From assembly GCF_900162665.1 (NCBI RefSeq), contig NZ_LT727813.1:68961-132960 (forward strand): a DNA stretch of 64,000 nt, written 5' to 3'. Source of the DNA: Oceanobacillus sojae (GTDB taxonomy: Bacteria > Bacillota > Bacilli > Bacillales > Amphibacillaceae). Made by a program: the position numbers and the translations under genes. The notes beneath the pieces are model-generated. The model did no database searches and was not told the DNA's origin. It saw only the letters and a list, made by a program, of their open reading frames with translations. Shown here piece after piece: positions 1 through 64,000 of this stretch (its first letter is position 1; each line of letters starts with the position of its first letter).

Positions 1-1391
1 ATGGAACCTTCCATTTCGAAGCTGATCAATCTATTCATTTCTACTGCATATTCCATTGGAAGTTCCTTTGTAAATGGTTCAATAAAGCCCATAACAATCA
101 TTTCTGTTGCTTCTACTTCTGTTAAACCGCGGCTCATTAGATAGAAAAGCTGTTCCTCAGATACTTTCGAAACTTTTGCTTCGTGTTCTAAGGAAATATT
201 GTCATTTAGAATTTCATTGTATGGGATCGTATCCGAAGTAGATTCGTTATCCATTATTAGTGTATCGCACTCAATATTGGAACGAGCCCCCTCCGCTTTA
301 CGTCCAAAGTGTACTAAACCACGGTAAGATACTTTCCCACCTTGTTTAGAAATAGATTTAGAAACAATAGTAGAAGACGTATTTGGAGCCAAGTGATGCA
401 TTTTCGCACCGGCGTCTTGTAATTGTCCTTTTCCTGCTAAAGCGATAGAAAGTGTATTTCCTCGTGCACCTTCTCCTTTTAGAAGGATGGATGGATATTT
501 CATCGTCAGCTTAGAACCAATGTTTCCATCAATCCATTCCATTGTTGCATTCGCATCACAAACAGCACGTTTTGTAACAAGGTTATACACATTGTTCGCC
601 CAGTTTTGAATTGTAGTATAACGGCAGTAGCCATCTTTTTTAACAATTATTTCTACAACAGCACTATGAAGAGAGTTTGTTGTATAAACTGGTGCTGTAC
701 AGCCCTCTACATAGTGTACAGATGCTTCTTCATCAACAATGATAAGCGTACGTTCAAACTGTCCCATATTTTCGGAGTTAATACGGAAGTATGCTTGTAA
801 TGGTGTTGTTGCTTTTACGCCCTTTGGTACATAAATAAATGAACCGCCAGACCATACCGCAGAATTTAATGCAGCGAATTTATTATCAGAATAAGGAACA
901 ATCGTTCCAAAGTATTCTTTAAATAGTTCTTCGTTTTCTTTCAGTGCAGTGTCTGTATCTTTAAATACAATACCAAGCTCTTGAAGATCTTCTTTTAAGC
1001 TGTGGTAAACAACCTCTGATTCATACTGTGCAGATACACCAGCAAGATATTTTTGTTCAGCCTCTGGTATACCCAGCTTATCAAAAGCCTGCTTAATCTC
1101 TGCAGGCACTTCCTCCCAGCTTCTTCCTTGCTTTTCAGTGGGCTTGACATAATAAACAATTTCATCAAAGTCTAAACCTGAGAGATCTCCGCCCCATTGC
1201 GGCATTGGACGCTTGTAGAAATGCTCTAATGCCTTCAGACGGTAGTCAAGCATCCACTGCGGCTCTTCCTTCATTTTCGAAATTTCCTTAACAATATTTG
1301 GCGTTAATCCTTTTTCTGTACGGAAAATAGATACGTCTTTATCATGAAATCCATATTTATACTCTTCTATTTCCGGCATATTTTTTGCCAT
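1..1391 (-). CDS. sufB: Fe-S cluster assembly scaffold protein SufB (3' end cut by window edge)
   Basis: SufB is the scaffold subunit of the cytosolic SufBC2D complex, on which nascent Fe-S clusters are assembled. The reading frame, translated from the minus strand, begins [15 protein letters not shown] and ends at the window edge with FEMEGS. About 463 codons are present, so only about two residues and the stop lie outside, compared with 465 aa for Bacillus SufB. A good ribosome site (GGGAGG) precedes the ATG. It is the last gene of a minus-strand suf operon behind sufC and sufD. The usual intervening sufS and sufU are reduced to remnants just upstream. Identification is by whole-length similarity to the family as I know it. 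Confidence 0.95.
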
Positions 1392-1430
1392 TGTTAATAA
1401 CCTCCCTCGGACAGAATAAAAGCTTCTGTC

Positions 1431-1510
1431 TTATTTGTTGTGTACACCCTTTTCCATGGCCTTCCGAGCGAGTGTCGCATATTTAATCCACCAGGAAATT
1501 CGGAAACTAC
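1431..1510 (-). pseudogene. sufU: sufU 3' remnant
   Basis: On the minus strand, a stretch reading VSEFP in one frame continues as WIKYATLARKAMEKGVHNK and a stop in a shifted frame. This matches the SufU C-terminus (FPARIKCATLSWKALEKGV in Bacillus subtilis). The conserved Cys of the CATL motif reads as Tyr. Only about 25 codons survive, frameshifted and without a start. SufU normally transfers sulfur from SufS as a zinc-dependent sulfurtransferase, and nothing functional can be made from this piece. It lies between sufS debris and sufB, exactly where sufU should be. Confidence 0.85.
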
Positions 1511-2946
<1,436 letters not shown>

Positions 2947-2963
2947 GATTACCCCTCCTTACA

Positions 2964-3752
2964 TTACGCGTTTTGTTCTGTAGTTTCTTCGTCTTCGATT
3001 CCTAATTCTTCTTTGACCCACTCATAACCTTCCGCTTCAAGACGCTTTGCAAGTTCTGGTCCACCGGATTTCACAACACGTCCTTGCATCATTACGTGTA
3101 CAAAATCAGGTGTAATATAGTTTAATAGACGTTGGTAGTGAGTAATAATCAAGCATCCTAAATTCTCCGAACGCATTTGGTTGATTCCTTTTGATACAAC
3201 TTTTAGTGCATCGATATCCAATCCTGAATCAATTTCATCCAGAATTGCAATATCTGGATGAAATTGTAATAATTGTAATATTTCATTACGTTTTTTCTCA
3301 CCGCCAGAGAAACCCTCATTCAGATAACGTGTTGCCATATTTTTATCAATATCAAGGTATTCTAAATCCCGATCTAATTTTTTGATGAAATTCATCAAAG
3401 GGATTTCATCGCCTTCTTCACGTTTTGCATTAATCGCAGAACGTAAGAAGTCAGAAGTAGTTACACCGCTGATTTCACTTGGGTACTGCATTGCTAAAAA
3501 CAGTCCGGCACGAGCACGCTCATCTACTTCCATTTCTAATACATCTTCCCCATCAAGTGTGATAGTTCCCTCTGTTACCTCATAATTGGGATGTCCCATG
3601 ATTGCAGAAGCCAATGTAGATTTACCTGTACCATTTGGTCCCATGATGGCATGGAACTCCCCACTTTTAACCGTTAGATTCACTCCTTTTAATATCTCTT
3701 TGTCTTCAATGGATACATGAAGATTCTTAATTTCTAATACTGTACTTGACAT
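2964..3752 (-). CDS. sufC: Fe-S cluster assembly ATPase SufC
   Basis: SufC (262 aa) is the ABC-type ATPase that drives SufBCD. Visible motifs are Walker A GPNGTGKST near residue 38, the Suf-specific signature FSGGEKKRNEI near 149, Walker B DIAILDEIDSGLD near 168 and a switch His in IITHYQR near 203. It is the first gene of the minus-strand operon. It has a AGGT-type ribosome site, and the promoter probably lies in the AT-rich 77 bp between it and the ABC exporter gene. It appears intact. Confidence 0.96.
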   Translation of the reverse strand: MSSTVLEIKNLHVSIEDKEILKGVNLTVKSGEFHAIMGPNGTGKSTLASAIMGHPNYEVTEGTITLDGEDVLEMEVDERARAGLFLAMQYPSEISGVTTSDFLRSAINAKREEGDEIPLMNFIKKLDRDLEYLDIDKNMATRYLNEGFSGGEKKRNEILQLLQFHPDIAILDEIDSGLDIDALKVVSKGINQMRSENLGCLIITHYQRLLNYITPDFVHVMMQGRVVKSGGPELAKRLEAEGYEWVKEELGIEDEETTEQNA

Positions 3753-3829
3753 AAATCATACCTCCAAAACTTTATTTTAAATAAATTGAATAAGATATTT
3801 ATTCTCATTTCAATTTAAAGATTGAGTGA

Positions 3830-5557
3830 TCAGGTGATGCTCCATGAAGAAGCCTTGGCTCGCTCCCGCCAAAAAGCGGCGTAATCTCCATTGAGCTTGA
3901 GTAACTCATCATGGCTACCTATCTCCGTCACAGTTCCTTCGCGCAGAAACACGATCTGGTCGGCACCTTGAATCGTGGAGAGCCGATGGGCGACCATAAG
4001 CACCGTTTTGTCAGTGGTCACTTCAGCTAATCCTTCCAGAAATGCTGCTTCATTCTCTGGATCAATTGCGCTCGTCGCCTCATCCAGCAAAATAACTGGT
4101 GCATTCTTCAAAATTGCACGTGCTATCGAAATTCGCTGTCGTTCACCTCCAGACAAGCTGTGTCCACCTTCTCCAACGTTGGTATCCCAGCCTGCGGGAA
4201 GCCTACGGATAATCTCCTCAACCTGCGCGATTCGAGATGCCCGTAGCACCTGTTCGTCTGTTGCTTGTTCGTTGCCGATGCGGATATTTTCCCATATGGT
4301 ATCATCGAACAAATAAACGTCTTGAAACACGAGAGATATATGCTGCATCAGATCTTCTGTAGCAAGCTCTCGGATATCGCTATCGGCGAAATCGATACGC
4401 CCAGAATCAACGTCGTAAAATCGGGCAATCAACTTAATCAGAGTGCTCTTGCCAGAGCCAGAAGGACCTACTATCGCAACCGTGGTCTTAGACGGAACCG
4501 AAAACGATACATTCTGAATAACGGGAGAATGGCTATCATAGCCGAAACTGGCCCCCTCTAACCGCACTTCGTATTGCGAACTAGGACGTGCTGGTTTATC
4601 AGGAACGGGCAAAGGCTTCGCATTTAAAATATCAGCTATCTTGCGCAGTGAGGACCGGGCCATTCGAATGCCGCCTCCCAAATCTGCCACTGTTGAAACA
4701 GAAGAGGTAAACTGTGCGACTACGGCAATAAGTGCGATCGCGGTCGCAGGCGAAATCTGAGCACCGAGAGCCAGTGGCACAATCGCTATCACGACAAGTA
4801 GCAACACAAGTTGCACCGCGATACGGAAGATGATCGAGCCTGGAATTGTTGACTTCAAATGTCGGTTACTTGTATGACGTTGTTGTAGCAACACTTTCTG
4901 TAATGACTGGTTAGCATCACCGACGTATCCGTAAGCACGGAGCACAGGCTGGGCTTGGACATACTCAATTATGCGGGCGTTTGCAGCAGCTGCCGCTCGA
5001 TCCATACCACCATCTCCTTTACGATAGAACAGCCGACCAAGTCGGTTCATCCCCCAAAGGAACGGAATAGCTACTAAGAAGGCGATTCCGATTCTCCAGT
5101 CGATAATTAGCATACCTAACGTGAGCACGGATGGCGTGATAATCCCGTTAAGCATTGGTGTCATCAAAAATCCGAATACGAGCACCACATTATCTGTACC
5201 ACTACTGATTGTTCGAGTGACGGTTCCTGTTCGTTGCTGACTGAACCAGCCGAGTGGAAGAGTCGCTATATGGTCCCCAATCCGATGATACAGTCGAGAC
5301 GAGATACCTAGTGACAGGTGCACACCGATTACAGAGCTAAAATAATTGCAAATGATAGCTATCCCTGCGGAGAAAACAAGACAGACAATCCATATCCACA
5401 AATCAGAAGATCCTGGATCAAATATTGCATTCAAAATCGGTAGAAGGAGAAGAAACGACACTCCCTGCGCGATACAAAACAGAATGACTAGAGCAACGAA
5501 GCGTCGGAACAGTCCACGCTGGTCTTCGCCGACAATTTGGAATAACTGTTTAATCAT
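3830..5557 (-). CDS. ABC exporter, fused permease/ATPase (second half-transporter)
   Basis: This 575-aa half-transporter has an N-terminal six-helix ABC membrane domain (about residues 20-290) and a C-terminal nucleotide-binding domain. Walker A GPSGSGKST lies near 364, LSGGERQRISIARA near 468, VILLDEATSAID near 488 and the H-loop VAHRLST near 530. It overlaps the upstream half-transporter by 4 bp (ATGA), so the two probably form a heterodimer. The pair resembles the YbtP/YbtQ and IrtA/IrtB class linked to siderophore or drug transport, but the substrate cannot be read from sequence. GC content is clearly higher than in the suf genes, suggesting acquisition. Confidence 0.9.
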   Translation of the reverse strand: MIKQLFQIVGEDQRGLFRRFVALVILFCIAQGVSFLLLLPILNAIFDPGSSDLWIWIVCLVFSAGIAIICNYFSSVIGVHLSLGISSRLYHRIGDHIATLPLGWFSQQRTGTVTRTISSGTDNVVLVFGFLMTPMLNGIITPSVLTLGMLIIDWRIGIAFLVAIPFLWGMNRLGRLFYRKGDGGMDRAAAAANARIIEYVQAQPVLRAYGYVGDANQSLQKVLLQQRHTSNRHLKSTIPGSIIFRIAVQLVLLLVVIAIVPLALGAQISPATAIALIAVVAQFTSSVSTVADLGGGIRMARSSLRKIADILNAKPLPVPDKPARPSSQYEVRLEGASFGYDSHSPVIQNVSFSVPSKTTVAIVGPSGSGKSTLIKLIARFYDVDSGRIDFADSDIRELATEDLMQHISLVFQDVYLFDDTIWENIRIGNEQATDEQVLRASRIAQVEEIIRRLPAGWDTNVGEGGHSLSGGERQRISIARAILKNAPVILLDEATSAIDPENEAAFLEGLAEVTTDKTVLMVAHRLSTIQGADQIVFLREGTVTEIGSHDELLKLNGDYAAFWRERAKASSWSIT

Positions 5558-7335
5558 TGCTTTCCCCTACCTTCCTTTGTTCGTTCATAAGCTTTCCACA
5601 ATCGACTATACAGACCGTCCGACGAGATGAGTTCCTCATGCGTGCCACGCTGCACAATGTTTCCATCGTCAACTACGTGAATCTGATCAGCACCTACAAT
5701 AGTATGCAGACGATGGGCGATAACTAGCACCGTTCTCCCTTTGATTAGCGATGTCAAGGCATGCTGGATCTCCGCTTCAGACTCGGGATCAATCATTGAG
5801 GTCGCTTCGTCCATCACTATAATTGGTGCATCCGCAAGCAATGCTCGTGCTATCGAAATTCTCTGCGCCTCTCCTCCAGATAACCGAGCGTCCACACCGA
5901 CGATAGAATCATAGCCTCGGGGCAACCGCTCAATCCGATCGTGAATACGTGCCGCCCGCGCCACCCTTATGACGTCTTCCTCGCTAGCATCAGGATTGCC
6001 GAGACGAATGTTGTCACGAATCGTCTCCTGCAGTAGACGAACATCCTGAAATACAAATCCCACTTTCCGATACAACTCGGATGTATCCATCTCCCGGATA
6101 GGTACACCACCAATCGCAATCGAGCCGCTTTGAGGATCATAAAAGCGGGGCAACAGCTTCGCAATCGTCGACTTCCCCGAACCTGAGGGACCAACCAAAG
6201 CAGTTATCGTGCCAGGAAGCATGACAAAACTGACATGATCCACTGCACGGTATCCCTCTTTGTAACTAAATACAACGTTCTTATATTCCACATCGAGTTG
6301 ACCGGCGTCAGGGGTTTGAGGATTCATTGGCTCCTCAATCTCTGACAAACCACGCATATTCTCTAGCCGTTTGGCGGCTTCCATCGCCTCCATCAATGAA
6401 GACATCCCATTACCGAGACGAAGAACCGGATTACCCATGGTGAGTGCAAGTAGTAAAAACGGCAAAATTGTCAATGGCTCCATCCGACCAGTGGCAATAA
6501 AACCTGTTCCGACCATCAGGATAAGTAGTAAGAAGGTAATCGGTTGAAGCAAGACACTGATTGCTGCCTGCAACTTTGACAACGGCAATAGCCAATCAAC
6601 CGTTCGAGAGATGTACTCATCTACGGTATTGCTATAGCGTCGGTGAGCCTTTCCAGTCTGACCAAAAGCCCGTATGACTTGAATCCCTTCGAGCACCTCG
6701 ATCACCCTGCCGGATAGCCTTCCTGAAATTTCTCCGATACCCCTTGTCACACCGGAAGAACGCGAGGTGACAACACCAAAGATAATAAAATACGTAAGTG
6801 GAGGTGCCAACGCAATAATCGCGAGACGCCAATCAACCGTGAACAAATAAATAAAACTCAAGAGTGGAACGGCAAGTCCTGAGACAAGGTCGAGAACGGA
6901 ATGAGCGATCACGTAATGGATTGCATGTGTATCGTCCTGTAGCATTTTCTTTACCTGACCAGCATTGTTCACGGAGAACCACCCTAATGGTAATCGACCG
7001 AGTTTAGCCACCAATTCCCGTCGCAATCTCCACTGGTGTGTGCCGTCGGTCAAGTGCGTCACTGTAAGGGCCACCATCGATAGAGCAGCATGTAACACAA
7101 GACAGGCCACTGCCGATAGAACCAGTGTCCAAACTAGCCCTGCATTTGGTGCGGGAGACAGCAACTCGTTACCGACCTGCACAATCAGCACATAAGGTAG
7201 CACTGCAAATACCGCTGAAAGCAGTTCAATCAACGTAGCTCCTAGTAGCGGCTTTGTAACTGGAGAAAGCGCTTTTCCTAGAGGAGCTACTTTGGAAAAT
7301 AAAGCAATTCGCGTCGATGTATTCGATAGCTTCAT
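5554..7335 (-). CDS. ABC exporter, fused permease/ATPase (first half-transporter)
   Basis: This 593-aa half-transporter has a membrane domain over about residues 25-320. Its ATPase domain has Walker A GPSGSGKST near 385, signature LSGGEAQRISIARALL near 490, Walker B PIIVMDEATSMID and H-loop IAHRLHT. It is the promoter-proximal gene of a two-gene operon transcribed divergently from a TetR repressor. A consensus promoter (7465-7493) lies upstream next to a palindrome that could be the repressor site. The substrate is unknown. The divergent TetR suggests induction by a small molecule exported by the pair. Confidence 0.9.
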   Translation of the reverse strand: MKLSNTSTRIALFSKVAPLGKALSPVTKPLLGATLIELLSAVFAVLPYVLIVQVGNELLSPAPNAGLVWTLVLSAVACLVLHAALSMVALTVTHLTDGTHQWRLRRELVAKLGRLPLGWFSVNNAGQVKKMLQDDTHAIHYVIAHSVLDLVSGLAVPLLSFIYLFTVDWRLAIIALAPPLTYFIIFGVVTSRSSGVTRGIGEISGRLSGRVIEVLEGIQVIRAFGQTGKAHRRYSNTVDEYISRTVDWLLPLSKLQAAISVLLQPITFLLLILMVGTGFIATGRMEPLTILPFLLLALTMGNPVLRLGNGMSSLMEAMEAAKRLENMRGLSEIEEPMNPQTPDAGQLDVEYKNVVFSYKEGYRAVDHVSFVMLPGTITALVGPSGSGKSTIAKLLPRFYDPQSGSIAIGGVPIREMDTSELYRKVGFVFQDVRLLQETIRDNIRLGNPDASEEDVIRVARAARIHDRIERLPRGYDSIVGVDARLSGGEAQRISIARALLADAPIIVMDEATSMIDPESEAEIQHALTSLIKGRTVLVIAHRLHTIVGADQIHVVDDGNIVQRGTHEELISSDGLYSRLWKAYERTKEGRGKQ

Positions 7336-7464
7336 TTTATTTTCCTCCCGCTAAAGTGCCTTAACAATTGTTTCCTCTTTATTTTTTGAGTCATTAGCTT
7401 CATTTTGAGCTCCTTTCTCTCCACAAATATACTATTCATATTGATGAAGTGTTTTTCAGTTAAA

Positions 7465-7493
7465 ATTATACTTGTTCAACGACCAAGAGTCAA
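7465..7493 (-). promoter_or_regulatory. SigA-type promoter for the ABC exporter pair
   Basis: On the minus strand, TTGACT (7488-7493) and TATAAT (7465-7470) are separated by exactly 17 bp. The position, about 130 bp upstream of the 7335 start, fits an operon promoter with a moderately long leader. A TTGGTC half-site (7481-7486) lies in the spacer and repeats the arm of the nearby palindrome. Confidence 0.75.
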
Positions 7494-7501
7494 TTAAAAT
7501 A

Positions 7502-7514
7502 TGGTCACTGACCA
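7502..7514. promoter_or_regulatory. Candidate TetR operator (TGGTCA-C-TGACCA palindrome)
   Basis: A perfect 6-bp-arm inverted repeat, TGGTCACTGACCA, sits just upstream of the -35 box of the exporter promoter, between the divergent exporter and tetR genes. A further GACCAA half-site occurs at 7481-7486. Size and location are typical of TetR-family operators. The assignment to the neighbouring regulator is inferred. Confidence 0.6.
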
Positions 7515-7776
7515 ATAAAACAGCTCTAATTAGTGATTAATTTATAAGCAATAAGTTTCCAGATGATCGACTATAGACATGCATATTTATAGAATGACTC
7601 TAGTACAATTTGAAGGAGGAAAAATCTTATTTGTAAATGAATTTTATTTTAAAATTTTCTTGACTCCTGTGTCACTGCACAACAATCCATTTTATGATAT
7701 AATGACCTCAGATTATTGGCTATTTACGCCAATTTTGGATAGAAAATATCATAGTTCCTAGAGAGGATGACAACTT

Positions 7777-8421
7777 ATGAGTTCTACTCGTACCACTCAA
7801 TCCGACGTCATTCAGGCTGCACTCCATATTTTGAACGAATCTGGGCTTGAAGCGGTCACACTGCGCGCTGTAGCCAAACGGCTTGGTGTTTATTTAAACA
7901 CCGTGTCCTGGCAGGTCAAGACGAAATCCCGCCTGATTGAATTGATGGCCGATACGATTTTTTCCGAGCTGTCCCTTGATGAGTTGCCTGAGCAACCAGA
8001 AGAACGTACTAAGGAAATTTTACGACGTCTTCGATCCGTTCTTTTGACACACCGTGATGGCGCTAAGCTGGTGACTGGTACAACCGTGTACGAAACAAAC
8101 ACGTTGCGGATTGGAGATGCAATCATATCGGCACTGCTCCAACTTCACCTTCCCCATAGGGAAGCTGTTCGCATATTTTGGACGTTGGCTTACTTCACAT
8201 TTGGACTCGTACAAGAAGAACAGGGAGACTCAGTCGCTTATTCCGACTCGAAGTTACAGAAAACACTTGCTACAGACGAGTATCCAGCGTTTTCTCGAGT
8301 ACTAACTTCCATGTACGAAGATAGCTTCGATGATCGTTTCGAATACGGCATTCATTGTGTACTTACTGGTGCTTTCCAATTAGTAGATAACAATGAACCA
8401 GGTATACGGAAGGGGAAATAA
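7777..8421 (+). CDS. TetR family transcriptional regulator
   Basis: This 214-aa protein has an N-terminal TetR DNA-binding domain (about residues 8-55; LRAVAKRLGVYLNTVSWQVKTKSRLIELM) and a longer ligand-binding region resembling the tetracycline-repressor type C-terminal domain. A ribosome site (AGAGGATG) lies upstream of the ATG. It is transcribed divergently from the two ABC exporter genes and shares their elevated GC content. It is the likely repressor of that operon. No ligand can be inferred. Confidence 0.88.
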   Translation: MSSTRTTQSDVIQAALHILNESGLEAVTLRAVAKRLGVYLNTVSWQVKTKSRLIELMADTIFSELSLDELPEQPEERTKEILRRLRSVLLTHRDGAKLVTGTTVYETNTLRIGDAIISALLQLHLPHREAVRIFWTLAYFTFGLVQEEQGDSVAYSDSKLQKTLATDEYPAFSRVLTSMYEDSFDDRFEYGIHCVLTGAFQLVDNNEPGIRKGK

Positions 8422-8772
8422 ACAGTGAGTGGTACCCGTCGTAACGTATTGTTGACAGACGGGCGTTATCACAAAACAGTTGTAGCTGAATCTTAATGAG
8501 CAAAAATTTAAAAACACCAAATACTGGATGCTAGTATATATTGAGCGAATACAAAGAAACGGATGAACATCCCATTTATCGTGTAAAAAGTAGCATACAA
8601 AATTTGCAAAACTTTGTGTGAAATAGCTACAATTATGTAGATACATATTGGCACGGATAGGAAAGAAGCTTCTCGACATCCATGAACTATGCTTTATCAC
8701 ATTTTTTTCTAATATTGATAAAGCTTAGAATTGATGTAACAAATATATAGGAGATACTTTTTTAAAATAAAA
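8422..8772. other. Intergenic region without supported gene
   Basis: These 350 bp between tetR and the terminator at 8773 carry only short, unconvincing ORFs on either strand, and the GC content falls back to the genome background. Nothing recognisable was found. Confidence 0.5.
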
Positions 8773-8798
8773 ATTCCAACTTAATATTAAGTTGGAGA
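8773..8798 (-). terminator. Rho-independent terminator downstream of gpmA
   Basis: CCAACTTAAT at 8776-8785 pairs perfectly with ATTAAGTTGG at 8786-8795. On the minus strand it is followed by a T-rich run. It lies 130 bp beyond the gpmA stop. Confidence 0.7.
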
Positions 8799-8923
8799 GA
8801 TAAAACCTTATTATTAAATTTAATATAATCAATATTTTTAAGAGACTGCAATTACTTCGCCAAATCAAAAATTGATTTGCTTTAACCATCTTGCAGAGCA
8901 ATTTCTTCTATTATAACTCTGCT

Positions 8924-9608
8924 TCAAAGATAGTATTTATCTACAGGATGCAACTGTTTATCAAGCATATATACTAGCGGAGCGCCAGTTGGTATATCCA
9001 GATCAATGATCTCCCCAGGAGTCAGATTATCCAAAAATTTAAGCAATGCCCGCAGACTATTACCATGTGCAACAATAAGTACATTATTACCTTTTTTTAT
9101 CTGTGTTTTAATTTCTCGATTCCAGTAATATTTAACACGTATTGCTGTTTCCTTGAGGCTTTCTGTTAAGGGAATAAATTCGTCATCAATATCACGATAT
9201 TTAGCATCATAGATTGGATACCGTTTATCGTCTTTAGTCAAAGCAGGTGGCAATTCGTTATAACTTCTACGCCATAATTTAACTTGTTCTTCTACATAAC
9301 GGACAGATATTGACTTGTCGGATAAAGGGATTGAAGAAGCACAAAATGCAGGTAGATTACTTAAGGAAGCACAATTTGCTTTTGATGTCGCTTACACTTC
9401 ATATTTAAAACGTGCCATTAAAACACTAGATTATGTGCTTGAAGAAATGGACTTGCTATGGATCCCTGTATATAAAGCTTGGCAGCTTAACGAACGCCAT
9501 TATGGTGCGCTTCAAGGATTGAGTAAAACTACTGTCGCCCCAACCTGTAAAAAAATTTGCTTTGTTCCATTCACTTTCTCCGTGTCTTATTAAAACTAGT
9601 TTATACAT
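8924..9608 (-). pseudogene. gpmA: 2,3-bisphosphoglycerate-dependent phosphoglycerate mutase with an internal inversion
   Basis: The minus strand starts [23 protein letters not shown] with the catalytic RHGE motif, then turns to nonsense. The minus strand becomes homologous again at YVEEQVKLWRRSYNELPPALTKDD and runs to the true C-terminus, including the AHGNSLRALLK motif. The missing middle ([17 protein letters not shown] to [13 protein letters not shown]) is present in place but on the plus strand. So about 233 bp (near 9303-9535) have been flipped, with a few codons lost at one joint. Without reversal the gene cannot make a mutase. The parent family is about 228-250 aa and cofactor-dependent. 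Confidence 0.9.
9303..9535 (+). other. Inverted segment inside gpmA
   Basis: This segment encodes the central third of GpmA on the plus strand while both flanks are on the minus strand. The breakpoints are bracketed by the short inverted motif GACAG (9302-9306) and CTGTC (9532-9536). Joining after GGTTGG restores the expected [11 protein letters not shown] reading at one end. At the other end about four to five codons around SKT/RYVEE appear to be missing, so the flip is not perfectly precise. Confidence 0.8.
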
Positions 9609-9928
9609 GTCTTTCACATCCTTTCTAATGATTTTTTCCATTAATCTTTCAGAAAGGCCTCTTGAATAATTCAAATATCTATCTTTTTTAATATGATAAA
9701 GAAATATGGAACATAATAAAAAATGGCTACTTTTGACTTGATGATATCATCCAAAAATATAAATTTTCACTAAAAAGTAAACCATTATACGATCATATTT
9801 TTAACAATCAATTTAAGGTTGTCATAAGCGTTATGATGATTAAAATAAACTGCCGAAAACATCTCCTTGACAAGGGGCTGAGGAACACCTAAACTTTTAA
9901 TGAAAAGATTGTTTAATAAAATAATTGT

Positions 9929-10318
9929 TTGATTAATGGGGTGACGAAGATAAACAATAAAGAAATACTTCATGATCACAGTAAAAATTTGAGCCATATT
10001 TTAGAACAAATGCCCGATGTTCAATTTTTTTTGGAGGGAGCTGCTGTATTTCAACAGCTTTGTGATGGTTCCCGCCTTCGAATACTTTGGTTACTCTGTC
10101 ATTGTGAAGAGTGTGGACATAATATCTCAGCTGCACTTGACATGAGCCCCGCTTCGATTTCTCATCATTTAAAATCTTTAAAACTCCATGGTTTAATTAA
10201 AAGTAGACGTGTTGGTAAAGAAGTTTACTATTCTCTTGCTGATAGCGAAAAAGCTCGTCTAGTTCATCAAATGATTGATGATTATTTTGATATGAGTTGT
10301 CCCTTGAAAGGCCTTTAG
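9929..10318 (+). CDS. ArsR/SmtB family metal-responsive repressor
   Basis: This protein of about 129 aa has a winged helix-turn-helix core (SASISHHLKSLKLHGLIKSRRVGKEVYYSLAD). A Cys-rich LCHCEECGHNIS stretch lies at the position of the metal-sensing ELCVCDL box of CadC/ArsR proteins. The frame opens at a TTG (9929), with GTG at 9941 as an alternative; neither has a strong ribosome site. It is convergent with the P-type ATPase gene beside it and probably represses that operon through the TGATTG-type repeats near 12648-12685. The metal is likely Zn, Cd or Pb by association. Confidence 0.85.
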   Translation: MINGVTKINNKEILHDHSKNLSHILEQMPDVQFFLEGAAVFQQLCDGSRLRILWLLCHCEECGHNISAALDMSPASISHHLKSLKLHGLIKSRRVGKEVYYSLADSEKARLVHQMIDDYFDMSCPLKGL

Positions 10319-10376
10319 ATTAATGATAAAAATGGGAGTATTACCTGCAGAATTTCCATTTAATACTCCCATTACA

Positions 10377-12287
10377 CTATGCTACTATTCCTTTTCGATT
10401 TCCTTCCTCTTGATTTTGAGAAAACTGTACTGGCGTGTTGAATTTTTTTATGTTGAGTGCTCGTATTGCATTTAGAATTGCTAAAACGGATACTCCGACA
10501 TCAGCAAATACAGCTGCCCACATTGTTGCCATGCCTATAGCTCCCATAATCAATACAATCCCTTTAACACCCAATGCAAAAACAATGTTTTGTTTAGCGA
10601 TACGGAGTGTCTTTTTGCTTATCTTCATCACTGTAGCAATTTTGGACGGCTCATCGGTCATAATTACAACATCTGCAGCTTCAATAGCTGCATCTGAACC
10701 CAATCCCCCCATAGCAATACCGATATCTGCACGTGCAAGAACAGGAGCGTCATTGATGCCATCACCTACAAAGGCTAGACTTCTTTTTTCGTTTTTTTGC
10801 TTCATTAACTCTTCCACGTATTCAACCTTATCTGCAGGCAACAGCTCCGTATATACTTTATCTAGTTTGAGCTTAGTTGCAACCTTTTTCCCTACCGAAT
10901 CTGCATCCCCAGTTAGCATGACAGTTTGCGTGATTCCTGCGGATTTCAGAGCTGTTATTGCATGTGGAGCGTCCTGTTTAATTTCGTCTTCAACAAGGAT
11001 ATATCCCATGTATTCATTGTTAACAGCAATATGAACTGCAGTTCCAACAAGTTTTCTTTCATTGTAGGAAATGTGTTCTCGTTTCATAAGTTTGGCATTA
11101 CCCGCAAACACAACTTTTCCGTCAATTACTGATTTCACTCCATGACCAGCGACTTCTTTGATATCCTTAATACGGGAAGAATCAATCGTTTTTCCAAATG
11201 CCTGTTTGATACTTTGAGCGATGGGGTGGTTAGAATAATCCTCCGCATACGCTGCCAATTCCAATAACTCTTGATTGGACATTTTTTTAGAATATATTTC
11301 ACTGACAATGAAATTACCTTTTGTTAGTGTACCAGTCTTATCAAATACGACCATTTCTGTGTTGGCCAAAGCCTCAAGATAATTGGATCCCTTCACCAAA
11401 ACGCCAGATTTGGATGCCCCACCGATTCCGCCAAAAAAGCTGAGTGGTACCGAAATAACTAAGGCACAAGGACAAGAAATGACAAGGAAGATTAGAGCTC
11501 TTTCAATCCAGATGTCAAACGGTTGCCCCATGACAAGCGGCGGAATAATTGCTAGAATTAGTGCGGCAAAAAAAACAAACGGGGTATAGTATCGGGCAAA
11601 TTTTGTAATGAAATTTTCACTTTTGCTCTTTTTATCAGATGCATTTTCAACCAATTCGAGTATTTTTGCTACTGTAGACTGGCCGTATTCCTTGTTTACT
11701 TGAACGGTCAATTTACCAGTTTGGTTAATACAACCACTGATTACTTCTTCTCCTTTTTGCGCATCTCGTGGAGCAGACTCACCTGTTAGTGCTGAAGTAT
11801 CTATTGTAGAGAAGCCATCTGTTATTATTCCATCCAGAGGGATTCGCTCTCCAGGTTTCACTACAATACTCTCATTAATTTGTACCTCTTCCGGGTCAAC
11901 CTGTATCATTTCTCCATTTCTAAGCACATTAGCATGGTCGGGTCGAATATCCATCAGTTCGGATATTGACCTGCGTGATCTTGAAACTGCATAGGATTGA
12001 AATAACTCACCTACTTGGAAAAACAACATAACAGCAATACCCTCAGGATATTCTCCAAGACAGAAAGCTCCAATCGTAGCTATTGACATTAGGAAGTTTT
12101 CGTCAAAGACCTGTCCTCGAATGATATTTCTTGCTGCTTTCCAGAGTATGTCTCCTCCAACGATGAGATAGGGGATAAAAAATACTAGAAATTCGGAAAG
12201 ACCATCTAAATTAGAGATAAATGCTGCTACAAAACCTGCAGATGCAATAAGGATACGTAGCAATCTTCTCTTTTCTTTTTCGGACAT
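10377..12287 (-). CDS. Heavy-metal translocating P-type ATPase (Zn/Cd/Pb exporter type)
   Basis: This is a 636-aa P1B-type ATPase. Visible motifs are TGES near residue 168, the metal-site CPC in SCPCALVISVPLSF near 272, phosphorylation DKTGT near 316, the HP motif YSNHPIA near 345 and GDGINDAP near 512. It lacks the N-terminal HMA domain normal in CadA/ZntA proteins. A free HMA protein is encoded 110 bp upstream in the same operon. A membrane exporter of divalent soft metals is the likely role. The adjacent ArsR-type sensor supports this. Confidence 0.92.
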   Translation of the reverse strand: MSEKEKRRLLRILIASAGFVAAFISNLDGLSEFLVFFIPYLIVGGDILWKAARNIIRGQVFDENFLMSIATIGAFCLGEYPEGIAVMLFFQVGELFQSYAVSRSRRSISELMDIRPDHANVLRNGEMIQVDPEEVQINESIVVKPGERIPLDGIITDGFSTIDTSALTGESAPRDAQKGEEVISGCINQTGKLTVQVNKEYGQSTVAKILELVENASDKKSKSENFITKFARYYTPFVFFAALILAIIPPLVMGQPFDIWIERALIFLVISCPCALVISVPLSFFGGIGGASKSGVLVKGSNYLEALANTEMVVFDKTGTLTKGNFIVSEIYSKKMSNQELLELAAYAEDYSNHPIAQSIKQAFGKTIDSSRIKDIKEVAGHGVKSVIDGKVVFAGNAKLMKREHISYNERKLVGTAVHIAVNNEYMGYILVEDEIKQDAPHAITALKSAGITQTVMLTGDADSVGKKVATKLKLDKVYTELLPADKVEYVEELMKQKNEKRSLAFVGDGINDAPVLARADIGIAMGGLGSDAAIEAADVVIMTDEPSKIATVMKISKKTLRIAKQNIVFALGVKGIVLIMGAIGMATMWAAVFADVGVSVLAILNAIRALNIKKFNTPVQFSQNQEEGNRKGIVA

Positions 12288-12396
12288 GTTTGTATCCTCC
12301 TTATATTTGAGTCAGCAACCGTTATAACTGTAAAACTGCTACTGACTCAAACATTGTATTTCGTTTTGTATTAAATGGACGTGAAAATTTAACAAC

Positions 12397-12615
12397 TTAA
12401 GTTTCTATCGACACCCCCGAATCAATTTTCTTTATAATCTTCTTAGCTTGTTTAAATACTGCATCGAATTTATCATCTGGCGCCTCAAGAATCATTCTTT
12501 GACCCATGAAATTGACCTTTACATCGGTAACGTCATCTAGCTTGCTAATACCATGTTCAATTTTCGCTGCACAATTGCCACAGTCCACATCTAGTAGTTT
12601 ATAAGTTTTCTTCAT
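12397..12615 (-). CDS. Free HMA-domain metal-binding protein
   Basis: This 72-aa protein is a single heavy-metal-associated domain with motif DCGNCAAKIE (metal-binding Cys-x-x-Cys near residues 12-15) and the usual beta-alpha-beta spacing. The DCxxC form matches the N-terminal domains of CadA/ZntA more than the MxCxxC of copper chaperones. It precedes the ATPase gene that lacks such a domain, so it probably acts in trans. An AAGGAGC ribosome site and a good promoter (12642-12670) lie upstream. Confidence 0.85.
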   Translation of the reverse strand: MKKTYKLLDVDCGNCAAKIEHGISKLDDVTDVKVNFMGQRMILEAPDDKFDAVFKQAKKIIKKIDSGVSIET

Positions 12616-12641
12616 AAAGTAATTGCTCCTTTTTATTATTT

Positions 12642-12685
12642 TTTATACAATCAAACTATAAAACAATCAAGCAATCATTTGATTG
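12642..12685 (-). promoter_or_regulatory. Promoter and repeated TGATTG operator of the metal-efflux operon
   Basis: On the minus strand, TTGATT (12665-12670) and TATAAA (12642-12647) are 17 bp apart. Directly upstream is the perfect palindrome CAATCATTTGATTG (12672-12685). Further CAATCA copies occur at 12648 and 12664, inside the spacer and -35 region. Such placement is typical of ArsR/SmtB operators. Binding by the regulator at 9929 is inferred. Confidence 0.65.
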
Positions 12686-12910
12686 TATCTAAATTCTAGT
12701 ATAATGACTTTATCTTTCACTCTCTACATATTTGGAAAGGAAAGACCGATAGGGCTAGAATTATGGCTGATTGGAACAAATTTATAAGAACTGTAGAAAT
12801 GTTTATTTAATGGATAGGTATAAAAATTAAAGCAGTTTTCATTTTGTAATCAACAACGTACATCGTATTCTCATAAGAAAAAAATCAATATTTAAGGAGG
12901 TATAAATATC

Positions 12911-13858
12911 ATGAACAGTTCTTTTTTCTCACATATCAATGCTGATATGAATTTAATACAAAATAATCAACATGTTGTTTATCAGTTGAATCCAAGTAAG
13001 GGACAAGGAACCGCGTCTGTTCATTCTGTACTCCCTGGAGTTGAGGTAACCATCTTTAATTTTCAGACCAGCGCTTTTGTACCAACAGCTCATCTGAACA
13101 TGAATATTTTAGAGTTAAATCACTGCCTTGAAGGACGTGCTGAATGTAAAATGAAGGATGGATGTTTGCAATACATAGGGGAAGGTGATTTGTTTATGAA
13201 TACGATGAGGAATCACAGTAATTGTATTGAATTCCCCTTAGAATACTATAAAGGTATAAACGTTACGATTGATCTGGATAAGTTTACAGGTCAACTATCG
13301 GAGCATCTCCCCGATATGGAAATTGATGTACGGGGTCTTGTTAACCGCTTTTTTGAAAACGATGAATGCTTTTTTATACAAGCAAAAGAGAATATTCAAC
13401 ATATCTTTAAAGGTATGTATTCTATACCAGTTGAGGCTAGAGATACCTATTACAGGCTGAAGGTTCTGGAAATTTTAATTTACCTTTATTATTTTGATAC
13501 AGCTAAAGAGCAGCAAAACAATTTTTTTGTCCGGCAAGAAGTTGACATTATCAAACAGATTAAAAAGATGATGACGGAACAATTTGAACAGAGATTTACG
13601 ATTGATGAACTAGCAAGACAATATCACATCAGTCCTACTGCATTAAAGACTATTTTTAAAGGAGTATACGGTGTTTCTATTGGGGAGTATATGAAAGCGT
13701 ATCGTATCAAAAAAGCGGCTTCTATGTTACTTAAAACTCAAGAAAGTATTGGGGAAATCGCTTCGGCAGTGGGATATAAAAGTCAAAGTAAATTTGGAGC
13801 TGCTTTTAAGGATATATACAAAATAACACCTTTAAAATATCGAAGTAAATATAATTAA
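12911..13858 (+). CDS. AraC family transcriptional regulator
   Basis: This 315-aa protein has an N-terminal sensing region rich in beta structure and a C-terminal double helix-turn-helix (about residues 215-312; FTIDELARQYHISPTALKTIFKGVYGVSIGEYMKAYRIKKAASML and IGEIASAVGYKSQSKFGAAFKDIYKITPLKYR). It resembles the PchR-like subgroup often linked to siderophore uptake, but no such genes adjoin it. A strong AAGGAGG ribosome site precedes the ATG, and a terminator follows at 13973. Confidence 0.88.
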   Translation: MNSSFFSHINADMNLIQNNQHVVYQLNPSKGQGTASVHSVLPGVEVTIFNFQTSAFVPTAHLNMNILELNHCLEGRAECKMKDGCLQYIGEGDLFMNTMRNHSNCIEFPLEYYKGINVTIDLDKFTGQLSEHLPDMEIDVRGLVNRFFENDECFFIQAKENIQHIFKGMYSIPVEARDTYYRLKVLEILIYLYYFDTAKEQQNNFFVRQEVDIIKQIKKMMTEQFEQRFTIDELARQYHISPTALKTIFKGVYGVSIGEYMKAYRIKKAASMLLKTQESIGEIASAVGYKSQSKFGAAFKDIYKITPLKYRSKYN

Positions 13859-13972
13859 ATCTAATTTTAGTCTGATACCTGTTTTAAAATGAAGGAGTGG
13901 GAGTTATTAGGAGCATCTATAAGAGTGACTTGACTGAAGGGAAATGCTTTAAAATTTTAAATAATGACATTC

Positions 13973-14013
13973 AAATAACCAGAGGACGGGATCATATCTC
14001 TGGTTATTTTTAA
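13973..14013 (+). terminator. Terminator after the AraC regulator
   Basis: AAATAACCAGAG (13973-13984) pairs with CTCTGGTTATTT (13998-14009) and is followed by T residues. Confidence 0.8.
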
Positions 14014-14043
14014 TGTACTGACTTATCTCTGATATAAAAAGAT

Positions 14044-14072
14044 TTGACAATTGTTTTGATGGCTTCTACACT
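14044..14072 (+). promoter_or_regulatory. Promoter of the M-box/mgtE unit
   Basis: TTGACA (14044-14049) and TACACT (14067-14072) are separated by 17 bp. Transcription would start near 14079, just before the riboswitch. Confidence 0.75.
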
Positions 14073-14090
14073 AGATGAGGATAGTCATAT

Positions 14091-14252
14091 ACGAATTCCT
14101 CGCTAGGTGAGGCTCCTATGTGGAGAAATGCTGCTGCCCAGAAATGTCGAAAGACTCCAATGGGTCAACAGGAACCATCGACTTAAGGTGGTTTTTAATG
14201 TAGCTGGATATATTTCCTACGCCACATAGTGCTAAAGCTCTGCGAAGGAGGT
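14091..14252 (+). ncRNA. M-box (ykoK leader) Mg2+ riboswitch
   Basis: Core elements of the M-box family are all present in order: CTAGGTGAGGCTCCTATG, GCTGCTGCCCAGAAATGTC, GAAAGACTCCAATGGGTC, CATCGACTTAAGGTGG, TACGCCACATAGTGCTAAAGC and a closing GCGAAGG that pairs with CCTCGC at the 5' side. The RNA senses Mg2+ and normally forces termination when Mg2+ is ample. It precedes a terminator and the mgtE gene, which fits Mg2+ uptake control. Confidence 0.95.
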
Positions 14253-14336
14253 TTATTCATTATAAAATGACTTAGGCTTTATACGCACTTTGTGTGGTGA
14301 CGCTTGAGTGATCTGCATTATGCAGTCGCAAATGTT

Positions 14337-14370
14337 AAACATCCTTCTTTGTGGAGAGGGATGTTTTTTC
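14337..14370 (+). terminator. Riboswitch-controlled terminator of mgtE leader
   Basis: AACATCC (14338-14344) pairs with GGATGTT (14359-14365), followed by a T run to 14369. It lies 85 nt beyond the M-box, as expected for its expression platform. Confidence 0.8.
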
Positions 14371-14430
14371 GTTGTTCGGGTAAAAAAACTTGTGAGGATT
14401 TCGTTTCTAAGACGAAAGGAGGTGGTGGGG

Positions 14431-14508
14431 ATGACTGACCCCTTTGAGAGTAGGTTATGCACAAAAATTGAAAAGAAAATCCCCTCACCTTGGGGAGAGC
14501 ATCTTTAA
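14431..14508 (+). CDS. Candidate 25-aa leader peptide upstream of mgtE
   Basis: ATG at 14431 has a very strong ribosome site (AAAGGAGGTGG, 8-nt spacing). It opens a 25-codon frame reading MTDPFESRLCTKIEKKIPSP and then WGEHL, ending 15 nt before the mgtE start. A small hairpin, TTTCGT/ACGAAA (about 14399-14416), overlaps the ribosome site, and a CCCC/GGGG hairpin lies near its end. It sits after the M-box terminator, so it could add a translational control step. It could also be a chance or relic ORF. Confidence 0.45.
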   Translation: MTDPFESRLCTKIEKKIPSPWGEHL

Positions 14509-14523
14509 AAGGAGGTTCTCAAT

Positions 14524-15507
14524 ATGAATCACAGCATTTATGAACACGAAACAACTGGAACGTTAATGAAACAAGGGTACGTTGCTTTGCAAGAAACTTG
14601 TACAGTAGAGCAAGCTATTCTTCATTTAAGAGAACAGGTACAAGGAAAAAGGAATATTCATTATGTCTATATGATTGATGAAGATCAACAGTTAACAGGT
14701 GTATTATCGGTGCGTGAATTATTAGCCGCAAGCGATACGGAGGAACTTGCGGATATTATGAAAAAGAATCTTATTTATTTCCCAGCAAATTTGGACCAAG
14801 AAGAAGCAGCCAAAGTTTTCAGGGATAAAGACCTTGTTTCGATTCCCGTCGTGAATAAATGGAAACAATTGATGGGGATTATTCATGTAGAAGATATTAT
14901 TGATGTCATTCATCAGGAGGCTGATGAAGATATAGGAAAACTTACAGCATCTGGAAAAGAAATTGATTTCCATACCCGTCCGCTCATAGCAGCTGGAAAA
15001 AGGCTTCCATGGCTTATCTTATTATTATTTATTGGATTGATTTCTGGGGGAATCATTGAAAGTTTTGAAGAAACATTAGAAGCAGTAGTTGCCCTAGCTT
15101 TTTTCATGCCAATGATTGCAGGAATGACTGGAAATACTGGCACACAATCACTTGCTGTTGTCGTTCGCGGACTTGTATCAGAAAAACTCGATTTTAAAAA
15201 AGCTACTAAGCTTTTATGGAGAGAACTATTGGTAGGAATTATCATTGGACTTACTTGCGCGATTATCATTGCAATTGTCGCTTATATATGGAGAGGAAGC
15301 TTGATGCTTGGATTTGTCGTTGGTGTTTCACTCTTGGCTACGTTGATTATCGGAACGCTCGCCGGAACGATTATTCCGCTGATTCTTTATAAGTGTAAAG
15401 CAGATCCTGCCGTTGCTTCAGGACCGCTGATCACAACAATTAATGACATTCTATCCTTGCTTATTTACTTTGGTATTGCCACGATGTTTATCTCAAGGAT
15501 TATGTGA
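14524..15507 (+). CDS. mgtE: MgtE-type magnesium transporter lacking the N-terminal regulatory domain
   Basis: This 327-aa protein has two CBS domains (about residues 15-135; VTGVLSVRELL-like and IPVVNKWKQLMGIIHVEDI). The membrane domain of MgtE follows, with five segments and the pore signature FMPMIAGMTGNTGTQSLAVVVRG. Typical MgtE is about 450 aa and starts with a helical N domain of about 130 residues, which is absent here. The start has a AAAGGAGGTT ribosome site, so the short form looks genuine and not a frameshift. The M-box upstream supports Mg2+ import. Confidence 0.9.
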   Translation: MNHSIYEHETTGTLMKQGYVALQETCTVEQAILHLREQVQGKRNIHYVYMIDEDQQLTGVLSVRELLAASDTEELADIMKKNLIYFPANLDQEEAAKVFRDKDLVSIPVVNKWKQLMGIIHVEDIIDVIHQEADEDIGKLTASGKEIDFHTRPLIAAGKRLPWLILLLFIGLISGGIIESFEETLEAVVALAFFMPMIAGMTGNTGTQSLAVVVRGLVSEKLDFKKATKLLWRELLVGIIIGLTCAIIIAIVAYIWRGSLMLGFVVGVSLLATLIIGTLAGTIIPLILYKCKADPAVASGPLITTINDILSLLIYFGIATMFISRIM

Positions 15508-15613
15508 AATCCCGATTCGTTTTAGAAGTTTTGTCGTAATTTAAACCTAAAAAAAGCATCGGGGCTGGTATCTATGTTTTTCTCGATTTTCAGTTTATAC
15601 ATGTATCAAAATG

Positions 15614-15748
15614 ATGTGTAAAGAGTTTAGAAACAGTAAAAAAGTAGAATTAGCTCTACCTCATTTTGTAAGGCCGGAAGAAATTGCAGCAACAGCTGTA
15701 TTTTTAGCTTCATATCCTGACGGAAATGCATATACCGATCAAACTTGA
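15614..15748 (+). pseudogene. Short-chain dehydrogenase 3' remnant
   Basis: A 44-codon frame reads HFVRPEEIAATAVFLASYPD then GNAYTDQT and a stop. This is the substrate-loop end of an SDR protein, which normally has over 240 aa and a few more residues (GQTIxVNGG). The Rossmann fold and the YxxxK site are missing. It is followed by a terminator at 15874. Confidence 0.7.
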
Positions 15749-15873
15749 GATTAAATAGTGATAATGTTATGTTTTAACAGATTTAAAATGTAAAGTGCAG
15801 TATTGTTAGTATTTGAATAGATATTGCTAGTGGTTCCAAATAAAATCTTTAAAATAATTTCAGACATAAATTT

Positions 15874-15908
15874 AGCACAATCTAATTAACATCAGATTGT
15901 GCTTTTTA
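15874..15908 (+). terminator. Terminator after SDR remnant
   Basis: AGCACAATCT (15874-15883) pairs with AGATTGTGCT (15894-15903) and runs into TTTTT. The remaining sequence to 16119 shows no gene, only a weak hairpin near 16022-16050 that could end the minus-strand copper operon. Confidence 0.75.
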
Positions 15909-16119
15909 TTAAAAGTAGTTTCTACCTCTTGAATATTTTTCTGTAGTGGTAAACCAAATAAAAGTTGATTTTATTAAAATCATTGCTTAGTAATACAAAG
16001 AATCTGCTGATATATTATGAATATAAAAAAACACTTATAACAGTGCCCTTTTATATTCATTAATGTCGCTTATTTAACATTTATCTATTAAAATTAAAAA
16101 AAGCAACATACTTTATTAT

Positions 16120-16219
16120 TTAGTGATGATGCTCATGTCCCTCATTTGAATCTTCTGGCTCGTCAACATCCTCTACTTCCTTATAATCTTCTACAATAAA
16201 TTGTTTTGTTAGCATAACG
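16120..16219 (-). pseudogene. 3' part of IS-interrupted YtkA/FixH-like lipoprotein gene
   Basis: The minus strand reads TKQFIVEDYKEVEDVDEPED then SNEGHEHHH and a stop, an acidic His-rich tail. Joining it across the IS21 element (one copy of the 8-bp duplication removed) continues the frame of the N-terminal part at 18664-19035 (...NSNVML + TKQFIV...). His-rich tails are common in YtkA-like proteins linked to copper handling. Confidence 0.8.
16212..16219. repeat. 8-bp target duplication of IS21 copy 1 (GCATAACG)
   Basis: GCATAACG at 16212-16219 is repeated at 18656-18663, directly outside the two IS ends. This marks a clean insertion. Confidence 0.95.
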
Positions 16220-16252
16220 TGTTTATGGCAAACTAATAATGTAGGGATTGGC

Positions 16253-16294
16253 ATTTAATTTATGTATGGCCCGTAGGGCATACATAAATTAAAT
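16253..16294. repeat. Long hairpin upstream of istA
   Basis: ATTTAATTTATGTATGGCCC (16253-16272) pairs with GGGCATACATAAATTAAAT (16276-16294) with one bulged base and a 3-nt loop. It may shield istA from outside transcription. The second IS copy carries it at 62601-62642. Confidence 0.85.
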
Positions 16295-16371
16295 ACGCCA
16301 CTTGCCAACTCCTCCAAATAACTTTAAACTCCTCGTTGGACCAACAACGTTCGACAGGAGGTTATTAGGAG

Positions 16372-17871
16372 ATGTTAGCAGTGGCACAAATTGATTATAT
16401 CAGACATGAGGTAAATCAAAAAGGTGAATCCTATGCCGATGTGGCAAGGAGAATGGAAGTTGACCCACGTACAGTTAGTAAGTATGCAAATCAGGAAGAG
16501 TTCAAAAGAAAGAAAAAGCAAAAACGAAAAGCACGGGTAATGGAGCCAGTTAAGCCCATTATAGATAAGTGGATTAAAGAAGATTTAAAGAAGAAAAAGA
16601 AGTATCAGAGAACAGCTAAAAAAATGTATGAGCAATTAAGAGATTTTCATAGCTTTACAGGGTCAGACCGCACTGTACGCGATTATGTATCCAAAAGAAA
16701 AAAGGAATTAAAGGAATCGATGACAGAAGCAGCCTTACCTCTTGAATCTATACCAGGTACAGCTCAAGTTGACTTTGGAACTGGGCCATTTAACTATGAT
16801 TCAGAAACGATCGATTTACCGTACTTAGTGATGTCGTTTCCGTATAGTAATAGCTTTTATTTTCAAGTTTTTCCTTCGGAAAATACAGAATGCTTATTGG
16901 AAGGTTTACAACGGATGTTTCAACATATGGGCGGGGTTCCGAAGACGATACGATTTGATAATTTATCCCCTGCAGTGAACAAAATATTTTCTAAAGGGGA
17001 ACGTGAATTAACAGATACATTTGAACGCTTTGTATTACACTTTGGTTTTCAGTATGAGTTTTGTAATCCAGGTAAAGGCAATGAAAAAGGCCATGTAGAA
17101 GCCATGGTGAAATATGTAAGAAACAACTTTTTATTACCGGAAAATAGGATTATAAACGTTGATCATTTCAATGAAACATTATGGGAAATGGCAGAAAAAG
17201 ATCGTGATCGACTACATTACGATAAAAAGATCCTTCAGTCAAAATTGTTTGAAGAGGATTTAAATAGCTTTCTTATGTTGCCTGAAAAGGGATTTGAATG
17301 TGCTCGATATGAGGAATTGAAATCAGACAAATATGGAATCGTCAATGTAGATACAAAACAATATTCGACATCTCCAAGGTTTGCGCAACAAAAAATTAGA
17401 GTCCGTATTACTTATAACGAAATTGCCATTTTGAACGAAGATAACGAAGTGATTGCCAAACACACCAGACTCTATGGTGTAAGGCGGAAATCTATGATTT
17501 GGCAGCCTTATCTAGATTTATTGTCCAAACGACCAAGAGCTATAAAATATTCAAGTATTTACAACCAGTTTCCATCTATTTGGACGGACTATTTAAAGAA
17601 CTGTACAGAAGAAGAACAAAAAAATGCTTTACGCCTATTAGGAGAACTTTTAAAGAATGATGATTTTTCATTACTCAATGAAGCTCTTACGATGGCTTCA
17701 TCTCATGGCCATCCAAGTACGGATCAAATCAAGCATTGTTTTTACACTGTAATAAATCAAAGCAATACATATAAGGAGATAAGTCCAGCTATTAATCTAC
17801 CAACTATGCCTGCGGCAACCAGAGGGCTTTCTCATTATGATTCTTTACTTCAAAGCGGAGGTGTATCTTGA
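16372..17871 (+). CDS. istA: IS21 family transposase IstA (copy 1)
   Basis: This 499-aa DDE transposase has an N-terminal HTH (about residues 15-45; SYADVARRMEVDPRTVSKYAN). The catalytic core includes QVDFGTGP near 135 (first Asp), RFDNLSPA near 200 (second Asp) and GNEKGHVEAMVKYVRNN near 238 (Glu). A Mu-type C-terminal domain follows. A GGAGG ribosome site precedes the ATG. The stop overlaps istB by 4 bp. Confidence 0.95.
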   Translation: MLAVAQIDYIRHEVNQKGESYADVARRMEVDPRTVSKYANQEEFKRKKKQKRKARVMEPVKPIIDKWIKEDLKKKKKYQRTAKKMYEQLRDFHSFTGSDRTVRDYVSKRKKELKESMTEAALPLESIPGTAQVDFGTGPFNYDSETIDLPYLVMSFPYSNSFYFQVFPSENTECLLEGLQRMFQHMGGVPKTIRFDNLSPAVNKIFSKGERELTDTFERFVLHFGFQYEFCNPGKGNEKGHVEAMVKYVRNNFLLPENRIINVDHFNETLWEMAEKDRDRLHYDKKILQSKLFEEDLNSFLMLPEKGFECARYEELKSDKYGIVNVDTKQYSTSPRFAQQKIRVRITYNEIAILNEDNEVIAKHTRLYGVRRKSMIWQPYLDLLSKRPRAIKYSSIYNQFPSIWTDYLKNCTEEEQKNALRLLGELLKNDDFSLLNEALTMASSHGHPSTDQIKHCFYTVINQSNTYKEISPAINLPTMPAATRGLSHYDSLLQSGGVS

Positions 17872-18590
17872 TGAAAGAGCAAATTGAAGCACATGCCAAA
17901 CGCTTGAAGTTAAGTTGGATAAGAGAGCATTACCATGAAATTAAAGCTGAAAATAATTATGACTATCTTCTTCAATTATTTGAAAGGGAGGTTGAAAATA
18001 GAGAGGAAAGAAAAGTGAACTTATTACTAAAGCAAGCACAATTACCAAAGACAGGCGACCAACCTTTTCAATGGGAACATATTCAAATCCCTCAAGGGAT
18101 TGATCGTGATAAGATCCTCCAAGGGGAATTTATTCATGAAAAGGAAAATCTGATTTTATATGGTGGAGTCGGCACAGGGAAAACTTATTTGGCAACATTA
18201 ATTAGCTTAAATGCCATACATAGGTATGGCACCAAAGTGAAGTTCTTTACGTTGGCATCTTTAGCAAATAAATTAATAGAGGCGAACCAAAATGGTTCCC
18301 TCCCCAGGCTGATTAAACAGCTTGAAAGACTGGATTTACTTATATTAGATGAACTAGGCTATATTCCTCTTCACAAAGAAGGTGCAGAGTTATTGTTTCA
18401 GGTGATATCTATGTGTTATGAAAACAAAAGCTTGGTGATTACTACCAACCTTCAATTTGGACAATGGAATCATGTTTTTGGGGATCCAATATTAACAGAG
18501 GCTGTGATTGATCGACTTATTCATCATTCACATTTACTACTTTTTAACGGTGAGAGTTTTCGTTATAAAGAATCATTAATACAGCAATAA
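17868..18590 (+). CDS. istB: IS21 helper ATPase IstB (copy 1)
   Basis: This 240-aa DnaC-like AAA+ ATPase has Walker A GGVGTGKTYLA near residue 97 and Walker B LLILDELGYIP near 160. It partners IstA in target selection. ATGA overlap with istA indicates translational coupling. Confidence 0.95.
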   Translation: MMKEQIEAHAKRLKLSWIREHYHEIKAENNYDYLLQLFEREVENREERKVNLLLKQAQLPKTGDQPFQWEHIQIPQGIDRDKILQGEFIHEKENLILYGGVGTGKTYLATLISLNAIHRYGTKVKFFTLASLANKLIEANQNGSLPRLIKQLERLDLLILDELGYIPLHKEGAELLFQVISMCYENKSLVITTNLQFGQWNHVFGDPILTEAVIDRLIHHSHLLLFNGESFRYKESLIQQ

Positions 18591-18663
18591 TTGGAGGCGA
18601 CAAGTGGCATGCATTTTTAAATGCCATTTCATACATTTTTTACTTGCCAAATACAGCATAACG

Positions 18664-19035
18664 TTTGAATTGTTGTATCTTGCATGTATTTTTATATTGT
18701 ATACACCATCCTTTTCAAAAAGCGTCTCTATCTCATATCTGCTATTTAATGTTTTTTCAAACAGATGGCTCCAGTACCTTCTCAGAATCTTTCTCCCATA
18801 TTTCTGCAGATATTTCATCTACATCGGTTAATGCTTTCCCACTTTCTGATAGCTCAATTTCCAACTTTGTATTCTCTTCTTTAACAATATTTTGAGGTAT
18901 TTGTACATTGATTTCTAAAGGTTCTTTCTTATAATATTTCTTTGTGACACCTTTATCTACTGCTTGAAAAGAACAACCTATTAATATTATGGACATTGTA
19001 ACGCCAAACAATCCTACACTGATTCTTTTTATCAT
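18664..19035 (-). pseudogene. 5' part of YtkA/FixH-like lipoprotein gene, frameshifted and IS-interrupted
   Basis: The frame begins MIKRISVGLFGVTMSIILIG followed by CSF, a lipoprotein signal with a lipobox Cys at residue 21. It then reads ALTDVDEISAEIWEKDSEK, as in YtkA-like domains. After VLEPSV it stops, and the homologous reading resumes in another frame (RYEIETLFEKDGVYNIKIHA) up to the IS at 18655. So a frameshift near 18775 and the IS insertion both break it. The start overlaps the preceding PepSY relic by 4 bp. Extracytoplasmic copper-related function is inferred from the operon. Confidence 0.8.
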
Positions 19036-20110
19036 GAAATCTCTCCTCCTTTTTCAGAGGAACCAAAGAACCATTTTCTGAGTTTCGGGATTTGCCGGAT
19101 GACAAACCAGTCAAGTAAAAGATTACCAGAACCGATAGTCCAAATAGCGGAAAAATGATTGCAAAGACGATTAATATTATCAATATGCCACGTAATTTTA
19201 AAATACTTATTAATTTTGGTGCACGAAATGTCCTTCTGGTTTACGTTCCCACCAGAGAATTAACCCTTCAATGATTAATCGCATAATTCCTAAACATACA
19301 AACAGCCCAATAAACTGATTAGCTAACCCATATTCCAATCCTTTATGAACAGTGATTCCCCAAGACATCAATTTACCTAACGGTTCGTAATTATCATACA
19401 GATAATCTGCTAAAATCTCCCCACTATACTGATCAATATGCATTGTTGCTTCATCTTTTGCTTTTGGAGGGAAGACAGAAATGTATATACGCCATCTTCT
19501 GTTTGAGAGTAGATAATCTCTTTGATTCAATGTAGCACTTCTATTGTTTCCGCGGCCCATAGCACATCCGCAATATCTTTTATTTTTACATCTGAACTAG
19601 GGGCGCTGCCCATCCAAATACTTGGTGGATAACCGACGCCCGCATTCGTATTCCATGTTTGAAAGGTTGTACCTCAATTTCCTGTCCACAACAATCTGGT
19701 GAAAACAAAAAAATAATTGCCAGTGACAATCAAAATCCTGGTACAACATGAAGAACACGTATAAAGGTTCTTTTTCGTGATTTTAACCTTGGATAAAGTA
19801 CTCCTGCCATTCGCATTTTTCGTGGCCACCAATCATTAATTTTTACTTCGGCGGAACGGTCAGCAGCATCACATGGCCGATAATTGTTTACATCTGAATT
19901 AGGGCATTCTTCCTTTACAGTATCTACCACTTTCGAATGGATAAGCTTTTCTCCCTGATCAGCTACAGTATAGTAATCATCGTATAAAAATTTTTCAACC
20001 TGCGGCTTGAATAAATAAACAGAACCTGTAATGGCATGAATCATTAAAAATGGCGCTATAATAATCCCTACATACATATGCCAGCGCCAAATAGGTTATC
20101 TATTTACGTT
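19032..20110 (-). pseudogene. PepSY-associated membrane protein pseudogene
   Basis: Pieces of one PepSY/PiuB-like protein follow each other in different frames. They are IWRWHMYVGIIIAPFLMIHA and FKPQVEKFLYDDYY (N-terminal helix and start of PepSY), a middle part with IWMGSAPSSDVKIKDIADVLWAA, then YSGEILADYLYDNYEPLGK with the SWGITVHKGLEYG helix and the C-terminal LIILIVFAIIFPLFGLSVLV. A stop precedes the N-terminus and at least four frame changes occur. The end overlaps the lipoprotein start (ATGA). It is a second copy of the intact gene upstream in the operon. Confidence 0.85.
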
Positions 20111-20286
20111 TCTAATCTTTCTTCAATACTAGCAACCTCCTGATAATTCTCTGTCACTGAAACAAATCCTCAGGGTTTCAGTGACGTAATAAATATAATT
20201 TATAGACGTTTATTGTTGAGTAGTATCAATGTTTTAATTACAAGAAACAAAATTCAGCTACTCTATTTAGATTCTGAATCCTTAAA

Positions 20287-21657
20287 TTAGGAAAATTCCT
20301 TTTTCCGCTTGTCCATGAGATTTAGAAGTAATTCTAATATAAGGATCAAAATAAGCGAAATACCGAAAAGTGGCATGATTAAACCTAAAATCACCATTAA
20401 ACTGACAAAACCAATAGAAAGTTTTTTAGATACTTTGACTGGAGCAGACAAGCTGCCTTTTTTCTTGCGATTCAGCCATGTCATGAATCCCAGTAAAATA
20501 AGTGTTAAGAAGCCAAGACAAACAGCTAAATTAATAATTTTATTTGGCCAGCCAAATAAGTGTCCCTCATGTAATGGAATTCCCCAGGTAAACCATTTAC
20601 CAATAACCCCATAATTTTGATAATCTACTTTTCCAAGCAAATCACCTGTGTATTGGTCGAAATAATTCGTTGTTTCTTCATAAGGGGAAACATCCAGACC
20701 AGTGATACCAGAATTGCTTCCTTTAGAAACGGTAAATACACCTAGCTCATCTGTTGGATAAATGATAGAATATGGTCTACTTATTCCTTCTTCATCAGCT
20801 CTGTTACTAATTTCTTCAACAGACAATTGATTAGAAATATCATTAGGTGTTCTTGCTCCTGATTCATGATGGCCTGCATGCCCTTTATGATCTTCATGTT
20901 GTTCAGAAATTGGTTCTTGTTGACTTCTGGTTGCCCATGGTATTTCATTTACATCGGATGTAGGGGGATTGTATCTCATCTCTGTATTTCCTAAATCAGG
21001 ATAGCTTTCTCCTAGTTTATTAATTTGGCTTCCCATAAATGCAGACCAAGGCAGACCAGTGAAAATAATTATTACCATTGGTATAGTTATAATTACACCG
21101 ATAAGAGCATGATTTCTTTTATTATTCTGCCGTCTATTCTGGGTATTTCTTACTTGAAGTGCTTTTCCCTTAAAAGTTAAATAAATACCAGATAACAATA
21201 AAAAAATAGCCCAGCATGCTGCTAATTCCATTAGATAGTTTACCAATGTTCCTCCAATAAATAGAGAACTATGTAGATTCCGAAGTACATTGGAGTATGT
21301 GAATTCCGCCTTTTGATCCCCGACTATCTGATTATTATCATCCAAAAAAACATATTTTTCATCTCCAGTATTACCTGTTAAAGTTAACCTTTTATTATAA
21401 GGTTCGTCCAACATAATTACCTTTGATACTGTATAGTCTTCATAGGTATTATTTACTTCGGATATTCCTTCTTCCAACGTGAATGTCTCTTCTTTGCCAC
21501 TGTCACCAAAAAACAAATCGTCATATAAAGCATTCTCTGCATTTGTATAAAATAAATAGCCGATACCGCTTAGTGTCAACGTAATTAACAATGGTGTAAT
21601 AAAAAGCGCAGCATAAAAATGCATCCTCCAAAACCTGTTATAATTGTTTAATTTCAT
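20287..21657 (-). CDS. PepSY-associated membrane protein, probable copper-linked
   Basis: This protein of about 456 aa begins MKLNNYNRFWRMHFYAALFI; this start is chosen over one 16 codons upstream because of its AAGGAGCC ribosome site. It has four to five membrane helices, extracytoplasmic PepSY repeats and a His-rich loop (EQHEDHKGHAGHHESG) near residue 270. The second helix pair contains GIPLHEGHLFGWPNK, typical of PepSY_TM proteins. It is downstream of a YcnK-type copper repressor and upstream of the broken PepSY and YtkA-like genes. A role in copper or other metal handling is inferred from context. Confidence 0.85.
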   Translation of the reverse strand: MKLNNYNRFWRMHFYAALFITPLLITLTLSGIGYLFYTNAENALYDDLFFGDSGKEETFTLEEGISEVNNTYEDYTVSKVIMLDEPYNKRLTLTGNTGDEKYVFLDDNNQIVGDQKAEFTYSNVLRNLHSSLFIGGTLVNYLMELAACWAIFLLLSGIYLTFKGKALQVRNTQNRRQNNKRNHALIGVIITIPMVIIIFTGLPWSAFMGSQINKLGESYPDLGNTEMRYNPPTSDVNEIPWATRSQQEPISEQHEDHKGHAGHHESGARTPNDISNQLSVEEISNRADEEGISRPYSIIYPTDELGVFTVSKGSNSGITGLDVSPYEETTNYFDQYTGDLLGKVDYQNYGVIGKWFTWGIPLHEGHLFGWPNKIINLAVCLGFLTLILLGFMTWLNRKKKGSLSAPVKVSKKLSIGFVSLMVILGLIMPLFGISLILILILELLLNLMDKRKKEFS

Positions 21658-21795
21658 CTGGCTCCTTCTTTCTAAAGTTTGGTTATAAATCCTTGTCTCC
21701 TTCAAAATAAGTAAAGTCTTAGAGTGCCTCTGAAAATATCATTTACTAAATTAATCATGATTTTTATACAATTCCATATCTCTTGCTTATCTTCT

Positions 21796-22377
21796 TTACT
21801 TTTGTTTGGAACAACAGCCGGCCTGCATTGCTTCTGTCACTCTTTCAGCAGCTTCTTCAAAACGAAGTACGGTTCCATCAAACCCCTTTACAAATTTTTC
21901 TGCATGATCTTTATTTCCAAAAGTCAACACTTGAGGCTCACAACATCCCATTTGGAGTGAGGTATCCATCACAAACCAGGCAGTTGTGGCGCTTATTGTG
22001 GTATTTGTCATAAAATCATGACACAAAGCCTGCAAGACAACTTCTCCCAATTGTTTATGCCTCAAAATACCACAATGAGCACAACAGGTTCTTTCAATTC
22101 GATTGGCGGAAAGGATAAGTTGATAGGTAAGTTTGCCCTCATTACTTATTGGTTTATGACAGTATGTACATTGCTTTTGTTGTATCTTATTAGAAACCTC
22201 CTGTAATTGAACACCGCCAAAGATTTTTTTAACCAAACCCTGTTCCATTAGTAACTTTAAATCACGATGAATGGTCATTTCCGATACTTCAAATTTTTCG
22301 CTTAAATCTCGAATTTTCACATGACCTTCTTCCTGAATCATTTGATATATTTGCTCTTGTCTTTTTGATTTCAACAA
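21796..22377 (-). CDS. ycnK: YcnK-type copper-responsive repressor (DeoR HTH + NosL-like domain)
   Basis: This 193-aa protein has a DeoR-type HTH (residues 1-55; VKIRDLSEKFEVSEMTIHRDLKLL). A NosL-like metal-binding domain follows, with CTYCHKPI near 70, CCAHCG near 98, an MGCCEP stretch and a Cys-Cys tail (GCCSKQK). Length and architecture match Bacillus YcnK (about 190 aa), a copper-sensing repressor. It is the first gene of the minus-strand PepSY/PepSY/YtkA-like operon, which it likely autoregulates. Confidence 0.85.
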   Translation of the reverse strand: MLKSKRQEQIYQMIQEEGHVKIRDLSEKFEVSEMTIHRDLKLLMEQGLVKKIFGGVQLQEVSNKIQQKQCTYCHKPISNEGKLTYQLILSANRIERTCCAHCGILRHKQLGEVVLQALCHDFMTNTTISATTAWFVMDTSLQMGCCEPQVLTFGNKDHAEKFVKGFDGTVLRFEEAAERVTEAMQAGCCSKQK

Positions 22378-22522
22378 ACTATCACACCTTTAATCAAAAT
22401 ATAACATTTTATAACAACAGTATAGCATATTGCATTTCTGAATTGATTAGAAAAAAAGAAATTTTTATGATCAAACTGTGAAACTTTAGTGGATAAAACT
22501 AAATTCTAATAAAATTACTAAT

Positions 22523-22558
22523 AGCACGTACTCTAAATTATTCAGAATACGTGCTGTT
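22523..22558. terminator. Hairpin, possible terminator
   Basis: AGCACGTA (22523-22530) pairs with TACGTGCT (22548-22555). The T run is weak, so termination is uncertain. It lies between ycnK and the PRD-type fragment. Confidence 0.4.
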
Positions 22559-22602
22559 TCAATATTTTTGTCTATTCCTCATCTTCTTCAATTCGGAATA
22601 AT

Positions 22603-22737
22603 TCATTCATATCTAGCTATATCATTATAAATCGTGCTCCGAGATACATTAAATCTATCTGCAAGTTCATTTACAGCCAAGTAATCATCTGAATGAATTA
22701 ATTGATTTAGCAAAGCTATAATTCTTTGATTCAACAC
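22603..22737 (-). pseudogene. N-terminal HTH fragment of a BglG/PRD-like or HTH_11 regulator
   Basis: A GTG-started 44-codon frame with an upstream AGGTGG site reads NQRIIALLNQLIHSDDYLAV followed by NELADRFNVSRSTIYNDIARYE and a stop. This is the first wHTH of a DNA-binding regulator, cut right after the recognition helix. Nothing of the remaining protein is found. Whether a 44-aa HTH peptide is used is unknown. Confidence 0.55.
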
Positions 22738-23512
22738 ATAACACCACCTAAAAACATAATATAATGCTTTGTATTATGCCCTATCTGCATTATAAATAAC
22801 TCTTATAGTCAAAATAAGACCAAATACTTAACAAAGTTAATTACAAAGTTGTACCTGCGTGAAAATATTTTTAATATCTGATTTTAAGAAGCGTTTATTG
22901 ATTTTTTATTATAGGTTGAGGATTATAACATTATAATCGCAATAGAATTCACGATAATGTTGGGGATAAAATACCCCAAGAAAAGGAAAATTTATATACT
23001 CGTGCTGTTGAATTAACCTCTTATGACGTGCCAACACGGTTTTAAAATCACTGGTTTCCTGTCCAGAAAATCATGCCCGTAGAGGATCCATGTTAAGTTC
23101 TACCAGTTTATATCAATCAAATTCAAAGAATATATATAAACTTAACTTATTTGTGCTTTGTATCCAAAATATTGACCTAGCTTCAATACAGAAGCATATG
23201 ATACACTTAGTTTAAGTAAGCTCAAACTATAATCATCGTTCTTTATCTAACAATTGAACCAGTTTTTTGAATAAGGGATATTACATATTGACATAAAATA
23301 AACAGATGCATCATACAATTACTGGAGGAAATTTAATAAGAAACGGCAATACCACTCAAAATCTCAAATAATATTTTCCATTTGAAATAGTACCAGTGAA
23401 GTTGTGTTTTCGGGAAACGAATGACTGAACTTTGTCACACCATTACTCTTTATCACCCCCCTCCCCGAAATTACGTACAAGAGAAAAATGAAGAACAAGG
23501 AGCTTAAAAAAT
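22738..23512. other. 775-bp intergenic region without supported gene
   Basis: This AT-rich stretch has no ORF with family resemblance. A short CCCC/GGGG hairpin (near 22964-22984) and a slightly GC-richer patch near 23030-23095 are the only structure noticed. A ribosome site AAGGAGC precedes the MerR start at 23513. Confidence 0.5.
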
Positions 23513-23890
23513 ATGCTGACAATCAAAAAGGCTTCTGAAAAAGTAGAAGTTCCGGTATCAACAATTCGATATTATGACAATGAAGGGCTTTTGCCATTTA
23601 TTAAGCGTGATGAAAATGGTTACAGGATGTTTAAAGAGGAAGATTTATTCTGGCTGGAATTAATAGGTTGTATGCGTGCAACAGGAATGTCTATAGAAAC
23701 ATTAAGGCATGTGGCACAACTTCATATGAAGGGAGATAACACATTAGAAGAAAGAACACGAATCTTTCGTGATCATCAGAAAAAATTGCAAAAACAAAAA
23801 CAAGATATTGATATGGCATTGGAAAAACTAACTAAGAAAATGAAGATGCTGGATGGTGAAATCTCAGTTGAAAACCCCTCTCAGATTTAG
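23513..23890 (+). CDS. MerR family transcriptional regulator
   Basis: This 125-aa protein has the MerR wHTH (residues 2-70; KVEVPVSTIRYYDNEGLLPFIKRDENGYRMF) and a coiled-coil dimerisation helix. It has no Cys metal site and resembles the AdhR/YraB type that responds to aldehyde or redox stress. It converges on an SDR-containing operon and shares a terminator with it, so it may regulate that operon, as often seen for MerR-SDR neighbours. Confidence 0.85.
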   Translation: MLTIKKASEKVEVPVSTIRYYDNEGLLPFIKRDENGYRMFKEEDLFWLELIGCMRATGMSIETLRHVAQLHMKGDNTLEERTRIFRDHQKKLQKQKQDIDMALEKLTKKMKMLDGEISVENPSQI

Positions 23891-23912
23891 ACTTTTGAGA
23901 GGGGTTTTATAA
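23873..23912. terminator. Bidirectional terminator
   Basis: AAACCCCTCTC and GAGAGGGGTTTTAT form a stem of about 11 bp overlapping the merR stop, with T runs on both strands. It separates convergent transcription units. Confidence 0.85.
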
Positions 23913-23915
23913 GAT

Positions 23916-24245
23916 TCATTTTGCGTTCTGCAATAGCTTTTTTTGAACAAAGTCTTTATCCGAGTCAACAACGGAAGGGAAACCAAATGAAGCTTCCAAA
24001 TCTTTTTGAAGCTGTTCCTGTGACTCTCGTCCAAGCATTTCTTCAGCGTCTACTACAACACCAATCGCGAATACATCATTATGGTAAAGACCTTGTTCAT
24101 GTGACAGTTCAACCATTTTTTCTGTCAAATCATTAACGAAAGTTTCTTTAGAAACGAAAACTTTTCTACTCGCTTTCACGTCCCCATTAGAAGTCAGTAT
24201 AGAGATAGTCGTCAATGGAGCATATTCAGCAAAAAAGCAAAACAT
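23916..24245 (-). CDS. Conserved hypothetical small protein downstream of SDR
   Basis: This 109-aa acidic protein begins MFCFFAEYAPLTTISILTSNGD. No family is recognised. Content is mixed alpha/beta with no signal or membrane segment. It follows the SDR gene by 20 bp with an AAGGAGAGG ribosome site, so it is co-transcribed with it. Confidence 0.6.
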   Translation of the reverse strand: MFCFFAEYAPLTTISILTSNGDVKASRKVFVSKETFVNDLTEKMVELSHEQGLYHNDVFAIGVVVDAEEMLGRESQEQLQKDLEASFGFPSVVDSDKDFVQKKLLQNAK

Positions 24246-24265
24246 GTAGATCCTCTCCTTTTTAA

Positions 24266-25024
24266 TTAGCGCGTTGTATACCCTCCATTGGCGAATATTG
24301 TTTGACCATTAATCCACCATCCGTCCGTTGTTAAAAATTTAACTAACGGAGCAATATCTTCAATTTGAGTTAATTGATTATGAAGAGCTTGAGACTTATG
24401 AAATGCTACTCTTTCATCCGTTTCTTCAGGATAAAAGAAAGGTGTATCCATTGGACCAGGAGCAATGTTATTTACTGAAATTCCTCGGCTCATTAATTCT
24501 GCCGAGGCAGCTCGTGTATAATGCTCAACGGATGCCTTTTCGCCCGCATAAGTAGAGTATCCATCCGTATAGGCGGCTAACAATGCTGTGACGATAGTAA
24601 TGATTTTCCCATTGTCATTCATATGCTTGGCTGCTTCTTTGATAAAAAAGTAGGCAGATTTTGCGTTAATCTTTTGCATACTATCATATTCTTCTTCAGA
24701 CGTTTCTACAATTGGTTTGCGAAGAACCTTTCCTACTGTATTAACAGCAATATCAATATTGCCATACTGACTTACTGCAAAATCGAACAGTTCTTTCACT
24801 TTCGTTGCACTTGTTAAATCACCTTGAAATAATACAGCTTCCCCGCCGTTATCTCCAATCGACGCAACGGTTTGTCTTGCTTCTTCCTCAGAGGAAGAGC
24901 TATGATAATGCACAACTACTTTTGATCCTTCATTTGCATAATCTTTACTTACTAATGCACCAAGATTTTTCCCTCCGCCTGCAACTACCACTACTTTTCC
25001 TTCTAATGTATTAAATTTTGCCAT
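24266..25024 (-). CDS. Short-chain dehydrogenase/reductase
   Basis: This 252-aa classical SDR has a nucleotide-binding motif GGGKNLG near residue 16 (the usual TGxxxGIG is altered), an NTVG near 95, catalytic Ser/Thr-Tyr-Lys with YSTYAGEKASVEH near 160 (YxxxK reads YAGEK) and a C-terminal NGQTIFANGGYTTR. It is an NAD(P)-dependent oxidoreductase of unknown substrate. An AGGAGG ribosome site is present. A 109-aa gene follows and a MerR gene converges. Confidence 0.88.
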   Translation of the reverse strand: MAKFNTLEGKVVVVAGGGKNLGALVSKDYANEGSKVVVHYHSSSSEEEARQTVASIGDNGGEAVLFQGDLTSATKVKELFDFAVSQYGNIDIAVNTVGKVLRKPIVETSEEEYDSMQKINAKSAYFFIKEAAKHMNDNGKIITIVTALLAAYTDGYSTYAGEKASVEHYTRAASAELMSRGISVNNIAPGPMDTPFFYPEETDERVAFHKSQALHNQLTQIEDIAPLVKFLTTDGWWINGQTIFANGGYTTR

Positions 25025-25165
25025 GATTATACCTCCTTAGTAATAATTCATCCATAGTATAAACCCTAAAGTACGCTTGAAGGCAATAGATAAAATTAAA
25101 ATTACCAAACAATTTAATTGTGTCACTCAGAATAATATTCTTCGAACCGTTTAGAAGAACAACCT

Positions 25166-25208
25166 ACACAAAAGGAACACTCAAAAATTTTGAATGCTCC
25201 TTTTTGAT
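25166..25208. terminator. Bidirectional terminator
   Basis: AAAGGAACACTCAAAAATTT pairs with the following TTGAATGCTCCTTTTT with small mismatches and T runs on both sides. It ends the nucleotidyltransferase operon. Confidence 0.75.
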
Positions 25209-25259
25209 CTAACAATTTTTAATAATCTTTCAAATGTTGTATAGCCTTAAATGTCTTTT

Positions 25260-26615
25260 CTACCAACCGTATCTTTGATTTCCCCACTCTTTTTCAATAT
25301 GCTCTTCTTTTTTTATTAGAAGTGTTTCATGGGATACATCTTTTTCAACGTTTAATCCTGGATAAAGTGCACATTCACTTCCAACTTTTACTCCCGGAAA
25401 GAAAACATTGTTTACGCCTGTCCGAGTATAATCTCCGATAAATACTGCGTTAGAATATTTATCGGAGTAACTTCTTCCGTTTATTCTATGTGTTTGACGG
25501 GTATCATCAAACCTTAAAATTCCGCAAACACATGCTGCTGCAATATCCACATATTGACCAATCACTCCGTACATTTCGCTATAATGAATTGCAGAAATAC
25601 CTTGCATGGTTACACCTTCAATTTCAGCATTATGTCCAATTCTATTTTCATATCCAATAACTGTATTGGGTTCTATTTTAGCATAATCCTTAATGTAAGA
25701 ATGATCTCCTATCAACGCTGGGCCATTTATAATTGCTCCAGTAGCAATTTCTACGTTATTCCCAACAACTACATTACCGTTAATAGTAACATTTTTTCCT
25801 ATAAAAGAATTTTTCCCTAACACAACATGTCCATTTACTGTTGCTTCTTCAGAAATAAAGGAATAGTCATCAAGAGTATTTTTTTTAATCTCTTGAGTGT
25901 ATTCTTTAAGGCAATCAATGTTCACATTTAGAATATCCCAAGGAAACTGCAAATTATACACTTTCTCTTGAGCAAACACAGCTTGAATCTTATTTCCTTC
26001 TTTCAAATAGTCATTCAAACCATTCTCAAGGAATAATCGGTTAGGAATCATTGAACCTGTTACACGCTGGTTAAACCCGTAATTAGTATATGCAATGGAT
26101 TCTAAAGCCTCTTTATCCAACTTGTAAACTCCAGAAACTTCAGAAGTCACATAGTGATCTCTCGCATGAGCTAAAAATTTTACAACGTGATTATTTTTTA
26201 CTTGAGCACCAATCATGTCAATGCTTTCTTGTTTTTTATTCGTTACTAGTACACTTGAAAACTCTTTAGACTCCAGAAGAGAAGCTAAATCATTGGATTT
26301 CACGAGATAATTGCCCTTTTGGATGATCACTCCTTCTTCAAAAGGTTCACTACCTGCTCTTAAAAAGGCATCTAAACCTATATTAGGTTCAACATATTGG
26401 ATATTTTTATACTTTTTTAACAAACGTCTTGTTTGATCTGCTTTGTAGTTTAGAAATACATATATATCCTGTTCTGAAATACCCGACGTTAATAATTCTT
26501 CAATCTGCCAAAAAATCATTTCCTTATTTAAAATTGGAAGGCTATTTATTTGATAGTGTTTATCAAATGGAAACATTTTTTCCTGCCGGTCATTACATAA
26601 TAAAAAAGCTTTCAT
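25260..26615 (-). CDS. Sugar nucleotidyltransferase-like/left-handed beta-helix acyltransferase-like protein
   Basis: This 451-aa protein has an N-terminal region resembling a nucleotidyltransferase fold but without a clear GxGTRxxP signature (it begins MKAFLLCNDRQEKMFPFDKH). It is followed by hexapeptide-repeat beta-helix segments (about residues 255-420; SFIGKNVTINGNVVVGNN, AIINGPALIGDHSYI, RIGHNAEIEGV). The layout is GlmU-like, but the catalytic loop looks degenerate. It is the last gene of an operon with GntR, SIS and ceramidase-like genes, suggesting amino-sugar use or surface sugar metabolism. Confidence 0.75.
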   Translation of the reverse strand: MKAFLLCNDRQEKMFPFDKHYQINSLPILNKEMIFWQIEELLTSGISEQDIYVFLNYKADQTRRLLKKYKNIQYVEPNIGLDAFLRAGSEPFEEGVIIQKGNYLVKSNDLASLLESKEFSSVLVTNKKQESIDMIGAQVKNNHVVKFLAHARDHYVTSEVSGVYKLDKEALESIAYTNYGFNQRVTGSMIPNRLFLENGLNDYLKEGNKIQAVFAQEKVYNLQFPWDILNVNIDCLKEYTQEIKKNTLDDYSFISEEATVNGHVVLGKNSFIGKNVTINGNVVVGNNVEIATGAIINGPALIGDHSYIKDYAKIEPNTVIGYENRIGHNAEIEGVTMQGISAIHYSEMYGVIGQYVDIAAACVCGILRFDDTRQTHRINGRSYSDKYSNAVFIGDYTRTGVNNVFFPGVKVGSECALYPGLNVEKDVSHETLLIKKEEHIEKEWGNQRYGW

Positions 26616-26696
26616 TTCTATCGCCCTCTCATCTTATTGTTTTTGTTTTTCACCAGAGAATCTAAGACAAGAGCATCCAAAGGAGCATCACCCATT

Positions 26697-27407
26697 TTAT
26701 TTATAAACCGTATGCATTAAATAAAAACTTTCAGTTTGATACAGTGCATAGCCTATATTGAATGGTTTTCCATTCTCTAAACAAGCAATGATTTTTGTAT
26801 CAATGAGTGGTGCTCCTTCTTCAACATTCAAGAAGTCACCCATTCTAGAATTAGCTAATGTTGCACTAATTTTTTGATCTACAAATTCATATTCTATCCC
26901 TTGCTCGCTTAGATACTCGTATATAGATTTTTCACAAATCTCTGTGTTTAGTTCTTTAACAATTTGAACATCAAAGTACTCTATTTCATACGAAACAGCT
27001 ACTTCGTCTGCATATCGAATTCTTTCAACTAACCACATTTCTCCCCCAACAGGAATTTTCATGTCTTTTGCTTGTGTTTCATTCGCCTTTACCTTTTCTA
27101 AATTTAATAGCTTAGTAGAAGGTTCCATTCCTCGACTTTTCACTTCAGACGAAAAGCCAATTCCTGCCTTAAATCCAAAAAATTTAGGTAAAGGATTAAC
27201 GAAAGTTCCTACACCTTTCTTCTTAGACAATATTTTTTCATTGACTAGTTCTTCAATTCCACGTCTAACTGTAATTCTTGATACCGAAAGATGATCAGAT
27301 AATTCTGCTTCTGATTCGATCATTTGGTGAGGCTGGTAAATGCCTGTTTGAACCTGGCTCAAAATATAATTTTTTACTATTTCATACTTCGGAACTTTGC
27401 TTGTCAT
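26697..27407 (-). CDS. GntR family regulator, HutC subfamily (UTRA domain)
   Basis: This 236-aa protein has a GntR wHTH (residues 5-70; IESEAELSDHLSVSRITVRRGIEELVNEKILSKKKGVGTFV) and a C-terminal UTRA ligand domain. UTRA regulators often sense amino-sugar phosphates. It is in an operon with a SIS protein. The palindrome ATATTATAATAT at 29591 in the operon promoter may be its target. Confidence 0.9.
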   Translation of the reverse strand: MTSKVPKYEIVKNYILSQVQTGIYQPHQMIESEAELSDHLSVSRITVRRGIEELVNEKILSKKKGVGTFVNPLPKFFGFKAGIGFSSEVKSRGMEPSTKLLNLEKVKANETQAKDMKIPVGGEMWLVERIRYADEVAVSYEIEYFDVQIVKELNTEICEKSIYEYLSEQGIEYEFVDQKISATLANSRMGDFLNVEEGAPLIDTKIIACLENGKPFNIGYALYQTESFYLMHTVYK

Positions 27408-27480
27408 ACAAACTACCCTCTCTATTTGTTATAAACTGCTGTTATTATAACACTAGAAAAGATGAGAAACACTCTTTGAT

Positions 27481-28224
27481 TTATTTCCAATATCCATAGT
27501 ATTGGGTAAATAGTTTATCATTATATTCATCTGCTCCATCTAAGTTAGAGCTCTTAAATACGGGAATGTCTAGCCCAGCGTCTTTTAAGCGTGAAATTAC
27601 TCCAATGATAATAGTTTGTGCAATCCCTATTCCTGTGAAATCAGATGTTGGACCTAAATCCGCTTCCACTCCTTCTATACGGTAAGCAGCATCTCCCTTA
27701 GGTGCATGACTATTAATTGTAATATCAGCAATCTCATAAATGTTTTTCCCCGACTTATGACGAGAAGACACGGATTGAGAATGTTCTATAGATGTTAACG
27801 CTATAACGCTTGCACCTATTTTCTTCGCTTCTATGCACATTTCAACCGGGATGTTATTTCTTCCCGAATTAGAAACAACCATGATTGTATCTCCAGCCTC
27901 AACCTTATAAAGCGATAATATATTTTGCGCGTATCCGTCTAAACGCTCCATATATGTACTTTTATTTGGCATTTGGTGCAGCATTAATTCTGGAGGTAAG
28001 ATACCTTTCACATACGCAAGTCCACCTGCTCTGATATAAATCTCTTCTGCTACCATATGAGAATGACCAGAGCCAAACACATAAAAACGTCCATCATTTT
28101 TACAACTTTCAAAAATTAATTCCGATGCTCTATTGATCGACTCACCTTCATTTTCAATCACTTTATTCCATTTCTCACTTAAATACTCCAAAAACTGTGT
28201 AATCTCTTTATTAGAAGTTGTCAT
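27481..28224 (-). CDS. SIS domain protein (UPF0309-like sugar isomerase)
   Basis: This 247-aa protein has a single SIS fold. The N-terminal GSGHSHMVAEEIYIRAGGL (about residues 50-70) and DTIMVVSNSGRNNIPVEM (about 115-130) are phosphosugar-binding motifs. The family acts on phosphosugars, such as amino sugars. The GAGG ribosome site and position between the ceramidase-like and GntR genes place it in a four-gene operon. Confidence 0.88.
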   Translation of the reverse strand: MTTSNKEITQFLEYLSEKWNKVIENEGESINRASELIFESCKNDGRFYVFGSGHSHMVAEEIYIRAGGLAYVKGILPPELMLHQMPNKSTYMERLDGYAQNILSLYKVEAGDTIMVVSNSGRNNIPVEMCIEAKKIGASVIALTSIEHSQSVSSRHKSGKNIYEIADITINSHAPKGDAAYRIEGVEADLGPTSDFTGIGIAQTIIIGVISRLKDAGLDIPVFKSSNLDGADEYNDKLFTQYYGYWK

Positions 28225-28261
28225 CTTTATTCCTCCATTTCATTTTACACACATATTATCA

Positions 28262-29557
28262 CTACATGTCATTACATGTAAAGGTTTTTATATGATTTTC
28301 TATTATTTTTATCAATTTCTCTGATTCACCGCATTTAAAAAAACTACTTTGAGCTTCATATTTTTCTGTTTTATATAAATCCTTCTCTGCAAAATAAAAT
28401 AAGTAATCATTCCCAAGACTAAAAATTATAGCGTTGTATTTTTTTCTTAGCTTCTTAGTTAGCCCAGATGTGACTTCTCCAGGCAGTATAATGATCAATT
28501 GTTTATCCCAAAGTCCAATCCAATAGGACACTTTAATTGAGGTAATAGTATTTAAAGACTCTTTCATATTAATCACGGCACGCTTCCCTTCAATTTCCAC
28601 ATCAATTAACCTTTTTTCTTCTATGCTTTTTGACTTTCGGGACTTTTGCGTTAACTCTTTTTAAACTTCTTGCACCCTTTCCTTAGAAATTTTACTTACA
28701 TCTTTTACTTCTAAACTTACAGACCCTTCCAGGAAATAAAGCTGGTCAAGAGTTTCATTCTTTTTTATATACTGCCTCTTGCTTAGATATTGTGAGTGAA
28801 GAGATTGACCAAATATTTTTGCTTGCTGGAAACTCTGATTTTCTCTAGTAAACCGGGTACTAACATTTGCACTACTCCCACTTATAAAACTTATTAGATC
28901 AAATCGTTGAGACATTCTTTTGTAAAATTCCCAAAGAAAATCTGCTGTTAGTAAATGATTGCTAGCAGATAAAACAGTAGGATGACAGGCGTAATTAACT
29001 AGTGCTGTTTGATTAGTATCAATTTGCATCTCAAATACAGTCATGAGTTGATCTATTGTTTTTAAAGGGTGATGTCGATCTGTAGCAATATCCTGTACCT
29101 CAGTTTGGCTTATACTGTAGTGAAAAGTTCCCATCTGTTTTTTAGCCGATCGCACTACTTTCTCTATTATCAAACAAAGGACATCCTCTAGGCCATTTTC
29201 ATACTCTCCAAAAATCCCTTTCAATCCAGCTTTCTCTTTTTTATTGGTATCTACTACGCCACTAGGACCTGAATGTGTATGTGTTGCAAAAAGAAAAAGG
29301 TCAAATGCAAAATGTTCCTCACAAGTATTTTCTTTTATTTTGTTTTTTACTTTATAACGTAAAGTGCTATCCACTCCAATCACATCTAATGATACAAAAC
29401 ATAAATAACATTTGTTTTGTTCGTCAAGAAACACATGTGCCTTGACAAATAACGAATCATGTTGTCCTTCACACTTTCTTATTGGATAATATCCGCTTAA
29501 CTCTGTTATCAGATTAGAATCCAGCTCTTTTTCAGAATAACCATACAAAAATGTCAT
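28262..29557 (-). pseudogene. Neutral ceramidase-like hydrolase with an in-frame nonsense codon
   Basis: The frame is open for 298 codons, with the ATHTHSGPSGV metal/active-site motif near residue 92 and NYACHPTVL near 190, typical of the neutral/alkaline non-lysosomal ceramidase N-terminal family. It stops at TAA (28661-28663) and continues in the same frame to 28262 as KELTQKSRKSKSIEEKRL and beyond, with a matching C-terminal part. A single GAA-to-TAA type change explains the break. Intact length would be about 431 aa. Such small bacterial family members occur beside amino-sugar genes; the substrate is unknown. Confidence 0.8.
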
Positions 29558-29590
29558 TATTTTTTTACTCCTTCACAAATTCACATCGAC

Positions 29591-29602
29591 ATATTATAAT
29601 AT
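29591..29602. promoter_or_regulatory. Palindrome ATATTATAATAT in operon promoter
   Basis: This perfect 12-bp palindrome includes the TATAAT hexamer and is flanked by GAC on one side and GTC near the other. It sits 34 bp upstream of the operon start codon, where an operator for the operon's GntR protein could overlap the -10 box. An AAGGAG ribosome site follows. Confidence 0.4.
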
Positions 29603-29675
29603 CTTGTCATAACAAAATAAAAATTGAGAGAAGGAAAACATTTGAATGTAATCATACGATTAAGGACTTGAGATT

Positions 29676-30011
29676 TCAGAGGCATTGTCAGGTCAGGTTG
29701 TGACACTTTTTGCAATCGGTTCTGTCGTTCAGCTATTCCATTGGTTACTTTAACACGGAGGCGGGGCTAAAAAATATTATTAACGGCGCCAGACATTTTG
29801 TTCTTGCCAATACATTAACAGCTTTTCCCCTTGTTATATTATATCCTTACCCTGGTATTATGTTGTATTGTAGAAACGACTATTGGATTGCTTTTGGGGG
29901 GTAGTAGCGGGTTATTCATGTCGCATGGTGATGCTGCCTCTACAAGGGCGTGCCTTAGCCATTGCAGGAACAGGACATTCGATTGCATTGTCACTGGGCG
30001 GTCGATTCTCG
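29676..30011 (+). pseudogene. MFS transporter internal remnant
   Basis: Frameshifted plus-strand pieces read SEALSGQVVTLFAIGSVVQL, then ANTLTAF, LTLVLCCIVETTIGLLLGG and LPLQGRALAIAGTGHSIALSLGGRF. These are pieces of a drug-type (DHA1) permease. At least three frame changes occur, and the N- and C-terminal halves are absent. It is fused directly to an ImmA/IrrE remnant. Confidence 0.65.
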
Positions 30012-30216
30012 TATTAGTCCAGCAGAACAACGTGAACATTTTTTTCGTGAATTATGTCACATTCTTTTTCATGTCAGTCATCAGTCAGATATACATGAAC
30101 CATTTCGTAACTTGGAAAAATGGGAAACTAACCACTTTGTCAAGTATGCTGTGTTACCCTTTCACATGATTAAAAAGTATAATCTAACTAATGAATATTT
30201 AAAAGAAGAATTCTAA
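30012..30216 (+). pseudogene. ImmA/IrrE metallopeptidase 3' remnant (HExxH altered)
   Basis: The frame reads SPAEQREHFFRELCHILFHV, then a region with EKWETNHFVKYAVLPFHMIKKY to the stop. This is the catalytic and downstream part of an ImmA/IrrE peptidase. The expected HELCH reads RELCH, so the first zinc ligand is lost. These proteases relieve repression of phages and integrative elements. Only about 67 codons remain. Confidence 0.7.
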
Positions 30217-30352
30217 ATAATTCACCATTTTTTAAAGAGCAAACATATATAAATGGATTTCATAAATCCTAGCTCTTACAGGTAGGGCAAGGCTTGACAG
30301 CTCTAAAAGGAAATACCTCCCCAAAAGACTGGAGGAGTACTTCCTATAATCA

Positions 30353-30500
30353 TTATGTGACAAACATATCTTTAAACCGGGTTCGACGATTCCAGCTGAT
30401 GGTAATATGATGAGGAACTGGATCGGTCAGCTTTAAGTCTAAGAACAAGCGGTAAGCATTATTTGTTTGAAATTCTTTTAAGTTGGCGTTCGGAACGAAT
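30353..30500 (-). pseudogene. IS1182-family transposase N-terminal remnant
   Basis: The minus strand reads FQTNNAYRLFLDLKLTDPVP, then HHITISWNRRTRFKDMFV and a stop, matching the conserved N-terminal part of IS1182-type transposases. No catalytic residues remain. The rest of the 30217-30661 gap shows nothing recognisable. Confidence 0.65.
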
Positions 30501-30661
30501 ACTGAAAAAATAGCAAAAAAACATCATTTTGAATAAAATAAGATGATACAGAGAGGGACATTCTTCACAATAATAAGATTTTACTTTTTCAATAATAAAA
30601 GAGCAATCAATGTATTTATGTCCTAGTACGAATATTGAAAGAAGCTATGTCTGATTGCATA

Positions 30662-30907
30662 TCATGAGAATATTCCAAGAAAAATATTTCTCAAACTTGT
30701 TAGAACGTGGTCAACCATCTTTGCAGGTGAATCCATATTCGGAAAAACAATATAGGTCACAGCTAGCGACCAACCTATAATCATTAAGAAAGAAAACACC
30801 ATTTTCTCCTTTTTCTTCGTTGATTTTATTTTTGACCATTGATAAATAAACATCAACACTGCCACTGCCGTTACACTAAAAATGTAGACACCTTTCATGT
30901 TCTTCAC
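30662..30907 (-). CDS. Small membrane protein at end of ger operon
   Basis: This 81-aa protein has two hydrophobic helices (MKNMKGVYIFSVTAVAVLMF and MVFSFLMIIGWSLAVTYIVF). No family is recognised with confidence; small membrane proteins of this kind are common beside ger genes. It starts 7 bp after gerC with an AAGAGGTGAAG site, so it is in the same operon. Confidence 0.65.
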   Translation of the reverse strand: MKNMKGVYIFSVTAVAVLMFIYQWSKIKSTKKKEKMVFSFLMIIGWSLAVTYIVFPNMDSPAKMVDHVLTSLRNIFLGIFS

Positions 30908-30913
30908 CTCTTT

Positions 30914-32075
30914 TTACCAAGGTACATTTCCTTGCCCTGTTCTTAAAATTTTTGCCTCAATATCAAAAGTTACTTCTACGGAAGGAAATCTTTCCTCCCA
31001 GTCTTTTTTTATTCCCTTCCATTGTTCAGGGTGCTTTCGTCTAAATTCTTCACCAAATTCGATAATGTCTGCTTTCATCTCTTTCTGCACTATTTCTAGA
31101 GTATCTGTTAGACGTGTTTCAATCGCTTCTGCTAACTCCTTTTCCAGTACTCTTTGTTTTTCGATTTCATTTAAATCCCAATTCGTTTTATTCTGTATCA
31201 CATCATCTATCGTTTCAATCTGGACAGTCATTTTCAATTGGTTGCCGTCTATCTCAGGTATCAACTTTGTTGTTCCCTTAATTAAATTCATAGAAATAAG
31301 ACCGTCTGCATTTTCTGGTTGTACCGTGACCGTAGCTTCTTTTATTTCATCTCTAAACCATAGTACTCCTCTAGTTAACCGATCATCAATGGAACCGACC
31401 ATTTTACCGTTTTTTAAGATAGCTGATTGATTAATATACGCAGTCGTTTCTAAGGGCTGTTCCCCCTCTTCAGGTGGTAATTTATCAACCATAGGAAGAA
31501 TGGCAGCGTCCGATTCTCCTTTCAACATTTCCATTAAATCAAATAATGTTACTTTCATTAACACTTCTGATTTAGCTAATTCTATTAATACCTCAGAAGA
31601 ACTTCTTTCTAAAGGCGGAAGCAAAGCCATAATATCTTTCGCACTTCCCTCGCTAATAAATACGTAACTTCTCAACCGCGGCTCAGGCAGGATGACGGAT
31701 TAAAAAATCTAATTCTTCACGAATTCCTGTCTCGGCTAAAGCTTTATTAATCACAATCGCTTTCGTATGACTCCATAGAATTTCTCTTGGAAGTTGTGTA
31801 TCAAGATCCTCAATGGCTTTTGGTATCGATATGCCTTTTCCTGTTTGATGAATCATTTTATTGCCCCCTACCTGGCTGCTCTCTCCCCCCATTCCCTCGC
31901 CACCATCACTGTTTGGAGAATGTATCTCAACTGTTACTTCTATTTCTCCATCTTCCGTTTGATCCAATCCCACTCCAGTTACAACCCAAAGATCATTGGT
32001 CTCCCTTCGGTCCCAACAACCCGTGAGCAAAAATAAGGAGATACCGATAAGCCATATTATTTTCAGCCGCTTCAC
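30914..32075 (-). pseudogene. Ger(x)C family germinant receptor lipoprotein, frameshifted
   Basis: The first part (130 codons) starts MKRLKIIWLIGISLFLLTGC with a lipobox Cys at residue 20 and WDRRETNDLWVVTG, diagnostic of GerC proteins. It ends prematurely at LDFLIRHPA. The second part (253 codons) resumes LRSYVFISEGSAKDIMALLP and runs to the C-terminus. The break is a 4-bp tandem duplication (CAGGCAGG, 31684-31691); removing one unit restores HPEPRLRSYVF. The start overlaps gerB by 4 bp. It is a membrane-anchored subunit of a nutrient germinant receptor. Confidence 0.9.
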
Positions 32076-33190
32076 TTTTTCTCCCTGCCTTTCTGCTTAA
32101 AAATCTTCATTTTACGTATGTAAGCTATCGAAAGCAGGAACATGGGGATAATCAGTCCATACACCAAAGTATCTGTTAACCCATGGGAAACCTCATGAAA
32201 ATGTTCGGATGCCTCTGCGGAATTAAGAAACGCCTGTATCGCAAACACCCCAATCAGAAAACCGGTCGGCAGGACAAGAGAGCGGTAGTTGGAGAGGTTA
32301 AACCACTGAGCCGTACCCAGCACTAAAGCATAGTAAAACACACAAATTTTGATAAATGTCCCTGCAATCCAAATCGCCATAACAATTGCTTCGAGATGAG
32401 ACAAAAATTCGGCTATGCTAATATATCTCGCCGCGCTCATAAGTGGGGCAGTAAAATTTCCCGTTACACGTCCAAAGACCAAAATAACGATGATATTAGT
32501 AAGCACTAATGTTATCGTAACAGCTAATACCGAAATGCCTCCCCATTTCATTCCTTTTTCTCGATTTGTTAAATATGGAAGGAAAAAATAGATAATTCCA
32601 AATTGAGCAAACCATGTGTATAAAGCCAAAGAACCTTTAACGGAAGGCATTATACCATTCTCCATCACTGGTAGCATCCGCTTTATCTCTATATCTGGAA
32701 GGAGTAATACGACGATGACCAAAAAAAGCAAGAAAAAAACTGGGAAGACCATTTCAGACAGTCTTCCTATAACCTCAAGTCCTCCATGTACTGCAAACGC
32801 ACACAACAGGATCATCATACCTATTACCACATACTTTGGAGTATGGGGGAGGAATTCACTAACCACAAATTCTCCATATTGCCAAACCATCACACTGATT
32901 GAAGTATACAGTAACAGCAATAAGATAAAACCGATTACCTTACCAAAAAAGACACCAAGAATATGTTCGCTGTATTGCATAATCGTATCGTCCGGATAAA
33001 GCTTGTGTAATTTATATGCAATATATACACTTAGCAAACCTAAAGGAAAAGCCCAAAGAGGAGAGATCCAAATATCCTGCTGCGCAGCATCAAAGACTGT
33101 TTTGGGAATGAAAAGAATCCCCGTTGCTATAATAGCGTGATACATCATCACGCTCATCTGTGAAGCTGATATTTTTCCTTTCTCTATCAT
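32072..33190 (-). CDS. GerB-type germinant receptor permease subunit
   Basis: This 372-aa protein of the GerAB/spore permease family (APC superfamily) has about ten membrane helices starting near residue 10 (QMSVMMYHAIIATGILFIPK) and a family-typical FLPYLTN motif near 210. It forms the inner-membrane ligand-binding subunit with GerA and GerC. It follows gerA by 19 bp and overlaps gerC by 4 bp. It appears intact. Confidence 0.92.
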   Translation of the reverse strand: MIEKGKISASQMSVMMYHAIIATGILFIPKTVFDAAQQDIWISPLWAFPLGLLSVYIAYKLHKLYPDDTIMQYSEHILGVFFGKVIGFILLLLLYTSISVMVWQYGEFVVSEFLPHTPKYVVIGMMILLCAFAVHGGLEVIGRLSEMVFPVFFLLFLVIVVLLLPDIEIKRMLPVMENGIMPSVKGSLALYTWFAQFGIIYFFLPYLTNREKGMKWGGISVLAVTITLVLTNIIVILVFGRVTGNFTAPLMSAARYISIAEFLSHLEAIVMAIWIAGTFIKICVFYYALVLGTAQWFNLSNYRSLVLPTGFLIGVFAIQAFLNSAEASEHFHEVSHGLTDTLVYGLIIPMFLLSIAYIRKMKIFKQKGREKK

Positions 33191-33209
33191 TTATTTCACC
33201 ACCTCTAGG

Positions 33210-34766
33210 TCATTCTTCCCCGCTTTCCTTTTCGGGAAAAGGCTTCTGGTTAGAAGATTGCCGATATTTATTATATTCTCCCGTTAAATGGGGACGCGTA
33301 TTTAATTTCCATAAAGGTGCCCTTATTAAAGTATCTTTCATATCTCTTCTTTTCATTGGAGCTAATGGAGAGAGATAAGGCACACCGAAGGAACGTAACG
33401 TACTCAGGTGTATGATAATAGCCAAGAGTCCCATCATGATGCCTATAAATCCAAACGTTCCCGCCAGTAACATAATTGGAAAACGTAATAATCTGAAGGG
33501 AATAGCAATATTGTAACGCGGAATTGTAAAGGAAGCGATACCAGTAAGGGCAACAACCATGACCATGGGATCTGAGACTAAACCAGCAGCTACCGCTGCC
33601 TGACCAATAACCAATGCTCCTACAATACTAACAGCAGCTCCTACTTGTTTTGGAAGTCTAAGTCCTGCTTCCCGCAATCCTTCAAACGTAATCTCCATAA
33701 GTAAAGCTTCCACTAGCGCAGGAAATGGAATTGCCTCGCGTGAATCAACCATAGTAAGCAGTAATTTAGTCGGAACCATCTCTTGGTGATAGGTAATCAC
33801 AGCAACATATAAAGATGGTAACAGGAGAGAAATAAATAAAAATATTAAACGTAACCAGCGAGTTGCCGTAGATATCACGAAATGATGATAATAATCTTCT
33901 CCAGATTGAAATAAGGAATAGAATGTCGTTGGAGCAATCAAAACAAAGGGTGTACCATCCACAACAATGACCACACGTCCTTCCAGCAAATTAGAAACTG
34001 CTGTATCAGGTCGCTCTGTAACAAGTACTTGTGGAAACGGAGAGTAAGAATTGTCTTGAATTAATTCTTCTATGTACCCAGATTCTAATATTCCATCAAT
34101 GTCAATTCGTTTAATACGTTGAGTGATTTCTTCAATCAGCGTTTCATCTGATAAATCTTGAATATAAGTTATCATAATTGTAGTTTGTGTGTAACTCCCC
34201 ACTTTTAAGGTTTTCATTTTTAGTTGGGGACTTTTGATCTTTCTTCGCAACAAAGAGGTATTAACCTCCACACTCTCCGTAAAACCTTCACGAGGCCCTC
34301 TAACTACCAACTCACCAGATGGTTCTTCGATGGCACGCTTCTCCCATTTAGCCAATCCCAATGCATATCCTTGTTGGTCACCATCCAGCAATAAAATAGG
34401 GTTACCAACGGATAATTGTTCAACACAGGTGTCAAAAGATTCAATCTTTGTTATCTCGGCAACAGATACTCTCTGTTCAATCAATAATCTGGGATTTATA
34501 GATTTCTGATCGGTTTGTTGCATAAGCGGTGTTAATACATTACTGTCTATTTCTTCAATATTTGACATACCTTTTATGTAAACTAATTGAGCCTTTATCT
34601 GATCAGCAATTACAAATGAACGGAAAATAACATCTGAGCAATCTTCATAAAGAAAATGTAGCACTTCTGTATTTTTCTCCAAATTAGAATAAAGAGGTTT
34701 TAAAACCTCTTCATCAATCTGCCGTTCTTTATTTCGATTAAATTTAAATTTTTTTCGATTAAACAT
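33210..34766 (-). CDS. GerA-type germinant receptor subunit
   Basis: This 518-aa GerA/GerKA family protein has a soluble N-terminal domain (residues 1-260; QYALGLAKWEKRAIEEPSGE). Membrane segments follow with ALVEALLMEITFEGLREAGLRLP near 365, the best-conserved family stretch, and a C-terminal cytosolic tail (SPLAPMKRRDMKDTLIR). It is the first gene of a gerA-gerB-gerC operon, normally expressed in the forespore under SigG. Length is normal. Confidence 0.93.
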   Translation of the reverse strand: MFNRKKFKFNRNKERQIDEEVLKPLYSNLEKNTEVLHFLYEDCSDVIFRSFVIADQIKAQLVYIKGMSNIEEIDSNVLTPLMQQTDQKSINPRLLIEQRVSVAEITKIESFDTCVEQLSVGNPILLLDGDQQGYALGLAKWEKRAIEEPSGELVVRGPREGFTESVEVNTSLLRRKIKSPQLKMKTLKVGSYTQTTIMITYIQDLSDETLIEEITQRIKRIDIDGILESGYIEELIQDNSYSPFPQVLVTERPDTAVSNLLEGRVVIVVDGTPFVLIAPTTFYSLFQSGEDYYHHFVISTATRWLRLIFLFISLLLPSLYVAVITYHQEMVPTKLLLTMVDSREAIPFPALVEALLMEITFEGLREAGLRLPKQVGAAVSIVGALVIGQAAVAAGLVSDPMVMVVALTGIASFTIPRYNIAIPFRLLRFPIMLLAGTFGFIGIMMGLLAIIIHLSTLRSFGVPYLSPLAPMKRRDMKDTLIRAPLWKLNTRPHLTGEYNKYRQSSNQKPFPEKESGEE

Positions 34767-34874
34767 AAGAATCCCACTTTCTTATGGTCTCTAAACATTC
34801 ATATTATATGGAGGTATCTTCCCAGTAGTATCTCACTTATTTTTAAATTTATTCCCTGTTAAGAAATGCTATAT

Positions 34875-35189
34875 AGACAAAACATCCTTTATTTTTTGTT
34901 CCACTTCAACAAGTTTATTTACAGGCATTGAATATTTCTCTTTATCAAGAGAAACTCTTTTTTCATTACTGATCAGTATATTTTCATAACCACTTTCAGT
35001 CACTTCAGCGATAGCAAAATCATATTCTTCAAGAATATCCCTAGATGAATAGGATTTTTATTTCATTGTTGTTCCCTACATTTATTGCTAAAGATCGAAT
35101 AAATTCAGCTCTATCCTCCATCAGATCTTCGCAGTTTTCATTTGCATAACCTGCTCTAAATCCATCTAATAACGAGTCATACAAAACCA
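34875..35189 (-). pseudogene. Degenerate hypothetical gene
   Basis: The minus strand reads MVLYDSLLDGFRAGYANENC and on to NVGNNNEIKILFI, then stops. In a shifted frame it continues EEYDFAIAEVTESGYENILI to DVLSI and a stop. Both parts look like coding sequence with acidic composition and suggest a single small gene broken near 35050. The start region is also out of frame with its ribosome site. No family was recognised. Confidence 0.5.
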
Positions 35190-35251
35190 TAACATTTTTT
35201 GTTGTTACTATTTTCCATTTACATTCCTCCTATATCTAAATCTAATTTAAT

Positions 35252-35292
35252 AAAGCCCCCAAGAAATTAATCATGAAGGGCTTGTTTAAAAG
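35252..35292. terminator. Possible terminator
   Basis: AAGCCC pairs with GGGCTT over an 18-nt loop, followed by GTTTAA. The stem is short. The remaining 35193-35478 sequence shows no gene apart from the Sda-like ribosome site. Confidence 0.35.
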
Positions 35293-35478
35293 GGATTTAA
35301 GCATTAGATCTTATAATACATCTATATCATCTTTATTGAATCATAAAGTTCGATAAAAGTTCATATTTAATCTTATTTTCAATGAATTAACGAGCATATT
35401 ATTTTAACTTCCATAACTTTTCATGTATACTCTCATTGTTTATGACTTTTACAGAATGTAAGGAGATTAGGGTGAATC

Positions 35479-35649
35479 ATGGAGAATCTAGGTGATAAAC
35501 TACTTATCGAAGCTTATTTTAAAGCAAAAGAATTAAATCTTGACATAGTTTTTATTAAGATGTTAGCAATTGAACTCCGAAAGCGTTCAATTGACATAAG
35601 AAATGAATCCGAATTAAGACAGCTTTTAAACATCCAGTTCAATAGCTAA
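35479..35649 (+). CDS. sda: Sda-like sporulation histidine kinase inhibitor
   Basis: This 56-aa frame reads MENLGDKLLIEAYFKAKELN and LDIVFIKMLAIELRKRSID. It matches the Sda pattern ([34 protein letters not shown] in Bacillus subtilis), a helical hairpin that blocks KinA/KinB autophosphorylation. The Leu-Ile-Glu-Tyr-Phe face is kept, and it has a longer C-terminal tail of about 15 residues. It has an AGGAGAT/AGGGTGA ribosome region. No clear DnaA box was seen upstream, so replication control as in Bacillus subtilis is not shown. Confidence 0.75.
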   Translation: MENLGDKLLIEAYFKAKELNLDIVFIKMLAIELRKRSIDIRNESELRQLLNIQFNS

Positions 35650-35694
35650 ATCAAGTATATTCGTAAATAACAAAAGATAATTATACCAATTGTA

Positions 35695-36337
35695 TTTGTC
35701 AAATAAAGTGTGTAAGTGGGAGTGTAAACTAAACTGTGTAAGTTAAAAGAGCGTACAGCTCTTACTACGAAGTTTAGTTTTTTTATTGTTAAAATAAATA
35801 TATATGATTGGGAAGTTATTCTATTGTCTAAATCAAAGCGAGAAGAGAAATCAGCTGAATTGGCAAAACAAATTCTAGAAAACTACCAACCAAAGGCCGC
35901 GGAAAACATGCAAAATGCACTAAAAGAAATATTTGGGCCGATTTTTTGAGTCCTTTTTGAAAGGTGAATTTGAATCCTTTAAACAACAGTGGGCAGCATA
36001 TCAAGGAACGCTCGATGTATGGAGAAGGAATTTTAACCATGTGGAGCAGCTTTATGATTATGGAAGTGCCATTCGGAGAGTAATGTACACCACGAACTCA
36101 GTAGAAAACGTCCATTCCAGTTTCCGAAAAGTAACAAAAAAAGAAGCATTCCCTAACGAGAACGCTCTGTTAAAAGTATTATATTTACGAATCTGAGAAC
36201 TAGAATCCAAGTGGGGTGGGCGGTCGTCATATTCAAAATTGGTCAATGGTTATGAACCAACTTTTTCATGATGAACTGAAAGATAGAGTGTTAAAGTACC
36301 TTAAGTGTATAGGAACTTACACACTTTATTTGACAAA
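35695..36337 (+). mobile_element. Internally deleted IS256-family element
   Basis: The 23-bp terminal inverted repeats TTTGTCAAATAAAGTGTGTAAGT (35695-35717) and its reverse complement (36315-36337) bound a 643-bp relic; complete IS256-type elements are roughly 1.3-1.5 kb. Inside are the transposase N-terminus (SAELAKQILENYQPKAAENM, FGPIF) and C-terminus (MYTTNSVENVHSSFRKVTKK), joined with frame loss. It cannot move on its own but could be mobilised in trans. Confidence 0.85.
35824..36196 (+). pseudogene. IS256 (mutator type) transposase remnant
   Basis: An N-terminal piece (MSKSKREEKSAELAKQILEN) and a C-terminal piece (DYGSAIRRVMYTTNSVENVH then FPNENALLKVLYL) of a mutator-type transposase are present. 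The central catalytic Asp residues are lost to an internal deletion. Confidence 0.85.
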
Positions 36338-36409
36338 CCCGGAAAAACTTAAATCAAGCAGATTTTAGTGCCCTAAAAAAAGTGGAACTCTTTTATTTTT
36401 TTGAACGTA

Positions 36410-36665
36410 TCACTTAACCATAAGTTTTGATAAATTATTCTGTTGACTTTTTAGAACTTTAACTTCAAACGGATATAAAATTAAATGAAAGCACATATGA
36501 ACCAGTATTGCAGCAATGATGCCATTATTATAATAATTGCCATCCACAAATAATGCCTACAAGCATATTGCCTATGAAGATGTAACTATACAGTATAAAT
36601 GACTTTCCAGCTATTGAGGAACCTTGATAATGCGCTAGTGTAAAAATCAAACTAGATACAACAAT
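36410..36665 (-). pseudogene. CPBP (CAAX-type) intramembrane protease 3' remnant
   Basis: The minus strand reads SVWTSIVVSSLIFTLAHYQG then SYIFIGNMLVGIICGW. A frameshift follows and it continues YYNNGIIAAILVHMCFHLIL to a stop at 36410. The AHxxG and HxxF motifs of CPBP metalloproteases are recognisable, but the EExxxR motif and the N-terminus are missing. It is joined to the 3' end of the brnQ relic, implying a deletion between them. Confidence 0.7.
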
Positions 36666-38003
36666 AGATGTCCATACCGATATTCCTTTTTGAATAGTGA
36701 TAATAACCAACCACATATTCCACCTAATAAAGCAGGTAAGATCCAACCAAACCCCCTTTCACTTAAAGGCAGTTTTATAATTGGAGAAATAAAATCCCAA
36801 TTTTCATTGATGGCTATGAGGCCATCATTTAAGCTCACAATCATTGTAAAGATTACAGCCCCTCTATAGACAAACTTCTGACCATTGAAAAGTTTATCTA
36901 GGAAGGTCAACATAATTAATACAATAATAATAGGGTAAATAAAATTTAAAACGGGAACAGACAAGCCAATTAATTTCTCTAATCCCACATTTGCTACTAC
37001 TCCACTAAATAGAACAAAAAAAGTAAGAAACCCTTTGTATGAAATTCTGGGAACCTTTTTATGAAAATAAAGTGCACAGGATGAAAGCAGACCTGCACCA
37101 GTCGGGATACATGCTAATATAATTGCAATTCCCAAAATAACATTGCCAAATACACCAAAGTATTCTTGTGAAGCACCGGATAAAATAGAAGCTCCTGATG
37201 TAAATGAAAAAGTTGAGCTTGTTGCCCCTAAGTACCCTAGACCCAGATAGATAGAACCTAAACAGATTAGAGCAATCGTGCTAGATTTCCATATGATATG
37301 TTGAATATTCTTTTTTTTGAAAAACGCCTCTGTCTCTAATTGCATTTATGATGATGGTAGCAAAAATGATAGAGACAATCGTATCCATTGTTAAATAGCC
37401 CTCTGTGATTCCCTTAAAAAATGGATGTTCTGCATACTCATTTAAAGGAGTTTCTGGTGCATTAAATGGTTTGACTATCGCTGCTATAATTAATACAGAT
37501 AAAATAAGTAATAAGAAGGGCGTTACAAATTTTCCAAAACGATCAACAAATTTGCTAGGATGAAGTGCTAAAAAATACACAATTAAAAAATAAAAAATAG
37601 TAAAAATAAATAACGAAAAAGAGTTTCCGTCATTAGGTAGAAAAGGTGCAATAGCTATTTCATATGAAACCACACCAGTTCTTGGACCAGCAAAAAAAGG
37701 ACCGATAGATAAATAGGTAATACTAGTTAAAAGTACAGCAAAGACAGGGTGTATTTTTTTACTTAAGTCTTCTGCTGAACCTGTATTGCTTGCATATGCA
37801 ATAGATAACAGCCCCAATATAGGCAAACCTATACCTGATATAAGGAAACTGCCCATACCATGCCAAATAGATTCCCCTGCATTTTTCCCTAATTCAGGTG
37901 GGAAGATTAAATTACCTGCACCAAAGAAAAGAGAAAAAACCATCAAACCAATGAATAATATTTCTTTATTGGATAATGTTTGTTTCATTTGGAAATAGTT
38001 CAA
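36647..38003 (-). pseudogene. brnQ: Branched-chain amino acid transporter BrnQ (LIVCS family), frameshifted
   Basis: The first part begins MNYFQMKQTLSNKEILFIGL and SLFFGAGNLIFPPELG, diagnostic for LIVCS Na+-coupled Leu/Ile/Val carriers. It runs out of frame at an A8 tract (37311-37318 as T8 on the plus strand), and the rest, KKNIQHIIWKSSTIALICLG onward, is in another frame. Removing one base restores continuity. The C-terminal tail is abnormal and merges with a CPBP relic. It is downstream of a thioesterase and near an azl locus with the same kind of lesion. Confidence 0.88.
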
Positions 38004-38061
38004 CTCCTTAAAAATAGCTGTTTAAAACATTAAACAAGTGAATTTAATTTAAAATGTTCAG

Positions 38062-38523
38062 TTAATTCTCTATACCATCTTTGATATCAATAAAATAGTG
38101 GTTTTTTCGGTAGGAAACTGCTTCCATGGTAGCGATTAAATTTTCCTTATGATAGATATCAATCCGATAAAAACCTGTGCGGTAGTTACATTTAATTTCA
38201 GTTGCACTTGCTACCAATCTATCTCCAGGTCTTGCTGCTTCAATAAATTGGATGGTAGTAGAGAGTCCTACAGAGGTTTTTCCATAGGCATTACAGGCAA
38301 CTGAAAAAGCATGGTCTGCTAGAGCATAAATAATAGCTCCATGAACAGTTTCGTATGCGTTTACCATATGATCTTGCACTTCTATTGCTGATCCAGCTTT
38401 AAATTCGGTTAACTGAATTCCCAATGATTGAGCATAAGGGTCTTTTTTTACTTGCTCAAGAATCTGATCATAGTGTTTTTCGTGAATTTGTTGTTCATCT
38501 ATTCTTTTTTTCATTATTACCAC
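38062..38523 (-). CDS. PaaI-family hotdog thioesterase
   Basis: This 153-aa protein has a hotdog fold: VHGAIIYALADHAFSVACNA near residue 60 contains the catalytic-type HGG-like (HGA) stretch and Asp, with SVGLSTTIQFIEAARPGDRLVASA following. PaaI enzymes hydrolyse (aryl)acyl-CoA, often phenylacetyl-CoA pathway intermediates. It is separate from the flanking amino-acid transport genes in function. A ribosome site AAGGGAGTGG precedes the start. Confidence 0.85.
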   Translation of the reverse strand: MVIMKKRIDEQQIHEKHYDQILEQVKKDPYAQSLGIQLTEFKAGSAIEVQDHMVNAYETVHGAIIYALADHAFSVACNAYGKTSVGLSTTIQFIEAARPGDRLVASATEIKCNYRTGFYRIDIYHKENLIATMEAVSYRKNHYFIDIKDGIEN

Positions 38524-38606
38524 TCCCTTAAATTGTTTATATTTCTCTTTTATCGTTGCAGTAAAAAATTATAGTTGACAGAGCTCTTGTACCATTCTCA
38601 TTGTAA

Positions 38607-38939
38607 TCAAAAGACTGTTTGTACCATAAACATATAAGCAATCGTTCCACCTGCTATTGAAAGAAGCATACTTTTCTTCCAAAAATGAAGGATGGCAATG
38701 ATTCCCGTAGCCACTAGCTCAGGTATACCATGACTTCCAGAGGTAAAACTTACATTTCTAAAGCAATAAATCACTAAAAGCCCAATGACTGCTGCTGGAA
38801 GCACTTTACCGAGATACTGCACATACTTTGGCGTTGGTTTTTCTGGTGGAAATAATATAAAAGGAATAAACCTTGTAAGCACAGTTCCTAAAACAACCAT
38901 GCTAATGATAATAACTTGTTCCATTACACTCATTGTCAT
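38607..38939 (-). CDS. azlD: AzlD family branched-chain amino acid export subunit
   Basis: This 110-aa protein with four hydrophobic helices ([45 protein letters not shown]) matches AzlD. It is the small partner of AzlC in branched-chain amino acid export. Its start overlaps the azlC stop by 4 bp. AzlC is frameshifted here, so the pair may be non-functional. Confidence 0.85.
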
Positions 38940-39560
38940 GCTGTACTAGCCTCCACTTTCTCCAAAGATTTTCTTGATAAAGTAAGAAGTCCTAAAATTG
39001 CTATCATAGCGGGGATAATAAAATGGTTTCCACCAAAAATAACAAGACAAACAATAGAAGCTCCAACACCGATGATTGCACTTGTGTGTTTTTCTTCTTT
39101 CATCCATTGATCAAGGAAAATAACTATAAAAAGGGCTGTCATCACAAATTCAAGTCCTTCTGTATTAAACGTAATAAGTGAACCAAAAATACCACCAATA
39201 GTTGCACCTAATACCCAATAGGTGTGGTTAAGCAACGTCACGAAAAACATAACCCATCCTTTATCAATATCTTTCGGTACATCTATCGTGCTATTAATCG
39301 CAAAAGATTCATCACAAAGCCCAAAAATCATATACCACTTTTTTTGCCTAATCCTTTATACTTGTCTAGCATTGAAATTCCATAAAATAGATGTCGTGCA
39401 TTGATCATTAAAGTTAAAAAAAGAACATTAATTGGATGAAATGCACCAACTAAAAAATTCGCAGCAACGAATTCTACTGAACCTGCAAATACAGTTAAAC
39501 TAATTAAAAAAGGATATATAGCACTAAATCCTAGTGAATTCATTAAGAGCCCATGCCCAA
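38936..39560 (-). pseudogene. azlC: AzlC family exporter subunit, frameshifted and 5'-truncated
   Basis: MNSLGFSAIYPFLISLTVFA and NARHLFYGISMLDKYKGLGK end in a stop at 39328. The rest (MIFGLCDESFAINSTIDVPK to the C-terminus) is in the next frame. The joint is an A7 tract (T7 at 39339-39345), and one added base restores KKKWYMIFGLCDE. The N-terminal 30-40 residues expected for AzlC are also not recognisable upstream. Two lesions indicate a decaying gene and not only a read error. Confidence 0.85.
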
Positions 39561-39591
39561 GGCTTCCAAGTTTCCCTTAGAGGTTTAGAGC

Positions 39592-39699
39592 ATGACGGTA
39601 AAGGAAGAAGAAAATAATATAAAAGCAGTTACAAATACGATTATTAATCCAGCAATTAATTCGTTTTTGGGATTTCACTCAAGAAAGAGACAAAAATAA
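39592..39699 (+). other. Short ORF with terminator, possibly tail of a lost gene
   Basis: A 35-codon frame reads MTVKEEENNIKAVTNTIINP and onward and is followed at once by a good terminator. It lacks a clear ribosome site. It may be the 3' end of a removed gene; no family was recognised. Confidence 0.3.
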
Positions 39700-39702
39700 A
39701 TA

Positions 39703-39727
39703 AGCTCTGTTATTAGAGCTTTTTTAT
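39703..39727 (+). terminator. Terminator
   Basis: AGCTCT (39703-39708) pairs with AGAGCT (39715-39720), followed by a run of T. Confidence 0.7.
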
Positions 39728-39766
39728 ACCCAACAATAGAACTAACGTTCCATGAAGTGATAAAAG

Positions 39767-40257
39767 ATGAAACATCATACTACATTATTAGAAGATTCAA
39801 TTAAAGAATTTTATCAAAAATTAGATATTCATTTTCCTAACCAATTAAATATGAGAGAAATTGCATAAAAATTAAACATTAAATTAACTTTCTTAAAAAT
39901 TTCAAGTAGAACATATAAAGTTGAAATTATAATTGATTCCCGATTATCACCAGAAGAACAATGGTTAGATTTCGCTCATGAACTTTGTCATGTTTTATTA
40001 CAATATGGAAATCAAATTATAAACTTAAATAATCTTTACATTCAATATTAAAAATGGAAAGCTAATAATTTTGCCTTACATTTTTGCGTTCCAACATTTA
40101 TGTTACTTGAATATAAAATAAGCACTACTAATGAAGCTATTAATATTATTAAAAACAAATTTTATGTAACAGATAAGATTGCAAAAAAGAGTAATTCATT
40201 TTGAAAATCAGTTGGAATGGTCAAAAATTTATTGCAAATTAACTAATAGTATTTAAA
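39767..40257 (+). pseudogene. ImmA/IrrE family metallopeptidase pseudogene
   Basis: The plus frame begins MKHHTTLLEDSIKEFYQKLD. It contains the intact zinc motif in SPEEQWLDFAHELCHVLLQY near residue 70 and KWKANNFALHFCVPTFMLLE later. In-frame TAA codons interrupt it after REIA and after LYIQY, and a frame change occurs near the A6 tract at 40183. Such proteases cleave ImmR-type repressors of integrative elements; the one here is near an integrase module but is dead. Confidence 0.8.
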
Positions 40258-40342
40258 TAATTTATTTAATTTTAATAAGCATAAAAAAAGAGAGTAATAG
40301 ATTTAATTCTACTACTCTCTCATTTTAAGATATAATTATTAA

Positions 40343-41092
40343 TTACATTATACCAAGAGCCTTTGCCCCAGTGATTTTATTTGGTAATTGGTATGGTCCA
40401 ATTATTCCTGTAAAGCTTTTACCTTTACCTTGAGCGTTATAAGCTTGCCATACAATTTTAGAACAATAAGTTGGATTTTTTGAAGTTTTACTTCCAGTAA
40501 ACCCATATTTATAATTTTTCCCTTTATAATTATTTGAAGCCCAAGTACCAGCCTTACCAGCACTACTATTATTCACTCGATACACTTTTGTATTAGTTTT
40601 TCCATCACGTTGCCCTTTAATAATTCCATAATTTTTTTGCCATGTATTCACGCTTACTACCTGTGGTTTTTTACCAGAACCAGCAATATGTAAAATCTGA
40701 CTGTTACTAATTGCTATTCCAGCATGTCCAGTTAAACCTTTAGAAGACGTTCCATTACTAACTAAAATATCCCCTTTTTTTAAAGTAAAAGTCTTTTTAG
40801 CAGCAAAGGTATCTATACCAGAAAGATCAGAATCTCCAGTATCAAGAAGTACATCCGGTGCTTCTAATTCATCAAATAAAGCTTCGTCATTCGCTTCAGC
40901 CCATTCTTCATAAGTAATATCATCCGGTATTAACCCTTCATCTACCAATTGATTGTAATCTTCTAAACTTAAATCCGTACCTTCATCGTTTGCTTCTTTT
41001 GCAAATGATGTGTTAGAATAAATAAACAATGAACCAACCAAAACAATAGTTATCAAAAACATAAACTTCTTAAACACTTTAAACACCTCCAA
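40343..41092 (-). CDS. Secreted permuted papain-like (YiiX/NlpC-type) protein
   Basis: This 249-aa protein has a signal peptide (residues 1-31; FMFLITIVLVGSLFIYSNTS FA-K), a very acidic 60-residue segment (LSLEDYNQLVDEGLIPDDIT and so on), then a domain from about residue 95. That domain has the catalytic-type His in GLTGHAGIAISN and Cys in PTYCSKIVWQAYNA, in permuted order as in YiiX/LRAT-like cysteine peptidases or amidases. The acidic part may act as a propeptide. The gene is divergent from a DUF3139 membrane protein. The substrate is unknown. Confidence 0.75.
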   Translation of the reverse strand: MEVFKVFKKFMFLITIVLVGSLFIYSNTSFAKEANDEGTDLSLEDYNQLVDEGLIPDDITYEEWAEANDEALFDELEAPDVLLDTGDSDLSGIDTFAAKKTFTLKKGDILVSNGTSSKGLTGHAGIAISNSQILHIAGSGKKPQVVSVNTWQKNYGIIKGQRDGKTNTKVYRVNNSSAGKAGTWASNNYKGKNYKYGFTGSKTSKNPTYCSKIVWQAYNAQGKGKSFTGIIGPYQLPNKITGAKALGIM

Positions 41093-41130
41093 CTAGAATT
41101 TAATACCAATTGTAAGGAGTCTACCATTAT

Positions 41131-41484
41131 ATGTCAATAACTAAAAGTAAAAAAGCTAGGAATATTCTCATAATAATTATTGTTTTAGTTCTACTTATAG
41201 GAGGAACAGTTTTTATGTTTTTCTATAATAAGAAAAAAGAAAGTACAGAAATAATAGATTCATACATCACTGAAAACAATTATGAAGACCTCATTAAAGA
41301 AAAAGAAATTGTATTTGATTCAAAACAAGGAAACTATAACGCAGAAATTATTTTCAAAGATGAACCAGAAAATTTTTATGAATTCTACGTAGAACCATCT
41401 ACAAATAAAGTAAACGTGGCGGCTTTTGATAGTGAAAATGTAGAAATAACGGATAAATCTAAAGCAAAATATATTAATGATTAA
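41131..41484 (+). CDS. DUF3139-like small membrane-anchored protein
   Basis: This 117-aa protein has one N-terminal helix (residues 10-30; NILIIIIVLVLLIGGTVFMF) and an outside region with KEKEIVFDSKQGNYNAEIIFKD, resembling the DUF3139 family of Bacilli. It has an AAGGAG ribosome site and is transcribed divergently from the secreted papain-like protein 38 bp away. Function is unknown. Confidence 0.7.
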   Translation: MSITKSKKARNILIIIIVLVLLIGGTVFMFFYNKKKESTEIIDSYITENNYEDLIKEKEIVFDSKQGNYNAEIIFKDEPENFYEFYVEPSTNKVNVAAFDSENVEITDKSKAKYIND

Positions 41485-41489
41485 TTAAA

Positions 41490-41555
41490 ATTAAAGCGAA
41501 CAAAACCCGAATGTTTAACTATCGACAATCGGATTTGTTCGCTTTATTTCGTATT
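41490..41555 (+). terminator. Strong terminator after DUF3139 gene
   Basis: AAAGCGAACAAA and TTTGTTCGCTTT pair over 12 bp, with additional pairs in the loop, followed by a T-rich tract. Confidence 0.85.
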
Positions 41556-41820
41556 ACTTTTATTTTATTTTTATTATCTTAAAATATGGATATTAGTTAA
41601 TGTAATAAGGTTTAATAGGTTGTAGAGCCTAATATTTTTATGGTAGTGAAATAAAGTCCATGGGTATCGCAAGGTCTCCTATTGGTAAGTAGTTGTAACT
41701 CCACAAAATGTATAAAATAACAAAAGTCAATCAGAAATAAATGATTGGCTTTACTAATGCTATTAGCAATTTATACCACTTAATCAAGAAATAAAAGTTA
41801 TTTATAATCACTAAAAAGTT

Positions 41821-41897
41821 CCCTACCAAAATTCAACGAAAAAACAAAAAACCCTACCAATTTATTTTGGCAGGGTTTTGGCAGGGTTTTGGCAGGG
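41821..41897. repeat. Arm-type integrase binding repeats (candidate)
   Basis: TTGGCAGGG occurs three times at 41867, 41878 and 41889 with exact 11-bp spacing. Two inverted copies (CCCTACCAA) lie at 41821 and 41852. The cluster lies beyond the 3' end of the integrase gene next to an att-like core, as expected for tyrosine recombinase arm sites. Helical phasing supports protein binding. The 41556-42078 gap holds no gene. Confidence 0.65.
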
Positions 41898-41984
41898 AAC
41901 TATCTTTTTTTAATCATTTTATCCATATTAGATTAGGAAAAACCCTTGTAAATCGGCGTTCCCTCTTCAAATTAAGTTGTATTC

Positions 41985-41998
41985 TTATTCCCACTCAA
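41985..41998. other. Candidate attachment core (guaA 3'-end-like TTATTCCCACTCAA)
   Basis: Reverse complement reads CTT GAG TGG GAA TAA, the last codons (EWE-stop) typical of guaA, a known integration site of elements in Firmicutes. It is 80 bp from the integrase stop and next to arm repeats. The 11-mer ATTCCCACTCA recurs in the same orientation at 62844-62854. No guaA body is present in the window. Confidence 0.5.
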
Positions 41999-42078
41999 GT
42001 GTGCAGGTGACGCCGAAACATTGCTATATCAACGTTTATCACACCTTTAAATTGTATTGGCGGGGATTCTGGCGGAAC

Positions 42079-43287
42079 TTATTTTTTTACTGCTTGATTC
42101 CCATTAAATGATATACTTGATTTTTCCGCTGTTCGTATATTAATGTTACCTGTCATCTCTTCCGCAATTAGTTCATCTACACCTGACCACATATGTGAAT
42201 AATGCTTTAACGTAATTTCTGGACTCGAATGTCCCATACGCTTTGATAAAATCAAAACAGAAACATTAAATTCATTAATGAGATAAGACGCATGCGAATG
42301 TCGGAGTCCTTTAGCTTGAATACGATGAACATCTGCAAGTTTTGCATAACGTTGAATAATTCTAGCAAGCGTCGATTTAATCATTGGCGCTCCATCATAA
42401 CTAAAAATAAAATCGTCAATCCCTATTTTTGATTGTCGTTGTTTCCATTCTTGCAACACTTGTATCGTATCCTCATCCAAAGAGATGATCCGTTTACCAT
42501 CCTCTGTTTTTGTATAATCTTTTCGTTTCCAATTGCTTTTATTTATTAAATACAGTGAGTGATGAACGCGAAGCCGTTTGTTTTTAAAATCTATATCATC
42601 CCACCACAAGGCCGTTCCTTCACTAACCCGTATCCCCGTCATGAAATACGTCCACAACATCACAAAACATAAATGTTCATAAAAGTCATCCAGACAAATA
42701 ACCGAGATAACTTTTTCAAATTCTTTCTTTGTCCAATATGGGACAACCGCTTTTCCTTTAGGGATAGCCTTCACCTTTTTAGACACGTTCACTTCTAGAT
42801 ATTGCATATCAACTGCCATATCCAGACTTTTACGAAACATACCAAATACCAAACTTGCATATGCTTGGGAATATCCAGCTCCTTTATCAGAAAGTAACCA
42901 GGTTCGATAACGTTGGACATCTTCTACTGCTAAAGAACGAAGCTCAATGTTTGTAAAACGATCTCTCATACTTTCTAAAGTTCGTTTGCGAACGTAAAAA
43001 GTACTTTCTTCCACCTCGGTTTCATAAGCTGGAATGTACACAGTGTCCATGAATTGACCATATGTCATGTGATAATTTCCATAACCATTTGCTTGATGGT
43101 ATTCATTTTTCACCCGTACCAATTCTTTATAAGCTTGCAAAGCAGAAGTAAACTTTCTTCCTTGTTGGTTCGTACGTCCTTTTTTTCGGAGTCGTTTTCC
43201 AGTAATGCGATCCGTTCCTAACTCCGTTTCATAAAAATATTGACCATTGTTATCAATATAAACCCCTACATATTTGGTTTTAGCCAT
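42079..43287 (-). CDS. int: Tyrosine recombinase/integrase of a Tn916-like element
   Basis: This 402-aa phage-type integrase has an N-terminal AP2-like DNA-binding domain, a SAM-like core-binding domain (about residues 70-160) and a catalytic domain. The Arg is in TGIRVSEGTALWWDD near 217, HxxR in LRHSHASYLI near 325 and the terminal H..Y in MGHSSPEITLKHYSHMW near 350-362. It overlaps the xis-like gene by 8 bp. It is probably intact. Confidence 0.93.
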   Translation of the reverse strand: MAKTKYVGVYIDNNGQYFYETELGTDRITGKRLRKKGRTNQQGRKFTSALQAYKELVRVKNEYHQANGYGNYHMTYGQFMDTVYIPAYETEVEESTFYVRKRTLESMRDRFTNIELRSLAVEDVQRYRTWLLSDKGAGYSQAYASLVFGMFRKSLDMAVDMQYLEVNVSKKVKAIPKGKAVVPYWTKKEFEKVISVICLDDFYEHLCFVMLWTYFMTGIRVSEGTALWWDDIDFKNKRLRVHHSLYLINKSNWKRKDYTKTEDGKRIISLDEDTIQVLQEWKQRQSKIGIDDFIFSYDGAPMIKSTLARIIQRYAKLADVHRIQAKGLRHSHASYLINEFNVSVLILSKRMGHSSPEITLKHYSHMWSGVDELIAEEMTGNINIRTAEKSSISFNGNQAVKK

Positions 43288-43522
43288 GACTGTCTTCCTC
43301 CAATTCTAGTTCACAACCTAGAATCGATTCGACTGTCATTTTTGGTACACGCCCTAAGCGTTTATTATTATAAAATGGATACCCTTTTTGTACCATGATT
43401 TGTTTGGCTTGTCTAATAATTCGTATCGAAGTATATTTAGGATACCCAAGTTGAATTAAATCATCTTTTGTAATCAGTTCCTTCATTATATATACCTCCC
43501 TTTCACTAACAGAAGAATACAT
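43280..43522 (-). CDS. Excisionase-like small DNA-binding protein (DUF3173 type)
   Basis: This 80-aa frame has a likely start at MKELITKDDLIQLGYPKYTS (13th codon of the longest frame) with an AGGGAGG ribosome site. It has an HTH-like fold with LGRVPKMTVESILG and lies immediately upstream of int. This placement is typical of Xis/DUF3173 proteins in Tn916-like elements. It directs excision or regulates int. Confidence 0.8.
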   Translation of the reverse strand: MYSSVSEREVYIMKELITKDDLIQLGYPKYTSIRIIRQAKQIMVQKGYPFYNNKRLGRVPKMTVESILGCELELEEDSHG

Positions 43523-43539
43523 ACTAGAAACAACGATAA

Positions 43540-43810
43540 TTTAATACTATTAAAAAATCAGACGGCTGTTGGTGCAGCTCCACGGGAATTTCACCCCTGC
43601 AAGTATTTCTTCCAGCCCTACTCATAGTTTGCGACGCTTTGAACGCTCGAACCATGACGGTAGGGGAGTATCATTATCCTAACTAATGAGTTATCGCCAG
43701 CAATCCACCACGATTGCATTAGATTCATAGATTATCGCTCGTTTCTAACGAAAGTCGTGGCGTATGAATCAAGTGGCTCATCATCAGTAAAACGTATCTG
43801 ATTTTTTATT
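43540..43810 (-). ncRNA. Candidate structured RNA between xis-like and HTH genes
   Basis: This 270-bp gene-free stretch in the integrative module carries several nested stems: CCACGA/TCGTGG (43708-43713 and 43755-43760), GATTCATA/TATGAATC around it, CCCTAC/GTAGGG (43616-43621 and 43660-43665) and GCAG-GGG/CCC-CTGC (43574-43600). It is more GC-rich than its surroundings. On the minus strand it ends with CAGCCGTCTGATTTTTT, a terminator-like tail. I do not recognise an Rfam family. Strand and ends are inferred. Confidence 0.45.
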
Positions 43811-43895
43811 TATACTGCATGGCGTTATCTTCCATGCTTTCTTTGTCAAAGATCAAATTATGATTAATGAAAGGGAAAACCTAACCATTATTTCA

Positions 43896-44156
43896 TCAAA
43901 TCTTGAAAGCTAAAACAGATTGCATAAGCTTCGCTCGTAAGTGTTCGCGTGTATCTTCATCGATGCCCCAATAAGTATTTCCTTGTTCATCACGGAGCTT
44001 ACGCATAGATAAGCTTGTCATGTAGCTTCCATAATGCAAAACAACTACTTTCATTGCTTCTGGCTCACCCTTATTTGCAGCTAAAATAATTGGGTACGGC
44101 AATAAACCACGCTCGTTGTTTTCAATATTAGAATTAATCATCCCATTCATCTGCAT
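43896..44156 (-). CDS. Helix-turn-helix protein of Tn916-like element
   Basis: This 86-aa protein contains LLPYPIILAANKGEPEAMKV and VVLHYGSYMTSLSMRKLRDEQGN, matching the HTH_16 helix-turn-helix domain proteins paired with the Orf7-type sigma factor in Tn916 relatives. It overlaps the sigma-like gene by 23 bp. It probably controls element excision genes. Confidence 0.85.
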   Translation of the reverse strand: MQMNGMINSNIENNERGLLPYPIILAANKGEPEAMKVVVLHYGSYMTSLSMRKLRDEQGNTYWGIDEDTREHLRAKLMQSVLAFKI

Positions 44157-44571
44157 GTTCCTCCAAAAATCGCTTTAACCGTTCAAAAGAGCTTGTCCGC
44201 CTATACTGAACTGTACTACGTGGAATGTCGAGTAGTTGACCAATTTCCACATCAGACAGTTGAAAAAAATAGTATAGTAGGACAGTGATACGCTTTTCCT
44301 TTGGCAAGGTACGCATGGCTTCAGCAAGTAATTTCGGAGTGATTTTCTTTCCAGCCACTTGAAAACTTTGTCCTTCTTCTCCTTCATATTGCTTATCTAA
44401 GGTATAGAGTTGATTTTCTTCTTGTGGGGTGAGATCAGAAAATGTCATCTCCTTTGCTTGTCGTTGTTTTCTTTCATTAAAAATATTGATTGCTTCATTC
44501 TTCAACACACGTTTACAAAAAGCATTAAATGCACAGCGAACTTGCCATTCGGTACGATCTGGTTCTATCAT
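44134..44571 (-). CDS. Sigma-70-like regulator of integrative element (Tn916 Orf7 type)
   Basis: This protein is about 145 aa from MIEPDRTEWQVRCAFNAFCK; the longest frame begins 9 codons earlier, but GAGGATATGC just before this Met fits a ribosome site. It has a region 2-like N-part and a region 4-like HTH (MRTLPKEKRITVLLYYFFQL, SDVEIGQLLDIPRSTVQYRR). It is the first gene of the HTH/xis/int module. The conjugation genes of a full element are absent, so this is a truncated or mobilisable island. Confidence 0.82.
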   Translation of the reverse strand: MIEPDRTEWQVRCAFNAFCKRVLKNEAINIFNERKQRQAKEMTFSDLTPQEENQLYTLDKQYEGEEGQSFQVAGKKITPKLLAEAMRTLPKEKRITVLLYYFFQLSDVEIGQLLDIPRSTVQYRRTSSFERLKRFLEEHADEWDD

Positions 44572-44598
44572 GCATATCCTCTCCCTTCGCAACCGCAA

Positions 44599-44958
44599 AG
44601 GTGGGTGATGATTTCCCCTTTCATAACCTTCAACAAGATTTTTTATAAAATGCCAAAAATATCAGTGATCTTATTTTTTTAAAAAATATAAGGCCCAACT
44701 GATAATCAACCAGTTGGGCATAAAAATTGATATTTGTACTAGATGCTGTTTGTTGTGACATTAATGCTATAATGGTTTCATAATTATCCAAGATGTTTTT
44801 GATATATCGTAGCTTAAAAAAAGCAAAATTAATGTCCCCTTATGAAATCCTTTTTTAAAGGGAGAAACGGAGGTTTAGATTTTTTTAATCTCCATTTGAT
44901 AAATTCACTACATATAGTAAAGCCTTGTCCTCCTATATTACATACGATCATCAAACGC
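44599..44958. other. Intergenic region with one hairpin
   Basis: No gene is supported here. A strong hairpin GCCCAACTG/CAGTTGGGC (about 44693-44720) with an AT-rich flank on both sides could terminate transcription. Otherwise the stretch is AT-rich. Confidence 0.5.
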
Positions 44959-45534
44959 TTATCGCCAGCTTCGAATCGTTTCCAATATATTCTCTGTATA
45001 ACTCCCTGCCCACTTTACAATTCTTTCCGCCAAACGGGGTAACAATAACAATAAAATGATTCCTGCTATGCAAGCTACTATAGCACGTGGTAATGTATTA
45101 ATCGCAATCATCATCACGGTCATATCAAATAATCTATACAAATAAGGAGATAAAATCATAGCGATTGGCAGTAAATAACAGACAAAAGCAGCAATAAAAG
45201 TGAAGAAACCTAGAATAAATCTTGGAAAAATCATGATCCCCACAGTAAACCAATTTCTTTTGTCTGAAATTTCCTTTGTCAATTTATCTTGTGGATCCCA
45301 TTTTAAGCTAGGGATATTTATATGCGCATATTTTTCTGCTATTTTTCGATCCAAATCCAGAAAAAAAGGAATCGTCCGAAAAACTCCTGCTAAAATCGGA
45401 ATACCAACAACTGTAAAACTTACTCCAACGGAAAATGTTACGCTTATTAAATAAAAAGCGAAATATAAGAAGCCAATGAAAAACCAAAGGAACAAATACA
45501 GAAAGTTTTTAAAATTAAAGATAAGCATTTTCAT
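44959..45534 (-). CDS. Putative-sensor domain membrane protein (PF13796-like)
   Basis: This protein of about 191 aa begins MKMLIFNFKNFLYLFLWFFI; this start has an AAAGGTGG ribosome site, and the longer frame to 45591 is less likely. It has four or more hydrophobic segments, with SFTVVGIPILAGVFRTIPFF and LGFFTFIAAFVCYLLPIAMI. It resembles the putative sensor domain usually fused to or adjacent to DesK/LiaS-like histidine kinases. It is divergent from the kinase-regulator fusion gene, suggesting a shared signalling function. Confidence 0.7.
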   Translation of the reverse strand: MKMLIFNFKNFLYLFLWFFIGFLYFAFYLISVTFSVGVSFTVVGIPILAGVFRTIPFFLDLDRKIAEKYAHINIPSLKWDPQDKLTKEISDKRNWFTVGIMIFPRFILGFFTFIAAFVCYLLPIAMILSPYLYRLFDMTVMMIAINTLPRAIVACIAGIILLLLLPRLAERIVKWAGSYTENILETIRSWR

Positions 45535-45631
45535 ACAGAAAACCACCTTTTCTTTTAATAATGAAGTAGCATTAGATTCCTCACTGTCCAATACTTATTT
45601 CATTATCCATACTTCACGTCATAAGGCATAG

Positions 45632-45644
45632 TGACATTTTGTCA
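45632..45644. promoter_or_regulatory. Palindrome TGACATTTTGTCA in divergent promoter region
   Basis: TGACA/TGTCA arms with a 3-nt centre lie between the sensor gene and the kinase-regulator gene, and further TGAC-type half-sites follow (TCATGACTGA, AATGACTTG). It is a plausible binding site for the fused regulator's HTH. Confidence 0.4.
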
Positions 45645-45723
45645 TTTGTTTTCATGACTGATATTCATAATGACTTGTAGTAAAATAGTGATAGTCACAT
45701 CATTAAATAAGCGGGGTTCTCTT

Positions 45724-47532
45724 ATGTATGACATCATCAAAAAGTGGTACTGGTATGACTGGATGGTATTTGCTGTTCGCTCCATTTGGTTACTCTCTGT
45801 CCTAATCGGCTTGTGGGAATTTCATAATATTTTATCATTTCCGTTTTGGATTCTGTTTGGATTGCCCTTCATTGTCTTTTCAATTCCATTTTTAATTCAG
45901 CAATTTTTTAGAAAATACTTCATACTTACGGAGATCATCATTTCTGGAAGCTATTGCATTTTTTTGACATTCCTTCTTCATGATGCATTATGGCAGTTTA
46001 TCCCGATTGCTTTTGTGATAGGGTTTTACAGTATCCTAAGAGTCTATTTCTGGTCTGGCCCTTTAGCTATTGTGGTCATTCCCTTTATCATCGGGATTGT
46101 CACCGATCAAACTTTGGCCGACACCGTTCTTCGTTTAATGTCGAATTATGGTGTAGCGTTTGGACTCGGCTATGCTTTTCAATTACTTGTAACCAACCAT
46201 AAGCAAGGCTTAATCATACGAAAGCAAAACAGTGTGCTTGAACAATATGTACACCAGGTGGAGCAACTCACATTGTTGGAGGAACGGAATCGTTTATCAC
46301 GGGAATTACACGATACAGTCGGCCATACCTTTACAACGATGATCATGGGAATGGAGTCGATCCGTTCTTCATTGACGGATGAAAAGGCTAGACGTAAACT
46401 AAACGTTTTACTGAATGCGGCACATGACGGTTTAAAAGACATGCGAAAGCTTGTACATCAGTTGGAACCATCCGCAATGAATCTACCTCTTGTACAATAT
46501 GTAAAACAGTTAATTAACAAATTTATGGAAAGTACGGAAACCTCTGTTAAATTTCGATATTTTGGAGATGAATACAGCTTATCCAAGGAAGTTAAATTAA
46601 CAATCATTCGTTGCATTCAGGAAGCATTAACAAACGCTGTTAGACATGGGCGAGCAAGTGAAATCAAAGTATCTCTTTACTTCGACAGCTTGGAGCTCCG
46701 CTTGCAAGTTGAAGACAATGGTGTATTGGAACGGGAGAAAAAGATTGAGCTCGGTTTTGGCTTAAGTGCGATGAAAGAAAGATTGCAGGCCTTGCAAGGA
46801 AATTTATCCATACATACAGACAGTATGGAAGAAACAGTGATTATCTGCACCATTCCACGAAACAGCGAAGCTAATACCGAAACGATCAAGATAATCTTAG
46901 TAGATGATCAACCTGGCATTTTGGATGGGTTGAAGACAACTTTGGAGAGTCACAGTCAACTGCAAATTGTCGGTATAGCTGAATCTGGAGAGGATGCCTT
47001 ATCATTATGTAGCCTAAACCAGCCCGATATCGTGCTTATGGATGTAAATATGCCAAATATGAATGGAATAGAAGCCATGGAAGCGATAAAGGAAAAGAAT
47101 TCCCTGATCAAGGTTGTTATTCTTTCATCTTTTGAGAATATCGATCAAGCGGTAGAGGCACTACAAAAAGGAGCAAACGGGTATTTACTTAAGTCCATTC
47201 AATCGAAAGAGCTCATTGAAACCCTTCGTTTCATTCACCGTGGAGATACCATTATCTACCATGAAATTGCTAATCAGGTGTTTGAAAAATTGCAGGAGCA
47301 AAATGCTTCAGGTGGTAAACATGACAAAAATGATTATGGACTGACATCTAGAGAAATTGAAATTATTCGCTTTTTAGCCAAGGGTATGCGTTATAAGACC
47401 ATTGCAGCCAGACTTTACTTATCGGAGGGTACAGTTAGGAACTATGCGTCTGAAATGTACGCGAAACTTGGTGTAAGCAATCGTGACCAGGCTGTAGAAA
47501 AGTGTATAGAGAACGGATTGATCCCGAATTAA
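45724..47532 (+). CDS. Histidine kinase fused to NarL/LuxR-type response regulator
   Basis: This single 602-aa frame (from ATG 45724) combines a DesK/LiaS-like kinase and its regulator. Five or six N-terminal membrane helices (residues 10-160) are followed by a HisKA_3 box RLSRELHDTVGHTFTTM (His 196) and HATPase motifs EALTNAVRHG (Asn 304) and LGFGLSAMKERLQALQG near 345. A NarL-type receiver starts at IKIILVDDQPGILDG near 388 (acceptor Asp 440 in VLMDVNMPNMNG, Lys 490 in YLLKS). A LuxR HTH (LTSREIEIIRFLAKGMRYKT) lies near 540-595. The joint PRNSEANTETIKII looks like two genes merged in frame, with ACG where a regulator would have ATG. A membrane-tied DNA-binding regulator would be unusual. 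Confidence 0.9.
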   Translation: MYDIIKKWYWYDWMVFAVRSIWLLSVLIGLWEFHNILSFPFWILFGLPFIVFSIPFLIQQFFRKYFILTEIIISGSYCIFLTFLLHDALWQFIPIAFVIGFYSILRVYFWSGPLAIVVIPFIIGIVTDQTLADTVLRLMSNYGVAFGLGYAFQLLVTNHKQGLIIRKQNSVLEQYVHQVEQLTLLEERNRLSRELHDTVGHTFTTMIMGMESIRSSLTDEKARRKLNVLLNAAHDGLKDMRKLVHQLEPSAMNLPLVQYVKQLINKFMESTETSVKFRYFGDEYSLSKEVKLTIIRCIQEALTNAVRHGRASEIKVSLYFDSLELRLQVEDNGVLEREKKIELGFGLSAMKERLQALQGNLSIHTDSMEETVIICTIPRNSEANTETIKIILVDDQPGILDGLKTTLESHSQLQIVGIAESGEDALSLCSLNQPDIVLMDVNMPNMNGIEAMEAIKEKNSLIKVVILSSFENIDQAVEALQKGANGYLLKSIQSKELIETLRFIHRGDTIIYHEIANQVFEKLQEQNASGGKHDKNDYGLTSREIEIIRFLAKGMRYKTIAARLYLSEGTVRNYASEMYAKLGVSNRDQAVEKCIENGLIPN

Positions 47533-47534
47533 CT

Positions 47535-47785
47535 GACAGTAAGCCCCCCACTTCAAGAATTCGAGGTGAAAACGAGAATTGTAAGTGGGGGACAACTGCC
47601 AGTAAATACCCGATTGGTTCAGGCCTGCTGGACGAAGGTCACAAAGGCGTTGCGACGTACAGGACGTACTAGTGCGGGCGAAACGACAGGATGTCGTGCT
47701 TTGAGCCTGCCGACAGGATGTTGCGAATTTAGCCTTTGATCCTTACTATTCAGTGGGGGATGAAAAAAACCCCCACTGAATGAAG
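47535..47785. repeat. Composite hairpin element (REP/MITE-like)
   Basis: A GC-rich 250-bp island directly after the kinase-regulator stop contains ordered hairpins: CCCCCACTT/AAGTGGGGG (47545-47591), GTAC-AGGAC-GTAC (47657-47669), ACGACAGGATGTCGT (47683-47697), CGACAGGATGTTG (47711-47723) and a perfect TTCAGTGGGGG/CCCCCACTGAA (47749-47780). The last resembles a bidirectional terminator. I recall similar GACAGGATGT modules in other Bacillaceae, but no protein is encoded. It could be a non-autonomous element or an RNA. Confidence 0.6.
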
Positions 47786-47789
47786 TTTC

Positions 47790-48155
47790 ACTTTATATCT
47801 CATTGATCTCTTTCAGGATTTTGGTTAGATCGGGAGGAATATGGGAGTTTGTTATGTTCGTGGTCGATACGGTGGTAAAATTCCCCGAAAAAGTAGTCGA
47901 CGTATTAGCACGTAAATACAACAAAAGTAGATCATCAATTCACAGGGTCCGATCCGTTGGGAAACTCCTAAACGATCGGACAAGTAATGGAGAATGGACA
48001 AAGAAAGCACTAGCCAGAACAACCGGCCATTCAATCGATAAGCTATTTGTGCTGGCCTGCCCTCTTTCTTCAGAAGCCTCAGGCGTATTGATTCCCGCTT
48101 TTCCTCCGCCAATAATGGCGACCAGAGGCAATTTGCATGATCACATACGGATTTT
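47790..48155. other. Unassigned segment with overlapping ORFs
   Basis: ORFs of 60-120 codons run in several frames on both strands. None resembles a family, has a convincing ribosome site, or fits the composition of its neighbours. I cannot support a gene here. It may be further debris attached to the hairpin element. Confidence 0.4.
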
Positions 48156-48782
48156 TTATCGCTGTTGAAAAGCTACTTTTACACCAAGCCATATATAAAT
48201 CAAACCTGCAAATTTTCCACTCCATTGTCCAAGTTTGGCAGTTCTCTTCATCAAACGGCCAATGAGTCGAACACTGATAGCAATCAAGGTAGTGTAAAGA
48301 CAACTCATAATCACAAATATCAAACCTAGCAATAAGAATTGAACTATCGCAGTGCCCTTTTCAGGATGGACAAATTGAGGCAGAAAAGCTAAAAAGAAAA
48401 TAGCCGTTTTTGGATTCAATACCTCTGCCAAAACGGCTTGTCTGTATGATTGAAGGTTTGATGACTTTGAGACGGAAGGAAGGTCTTGTTTATTGGGCTT
48501 TTCTGCAATAGCTTTAAGCCCCATATAAATCAAATAAACTGCCCCAGCATATTTGACAAGGTTAAATGCAGCAGCTGAAGTCATCAAAATAGCAGACAGC
48601 CCCAAAACAGCAAACATTGTATGTATAAAATCACCTGTTGCAATACCTAGCCCTGTTAGAATCCCTGTTTTTCTACCTCCTCGTATGGTGCTGGACAAAG
48701 TTAAAAGTACCGCAGGACCGGGTACCAAAAATAAACCTAAAACCACCACAAAAAATGTTCCTAATGTTGAAAACTCTATCAT
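48156..48782 (-). CDS. LysE/RhtB family amino acid exporter
   Basis: This 208-aa protein has six hydrophobic helices. The family signature is near residue 18 (VLGLFLVPGPAVLLTLSSTIRGGRKTGILTGLGIATGD), with the mid-chain VLNPKTAIFFLAFLPQFV near 122. It exports amino acids or homoserine-lactone-like compounds across the cytoplasmic membrane. It is a single gene with an AGGAGCG ribosome site. Confidence 0.9.
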   Translation of the reverse strand: MIEFSTLGTFFVVVLGLFLVPGPAVLLTLSSTIRGGRKTGILTGLGIATGDFIHTMFAVLGLSAILMTSAAAFNLVKYAGAVYLIYMGLKAIAEKPNKQDLPSVSKSSNLQSYRQAVLAEVLNPKTAIFFLAFLPQFVHPEKGTAIVQFLLLGLIFVIMSCLYTTLIAISVRLIGRLMKRTAKLGQWSGKFAGLIYIWLGVKVAFQQR

Positions 48783-48919
48783 ATAAATATCGCTCCTTTT
48801 ACTAGAATACTCGTCACTTTAGTTATATCGCTATTATTTTCCCTGTATAGAGTTAGCAGGAAACAATCATCAGAATTGACGATACTCATATGAAACCTCA
48901 TCCCCCATTCCATTTTGGT

Positions 48920-49405
48920 CTAAATTCGCCAAAGAACGAAGACGAATAGTGCTGATGAGGCTAAACTTGAAATGGTCCGAACATGGTTCCATGCTGTCCA
49001 TTTTAAATAGTAATCTTTCCATAGCTCCAAACTTTCTGCATCTGTAGCTCTTATATTGGCTAATGCATCATTTAGTGGGACATTACATACCGCCGTAACC
49101 AGCAAGCTTCCCAGAAGATAAAACAAACTACCAGCTAATATATAAATGGCATTCGGTTCTTGCCAATTGAATAATGAAATAATCACAAGCAGGATACAAA
49201 CAAGAGATGTCCCCATAAACACTGTAAAGAATAGTCGATTTAGCACAACATTATTTATGGACTGCATAGCCGAAATTCCCTGCTCTGGAGGGAGCCGGTA
49301 GAGAGCCTTCATGACAAATGCCGAAAATGCAAAGAATAATCCTGCAATCAGCCCAGATCCCAATAATGCAGTAAAAATTAGAATAAGAAAGAGGTTTTCG
49401 ATCAT
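48920..49405 (-). CDS. DUF1772/anthrone-oxygenase-like membrane protein
   Basis: This 161-aa protein has four helices. The C-terminal half has NVPLNDALANIRATDAES and WKDYYLKWTAWNHVRTISSL, the hallmark of DUF1772 proteins. Function is unknown. Its start overlaps the preceding small gene by 4 bp, so both are in one unit downstream of an ABC transporter operon. Confidence 0.8.
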   Translation of the reverse strand: MIENLFLILIFTALLGSGLIAGLFFAFSAFVMKALYRLPPEQGISAMQSINNVVLNRLFFTVFMGTSLVCILLVIISLFNWQEPNAIYILAGSLFYLLGSLLVTAVCNVPLNDALANIRATDAESLELWKDYYLKWTAWNHVRTISSLASSALFVFVLWRI

Positions 49406-49794
49406 ATTTCATCTTCCCTTTGTGCGTTTTCTCTTAGATTGATTGAAGGGTAATTCCTCATCATTTCGTGAACCAATTGTCTAGGGTTTTCACTTTCAAA
49501 TACAACATGATCAAACTCACAACCCTTCAATTGAAGCATGACGACTTCATTTTGGTTATGATAGGCTAAAAAGTATTTCTCATCTTCAATCATGAATATT
49601 CCAGCTTTATAGCCAGATGTTGTGATACCAGTTCTCTTAATAGCCGCAGTCCATGGAAAATGAAATTTCCCCACCCGAATTTCTTCAATGGAGGTGTAAG
49701 GTATTTTGATCTCCTTCCTCAAAGTTAAAGCCGCTGTCCATCCCGAAATATTCAGTCGTAACTCACGATCACCTGCCACAACTTGAAAACCCAT
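49402..49794 (-). CDS. Hypothetical protein (PH-like fold suspected)
   Basis: This protein of about 130 aa starts MGFQVVAGDRELRLNISGWT; this internal start is preferred because of its AGGGGATAC site. It is rich in beta strands, with IKIPYTSIEEIRVGKF and YFLAYHNQNEVVMLQLKG, similar in pattern to bacterial PH-like domains. It has no signal or membrane helix. It lies between an ABC permease gene and a DUF1772 gene. Confidence 0.6.
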   Translation of the reverse strand: MGFQVVAGDRELRLNISGWTAALTLRKEIKIPYTSIEEIRVGKFHFPWTAAIKRTGITTSGYKAGIFMIEDEKYFLAYHNQNEVVMLQLKGCEFDHVVFESENPRQLVHEMMRNYPSINLRENAQREDEI

Positions 49795-49863
49795 CTTGTA
49801 TCCCCTCCAATTTATACAGCCAATCATCTATGGTTTATTTAACCAGTGACCCGATGAAGGAAA

Positions 49864-50649
49864 TCACATAGAAGGCAATTCCTTTCGGGATAAATACGAT
49901 GTTGCAAATATTAAGCAGAAAACAATGAGTAATACAGATACCGTCATGGTGATGAAAAAGTGCGGTAACACATTCCCTGACGTTATGATGCTAACAGCTT
50001 GATTTGATAAATGTGCTGGATTTAGGATTTGAAATCCTCCCTCCAACAATGTAATAGTTTTCAAAAAGATTAGAACAAAAATAGACAACAATGCAATGGC
50101 CGGTGTTCTAGACAATAAAGCGCCGATTGCGATTACGAAGGTCAACATAAACAGACACCAAATGTAATAAACCCCCAGCCCAGCTGCTATCCTGGCCACG
50201 GAAACAGCTTGATATAGATAAAAAGTATAAAATACTGCTGTCAGAAATCCGAGGAATATGGAACCTGCAATCATGACAGCATGCCCTACTAACTTACTTA
50301 GCAAATATTCAACAAGTGTCGTGTTGCGCGTCAGAATAAACGCTAACATGCCATTATTTTTATCTGATGCAATGATGCCCATCGTTGCCATGACAATCAC
50401 GATTAAGCCCAATTGGTCAAATTGATCGGTTAAGGCACTAGCTAATACTTCACTAGCCGTTAACTCAGGTAATGTGATCGTTATTCCATCAGGCAGTCCA
50501 CCAGCCATTTTTAAAATTTCTGGTAAATAAAAAGACGATAAAGGTTGGAGAATGCCCAAAAACATAAAAACGACAGGCAACCATAATAATTTATAGCTTC
50601 TTTTTGCATCAAGCCACTCTTTCTGCAACAGAACTGTGAAACGATTCAT
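49864..50649 (-). CDS. ABC-2 type transporter permease
   Basis: This 261-aa protein has an N-terminal cytosolic stretch (NRFTVLLQKEWLDAKRSYKL) and six membrane helices. It matches ABC-2 permeases of the CcmB/NosY/YhaP-like class. It overlaps its ATPase gene by 4 bp. The operon order is HTH regulator, PLDc_N protein, ATPase, permease, which resembles regulated bacitracin/lantibiotic-type or stress exporters. The substrate is unknown. Confidence 0.85.
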   Translation of the reverse strand: MNRFTVLLQKEWLDAKRSYKLLWLPVVFMFLGILQPLSSFYLPEILKMAGGLPDGITITLPELTASEVLASALTDQFDQLGLIVIVMATMGIIASDKNNGMLAFILTRNTTLVEYLLSKLVGHAVMIAGSIFLGFLTAVFYTFYLYQAVSVARIAAGLGVYYIWCLFMLTFVIAIGALLSRTPAIALLSIFVLIFLKTITLLEGGFQILNPAHLSNQAVSIITSGNVLPHFFITMTVSVLLIVFCLIFATSYLSRKELPSM

Positions 50650-51551
50650 GATGACTTCACCATCCTTAAGAAGATCTCTTCTAGGCTTTCTTGCACTAAT
50701 TCAAACTTTTGAATTGGGAGCTGTGCTTTTAAAATATGGCTTAACAGCCAATCTCTTCCCTGTTCGATATTTTTAACTCGTACTTTGGCAGCATTTCCTG
50801 TTAACTCAATAGATTCAATAAGGTCTTCATTCATAAGTTGGTGTGTCCACTCGCTTAATCGAGGTGCCTGAATGATAAAGATTGGTTTTTGAGTCTGTTC
50901 AATAATTTGATGAATGGATCCGTTAACAAGTAATTGTCCTTTGTTGATGATCAGCATCTTATCACAAAGTTCTTCGGCATCATGCAAAATATGTGTTGAA
51001 AAAAGAATCGTCGATTTCTGTTTGATCACTTTAAGCAATTCCAATATATCCCTGCGTCCTAATGGATCCAATGCAGAAACTGGTTCGTCCATAATCAGTA
51101 ATTTTGGTTGATGGATAAGTGCCTGTGCAATACCTAACCTTTGCTTCATCCCTCCCGAATAGGTACCAATAAGCTGATTTTCTACCTCACTCAGTCCAAC
51201 CAACTTCAGCAATTCGTTGATCCTTTCTTCCAAAATATCCCTTTCTATATTTGAAAGTCCGCCCATAAATATAAGCAATTCTCTTCCCGTCATCCATGGA
51301 TAAAAAGTAGGGTGTTGTGGTAAATACCCAATAAATTTACGCATTTGGTCATGGCGTTTTCCGTTAAGCAAGATTTTTCCGCCTGTAAGTTTGTTTATAT
51401 CTAGTATCATTTTAATGATCGTTGTTTTACCTGCTCCGTTCGGACCGAGAAGAGCCACACATTCTCCTTGATTAATATGAAAATCAACATTTTGAACAAC
51501 TTCATGATTTCCGTACTTTTTTTGGAGTTGACTTACTTGAAGTAGGTGCAT
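50646..51551 (-). CDS. ABC transporter ATP-binding protein
   Basis: This protein of about 301 aa starts MHLLQVSQLQKKYGNHEVVQ, chosen over a start 15 codons upstream that would overlap the previous gene further. Walker A GPNGAGKTT lies near residue 40, signature YSGGMKQRLGIAQALI near 133, Walker B KLLIMDEPVSALDP near 155 and H-loop STHIL near 188. A C-terminal regulatory tail follows. It pairs with the ABC-2 permease downstream. Confidence 0.9.
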   Translation of the reverse strand: MHLLQVSQLQKKYGNHEVVQNVDFHINQGECVALLGPNGAGKTTIIKMILDINKLTGGKILLNGKRHDQMRKFIGYLPQHPTFYPWMTGRELLIFMGGLSNIERDILEERINELLKLVGLSEVENQLIGTYSGGMKQRLGIAQALIHQPKLLIMDEPVSALDPLGRRDILELLKVIKQKSTILFSTHILHDAEELCDKMLIINKGQLLVNGSIHQIIEQTQKPIFIIQAPRLSEWTHQLMNEDLIESIELTGNAAKVRVKNIEQGRDWLLSHILKAQLPIQKFELVQESLEEIFLRMVKSS

Positions 51552-51774
51552 CTGAGCGTTGCCTCCTTCCCAAGACAAAATATAAAATGGGACCAATGAT
51601 GTTAACCAGTATAATCACAGCACCCCAAAGCCATTTATAATCCGTACTTTGATCTCTTTTTAATAAATCCACTAATGCCACAGAAAATAAGATCAGATGT
51701 AGGATTAAGATAGGCAAAAGTAATGGTAACCAAGCTCCAATTTCATCAATTTCAATGTGATACCCATAATGCAT
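51502..51774 (-). CDS. PLDc_N domain small membrane protein
   Basis: This 90-aa protein has two helices (LPLLLPILILHLILFSVALV and WLWGAVIILVNIIGPILYFV). It matches the phospholipase-D-nuclease N-terminal (PLDc_N) domain, with the typical W-x(n)-NxxGPxxYFxxGR end. Such proteins often sit next to ABC transporters. Its 3' end overlaps the ATPase gene by about 50 bp. Confidence 0.82.
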   Translation of the reverse strand: MHYGYHIEIDEIGAWLPLLLPILILHLILFSVALVDLLKRDQSTDYKWLWGAVIILVNIIGPILYFVLGRRQRSDAPTSSKSTPKKVRKS

Positions 51775-51786
51775 CTGTTGTCCCCC

Positions 51787-52329
51787 TTACTCTTTTGGTG
51801 GTTTTTGTGGAATAAACATACTCCCAAAAATTCGCGTGGTTCGTTCAGGTGTTAATTTGTTGTTGAACACCTTCTCAATCTCCTGTTGAATGGACTGAGT
51901 AAGCTCCTGGAATTCCTCATCTGACAAATGCAAAGGTACATACGCATAGCTAAACCCTTCTTGTTCATACTGTTCAGGGGACGTATTCGCCAAATAAGAC
52001 GTTGCTAATTGAAGTAAATTACCGTGAAATACGGAAAAATGACGGATATGATCTTCCTGTGAGATCGTTTCAATTTCGCCTTCAGGAATTTGCAAGTTAT
52101 CCATTTTGACTGAGAATTTACGCTCCTCTGTTCCTTTCACCTTTTTTGTTTCAATCACTTCAATTAAATTTGCCTCAAGTAAAAGATTGATATGCCGATA
52201 TAGCGTAGCTTGAGGAACATCTCCAAGTATCTCCACAAGTTGAGCGATCGTCAGTGGTTTGTTTAGCAACAATTGCTGTACAATTCGCATCCGCACGGGA
52301 TGAAGAAGTAAATCAGCATTTCCTTTCAT
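51787..52329 (-). CDS. ArsR-like helix-turn-helix regulator of ABC operon
   Basis: This 180-aa protein has a wHTH of the HTH_20 type (residues 5-75; LLHPVRMRIVQQLLLNKPLT, LVEILGDVPQATLYRHINLL). A C-terminal helical domain follows, as found in YdfF/YxaD-like regulators that precede ABC exporters. There are no Cys metal sites. It is the first gene of a four-gene operon with the PLDc_N, ATPase and permease genes. Confidence 0.85.
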   Translation of the reverse strand: MKGNADLLLHPVRMRIVQQLLLNKPLTIAQLVEILGDVPQATLYRHINLLLEANLIEVIETKKVKGTEERKFSVKMDNLQIPEGEIETISQEDHIRHFSVFHGNLLQLATSYLANTSPEQYEQEGFSYAYVPLHLSDEEFQELTQSIQQEIEKVFNNKLTPERTTRIFGSMFIPQKPPKE

Positions 52330-52432
52330 TGGATTACCTCCATATCATTATCATTTTATAAAACGATAATGTAAAAAAACAAGATTGTCAACTATAGCTC
52401 TAAAGGTTTGACCACTACGCCCACTATTCTTC

Positions 52433-52460
52433 TTCAACAATCTTTTGATTGTTGAAGGTT
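52433..52460. terminator. Hairpin, possible terminator
   Basis: CTTCAACAATC and GATTGTTGAAG form a perfect 11-bp stem with a TTTT loop between the P-loop kinase gene and the HTH gene. The T run is weak, so it may instead be an operator. Confidence 0.5.
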
Positions 52461-52512
52461 ATTGTATTTTCTGTGTTTAAGATACACTCATTTGTCCTAT
52501 TAAGATTACTTT

Positions 52513-53046
52513 TCATATTGACTCTATAACTACTTCCCCTTCGCAAGAAGGCACTTCAAATCCGTTTAAGTAAGAAGTTAAAGCATCTTCCGTGATAGGA
52601 AAAGCTGCATTTGCATCAAATCTTTTACTCCGTATATCCAACCGTTTGCGAATAATTTCAGGACTAACTTTCAAATAAATAAGTCTCCACTCACCACCAG
52701 CTTTTTCAATTAGCTGTTTGTATCCATCTCGTTTGGCTTTTTGCCAAAAACTGAAATCAATCACAACCTTTCGTTTATCCTGAATCAGACGTATCAATTG
52801 ATTTTGAAGCCTTCTTTCAGCTTCAACTTGATAATCGCCATATTTCTCAGCAGGATAGTCTATTCCATAACGTCCATTAACCTTCCAAATCTCTTCATCA
52901 ATCGAAAGACGTACAAACCCTTCTGTTTCCAAGCGTTGTGCGAATGTCGTCTTCCCTGAACCCGCTACACCACACATCATAATAATTAATGGATTTGAAG
53001 TTATTTGTCTTAATATGTCCTTTATATTTTCTTCAAAATTCGACAA
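52513..53046 (-). CDS. P-loop kinase/AAA_33-like ATPase
   Basis: A protein of about 177 aa, if started at TTG (53046) behind an AGGAGTG site; the longest frame opens 33 codons earlier at GTG. Walker A is GVAGSGKTTFAQRLETEG, followed by RLSIDEEIWK and a lid region with RLDIRSKRFDANAAFPITED. It resembles the zeta/Cpt-like small-molecule kinases of the AAA_33 family, often resistance-related. The substrate is unknown. Confidence 0.75.
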   Translation of the reverse strand: MSNFEENIKDILRQITSNPLIIMMCGVAGSGKTTFAQRLETEGFVRLSIDEEIWKVNGRYGIDYPAEKYGDYQVEAERRLQNQLIRLIQDKRKVVIDFSFWQKAKRDGYKQLIEKAGGEWRLIYLKVSPEIIRKRLDIRSKRFDANAAFPITEDALTSYLNGFEVPSCEGEVVIESI

Positions 53047-53220
53047 TACTATCACTCCTAATAATTTCACCTTTTCTTCTATATAATCAGGTTCTTGTTC
53101 CTCTAAAGGATCAAAATCAATATTCGGATGACTATATGCTTTCACAAGTCCGTCATCTTTTAATCTATAAAAGGTTGTTTCTTTTTTATCTTCTTTATCA
53201 TGAACATTACTGAAATCCTC
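53047..53220 (-). other. Acidic coding-like extension upstream of kinase
   Basis: The kinase frame stays open upstream and reads TTFYRLKDDGLVKAYSHPNI then DFDPLEEQEPDYIEEKVKLL. The pattern is like the C-terminal half of S24/LexA-type peptidases, so this may be a relic of such a gene fused in frame. It could also be a genuine N-terminal domain. Evidence is thin. Confidence 0.3.
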
Positions 53221-53260
53221 CCATTAGTTATTATTAAATAGTTTGTTCTCACGATTTAGA

Positions 53261-54460
53261 TCATGTTGATATAAGGGATCTATGTTTCCATGTTAAAAGC
53301 ACTGTACCAGCCAAAAAGGCTAATACTCCTATTACATAAGGGAAATAAGTGTTAATATCAAATAAAATTCCTCCTAATATAGGCCCTACTACACTTCCTA
53401 GGCTTACATATGCATTGTTCATACCCGCAATAAATCCTTGCTCATTATTAGCTAATTTGGATAGTACTGTATTGATAACTGGACGCAGAATGGAAGTTGC
53501 TGTATATAGTAAACAAGTCAGCAATAAGATACTCCAAATGCGTGTGGTGAACAAGAGAAATAAAAAACTAACCCCACCAGCTATCATTGTTCCGTTCATA
53601 ACCTTCGATTCACCAAAGAGGGAAACCAGTTTATTCGTTAATAACAGTTGCACCATAACACTTACAAATGCTGCAATTGTAATTACCATTGCAATATCCT
53701 TTGCCGTATAGCCGAATTGTTTGTCAACAAACAGTCCAAAAATTGCTTCAAAAATGTATAAAGATACACTATAGAGAAATACCAAAAGCAACGGAACAAC
53801 GTAAGGTACCCGAATGGAGCGCAATATTTGCTGTACCATTGGTTGGGGTGAAACGATGTCCGCTTTCGTCATCTCCGTCTTTTTTTCTAACGTTTCAGGA
53901 AGTAAAAAAAAGGACAGTAAAAAGGAAACAAAAGATAAAACAGTTGCAAAATAAAAAGGTACATATAAACCATACGTTGTTAGAAAACCTCCAATTCCAG
54001 GCCCTATGACAAAACCAAATGATATGGAAGCATTAAGGAAACTTAGCCCCTTAGCACGTTCTTCCTCTGTCGTTATATCAATAATACATGCCATAGCACC
54101 GGGAATTAAAAGTGATACTGCAATACCTGTTAAAAACCTCCCTAAAAAAAGCAACCAAAAATGAACTGAAAAAGCAAAGACTAATTGAGATAAAGTAAGA
54201 CAAATTAAACCAATCTCTATAATTCTTTTTCGACCATAGCGATCAGCAAAACGTCCAGCAATTGGAGATAAAAAAAGCTGAATAATACCGTATGTAGCTA
54301 CTAGTAATCCCATCATTTGTCCGTTTGTATTAAATTTTCCCATAAAGTCGGGCAATATCGGGATAATTAACCCAAATGCAGCCGTAGCGATAAATACACA
54401 AACCATTAAAAGAAAAAGTGTTTTTATTTTACTAGGTTTAGATAGCAAATCATCATTCAC
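53261..54460 (-). CDS. MFS drug-efflux transporter (DHA1, NorA-like)
   Basis: This 399-aa protein has 12 predicted helices. Motif A is GRFADRYGRKRIIEIGL near residue 63 and motif C is the FVIGPGIGGFL region near 150. It resembles NorA/Bmr-type multidrug transporters. It stands alone without an obvious regulator and appears intact. Confidence 0.88.
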   Translation of the reverse strand: MNDDLLSKPSKIKTLFLLMVCVFIATAAFGLIIPILPDFMGKFNTNGQMMGLLVATYGIIQLFLSPIAGRFADRYGRKRIIEIGLICLTLSQLVFAFSVHFWLLFLGRFLTGIAVSLLIPGAMACIIDITTEEERAKGLSFLNASISFGFVIGPGIGGFLTTYGLYVPFYFATVLSFVSFLLSFFLLPETLEKKTEMTKADIVSPQPMVQQILRSIRVPYVVPLLLVFLYSVSLYIFEAIFGLFVDKQFGYTAKDIAMVITIAAFVSVMVQLLLTNKLVSLFGESKVMNGTMIAGGVSFLFLLFTTRIWSILLLTCLLYTATSILRPVINTVLSKLANNEQGFIAGMNNAYVSLGSVVGPILGGILFDINTYFPYVIGVLAFLAGTVLLTWKHRSLIST

Positions 54461-54574
54461 CTCTTTTTCTAGATGTTAAACTGTAGTGTTAATAAAGTGT
54501 AAAATTCAAAGGAAACCTTCAAAATATGAGCTTCCATTATTCTTGTCAAAATAACACCCTCCGCTAGAATAAAA

Positions 54575-55078
54575 TTAAATTTTTAAAACCATTAAATCTT
54601 CGTCAAAATACTTCCCGTTATCTTTTAAAGCATTCTTTTCTACTCCGTAATTTTGGAATCCTATGGATCTGTATAGATTCTTCGCAGGCTCATTATTGGA
54701 TATCACTGTTAAATTAATTTGTTCCAAGCCGATGCAATCTTTTGCCTTTTTTAACAGTTCAAGCAAGAGCAACTTCCCTAATCCTTGTCCTCGCATTTCT
54801 GGCTTCACAAACATTCCGAAAACATTCCCTTTGTGAGCAGTTTTAAGACTACTTTCACGCACAAAAGTCACAATTCCCACTAATAAATTTCTATCCTCAA
54901 AAGCACCCAAGACAAATTTGTTATCGTTTAGTTTTAATCGTTCTGCTACAGTTTCAAGAGTGAACTTAGCCTCTCTCTCATAAGTTGAGCCAAATGCTTC
55001 AGGGTTGATTTTTAATGCACTTAAACGTAATTCTTGGTATAATTGAGCATCAGACTCATTTAAAATTCGAATAGTCAT
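54575..55078 (-). CDS. GNAT family N-acetyltransferase
   Basis: This protein of about 167 aa starts MTIRILNESDAQLYQELRLS; this start is supported by GAGGAG seven bases upstream. Motif A reads VFGMFVKPEMRGQGLGKLLL near residue 88, and motif B NNEPAKNLYRSIGFQNYGVE near 135. It uses acetyl-CoA as donor. The acceptor is unknown. Confidence 0.88.
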   Translation of the reverse strand: MTIRILNESDAQLYQELRLSALKINPEAFGSTYEREAKFTLETVAERLKLNDNKFVLGAFEDRNLLVGIVTFVRESSLKTAHKGNVFGMFVKPEMRGQGLGKLLLLELLKKAKDCIGLEQINLTVISNNEPAKNLYRSIGFQNYGVEKNALKDNGKYFDEDLMVLKI

Positions 55079-55330
55079 TAGCTTCTCCTCATTTCTTTTT
55101 CTCCACTTAATAATCATATTACTTCTTAAACTGGTATAGATGCTATTTCAAATACTAAAGTGGACCCCAATGTCAAGACAATACTTTTTTAAATAATAAG
55201 GTAGGTTAATAGATTGTGTCTTTACCTTTTCACGGTTAAAGCGAGTACTTGCCTCACTGAAAATGGGAACCACTTTTTCGATGTTAGAGCCAGCCTCAGC
55301 GACAGCTGCTTGCCGTTGACCGCCGCGCCC

Positions 55331-55386
55331 GATTCTTAGCAGGCGATATAAGGGGGGCGGGGCCCCGCCAGCGAATGCTTAGAATC
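55331..55386. repeat. GC-rich palindrome element
   Basis: GATTCTTAGCA (55331-55341) and TGCTTAGAATC (55376-55386) bracket the perfect 14-bp palindrome GGCGGGGCCCCGCC (55356-55369). Surrounding bases 55240-55330 are unusually GC-rich for this genome. The 55079-55510 gap holds no supported gene. It could be an IS end, replication-related relic or structured RNA. Confidence 0.55.
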
Positions 55387-55510
55387 GATTTGTCCGTGTT
55401 ACAATTTAAAGCAGAATCAGCCCCTTCAGGCTATTTTTTGGGTATCCTGCGTGGGCTCAATGAACACGGGCAAAAGCAAGGTCAATGGTGGTGGACAACC
55501 GGCAATCCAC

Positions 55511-55790
55511 CTACCCGAAATAAATAGATGCTGGTGTTTTATAGTTTAATGACTGATGGGGACGTTCGTGATTGTAAAAATCTATATAGTCCCTTATATT
55601 TTTCCTTGTTTCCCTTGGAGTCTCGTATTCTTTTAAGCAAACCTCCTCGTACTTTATGTTTCGCCAAAAACGTTTGATAATAATATTATCTAGTGCACGC
55701 CCCTTTCCATCCATGCTGATTTGAATATTCTTTTCATTTAACCAATATTTTAGACTAGTAAAATGGCTTATTTTAATGTTTTTGTGCCAT
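55511..55790 (-). pseudogene. IS3-family transposase (OrfB) 3' fragment
   Basis: The minus frame reads SHFTSLKYWLNEKNIQISMD, GKGRALDNIIIKRFW and IDFYNHERPHQSLNYKTPAS. This is the last third of the rve integrase core. The catalytic Glu expected in DNxxIERFW reads Lys, and the two Asp motifs are absent. It abuts the 3' end of an ABC permease gene. Confidence 0.85.
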
Positions 55791-56984
55791 TTGAATAACA
55801 TCTTTAAATTTCACTTTTCCGCTGTAATTCATGACGCCGTTCACGTAAATTCTACTTGCCAAGTGGTTAATGATTGCAATGCTAGCTAGAAGAATGACGA
55901 TGGTAATGCCCATCTCCGCATAGCCCGCTTCGCCGGATACGATTCTTGAAAATGTCACAATCGGTGATGTAATTGGGATATAGGAGCTAACAACAACAAG
56001 TGTTGATACAGAGTTAAAGATGGAGCTTATTCCGATAAAAAAAGCAACCATGATGCACATAATAATCGGGAAAGAAACTGAACTTAAGTCTTCCGTTCGG
56101 CTTACGACAGCACCGACTGCTGCATATCCAATCGCATATAATAGATAGCCGAGAATAAAATAAATGATAAAGGAAGCAACCACGATTCCGGTTAAATTGC
56201 TTAGATCAATATCAAAGCCGAAAAATGAAAATTGTTTCCCATCAATCCAACCTAAGGAGTAACTTGCAAGAAAGCCTAGAAGCATGATAACAATTTGCAC
56301 TAGTCCCGTGACTAACTGTACAAGAATTTTTCCATACATCATATAGATTGGCTTTACTTTCGGTATCATGATTTCCATAACACGTGATGCCTTTTCGGCA
56401 GTAATGGTATTTGCAATCATTTGACCTTGACCGAGGATTAACAAATACATTAGGATAACAAAAATATAAACGATCCCCACTGTTCCAGTCGTATCTTTTA
56501 ATGCTTTGTTTTCTACTGAAACGGGTGTTACCAGTTTAGCCGCAACCTCCGGGTTAACGTTCGAATCCGCAATTGTTTTATTGATCCCTACTTGTTGGAT
56601 TTTTTGAGTTAGGATGGACACTAGCTCTTGATCAGCAAAAGATTTATACGTGTACGTCAATGCGGGTAAACCGTTCTTTTCTTTCATTTCGATAATGCCA
56701 TCGAGCTCCCCGTCTCTAACTTGTTTCTTTAATTGCGCCATATCGCCTTCTTCTTGTAAAAACAGTTTTACCGAGTTCAGGCCTTTATTTAGCTGATCGA
56801 TATTTGTTTTGTAGGACGTTGGATTAATGAATGCGACTTCATCCTTTGACCCGTTCGACGAAAAATGACTAAAGCCAAAAATCCCAAGTACAATTACAAT
56901 TGTAATTAGATTACCGAAGATAAATGACTTCGAAGTCAATCCGTCTTTCAAATGAAACTTAAAAACGGTCATAAATTTCCCCAT
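55773..56984 (-). CDS. ABC-2 permease (NatB-like Na+/drug export type)
   Basis: This 403-aa protein has an N-terminal helix (SFIFGNLITIVIVLGIFGFS), a large extracytoplasmic part (residues 45-170) and five C-terminal helices, a layout typical of NatB/YhfN-like ABC-2 permeases. The adjacent IS3 fragment begins within its last codons, so the extreme C-terminus might be altered. It follows its ATPase gene by 1 bp. Confidence 0.85.
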   Translation of the reverse strand: MGKFMTVFKFHLKDGLTSKSFIFGNLITIVIVLGIFGFSHFSSNGSKDEVAFINPTSYKTNIDQLNKGLNSVKLFLQEEGDMAQLKKQVRDGELDGIIEMKEKNGLPALTYTYKSFADQELVSILTQKIQQVGINKTIADSNVNPEVAAKLVTPVSVENKALKDTTGTVGIVYIFVILMYLLILGQGQMIANTITAEKASRVMEIMIPKVKPIYMMYGKILVQLVTGLVQIVIMLLGFLASYSLGWIDGKQFSFFGFDIDLSNLTGIVVASFIIYFILGYLLYAIGYAAVGAVVSRTEDLSSVSFPIIMCIMVAFFIGISSIFNSVSTLVVVSSYIPITSPIVTFSRIVSGEAGYAEMGITIVILLASIAIINHLASRIYVNGVMNYSGKVKFKDVIQMAQKH

Positions 56985-56985
56985 A

Positions 56986-57870
56986 TTATCCTACCTTTTC
57001 AATAAAGATTTCATTTAATGTCGGCTCTAGCATCCTGAAATTGCGAATGGGGATCGAGCGTTCCTCGAATCGGTTGAGAAGTTGAATCGCTTCTTTATCA
57101 TCCGTCACTTTCACGACGATGTCCGCTTGTTCTTTTTCAAAAGATATTTTCCAATCATGAAGTGCAGCTTCAACAGCTTCACTGTTCGAAATCGTTAAAT
57201 TAGGGAAGCCGTAATCTTGTTTAATTTGATCCAATCTCCCTTTAACGATCGCTTCTCCTTTTTTCATTAAACAAATATGCTCGCAAAAGCTTTCAACTTG
57301 CTCCATTCGATGACTCGACAGAATGACGGTTTTTCCTGCTTTTATTTGCTCTTCAATAATCAAGGATAACAGATTGGCATTTACTGGATCTAAGCCACTG
57401 AATGGTTCGTCTAAAATAATCAATTCCGGATCGTGTAACAATGTTGCAATTAATTGAATTTTTTGCTGGTTTCCTTTTGATAATTCATTTGCTTTTTTTG
57501 TTTTATATTCGGTTATTTCAAGTTTTTCAAGCCAATGATCAATTGCCTCATCAACTTGTTTGCGGCTCATACCTTCAAGCTCACCAAAATAACGAAGTTG
57601 TGTGACAATCTTCGTTTTCGGATAAAGTCCCCTTTCTTCAGGAAGATAGCCGATTGAGACATTTGCCTGATCAAGCCTTTTTCCTTCCCACGTCATTTCC
57701 CCTCGATCCGGTGATAATAAGCATAGCAACATTTTAATTGTAGTTGTCTTGCCCGCTCCGTTTCTTCCAAGAAGTCCAAGTACCTCCCCCTTTTTCAAAG
57801 AGAAGCTAAGATTTTTAACAGCTATCGTTTCCCCAAATGACTTACTTAATTGGTAAATTTCTAACCCCAT
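56986..57870 (-). CDS. ABC transporter ATP-binding protein (NatA-like)
   Basis: This protein of about 294 aa begins MGLEIYQLSKSFGETIAVKN, chosen because AGAGGTG lies just upstream. Walker A GRNGAGKTTTIK lies near residue 35, signature ELSKGNQQKIQLIATLL near 130 with the K-N variant, Walker B ELIILDEPFSGLDP near 152 and H-loop SSHRM. A DUF4162-like C-terminal tail follows. It forms an exporter with the downstream permease. A TetR gene and a hydrolase gene lie upstream. Confidence 0.9.
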   Translation of the reverse strand: MGLEIYQLSKSFGETIAVKNLSFSLKKGEVLGLLGRNGAGKTTTIKMLLCLLSPDRGEMTWEGKRLDQANVSIGYLPEERGLYPKTKIVTQLRYFGELEGMSRKQVDEAIDHWLEKLEITEYKTKKANELSKGNQQKIQLIATLLHDPELIILDEPFSGLDPVNANLLSLIIEEQIKAGKTVILSSHRMEQVESFCEHICLMKKGEAIVKGRLDQIKQDYGFPNLTISNSEAVEAALHDWKISFEKEQADIVVKVTDDKEAIQLLNRFEERSIPIRNFRMLEPTLNEIFIEKVG

Positions 57871-57949
57871 ACATTGCACCTCTATTCTATTAATATTTTT
57901 TCTGATAATAAAAAGCTGCTTTCACAACTTCTCATGCATCACATTTTCG

Positions 57950-58175
57950 TCATGAGTTCTGCTGAGCGATCTGAATAAAATTGCCGCATGTATCGTCGAA
58001 GACAGCTATTGTAACTTCCCCCATTTCTGGCGGTTCCATGGTAAACTTCACTCTAAGTTTCACTAATCGTTCGTTCTCTTTTTGAACATCTTGAACTCCA
58101 AATATCGTTGCTGGAATGCCTTCAGCATACATCTTCTTTTGATACTCTTTCGCAGCTGAATAATAAATTGCAATG
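57950..58175 (-). pseudogene. Glyoxalase/VOC family 3' remnant
   Basis: The minus strand reads SAAKEYQKKMYAEGIPATIF and on through KFTMEPPEMGEVTIAVFDDT then CGNFIQIAQQ. This is the second half of a VOC-fold protein. The first half is missing or unreadable and frames shift near 58140. Confidence 0.75.
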
Positions 58176-58231
58176 CGGATTTCATACTTTTGGAGAGTTT
58201 GATTACATGTTTGTTTTCATGTAAATTAAAA

Positions 58232-58828
58232 TCAGTTAACAGTTCTTTTGCAAAATTCATGAATAATTTGTGCTTTTATCTCTTCAATGGGAAACTTCTG
58301 CGGATAGGTAGATATCATCAGCATGCTGCCTTGAAGCACGGACGAAAAATATAGCGACCGTTTCCTCGGCTCATTTGTTCCCATTCTTTCAAATATTTCA
58401 CATTGAAACTCGAATTGCCTGGCATTTTCTTCAATAATGAGATAACTGTATTTTATCAACTCTTCATCAGCTTCTGGCTGAGTTTGCAAATGAAGATAGA
58501 ACCGATGAACTTCCGGATTTTGATAAATGTTATCAATGGCGCCATTGACTATATATTCAAGCTGTTCACTAGCAGTCTCTAAAGTGGTTGCTTCTTCCAT
58601 GACTTCAACCACTTCTCTGATTCTTGTCTCTACCATTTCAGCAAGCAGCTCTTCTTTTCCTTTGTAATAGTTATAGAGCAAACCTTTCGAAATCTCCCCT
58701 TGTTTAGCTATATCGCTTATAGAAGTAGCGTAATATCCCTGTTTCATAAATAACTCCATAGCTGCAGCTCTAATTTTTTCTTTGGATGCTTGGCGAATAC
58801 GATTATTCTCTTCTGGTGTACGTGGCAT
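58232..58828 (-). CDS. TetR family transcriptional regulator
   Basis: This 198-aa protein has an N-terminal HTH (residues 14-60; AAMELFMKQGYYATSISDIAKQGEISKGLLYNYYKGKEELL) and a TetR_C helical domain. It follows the alpha/beta hydrolase gene by 7 bp, so the two are co-transcribed. It may control the hydrolase and/or the ABC exporter downstream. Confidence 0.9.
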   Translation of the reverse strand: MPRTPEENNRIRQASKEKIRAAAMELFMKQGYYATSISDIAKQGEISKGLLYNYYKGKEELLAEMVETRIREVVEVMEEATTLETASEQLEYIVNGAIDNIYQNPEVHRFYLHLQTQPEADEELIKYSYLIIEENARQFEFQCEIFERMGTNEPRKRSLYFSSVLQGSMLMISTYPQKFPIEEIKAQIIHEFCKRTVN

Positions 58829-58835
58829 TTTAACT

Positions 58836-59585
58836 TCATTCCTCCATAAAAGCAGTGATTGCCTGATTTAACTCTTCAGAATGTGTCAGAGTCAAGATAT
58901 GATCAGCATTTGGTATTTCAATAAAATTGATATTTGGAATTTTTCTAAAGTGTTCACGAGCAAGAAAATTTTCAGGTAAATCCTTTTCGCCAATAATAAA
59001 TAATGTTTTGGCAGTCAACTCTTCTAATCGGTCGATGGCAGGAGGATTGGGCCATATCATTTCAAAAGCAGGTCCACCCAACACTCGTTGAAACTGATCT
59101 TGAAGCATTTGCGTGGCAAGACTTCTTTGCGGACTATGGATAACGACTTGATACATTGGAGAATGCAGCATCAAATCTACCATCTTCTCCACATCCGGGG
59201 CAGCCCCCATCACCTTTTGCATTATTTGCTCATATTCTGTGTAACCTTGAAATCCTGATAAAGCAGGAGCAATTAAAACAAGATTTGTGACTTTTTCCGG
59301 ATAAGTTAAAGCGAATTCAGTTGCAATTTGCCCACCAATGGAATGACCGATGATGGTTGGCTTATCAAGCTCAAGCTCATCTATAAAAAACCGCATATCT
59401 TCCACATAGTTAACTTGGTCTTTCGGAGTTGGTGATTGACCAACACCTCGACCATCAACAGAAATTACTTGATAATGTTTAGCCAGTAAAGGTGCCAAGT
59501 AATTCCATTCCCGCAAATCAGTACCTCCGCCATGGATCATAACAACTGGAAGTCCAGTACCATTAATCTCATAGTACAAATCCAT
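58836..59585 (-). CDS. Alpha/beta hydrolase
   Basis: This 249-aa hydrolase has an oxyanion-region HGGGTD near residue 18, nucleophile elbow GHSIGGQ (Ser near 82), Asp in LFIIGEKDLPE near 198 and His in NADHILTL near 228. Esterase or peroxidase-like hydrolase activity is likely; the substrate is unknown. It is the first gene of an operon with tetR. The start has an GGGGGGA site. Confidence 0.9.
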   Translation of the reverse strand: MDLYYEINGTGLPVVMIHGGGTDLREWNYLAPLLAKHYQVISVDGRGVGQSPTPKDQVNYVEDMRFFIDELELDKPTIIGHSIGGQIATEFALTYPEKVTNLVLIAPALSGFQGYTEYEQIMQKVMGAAPDVEKMVDLMLHSPMYQVVIHSPQRSLATQMLQDQFQRVLGGPAFEMIWPNPPAIDRLEELTAKTLFIIGEKDLPENFLAREHFRKIPNINFIEIPNADHILTLTHSEELNQAITAFMEE

Positions 59586-59675
59586 TAAAATCCCCCCATA
59601 AAATTCAAGTTTATTAACATTTTATCTTTGAATGAACATTTAGTCAATAGAAAAAACTATTTACTTTCAAGATAA

Positions 59676-60140
59676 TTGGCTATCTACACTAAGGATTGGT
59701 ACGGTGAAAACGATCATACTGATTGGATTGTAAAACATGGATACAGGACACTTCTTAAAAAGGGCAACAGAGATGTATTGGGCACCTTTGGGTTTGCAAA
59801 TCCCGATTATGTGAATGTTAACGACTTTGCGCTGGGTGCTACGTCCATTTCCATTGGGGAGAATTTGGCCTTTTCCTGTAAGATTGAAGCAAAAAAAAGC
59901 AACCAAGGTACGGCTCGAATATAGCATTGATTATGTGAAAGCAAATGGTAAGCGAAACTGTAAAATATTCCAAATATCCGAGCTTTTTTAAAGAAAAACG
60001 AGAGGAAGGCTTATACAAAAATCCATTCCTTTGCAAATCTAAGTACAAGAAAGCATTACACCGGCCTCCATCCGGTTACGCTTATTGTGAATGTCACCGA
60101 GCAAAGTACGCTGAATTTTGAAGTATTAACTGCTAAATAG
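59676..60140 (+). pseudogene. DNA alkylation repair-like protein 3' remnant
   Basis: Frameshifted pieces read LLKKGNRDVLGTFGFANPDY, VNVNDFALGATSISIGENLA, YSIDYVKANGKR and STRKHYTGLHPVTLIV to a stop near 60140. Together they resemble the C-terminal beta domain found after the HEAT-like repeats of AlkD-type proteins. At least three frame changes occur. The N-terminal glycosylase part is absent. Confidence 0.55.
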
Positions 60141-60180
60141 TATACTCTACCAGCAGGCTGTTGAGGCTGCTTTCTTTAGG

Positions 60181-60239
60181 CTACAAATTTCGCGGTGTAG
60201 ACAAACTCATTTATGACTGTCATAAGCTCAATATTAAAG
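60181..60239 (-). pseudogene. Remnant interrupted by IS21 copy 2 (3' side)
   Basis: The minus strand reads IELMTVINEFVYTAKFVA and a stop. It continues in frame with the part at 62684-62790 once the IS and one 8-bp duplicate are removed. No family is assigned. Confidence 0.4.
60232..60239. repeat. 8-bp target duplication of IS21 copy 2 (TATTAAAG)
   Basis: TATTAAAG at 60232-60239 recurs at 62676-62683, directly outside both IS ends. Confidence 0.95.
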
Positions 60240-60304
60240 TGTATTTGGCAAGTAAAAAATGTATGAAATGGCATTTAAAAATGCATGCCACTTGTCGCCT
60301 CCAA

Positions 60305-61027
60305 TTATTGCTGTATTAATGATTCTTTATAACGAAAACTCTCACCGTTAAAAAGTAGTAAATGTGAATGATGAATAAGTCGATCAATCACAGCCTCTGT
60401 TAATATTGGATCCCCAAAAACATGATTCCATTGTCCAAATTGAAGGTTGGTAGTAATCACCAAGCTTTTGTTTTCATAACACATAGATATCACCTGAAAC
60501 AATAACTCTGCACCTTCTTTGTGAAGAGGAATATAGCCTAGTTCATCTAATATAAGTAAATCCAGTCTTTCAAGCTGTTTAATCAGCCTGGGGAGGGAAC
60601 CATTTTGGTTCGCCTCTATTAATTTATTTGCTAAAGATGCCAACGTAAAGAACTTCACTTTGGTGCCATACCTATGTATGGCATTTAAGCTAATTAATGT
60701 TGCCAAATAAGTTTTCCCTGTGCCGACTCCACCATATAAAATCAGATTTTCCTTTTCATGAATAAATTCCCCTTGGAGGATCTTATCACGATCAATCCCT
60801 TGAGGGATTTGAATATGTTCCCATTGAAAAGGTTGGTCGCCTGTCTTTGGTAATTGTGCTTGCTTTAGTAATAAGTTCACTTTTCTTTCCTCTCTATTTT
60901 CAACCTCCCTTTCAAATAATTGAAGAAGATAGTCATAATTATTTTCAGCTTTAATTTCATGGTAATGCTCTCTTATCCAACTTAACTTCAAGCGTTTGGC
61001 ATGTGCTTCAATTTGCTCTTTCATCAA
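60305..61027 (-). CDS. istB: IS21 helper ATPase IstB (copy 2)
   Basis: This 240-aa protein is identical to copy 1, with Walker A GGVGTGKTYLA and Walker B LLILDELGYIP. It overlaps istA by 4 bp. Confidence 0.95.
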   Translation of the reverse strand: MMKEQIEAHAKRLKLSWIREHYHEIKAENNYDYLLQLFEREVENREERKVNLLLKQAQLPKTGDQPFQWEHIQIPQGIDRDKILQGEFIHEKENLILYGGVGTGKTYLATLISLNAIHRYGTKVKFFTLASLANKLIEANQNGSLPRLIKQLERLDLLILDELGYIPLHKEGAELLFQVISMCYENKSLVITTNLQFGQWNHVFGDPILTEAVIDRLIHHSHLLLFNGESFRYKESLIQQ

Positions 61028-62523
61028 GATACACCTCCGCTTTGAAGTAAAGAATCATAATGAGAAAGCCCTCTGGTTGCCGCAGGCATAGTTGGTAGAT
61101 TAATAGCTGGACTTATCTCCTTATATGTATTGCTTTGATTTATTACAGTGTAAAAACAATGCTTGATTTGATCCGTACTTGGATGGCCATGAGATGAAGC
61201 CATCGTAAGAGCTTCATTGAGTAATGAAAAATCATCATTCTTTAAAAGTTCTCCTAATAGGCGTAAAGCATTTTTTTGTTCTTCTTCTGTACAGTTCTTT
61301 AAATAGTCCGTCCAAATAGATGGAAACTGGTTGTAAATACTTGAATATTTTATAGCTCTTGGTCGTTTGGACAATAAATCTAGATAAGGCTGCCAAATCA
61401 TAGATTTCCGCCTTACACCATAGAGTCTGGTGTGTTTGGCAATCACTTCGTTATCTTCGTTCAAAATGGCAATTTCGTTATAAGTAATACGGACTCTAAT
61501 TTTTTGTTGCGCAAACCTTGGAGATGTCGAATATTGTTTTGTATCTACATTGACGATTCCATATTTGTCTGATTTCAATTCCTCATATCGAGCACATTCA
61601 AATCCCTTTTCAGGCAACATAAGAAAGCTATTTAAATCCTCTTCAAACAATTTTGACTGAAGGATCTTTTTATCGTAATGTAGTCGATCACGATCTTTTT
61701 CTGCCATTTCCCATAATGTTTCATTGAAATGATCAACGTTTATAATCCTATTTTCCGGTAATAAAAAGTTGTTTCTTACATATTTCACCATGGCTTCTAC
61801 ATGGCCTTTTTCATTGCCTTTACCTGGATTACAAAACTCATACTGAAAACCAAAGTGTAATACAAAGCGTTCAAATGTATCTGTTAATTCACGTTCCCCT
61901 TTAGAAAATATTTTGTTCACTGCAGGGGATAAATTATCAAATCGTATCGTCTTCGGAACCCCGCCCATATGTTGAAACATCCGTTGTAAACCTTCCAATA
62001 AGCATTCTGTATTTTCCGAAGGAAAAACTTGAAAATAAAAGCTATTACTATACGGAAACGACATCACTAAGTACGGTAAATCGATCGTTTCTGAATCATA
62101 GTTAAATGGCCCAGTTCCAAAGTCAACTTGAGCTGTACCTGGTATAGATTCAAGAGGTAAGGCTGCTTCTGTCATCGATTCCTTTAATTCCTTTTTTCTT
62201 TTGGATACATAATCGCGTACAGTGCGGTCTGACCCTGTAAAGCTATGAAAATCTCTTAATTGCTCATACATTTTTTTAGCTGTTCTCTGATACTTCTTTT
62301 TCTTCTTTAAATCTTCTTTAATCCACTTATCTATAATGGGCTTAACTGGCTCCATTACCCGTGCTTTTCGTTTTTGCTTTTTCTTTCTTTTGAACTCTTC
62401 CTGATTTGCATACTTACTAACTGTACGTGGGTCAACTTCCATTCTCCTTGCCACATCGGCATAGGATTCACCTTTTTGATTTACCTCATGTCTGATATAA
62501 TCAATTTGTGCCACTGCTAACAT
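61024..62523 (-). CDS. istA: IS21 family transposase IstA (copy 2)
   Basis: This 499-aa protein is identical to copy 1, with the DDE motifs QVDFGTGP, RFDNLSPA and GNEKGHVE all present. The upstream hairpin is at 62601-62642. Confidence 0.95.
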   Translation of the reverse strand: MLAVAQIDYIRHEVNQKGESYADVARRMEVDPRTVSKYANQEEFKRKKKQKRKARVMEPVKPIIDKWIKEDLKKKKKYQRTAKKMYEQLRDFHSFTGSDRTVRDYVSKRKKELKESMTEAALPLESIPGTAQVDFGTGPFNYDSETIDLPYLVMSFPYSNSFYFQVFPSENTECLLEGLQRMFQHMGGVPKTIRFDNLSPAVNKIFSKGERELTDTFERFVLHFGFQYEFCNPGKGNEKGHVEAMVKYVRNNFLLPENRIINVDHFNETLWEMAEKDRDRLHYDKKILQSKLFEEDLNSFLMLPEKGFECARYEELKSDKYGIVNVDTKQYSTSPRFAQQKIRVRITYNEIAILNEDNEVIAKHTRLYGVRRKSMIWQPYLDLLSKRPRAIKYSSIYNQFPSIWTDYLKNCTEEEQKNALRLLGELLKNDDFSLLNEALTMASSHGHPSTDQIKHCFYTVINQSNTYKEISPAINLPTMPAATRGLSHYDSLLQSGGVS

Positions 62524-62683
62524 CTCCTAATAACCTCCTGTCGAACGTTGTTGGTCCAACGAGGAGTTTAAAGTTATTTGGAGGAGTTGGCAAGTGGCGT
62601 ATTTAATTTATGTATGCCCTACGGGCCATACATAAATTAAATGCCAATCCCTACATTATTAGTTTGCCATAAACATATTAAAG

Positions 62684-62790
62684 CGGCTAGTCTTTGATTC
62701 CGTCAAGGTGCCCTTACCATTTTCAATATGTACTACTTCTGTCCATGTTACTTCACTTTTTATAAAAATACATAAAAGGCTATAAATCCT
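62684..62790 (-). pseudogene. Remnant interrupted by IS21 copy 2 (5' side)
   Basis: The minus frame reads KSEVTWTEVVHIENGKGTLT then ESKTSRF and joins the piece left of the IS. No start or family is evident. It looks like the C-terminal end of a gene already truncated before the IS arrived. Confidence 0.4.
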
Positions 62791-62816
62791 TGTATAGTAA
62801 GGATTTATAGCCTTTT
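62774..62816. terminator. Strong bidirectional terminator
   Basis: AAAAGGCTATAAATCCTT (62774-62791) pairs perfectly with AAGGATTTATAGCCTTTT (62799-62816). Confidence 0.85.
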
Positions 62817-62843
62817 AAAATAAATTTACATTATTTCCCAATC

Positions 62844-62854
62844 ATTCCCACTCA
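62844..62854. other. Second att-like core (ATTCCCACTCA)
   Basis: The same 11-mer in the same orientation occurs at 41987-41997 beside the integrase. Here it precedes two direct TGTGCCAC repeats (62948 and 62959, 11-bp phase), another arm-site-like pattern, and a terminator. It may be the other end of an island or the att scar of a different element. Confidence 0.45.
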
Positions 62855-62947
62855 GTACTTCGCCAATACAATATAGTGAAAAATCGTTGATATGATAGGA
62901 TTTCGGGAAGTATAAAAAACTATAAAAACATAAAAATTGATATAAAG

Positions 62948-62966
62948 TGTGCCACGACTGTGCCAC
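62948..62966. repeat. Phased TGTGCCAC direct repeats
   Basis: TGTGCCAC at 62948-62955 and 62959-62966 are exactly 11 bp apart, as expected of recombinase arm sites. No integrase gene adjoins them now. Confidence 0.5.
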
Positions 62967-62983
62967 TGATTTTAATAAATCGG

Positions 62984-63016
62984 AAAGCTGGAATGAGAAA
63001 TCATTTCGGCTTTTTA
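62984..63016 (+). terminator. Terminator
   Basis: AAAGCTGGAATGA and TCATTTCGGCTTT pair with one mismatch, followed by a T run. Confidence 0.7.
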
Positions 63017-63101
63017 TTTTATCTTGTTTACTATAAAAACTATTAAGAGTTTCATTTTTATAAATAAACTTTTATAGATACCAAATTTCACAGTACTAGA
63101 A

Positions 63102-63326
63102 TCACTTTTCCAATACCTCCATTAAAGACTTTTCATATTTCTCGGATACTTTTTTCAAATTGACTTTTTCTCTATTTTCATCTCTATAATTTTTATACAT
63201 CTTGAGACTATCTATAATCTGCACACCAAATTCAAGTTGTGTTATATTGTTTTCGCGTATAGGATAGCATGTATTATTTACTATTGCTAATCTTTTTATT
63301 GGGTTTAGATTTAATATATTACTCAA
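63102..63326 (-). CDS. Hypothetical small protein
   Basis: A 74-codon frame beginning MSNILNLNPIKRLAIVNNTC is charged at its C-terminus (ENREKVNLKKVSEKYEKSLM). No family was recognised and no strong ribosome site is seen. It may be a relic of mobile-element cargo. Confidence 0.35.
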   Translation of the reverse strand: MSNILNLNPIKRLAIVNNTCYPIRENNITQLEFGVQIIDSLKMYKNYRDENREKVNLKKVSEKYEKSLMEVLEK

Positions 63327-63488
63327 CTTTCGCAGCTAGAAAGAAGCATTCAATTTAACTAGCCGTAAAGCTTATTACTGTTCAAATATGGTCGTTGACA
63401 TTAGAAATAGGTATAAAAAAACACCTCAACTTTTGGTATAGTGTAATTGACTAGAAAACACTACCAATACAGAAGAGGTGTCTCCTAT

Positions 63489-64000
63489 ATGATAGCGAAT
63501 AATGACCAAAATAATCAACTACCAAATGAACTTTCTTCCATCTTTAAAGAATTAAACGTGTATAAGCATCTTAGAAAAGCTGGTATTACAAAGTCTGTCG
63601 GTTTTACTTGTGCCTATCTTTTTCAATTGATTTTTTGTTTGATCTTTGAAAATAAGAACTGGTATCAAATACTTCAAAGTAACAAAGCGAGTGATTGTCC
63701 AGAGAAGAATGCTGTCTATCGTTTTTTAAACAAATCTACCTTCGCTTGGAGAAGGTTCTTACTATTTCTAAGTGCTCATACCATTGGAAAAGTAACCAGC
63801 TTAACGCGTCATGATCGCCCCAAAGTATTGATTGTAGATGATTCTTCGTATGATCGTAACCGCAGTAAATCGGTTGAATTATTAGCTCGCTGTTTTGACC
63901 ATGCATCCCAAAAGATGCGCTTTTATAAAGGGTTCCGTATGCTCACGCTTGGTTGGTCAGATGGTGCAACGTTCATTCCCGTAGACTTTTCTTTATTGAG
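63489..64000 (+). CDS. IS4-like transposase, 5' part (runs off window)
   Basis: The frame starts MIANNDQNNQLPNELSSIFK and is open to the window end (170 codons). It contains the first catalytic Asp region VLIVDDSSYDRNRSKSVELL near residue 117 and FYKGFRMLTLGWSDGATFIP near 145, typical of IS4-type DDE transposases. Upstream, ACACCTC and GAGGTGT (about 63431-63480) form an inverted pair near the IS end. Completeness cannot be judged. Confidence 0.85.
   Translation, partial: MIANNDQNNQLPNELSSIFKELNVYKHLRKAGITKSVGFTCAYLFQLIFCLIFENKNWYQILQSNKASDCPEKNAVYRFLNKSTFAWRRFLLFLSAHTIGKVTSLTRHDRPKVLIVDDSSYDRNRSKSVELLARCFDHASQKMRFYKGFRMLTLGWSDGATFIPVDFSLL

Follow-up and report, generated by a model that had tools for sequence, protein, structure and literature searches.

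A single gene in the window, by which we mean the whole 64-kb stretch of Oceanobacillus sojae DNA analysed here, encodes a membrane-bound sensor kinase and a LuxR-type response regulator as one chain, and comparison with its homologues indicates that this fused family is old and stable and forms one clade. We consider it quite probable that the protein is a membrane-anchored single-chain regulator built of DesK/NarL-type parts, which would transfer a phosphoryl group to its own receiver, bind an operator and switch on both divergent promoters (Table 1).

A further in-frame ATG at 45670 would lengthen the protein by 18 aa; 45724 is the likelier start because the region upstream of it contains stops in two near copies of the gene, L010 and L011. 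Pfam analysis of the product gave four matches above the curated cut-offs, namely HisKA_3 (residues 187-250, E 4.2e-16), HATPase_c (residues 293-379, E 2.5e-9), Response_reg (residues 390-501, E 2.5e-29) and GerE (residues 540-591, E 1.2e-14), with no domain ahead of residue 187 and no AraC match anywhere in the fused protein. H196, N304, D394/D395, D440 and K490 are all present. The frame, the Pfam matches and the residue check thus bear out the original prediction of one 602-aa chain that joins a membrane part, a HisKA_3 kinase, a receiver and an HTH with intact catalytic residues. The AlphaFold2 model, whose input alignment covered 55 of the 79 full-length family members, reached a mean pLDDT of 81, and the packing of the domains was not resolved (pTM 0.36). 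It contains six membrane-length helices starting at residues 10, 41, 63, 86, 108 and 131 and connected by short loops, the sixth of which continues into the kinase helix bearing H196 as one long helix (131-214), so that the end of the membrane-spanning segment within it is an estimate. Neither Pfam nor the model revealed an extracytoplasmic domain. The final strand of the kinase stops at residue 378 and the initial strand of the receiver starts at 388, and residues 381-385 of the joint between them have pLDDT values below 50. Downstream of the gene lies a non-coding block (47540-47780) with CCCCCACT-type inverted ends, as read by eye; in several copies of the locus it is missing or other sequence stands in its place.

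Table 1 Features of the fused locus in the window (strand "." where none applies)
Feature	Coordinates	Strand	Remarks
Fused sensor kinase-response regulator gene	45724..47532	+	one stop-free ORF, 602 aa
Membrane part, residues 10-155	45751..46188	+	AlphaFold2 secondary structure, hydropathy
HisKA_3 (DHp) domain	46282..46473	+	phospho-acceptor H196 at 46309-46311
HATPase_c (CA) domain	46600..46860	+	Pfam
Joint, residues 379-387	46858..46884	+	low model confidence; length nearly constant across the family
Receiver domain	46891..47226	+	phospho-acceptor D440 at 47041-47043
GerE/LuxR-type DNA-binding domain	47341..47496	+	Pfam
Operator (predicted)	45617..45659	.	CGTCA-N10-TGACA-N3-TGTCA-N10-TGACT; from conserved upstream motif
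Probable -10 box of fused gene, TAAAAT	45681..45686	+	kept in seven near copies, one base change in L009; putative role
Probable -10 box of sensor gene, GATAAT	45602..45607	-	kept in seven near copies; putative role
PF13796 "Sensor" membrane protein, divergent partner	44959..45591	-	Pfam E 7.5e-20
Integrase-borne mobile element carrying the fused locus	41986..59690	.	~17.7 kb; ends approximate

The fusion had been taken to be recent, on the grounds that the codon at the joint (46882-46884, immediately left of 46885) is ACG where a separate regulator would have ATG. A contig search returned eight loci at 80-92% identity to the gene of the window and 30 further loci at 26-43%. The near copies come from Bacillus, Lederbergia, Oceanobacillus, Lentibacillus and Paenibacillus records; counting the window, and taking L045 and L012, which lie on the same contig, as one, they number nine distinct genes that are mutually at least 78% identical and 600-603 aa long, and the comparison of orthologous loci that had been proposed found the fused rather than the two-gene form in 9/9. 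The joint ACG is kept in most of them and replaced by ACA or GCC in the others, so it is not a freshly lost ATG, and the Paenibacillus copy L011 has one additional codon right at the joint with the frame kept. Among the near copies, the domains have dN/dS values of 0.10-0.14, the joint has one of 0.22 and the receiver-HTH linker one of 0.37, and we conclude from these codon comparisons that all parts of the fused gene are under purifying selection. In the Lentibacillus populi copy (L010:5001-6806), which is otherwise conserved, arginine replaces the phospho-acceptor histidine. Moreover, homologues down to about 30% identity are fused and fall in one clade, and the claim of a recent fusion, together with that of ACG as the trace of the regulator's lost start, is not upheld.

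The fused form is widespread in another bacterial family, in which 64 of 295 genomes yielded 80 fused matches at E 1e-80 or better (the best four candidates or fewer scored per genome, and up to four matches in one genome), 77 of them without an internal stop. No secondary split of the fused gene inside the clade was found among the 80 matches listed at that threshold. Among 58 genomes of relatives, including the window's own, a stop-free match covering both halves occurred, among the matches listed, only in the window's genome and in one congener. In an even sample of 398 genomes of the phylum, such matches came from the window's own genome, from two members of that other family (45% identity) and, as long fused proteins of another branch, from G077, G139, G347 and G432. 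For the comparison of surroundings, 82 family loci were used, of which 73 were taken from the 80 matches and the rest are the near-copy loci and the window; a stop or a short frame was seen in L166, L192, L199, L202 and L186. The family alignment comprised 79 full-length members, with the short L186, L192 and L202 left out. In this alignment H196 is kept in 75/79 members, N304 in 75/79, D394 in 77/79, D395 in 73/79, D440 in 77/79 and K490 in 79/79, and the HTH residues checked are kept in most to nearly all members. One member that is 66% identical to the window's copy (L131:7001-8779) has GE in its receiver instead of the acidic DD.

The joint itself is nearly constant in length and variable in sequence across the 79 members. 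The distance from I377 to D394 is 17 residues in 66/79, the window included, 18 residues in 8/79 and 16, 20 or 22 residues in the remaining 5/79, which amounts to a length constancy of 0.84 versus 0.87 for the loops inside the kinase; the receiver-HTH linker is spread over many lengths, the commonest being found in 13/79 (0.16). Such a fixed length in a stretch whose sequence is free to vary may reflect a geometric constraint on the joint.

A tree built from the kinase and regulator parts (LG+G4 model, a quick method with a short search) took in 50 of the 79 fused members, 61 rows from two-gene systems and five other fused proteins; in it, all 50 sampled fused members, the window's among them, lay on one side of a branch with a support of 96. 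The sister rows to this clade are two-gene pairs of one genome, G037, in which the genes for kinase and regulator overlap, sharing 8 bases in one case and 32 in the other; L052 and L208 denote the same two-gene pair. A small indel that joined such overlapping genes, with the inner start lost as well, could account for the fused form. The claim on origin is limited by the choice of the two-gene rows, which are best hits to the fused protein. The other fused HisKA_3-REC-GerE proteins, L014 from an Anaerolineae record and L204-L207 from the phylum sample, have open frames of 805-1070 aa; they sit elsewhere in the tree, outside the clade, and fusion therefore probably happened at least twice.

The original prediction also pointed to a palindrome shared by the divergent genes. 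A perfect TGACATTTTGTCA indeed lies between them at 45632-45644 and is part of a conserved 43-bp operator composed of two tandem 20-bp inverted repeats three bases apart, with four TGTCA/TGACA half-sites over which the window's operator scores 18/20. Taken alone, the palindrome is no more frequent than chance: with one mismatch allowed, the TGACATTTTGTCA pattern occurs twice in the 64-kb window versus a shuffle mean of 2.04. The lone 13-bp palindrome was accordingly rejected as evidence, and only the full operator stands. The second arm motif, TCATGACTGATATTC, is found elsewhere in the window only at chance level. Alignment of seven near copies showed that the intergenic region is conserved as a block. 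The last half-site of the operator adjoins the -35 position of the fused gene, and the -35 position of the sensor gene falls within the first inverted repeat; given the conserved -10 boxes, one inverted repeat probably lies at each -35 position.

Across the family, the 8-mer ATATGACA or its complement was present in 16/41 representative upstream regions, whereas in 50 rough shuffles the count of no 8-mer exceeded 8. A strict three-half-site pattern was found in 23/82 family upstream regions, 9 of which belong to the near-copy loci, and 100 shuffled sets contained none; a four-half-site score of at least 16/20 was reached by 30/82 upstream regions versus 4/410 random segments of the same loci, the other 52/82 regions scoring lower; these counts are to be read with the motif having been drawn from part of the same upstream regions. 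A search of whole loci, to which the same reservation applies, gave 41 sites in 40/82 family loci and none, under the patterns used, in the other 42. All sites but two lie between or just before fused, Sensor, ABC, CAAX-protease-like, serine-hydrolase or erythromycin-esterase genes; the two, in L165 and L192, are not tied to a family target. The operator patterns matched nowhere in the 270,091 bases of 61 two-gene loci, which were taken with short flanks.

At the genome level, the pattern GTCATA-N6-AGTKAC-N5-GTCA had 27 matches in the 295 genomes and its reversed control had 0. Matches occurred in 23 genomes, every one of which belongs to the 64 that carry a fused member (Fisher p 1.4e-17), and none of the 231 genomes without a fused match has the pattern. 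Fourteen matches lie directly before a fused gene, five before Sensor or serine-hydrolase genes in a fused locus and eight elsewhere; independent support for the operator comes from the 231 fused-less genomes without the pattern and from the 13/27 matches that are not directly before a fused gene. Four of the eight matches elsewhere precede a PF00144 serine hydrolase and three an amidohydrolase, all seven enzymes having been tested with Pfam, and the eighth, which is not in promoter position, adjoins a fused-family receiver-HTH remnant (L250:8042-8458) in a genome that also has intact members. Among 28 genomes of the window's genus, the pattern occurs only in the two that carry the fused gene, once in each. 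For a 15-base piece of the operator, the window's genome contains a single exact match, which is that of the fused locus; with up to two mismatches allowed, the same piece has 18 matches versus 8 for the reversed pattern.

The divergent partner matches PF13796, as had been predicted for a putative-sensor membrane protein; by reading, its likelier start is an ATG with a ribosome-binding-like site at 45534. A PF13796-like Sensor gene adjoins the fused gene in 36/82 loci and lies two genes off in one more, and its placement varies among upstream on the same strand, downstream and divergent. PF00144 serine hydrolases, some of which carry S-layer domains, are near the fused gene in 28 loci (within two genes in 27), CAAX-protease-like proteins (PF02517) in 14 and erythromycin-esterase proteins (PF05139) in 7, and in 13 loci a divergent ABC ATPase, followed by an ABC-2 permease, adjoins the fused gene; the Pfam tests of the neighbours covered one to three members of each group. 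A small protein beside the ABC genes was considered as DUF4097 and dropped, since the one tested had no Pfam match. A divergent ABC ATPase/ABC-2 pair of this kind is also present at the two-gene sister L208, and no operator was found there under the patterns used. On a Priestia megaterium plasmid, a fused homologue with 43% identity stands in a row with sensor-domain, erythromycin-esterase, serine-hydrolase, penicillin-binding and class A beta-lactamase genes, and operator-like stretches (16/20) precede the sensor gene and lie between two serine-hydrolase genes. Because in relatives the operator also precedes neighbouring or unlinked serine-hydrolase, amidohydrolase, ABC-2, CAAX-protease-like and erythromycin-esterase-like genes, the fused family likely takes part in a response to antimicrobials or envelope stress.

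The fused locus of the window is carried by a mobile element with an integrase gene (PF00589, 42079-43287) just inside its left end. The region from 41986 to about 59690 is common to B. norwichensis and Bacillus sp. SD088 at 92-98% DNA identity, in gapped pieces with sharp ends, and the element is also shared by Oceanobacillus neutriphilus. Among the products that it encodes are ABC-2 permeases, two ABC ATPases whose C-terminal domains are DrrA-like, an MFS transporter, a LysE exporter and an ArsR-type regulator. In comparison with the O. neutriphilus copy (L012), 129 of the 134 mismatches over 42100-52400 fall at 46048-47490, inside the fused gene, which indicates that the kinase core and nearly all of the regulator were exchanged together; this looks like homologous recombination, in the window's copy or in the other lineage. 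Rfam also identified a pemK RNA (RF02913, 43580-43677, minus strand) near the integrase gene and an rli38 RNA (RF01470, 41844-41999, minus strand) spanning the left end of the element. Just to its right, at 60305-62523, an IS21-like pair of an ATPase and a transposase-like ORF was read from translations.

In the mechanism that we propose, a signal in or at the membrane would set the state of the kinase, probably through the six-helix part with the PF13796 Sensor as a partner. H196 would then be phosphorylated and pass the phosphoryl group to D440 of the attached receiver, and the GerE domains of a dimer would bind the 43-bp operator and switch on both divergent promoters, that of the Sensor gene and that of the fused gene itself. 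The sequences themselves show the fusion with its age and stability, the conserved residues, the constancy of the joint, and the operator with its tie to the family; the phosphotransfer, the DNA binding, the direction of regulation and the signal are what we infer. Several observations fit this anchored regulator poorly: the phospho-acceptor histidine is lost in L010 and the acidic pair in L131, some members and the two-gene sister L208 are without a visible operator, and the window's other efflux (ABC/MFS) genes carry none at a score of at least 15/20.

Other readings of the locus were weighed against these data. That most related kinases and regulators elsewhere are encoded by two genes (61 of the 66 loci examined, which are best hits rather than random picks and include a few duplicates) could point to a recent accident or a sequencing error in the fused frame, but the nine distinct near copies from several genera, the 77 stop-free distant homologues and the in-frame one-codon change of L011 refute this reading, to which we give practically no chance. 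The gene might instead yield a second product besides the full chain, namely a regulator on its own that is translated from an internal start close to the joint, as some members have an in-frame ATG, GTG or TTG there and a few a weak ribosome-binding-like stretch. An ATG within ten codons before D394 is, however, found in only 7/79 members, and the window has no start codon near the joint, its nearest in-frame starts being 22 and 26 codons upstream of D394 and within the last strands of the kinase, where the test used found no ribosome-binding-like site. Across the 79 members, neither a conserved start codon nor a ribosome-binding-like site was found at the joint, and synonymous divergence is not clearly lower over codons 351-390 (0.36-0.64) than gene-wide (0.24-1.1). 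The search by sequence for internal initiation near 46880, which had been suggested as a check, thus turned up neither a conserved start codon nor a clear synonymous drop, and we regard a second product as quite improbable.

Many hybrid kinases act via other proteins, and the fused protein could likewise be an ordinary hybrid kinase that feeds a phosphorelay with another regulator while its own HTH is idle. This is hard to reconcile with HTH residues kept in nearly all of the 79 members and with an operator pattern confined, among the 295 genomes searched, to those with a fused member, so that we judge it very improbable. A protease might instead free the receiver-HTH part on signal, making the active regulator soluble. 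Such a regulator would easily reach the operator matches before unlinked genes in several genomes, and the low model confidence of residues 381-385 of the joint also speaks for this reading; against it, the variable sequence of the joint displays no conserved cleavage motif, and intact hybrids of Bacteroides, presumably tethered, have been reported as bound to DNA at several loci (PMC3404733). Release by proteolysis is therefore unlikely in our view, although less so than the other alternatives, and the anchored single-chain regulator is preferred.

In a sequence search among solved structures, the kinase core (residues 169-381) was nearest to DesK (E 5.4e-18), and the regulator half matched NarL, VraR, DevR and DesR over nearly its whole length. 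The fused protein shares HisKA_3/NarL-type domains and catalytic residues with DesK-DesR of Bacillus subtilis and with VraR, NarL, LiaS and LnrJK. Pairs of the DesK-DesR type consist of two proteins, whereas the protein of the window is a single chain whose joint is fixed, and it comes with an operator of its own and a neighbouring PF13796 protein. The proteins L014 and L204-L207 also combine kinase and regulator in one chain but are longer and lie outside the clade. Like the fused protein, the Bacteroides hybrid systems (HTCS) have a kinase, a receiver and a DNA-binding domain in one membrane protein. The HTCS sensor is periplasmic and large, in contrast to the fused protein, in which no extracytoplasmic domain was found and whose host is Gram-positive. 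HTCS are described with a periplasmic domain and bind DNA as intact, presumably membrane-tethered proteins, with an AraC-type output where the fused protein has GerE (PMC3404733). The membrane-bound DNA-binding output, which had been proposed as a distinct signalling mode, is thus already known in principle. An ABC exporter likewise accompanies LnrJK (PMC7472640), and Paenibacillus vortex has been reported with 10 hybrid kinases (PMC3012674). The P. megaterium homologue bears the NCBI name "hybrid sensor histidine kinase/response regulator transcription factor", in a record that mentions no operator, partner or family, and the literature searched for this architecture, which covered few subscription texts, contained no description of the fused family. 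Our best reading is that the fused protein works like the Bacteroides hybrid systems and is built from DesK/NarL-type parts.

An earlier study concluded that the presence of membrane and DNA-binding domains, whose required sites in the cell differ, determines whether a kinase and its receiver occur as one protein or as two (Cock and Whitworth, via PMC3018481). The fused clade holds both in one chain and has kept both, and sensing, phosphate relay and DNA binding, which usually need two proteins, are apparently united in one membrane protein. It is possible, at somewhat short of an even chance, that this is a large and old Gram-positive tethered family in which intact dimers, one per repeat, reach unlinked defence genes from the membrane, the module is mobile, and kinase and regulator are swapped as one allele; the same tentative reading adds a fixed four-half-site operator with one inverted repeat for each divergent promoter. 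With the operator, the partner, the two-gene sister and the unlinked sites, one can test directly in a Gram-positive host how a regulator bound to the membrane reaches its DNA, and the family offers a clean natural case of a kinase and a regulator moving as one unit.
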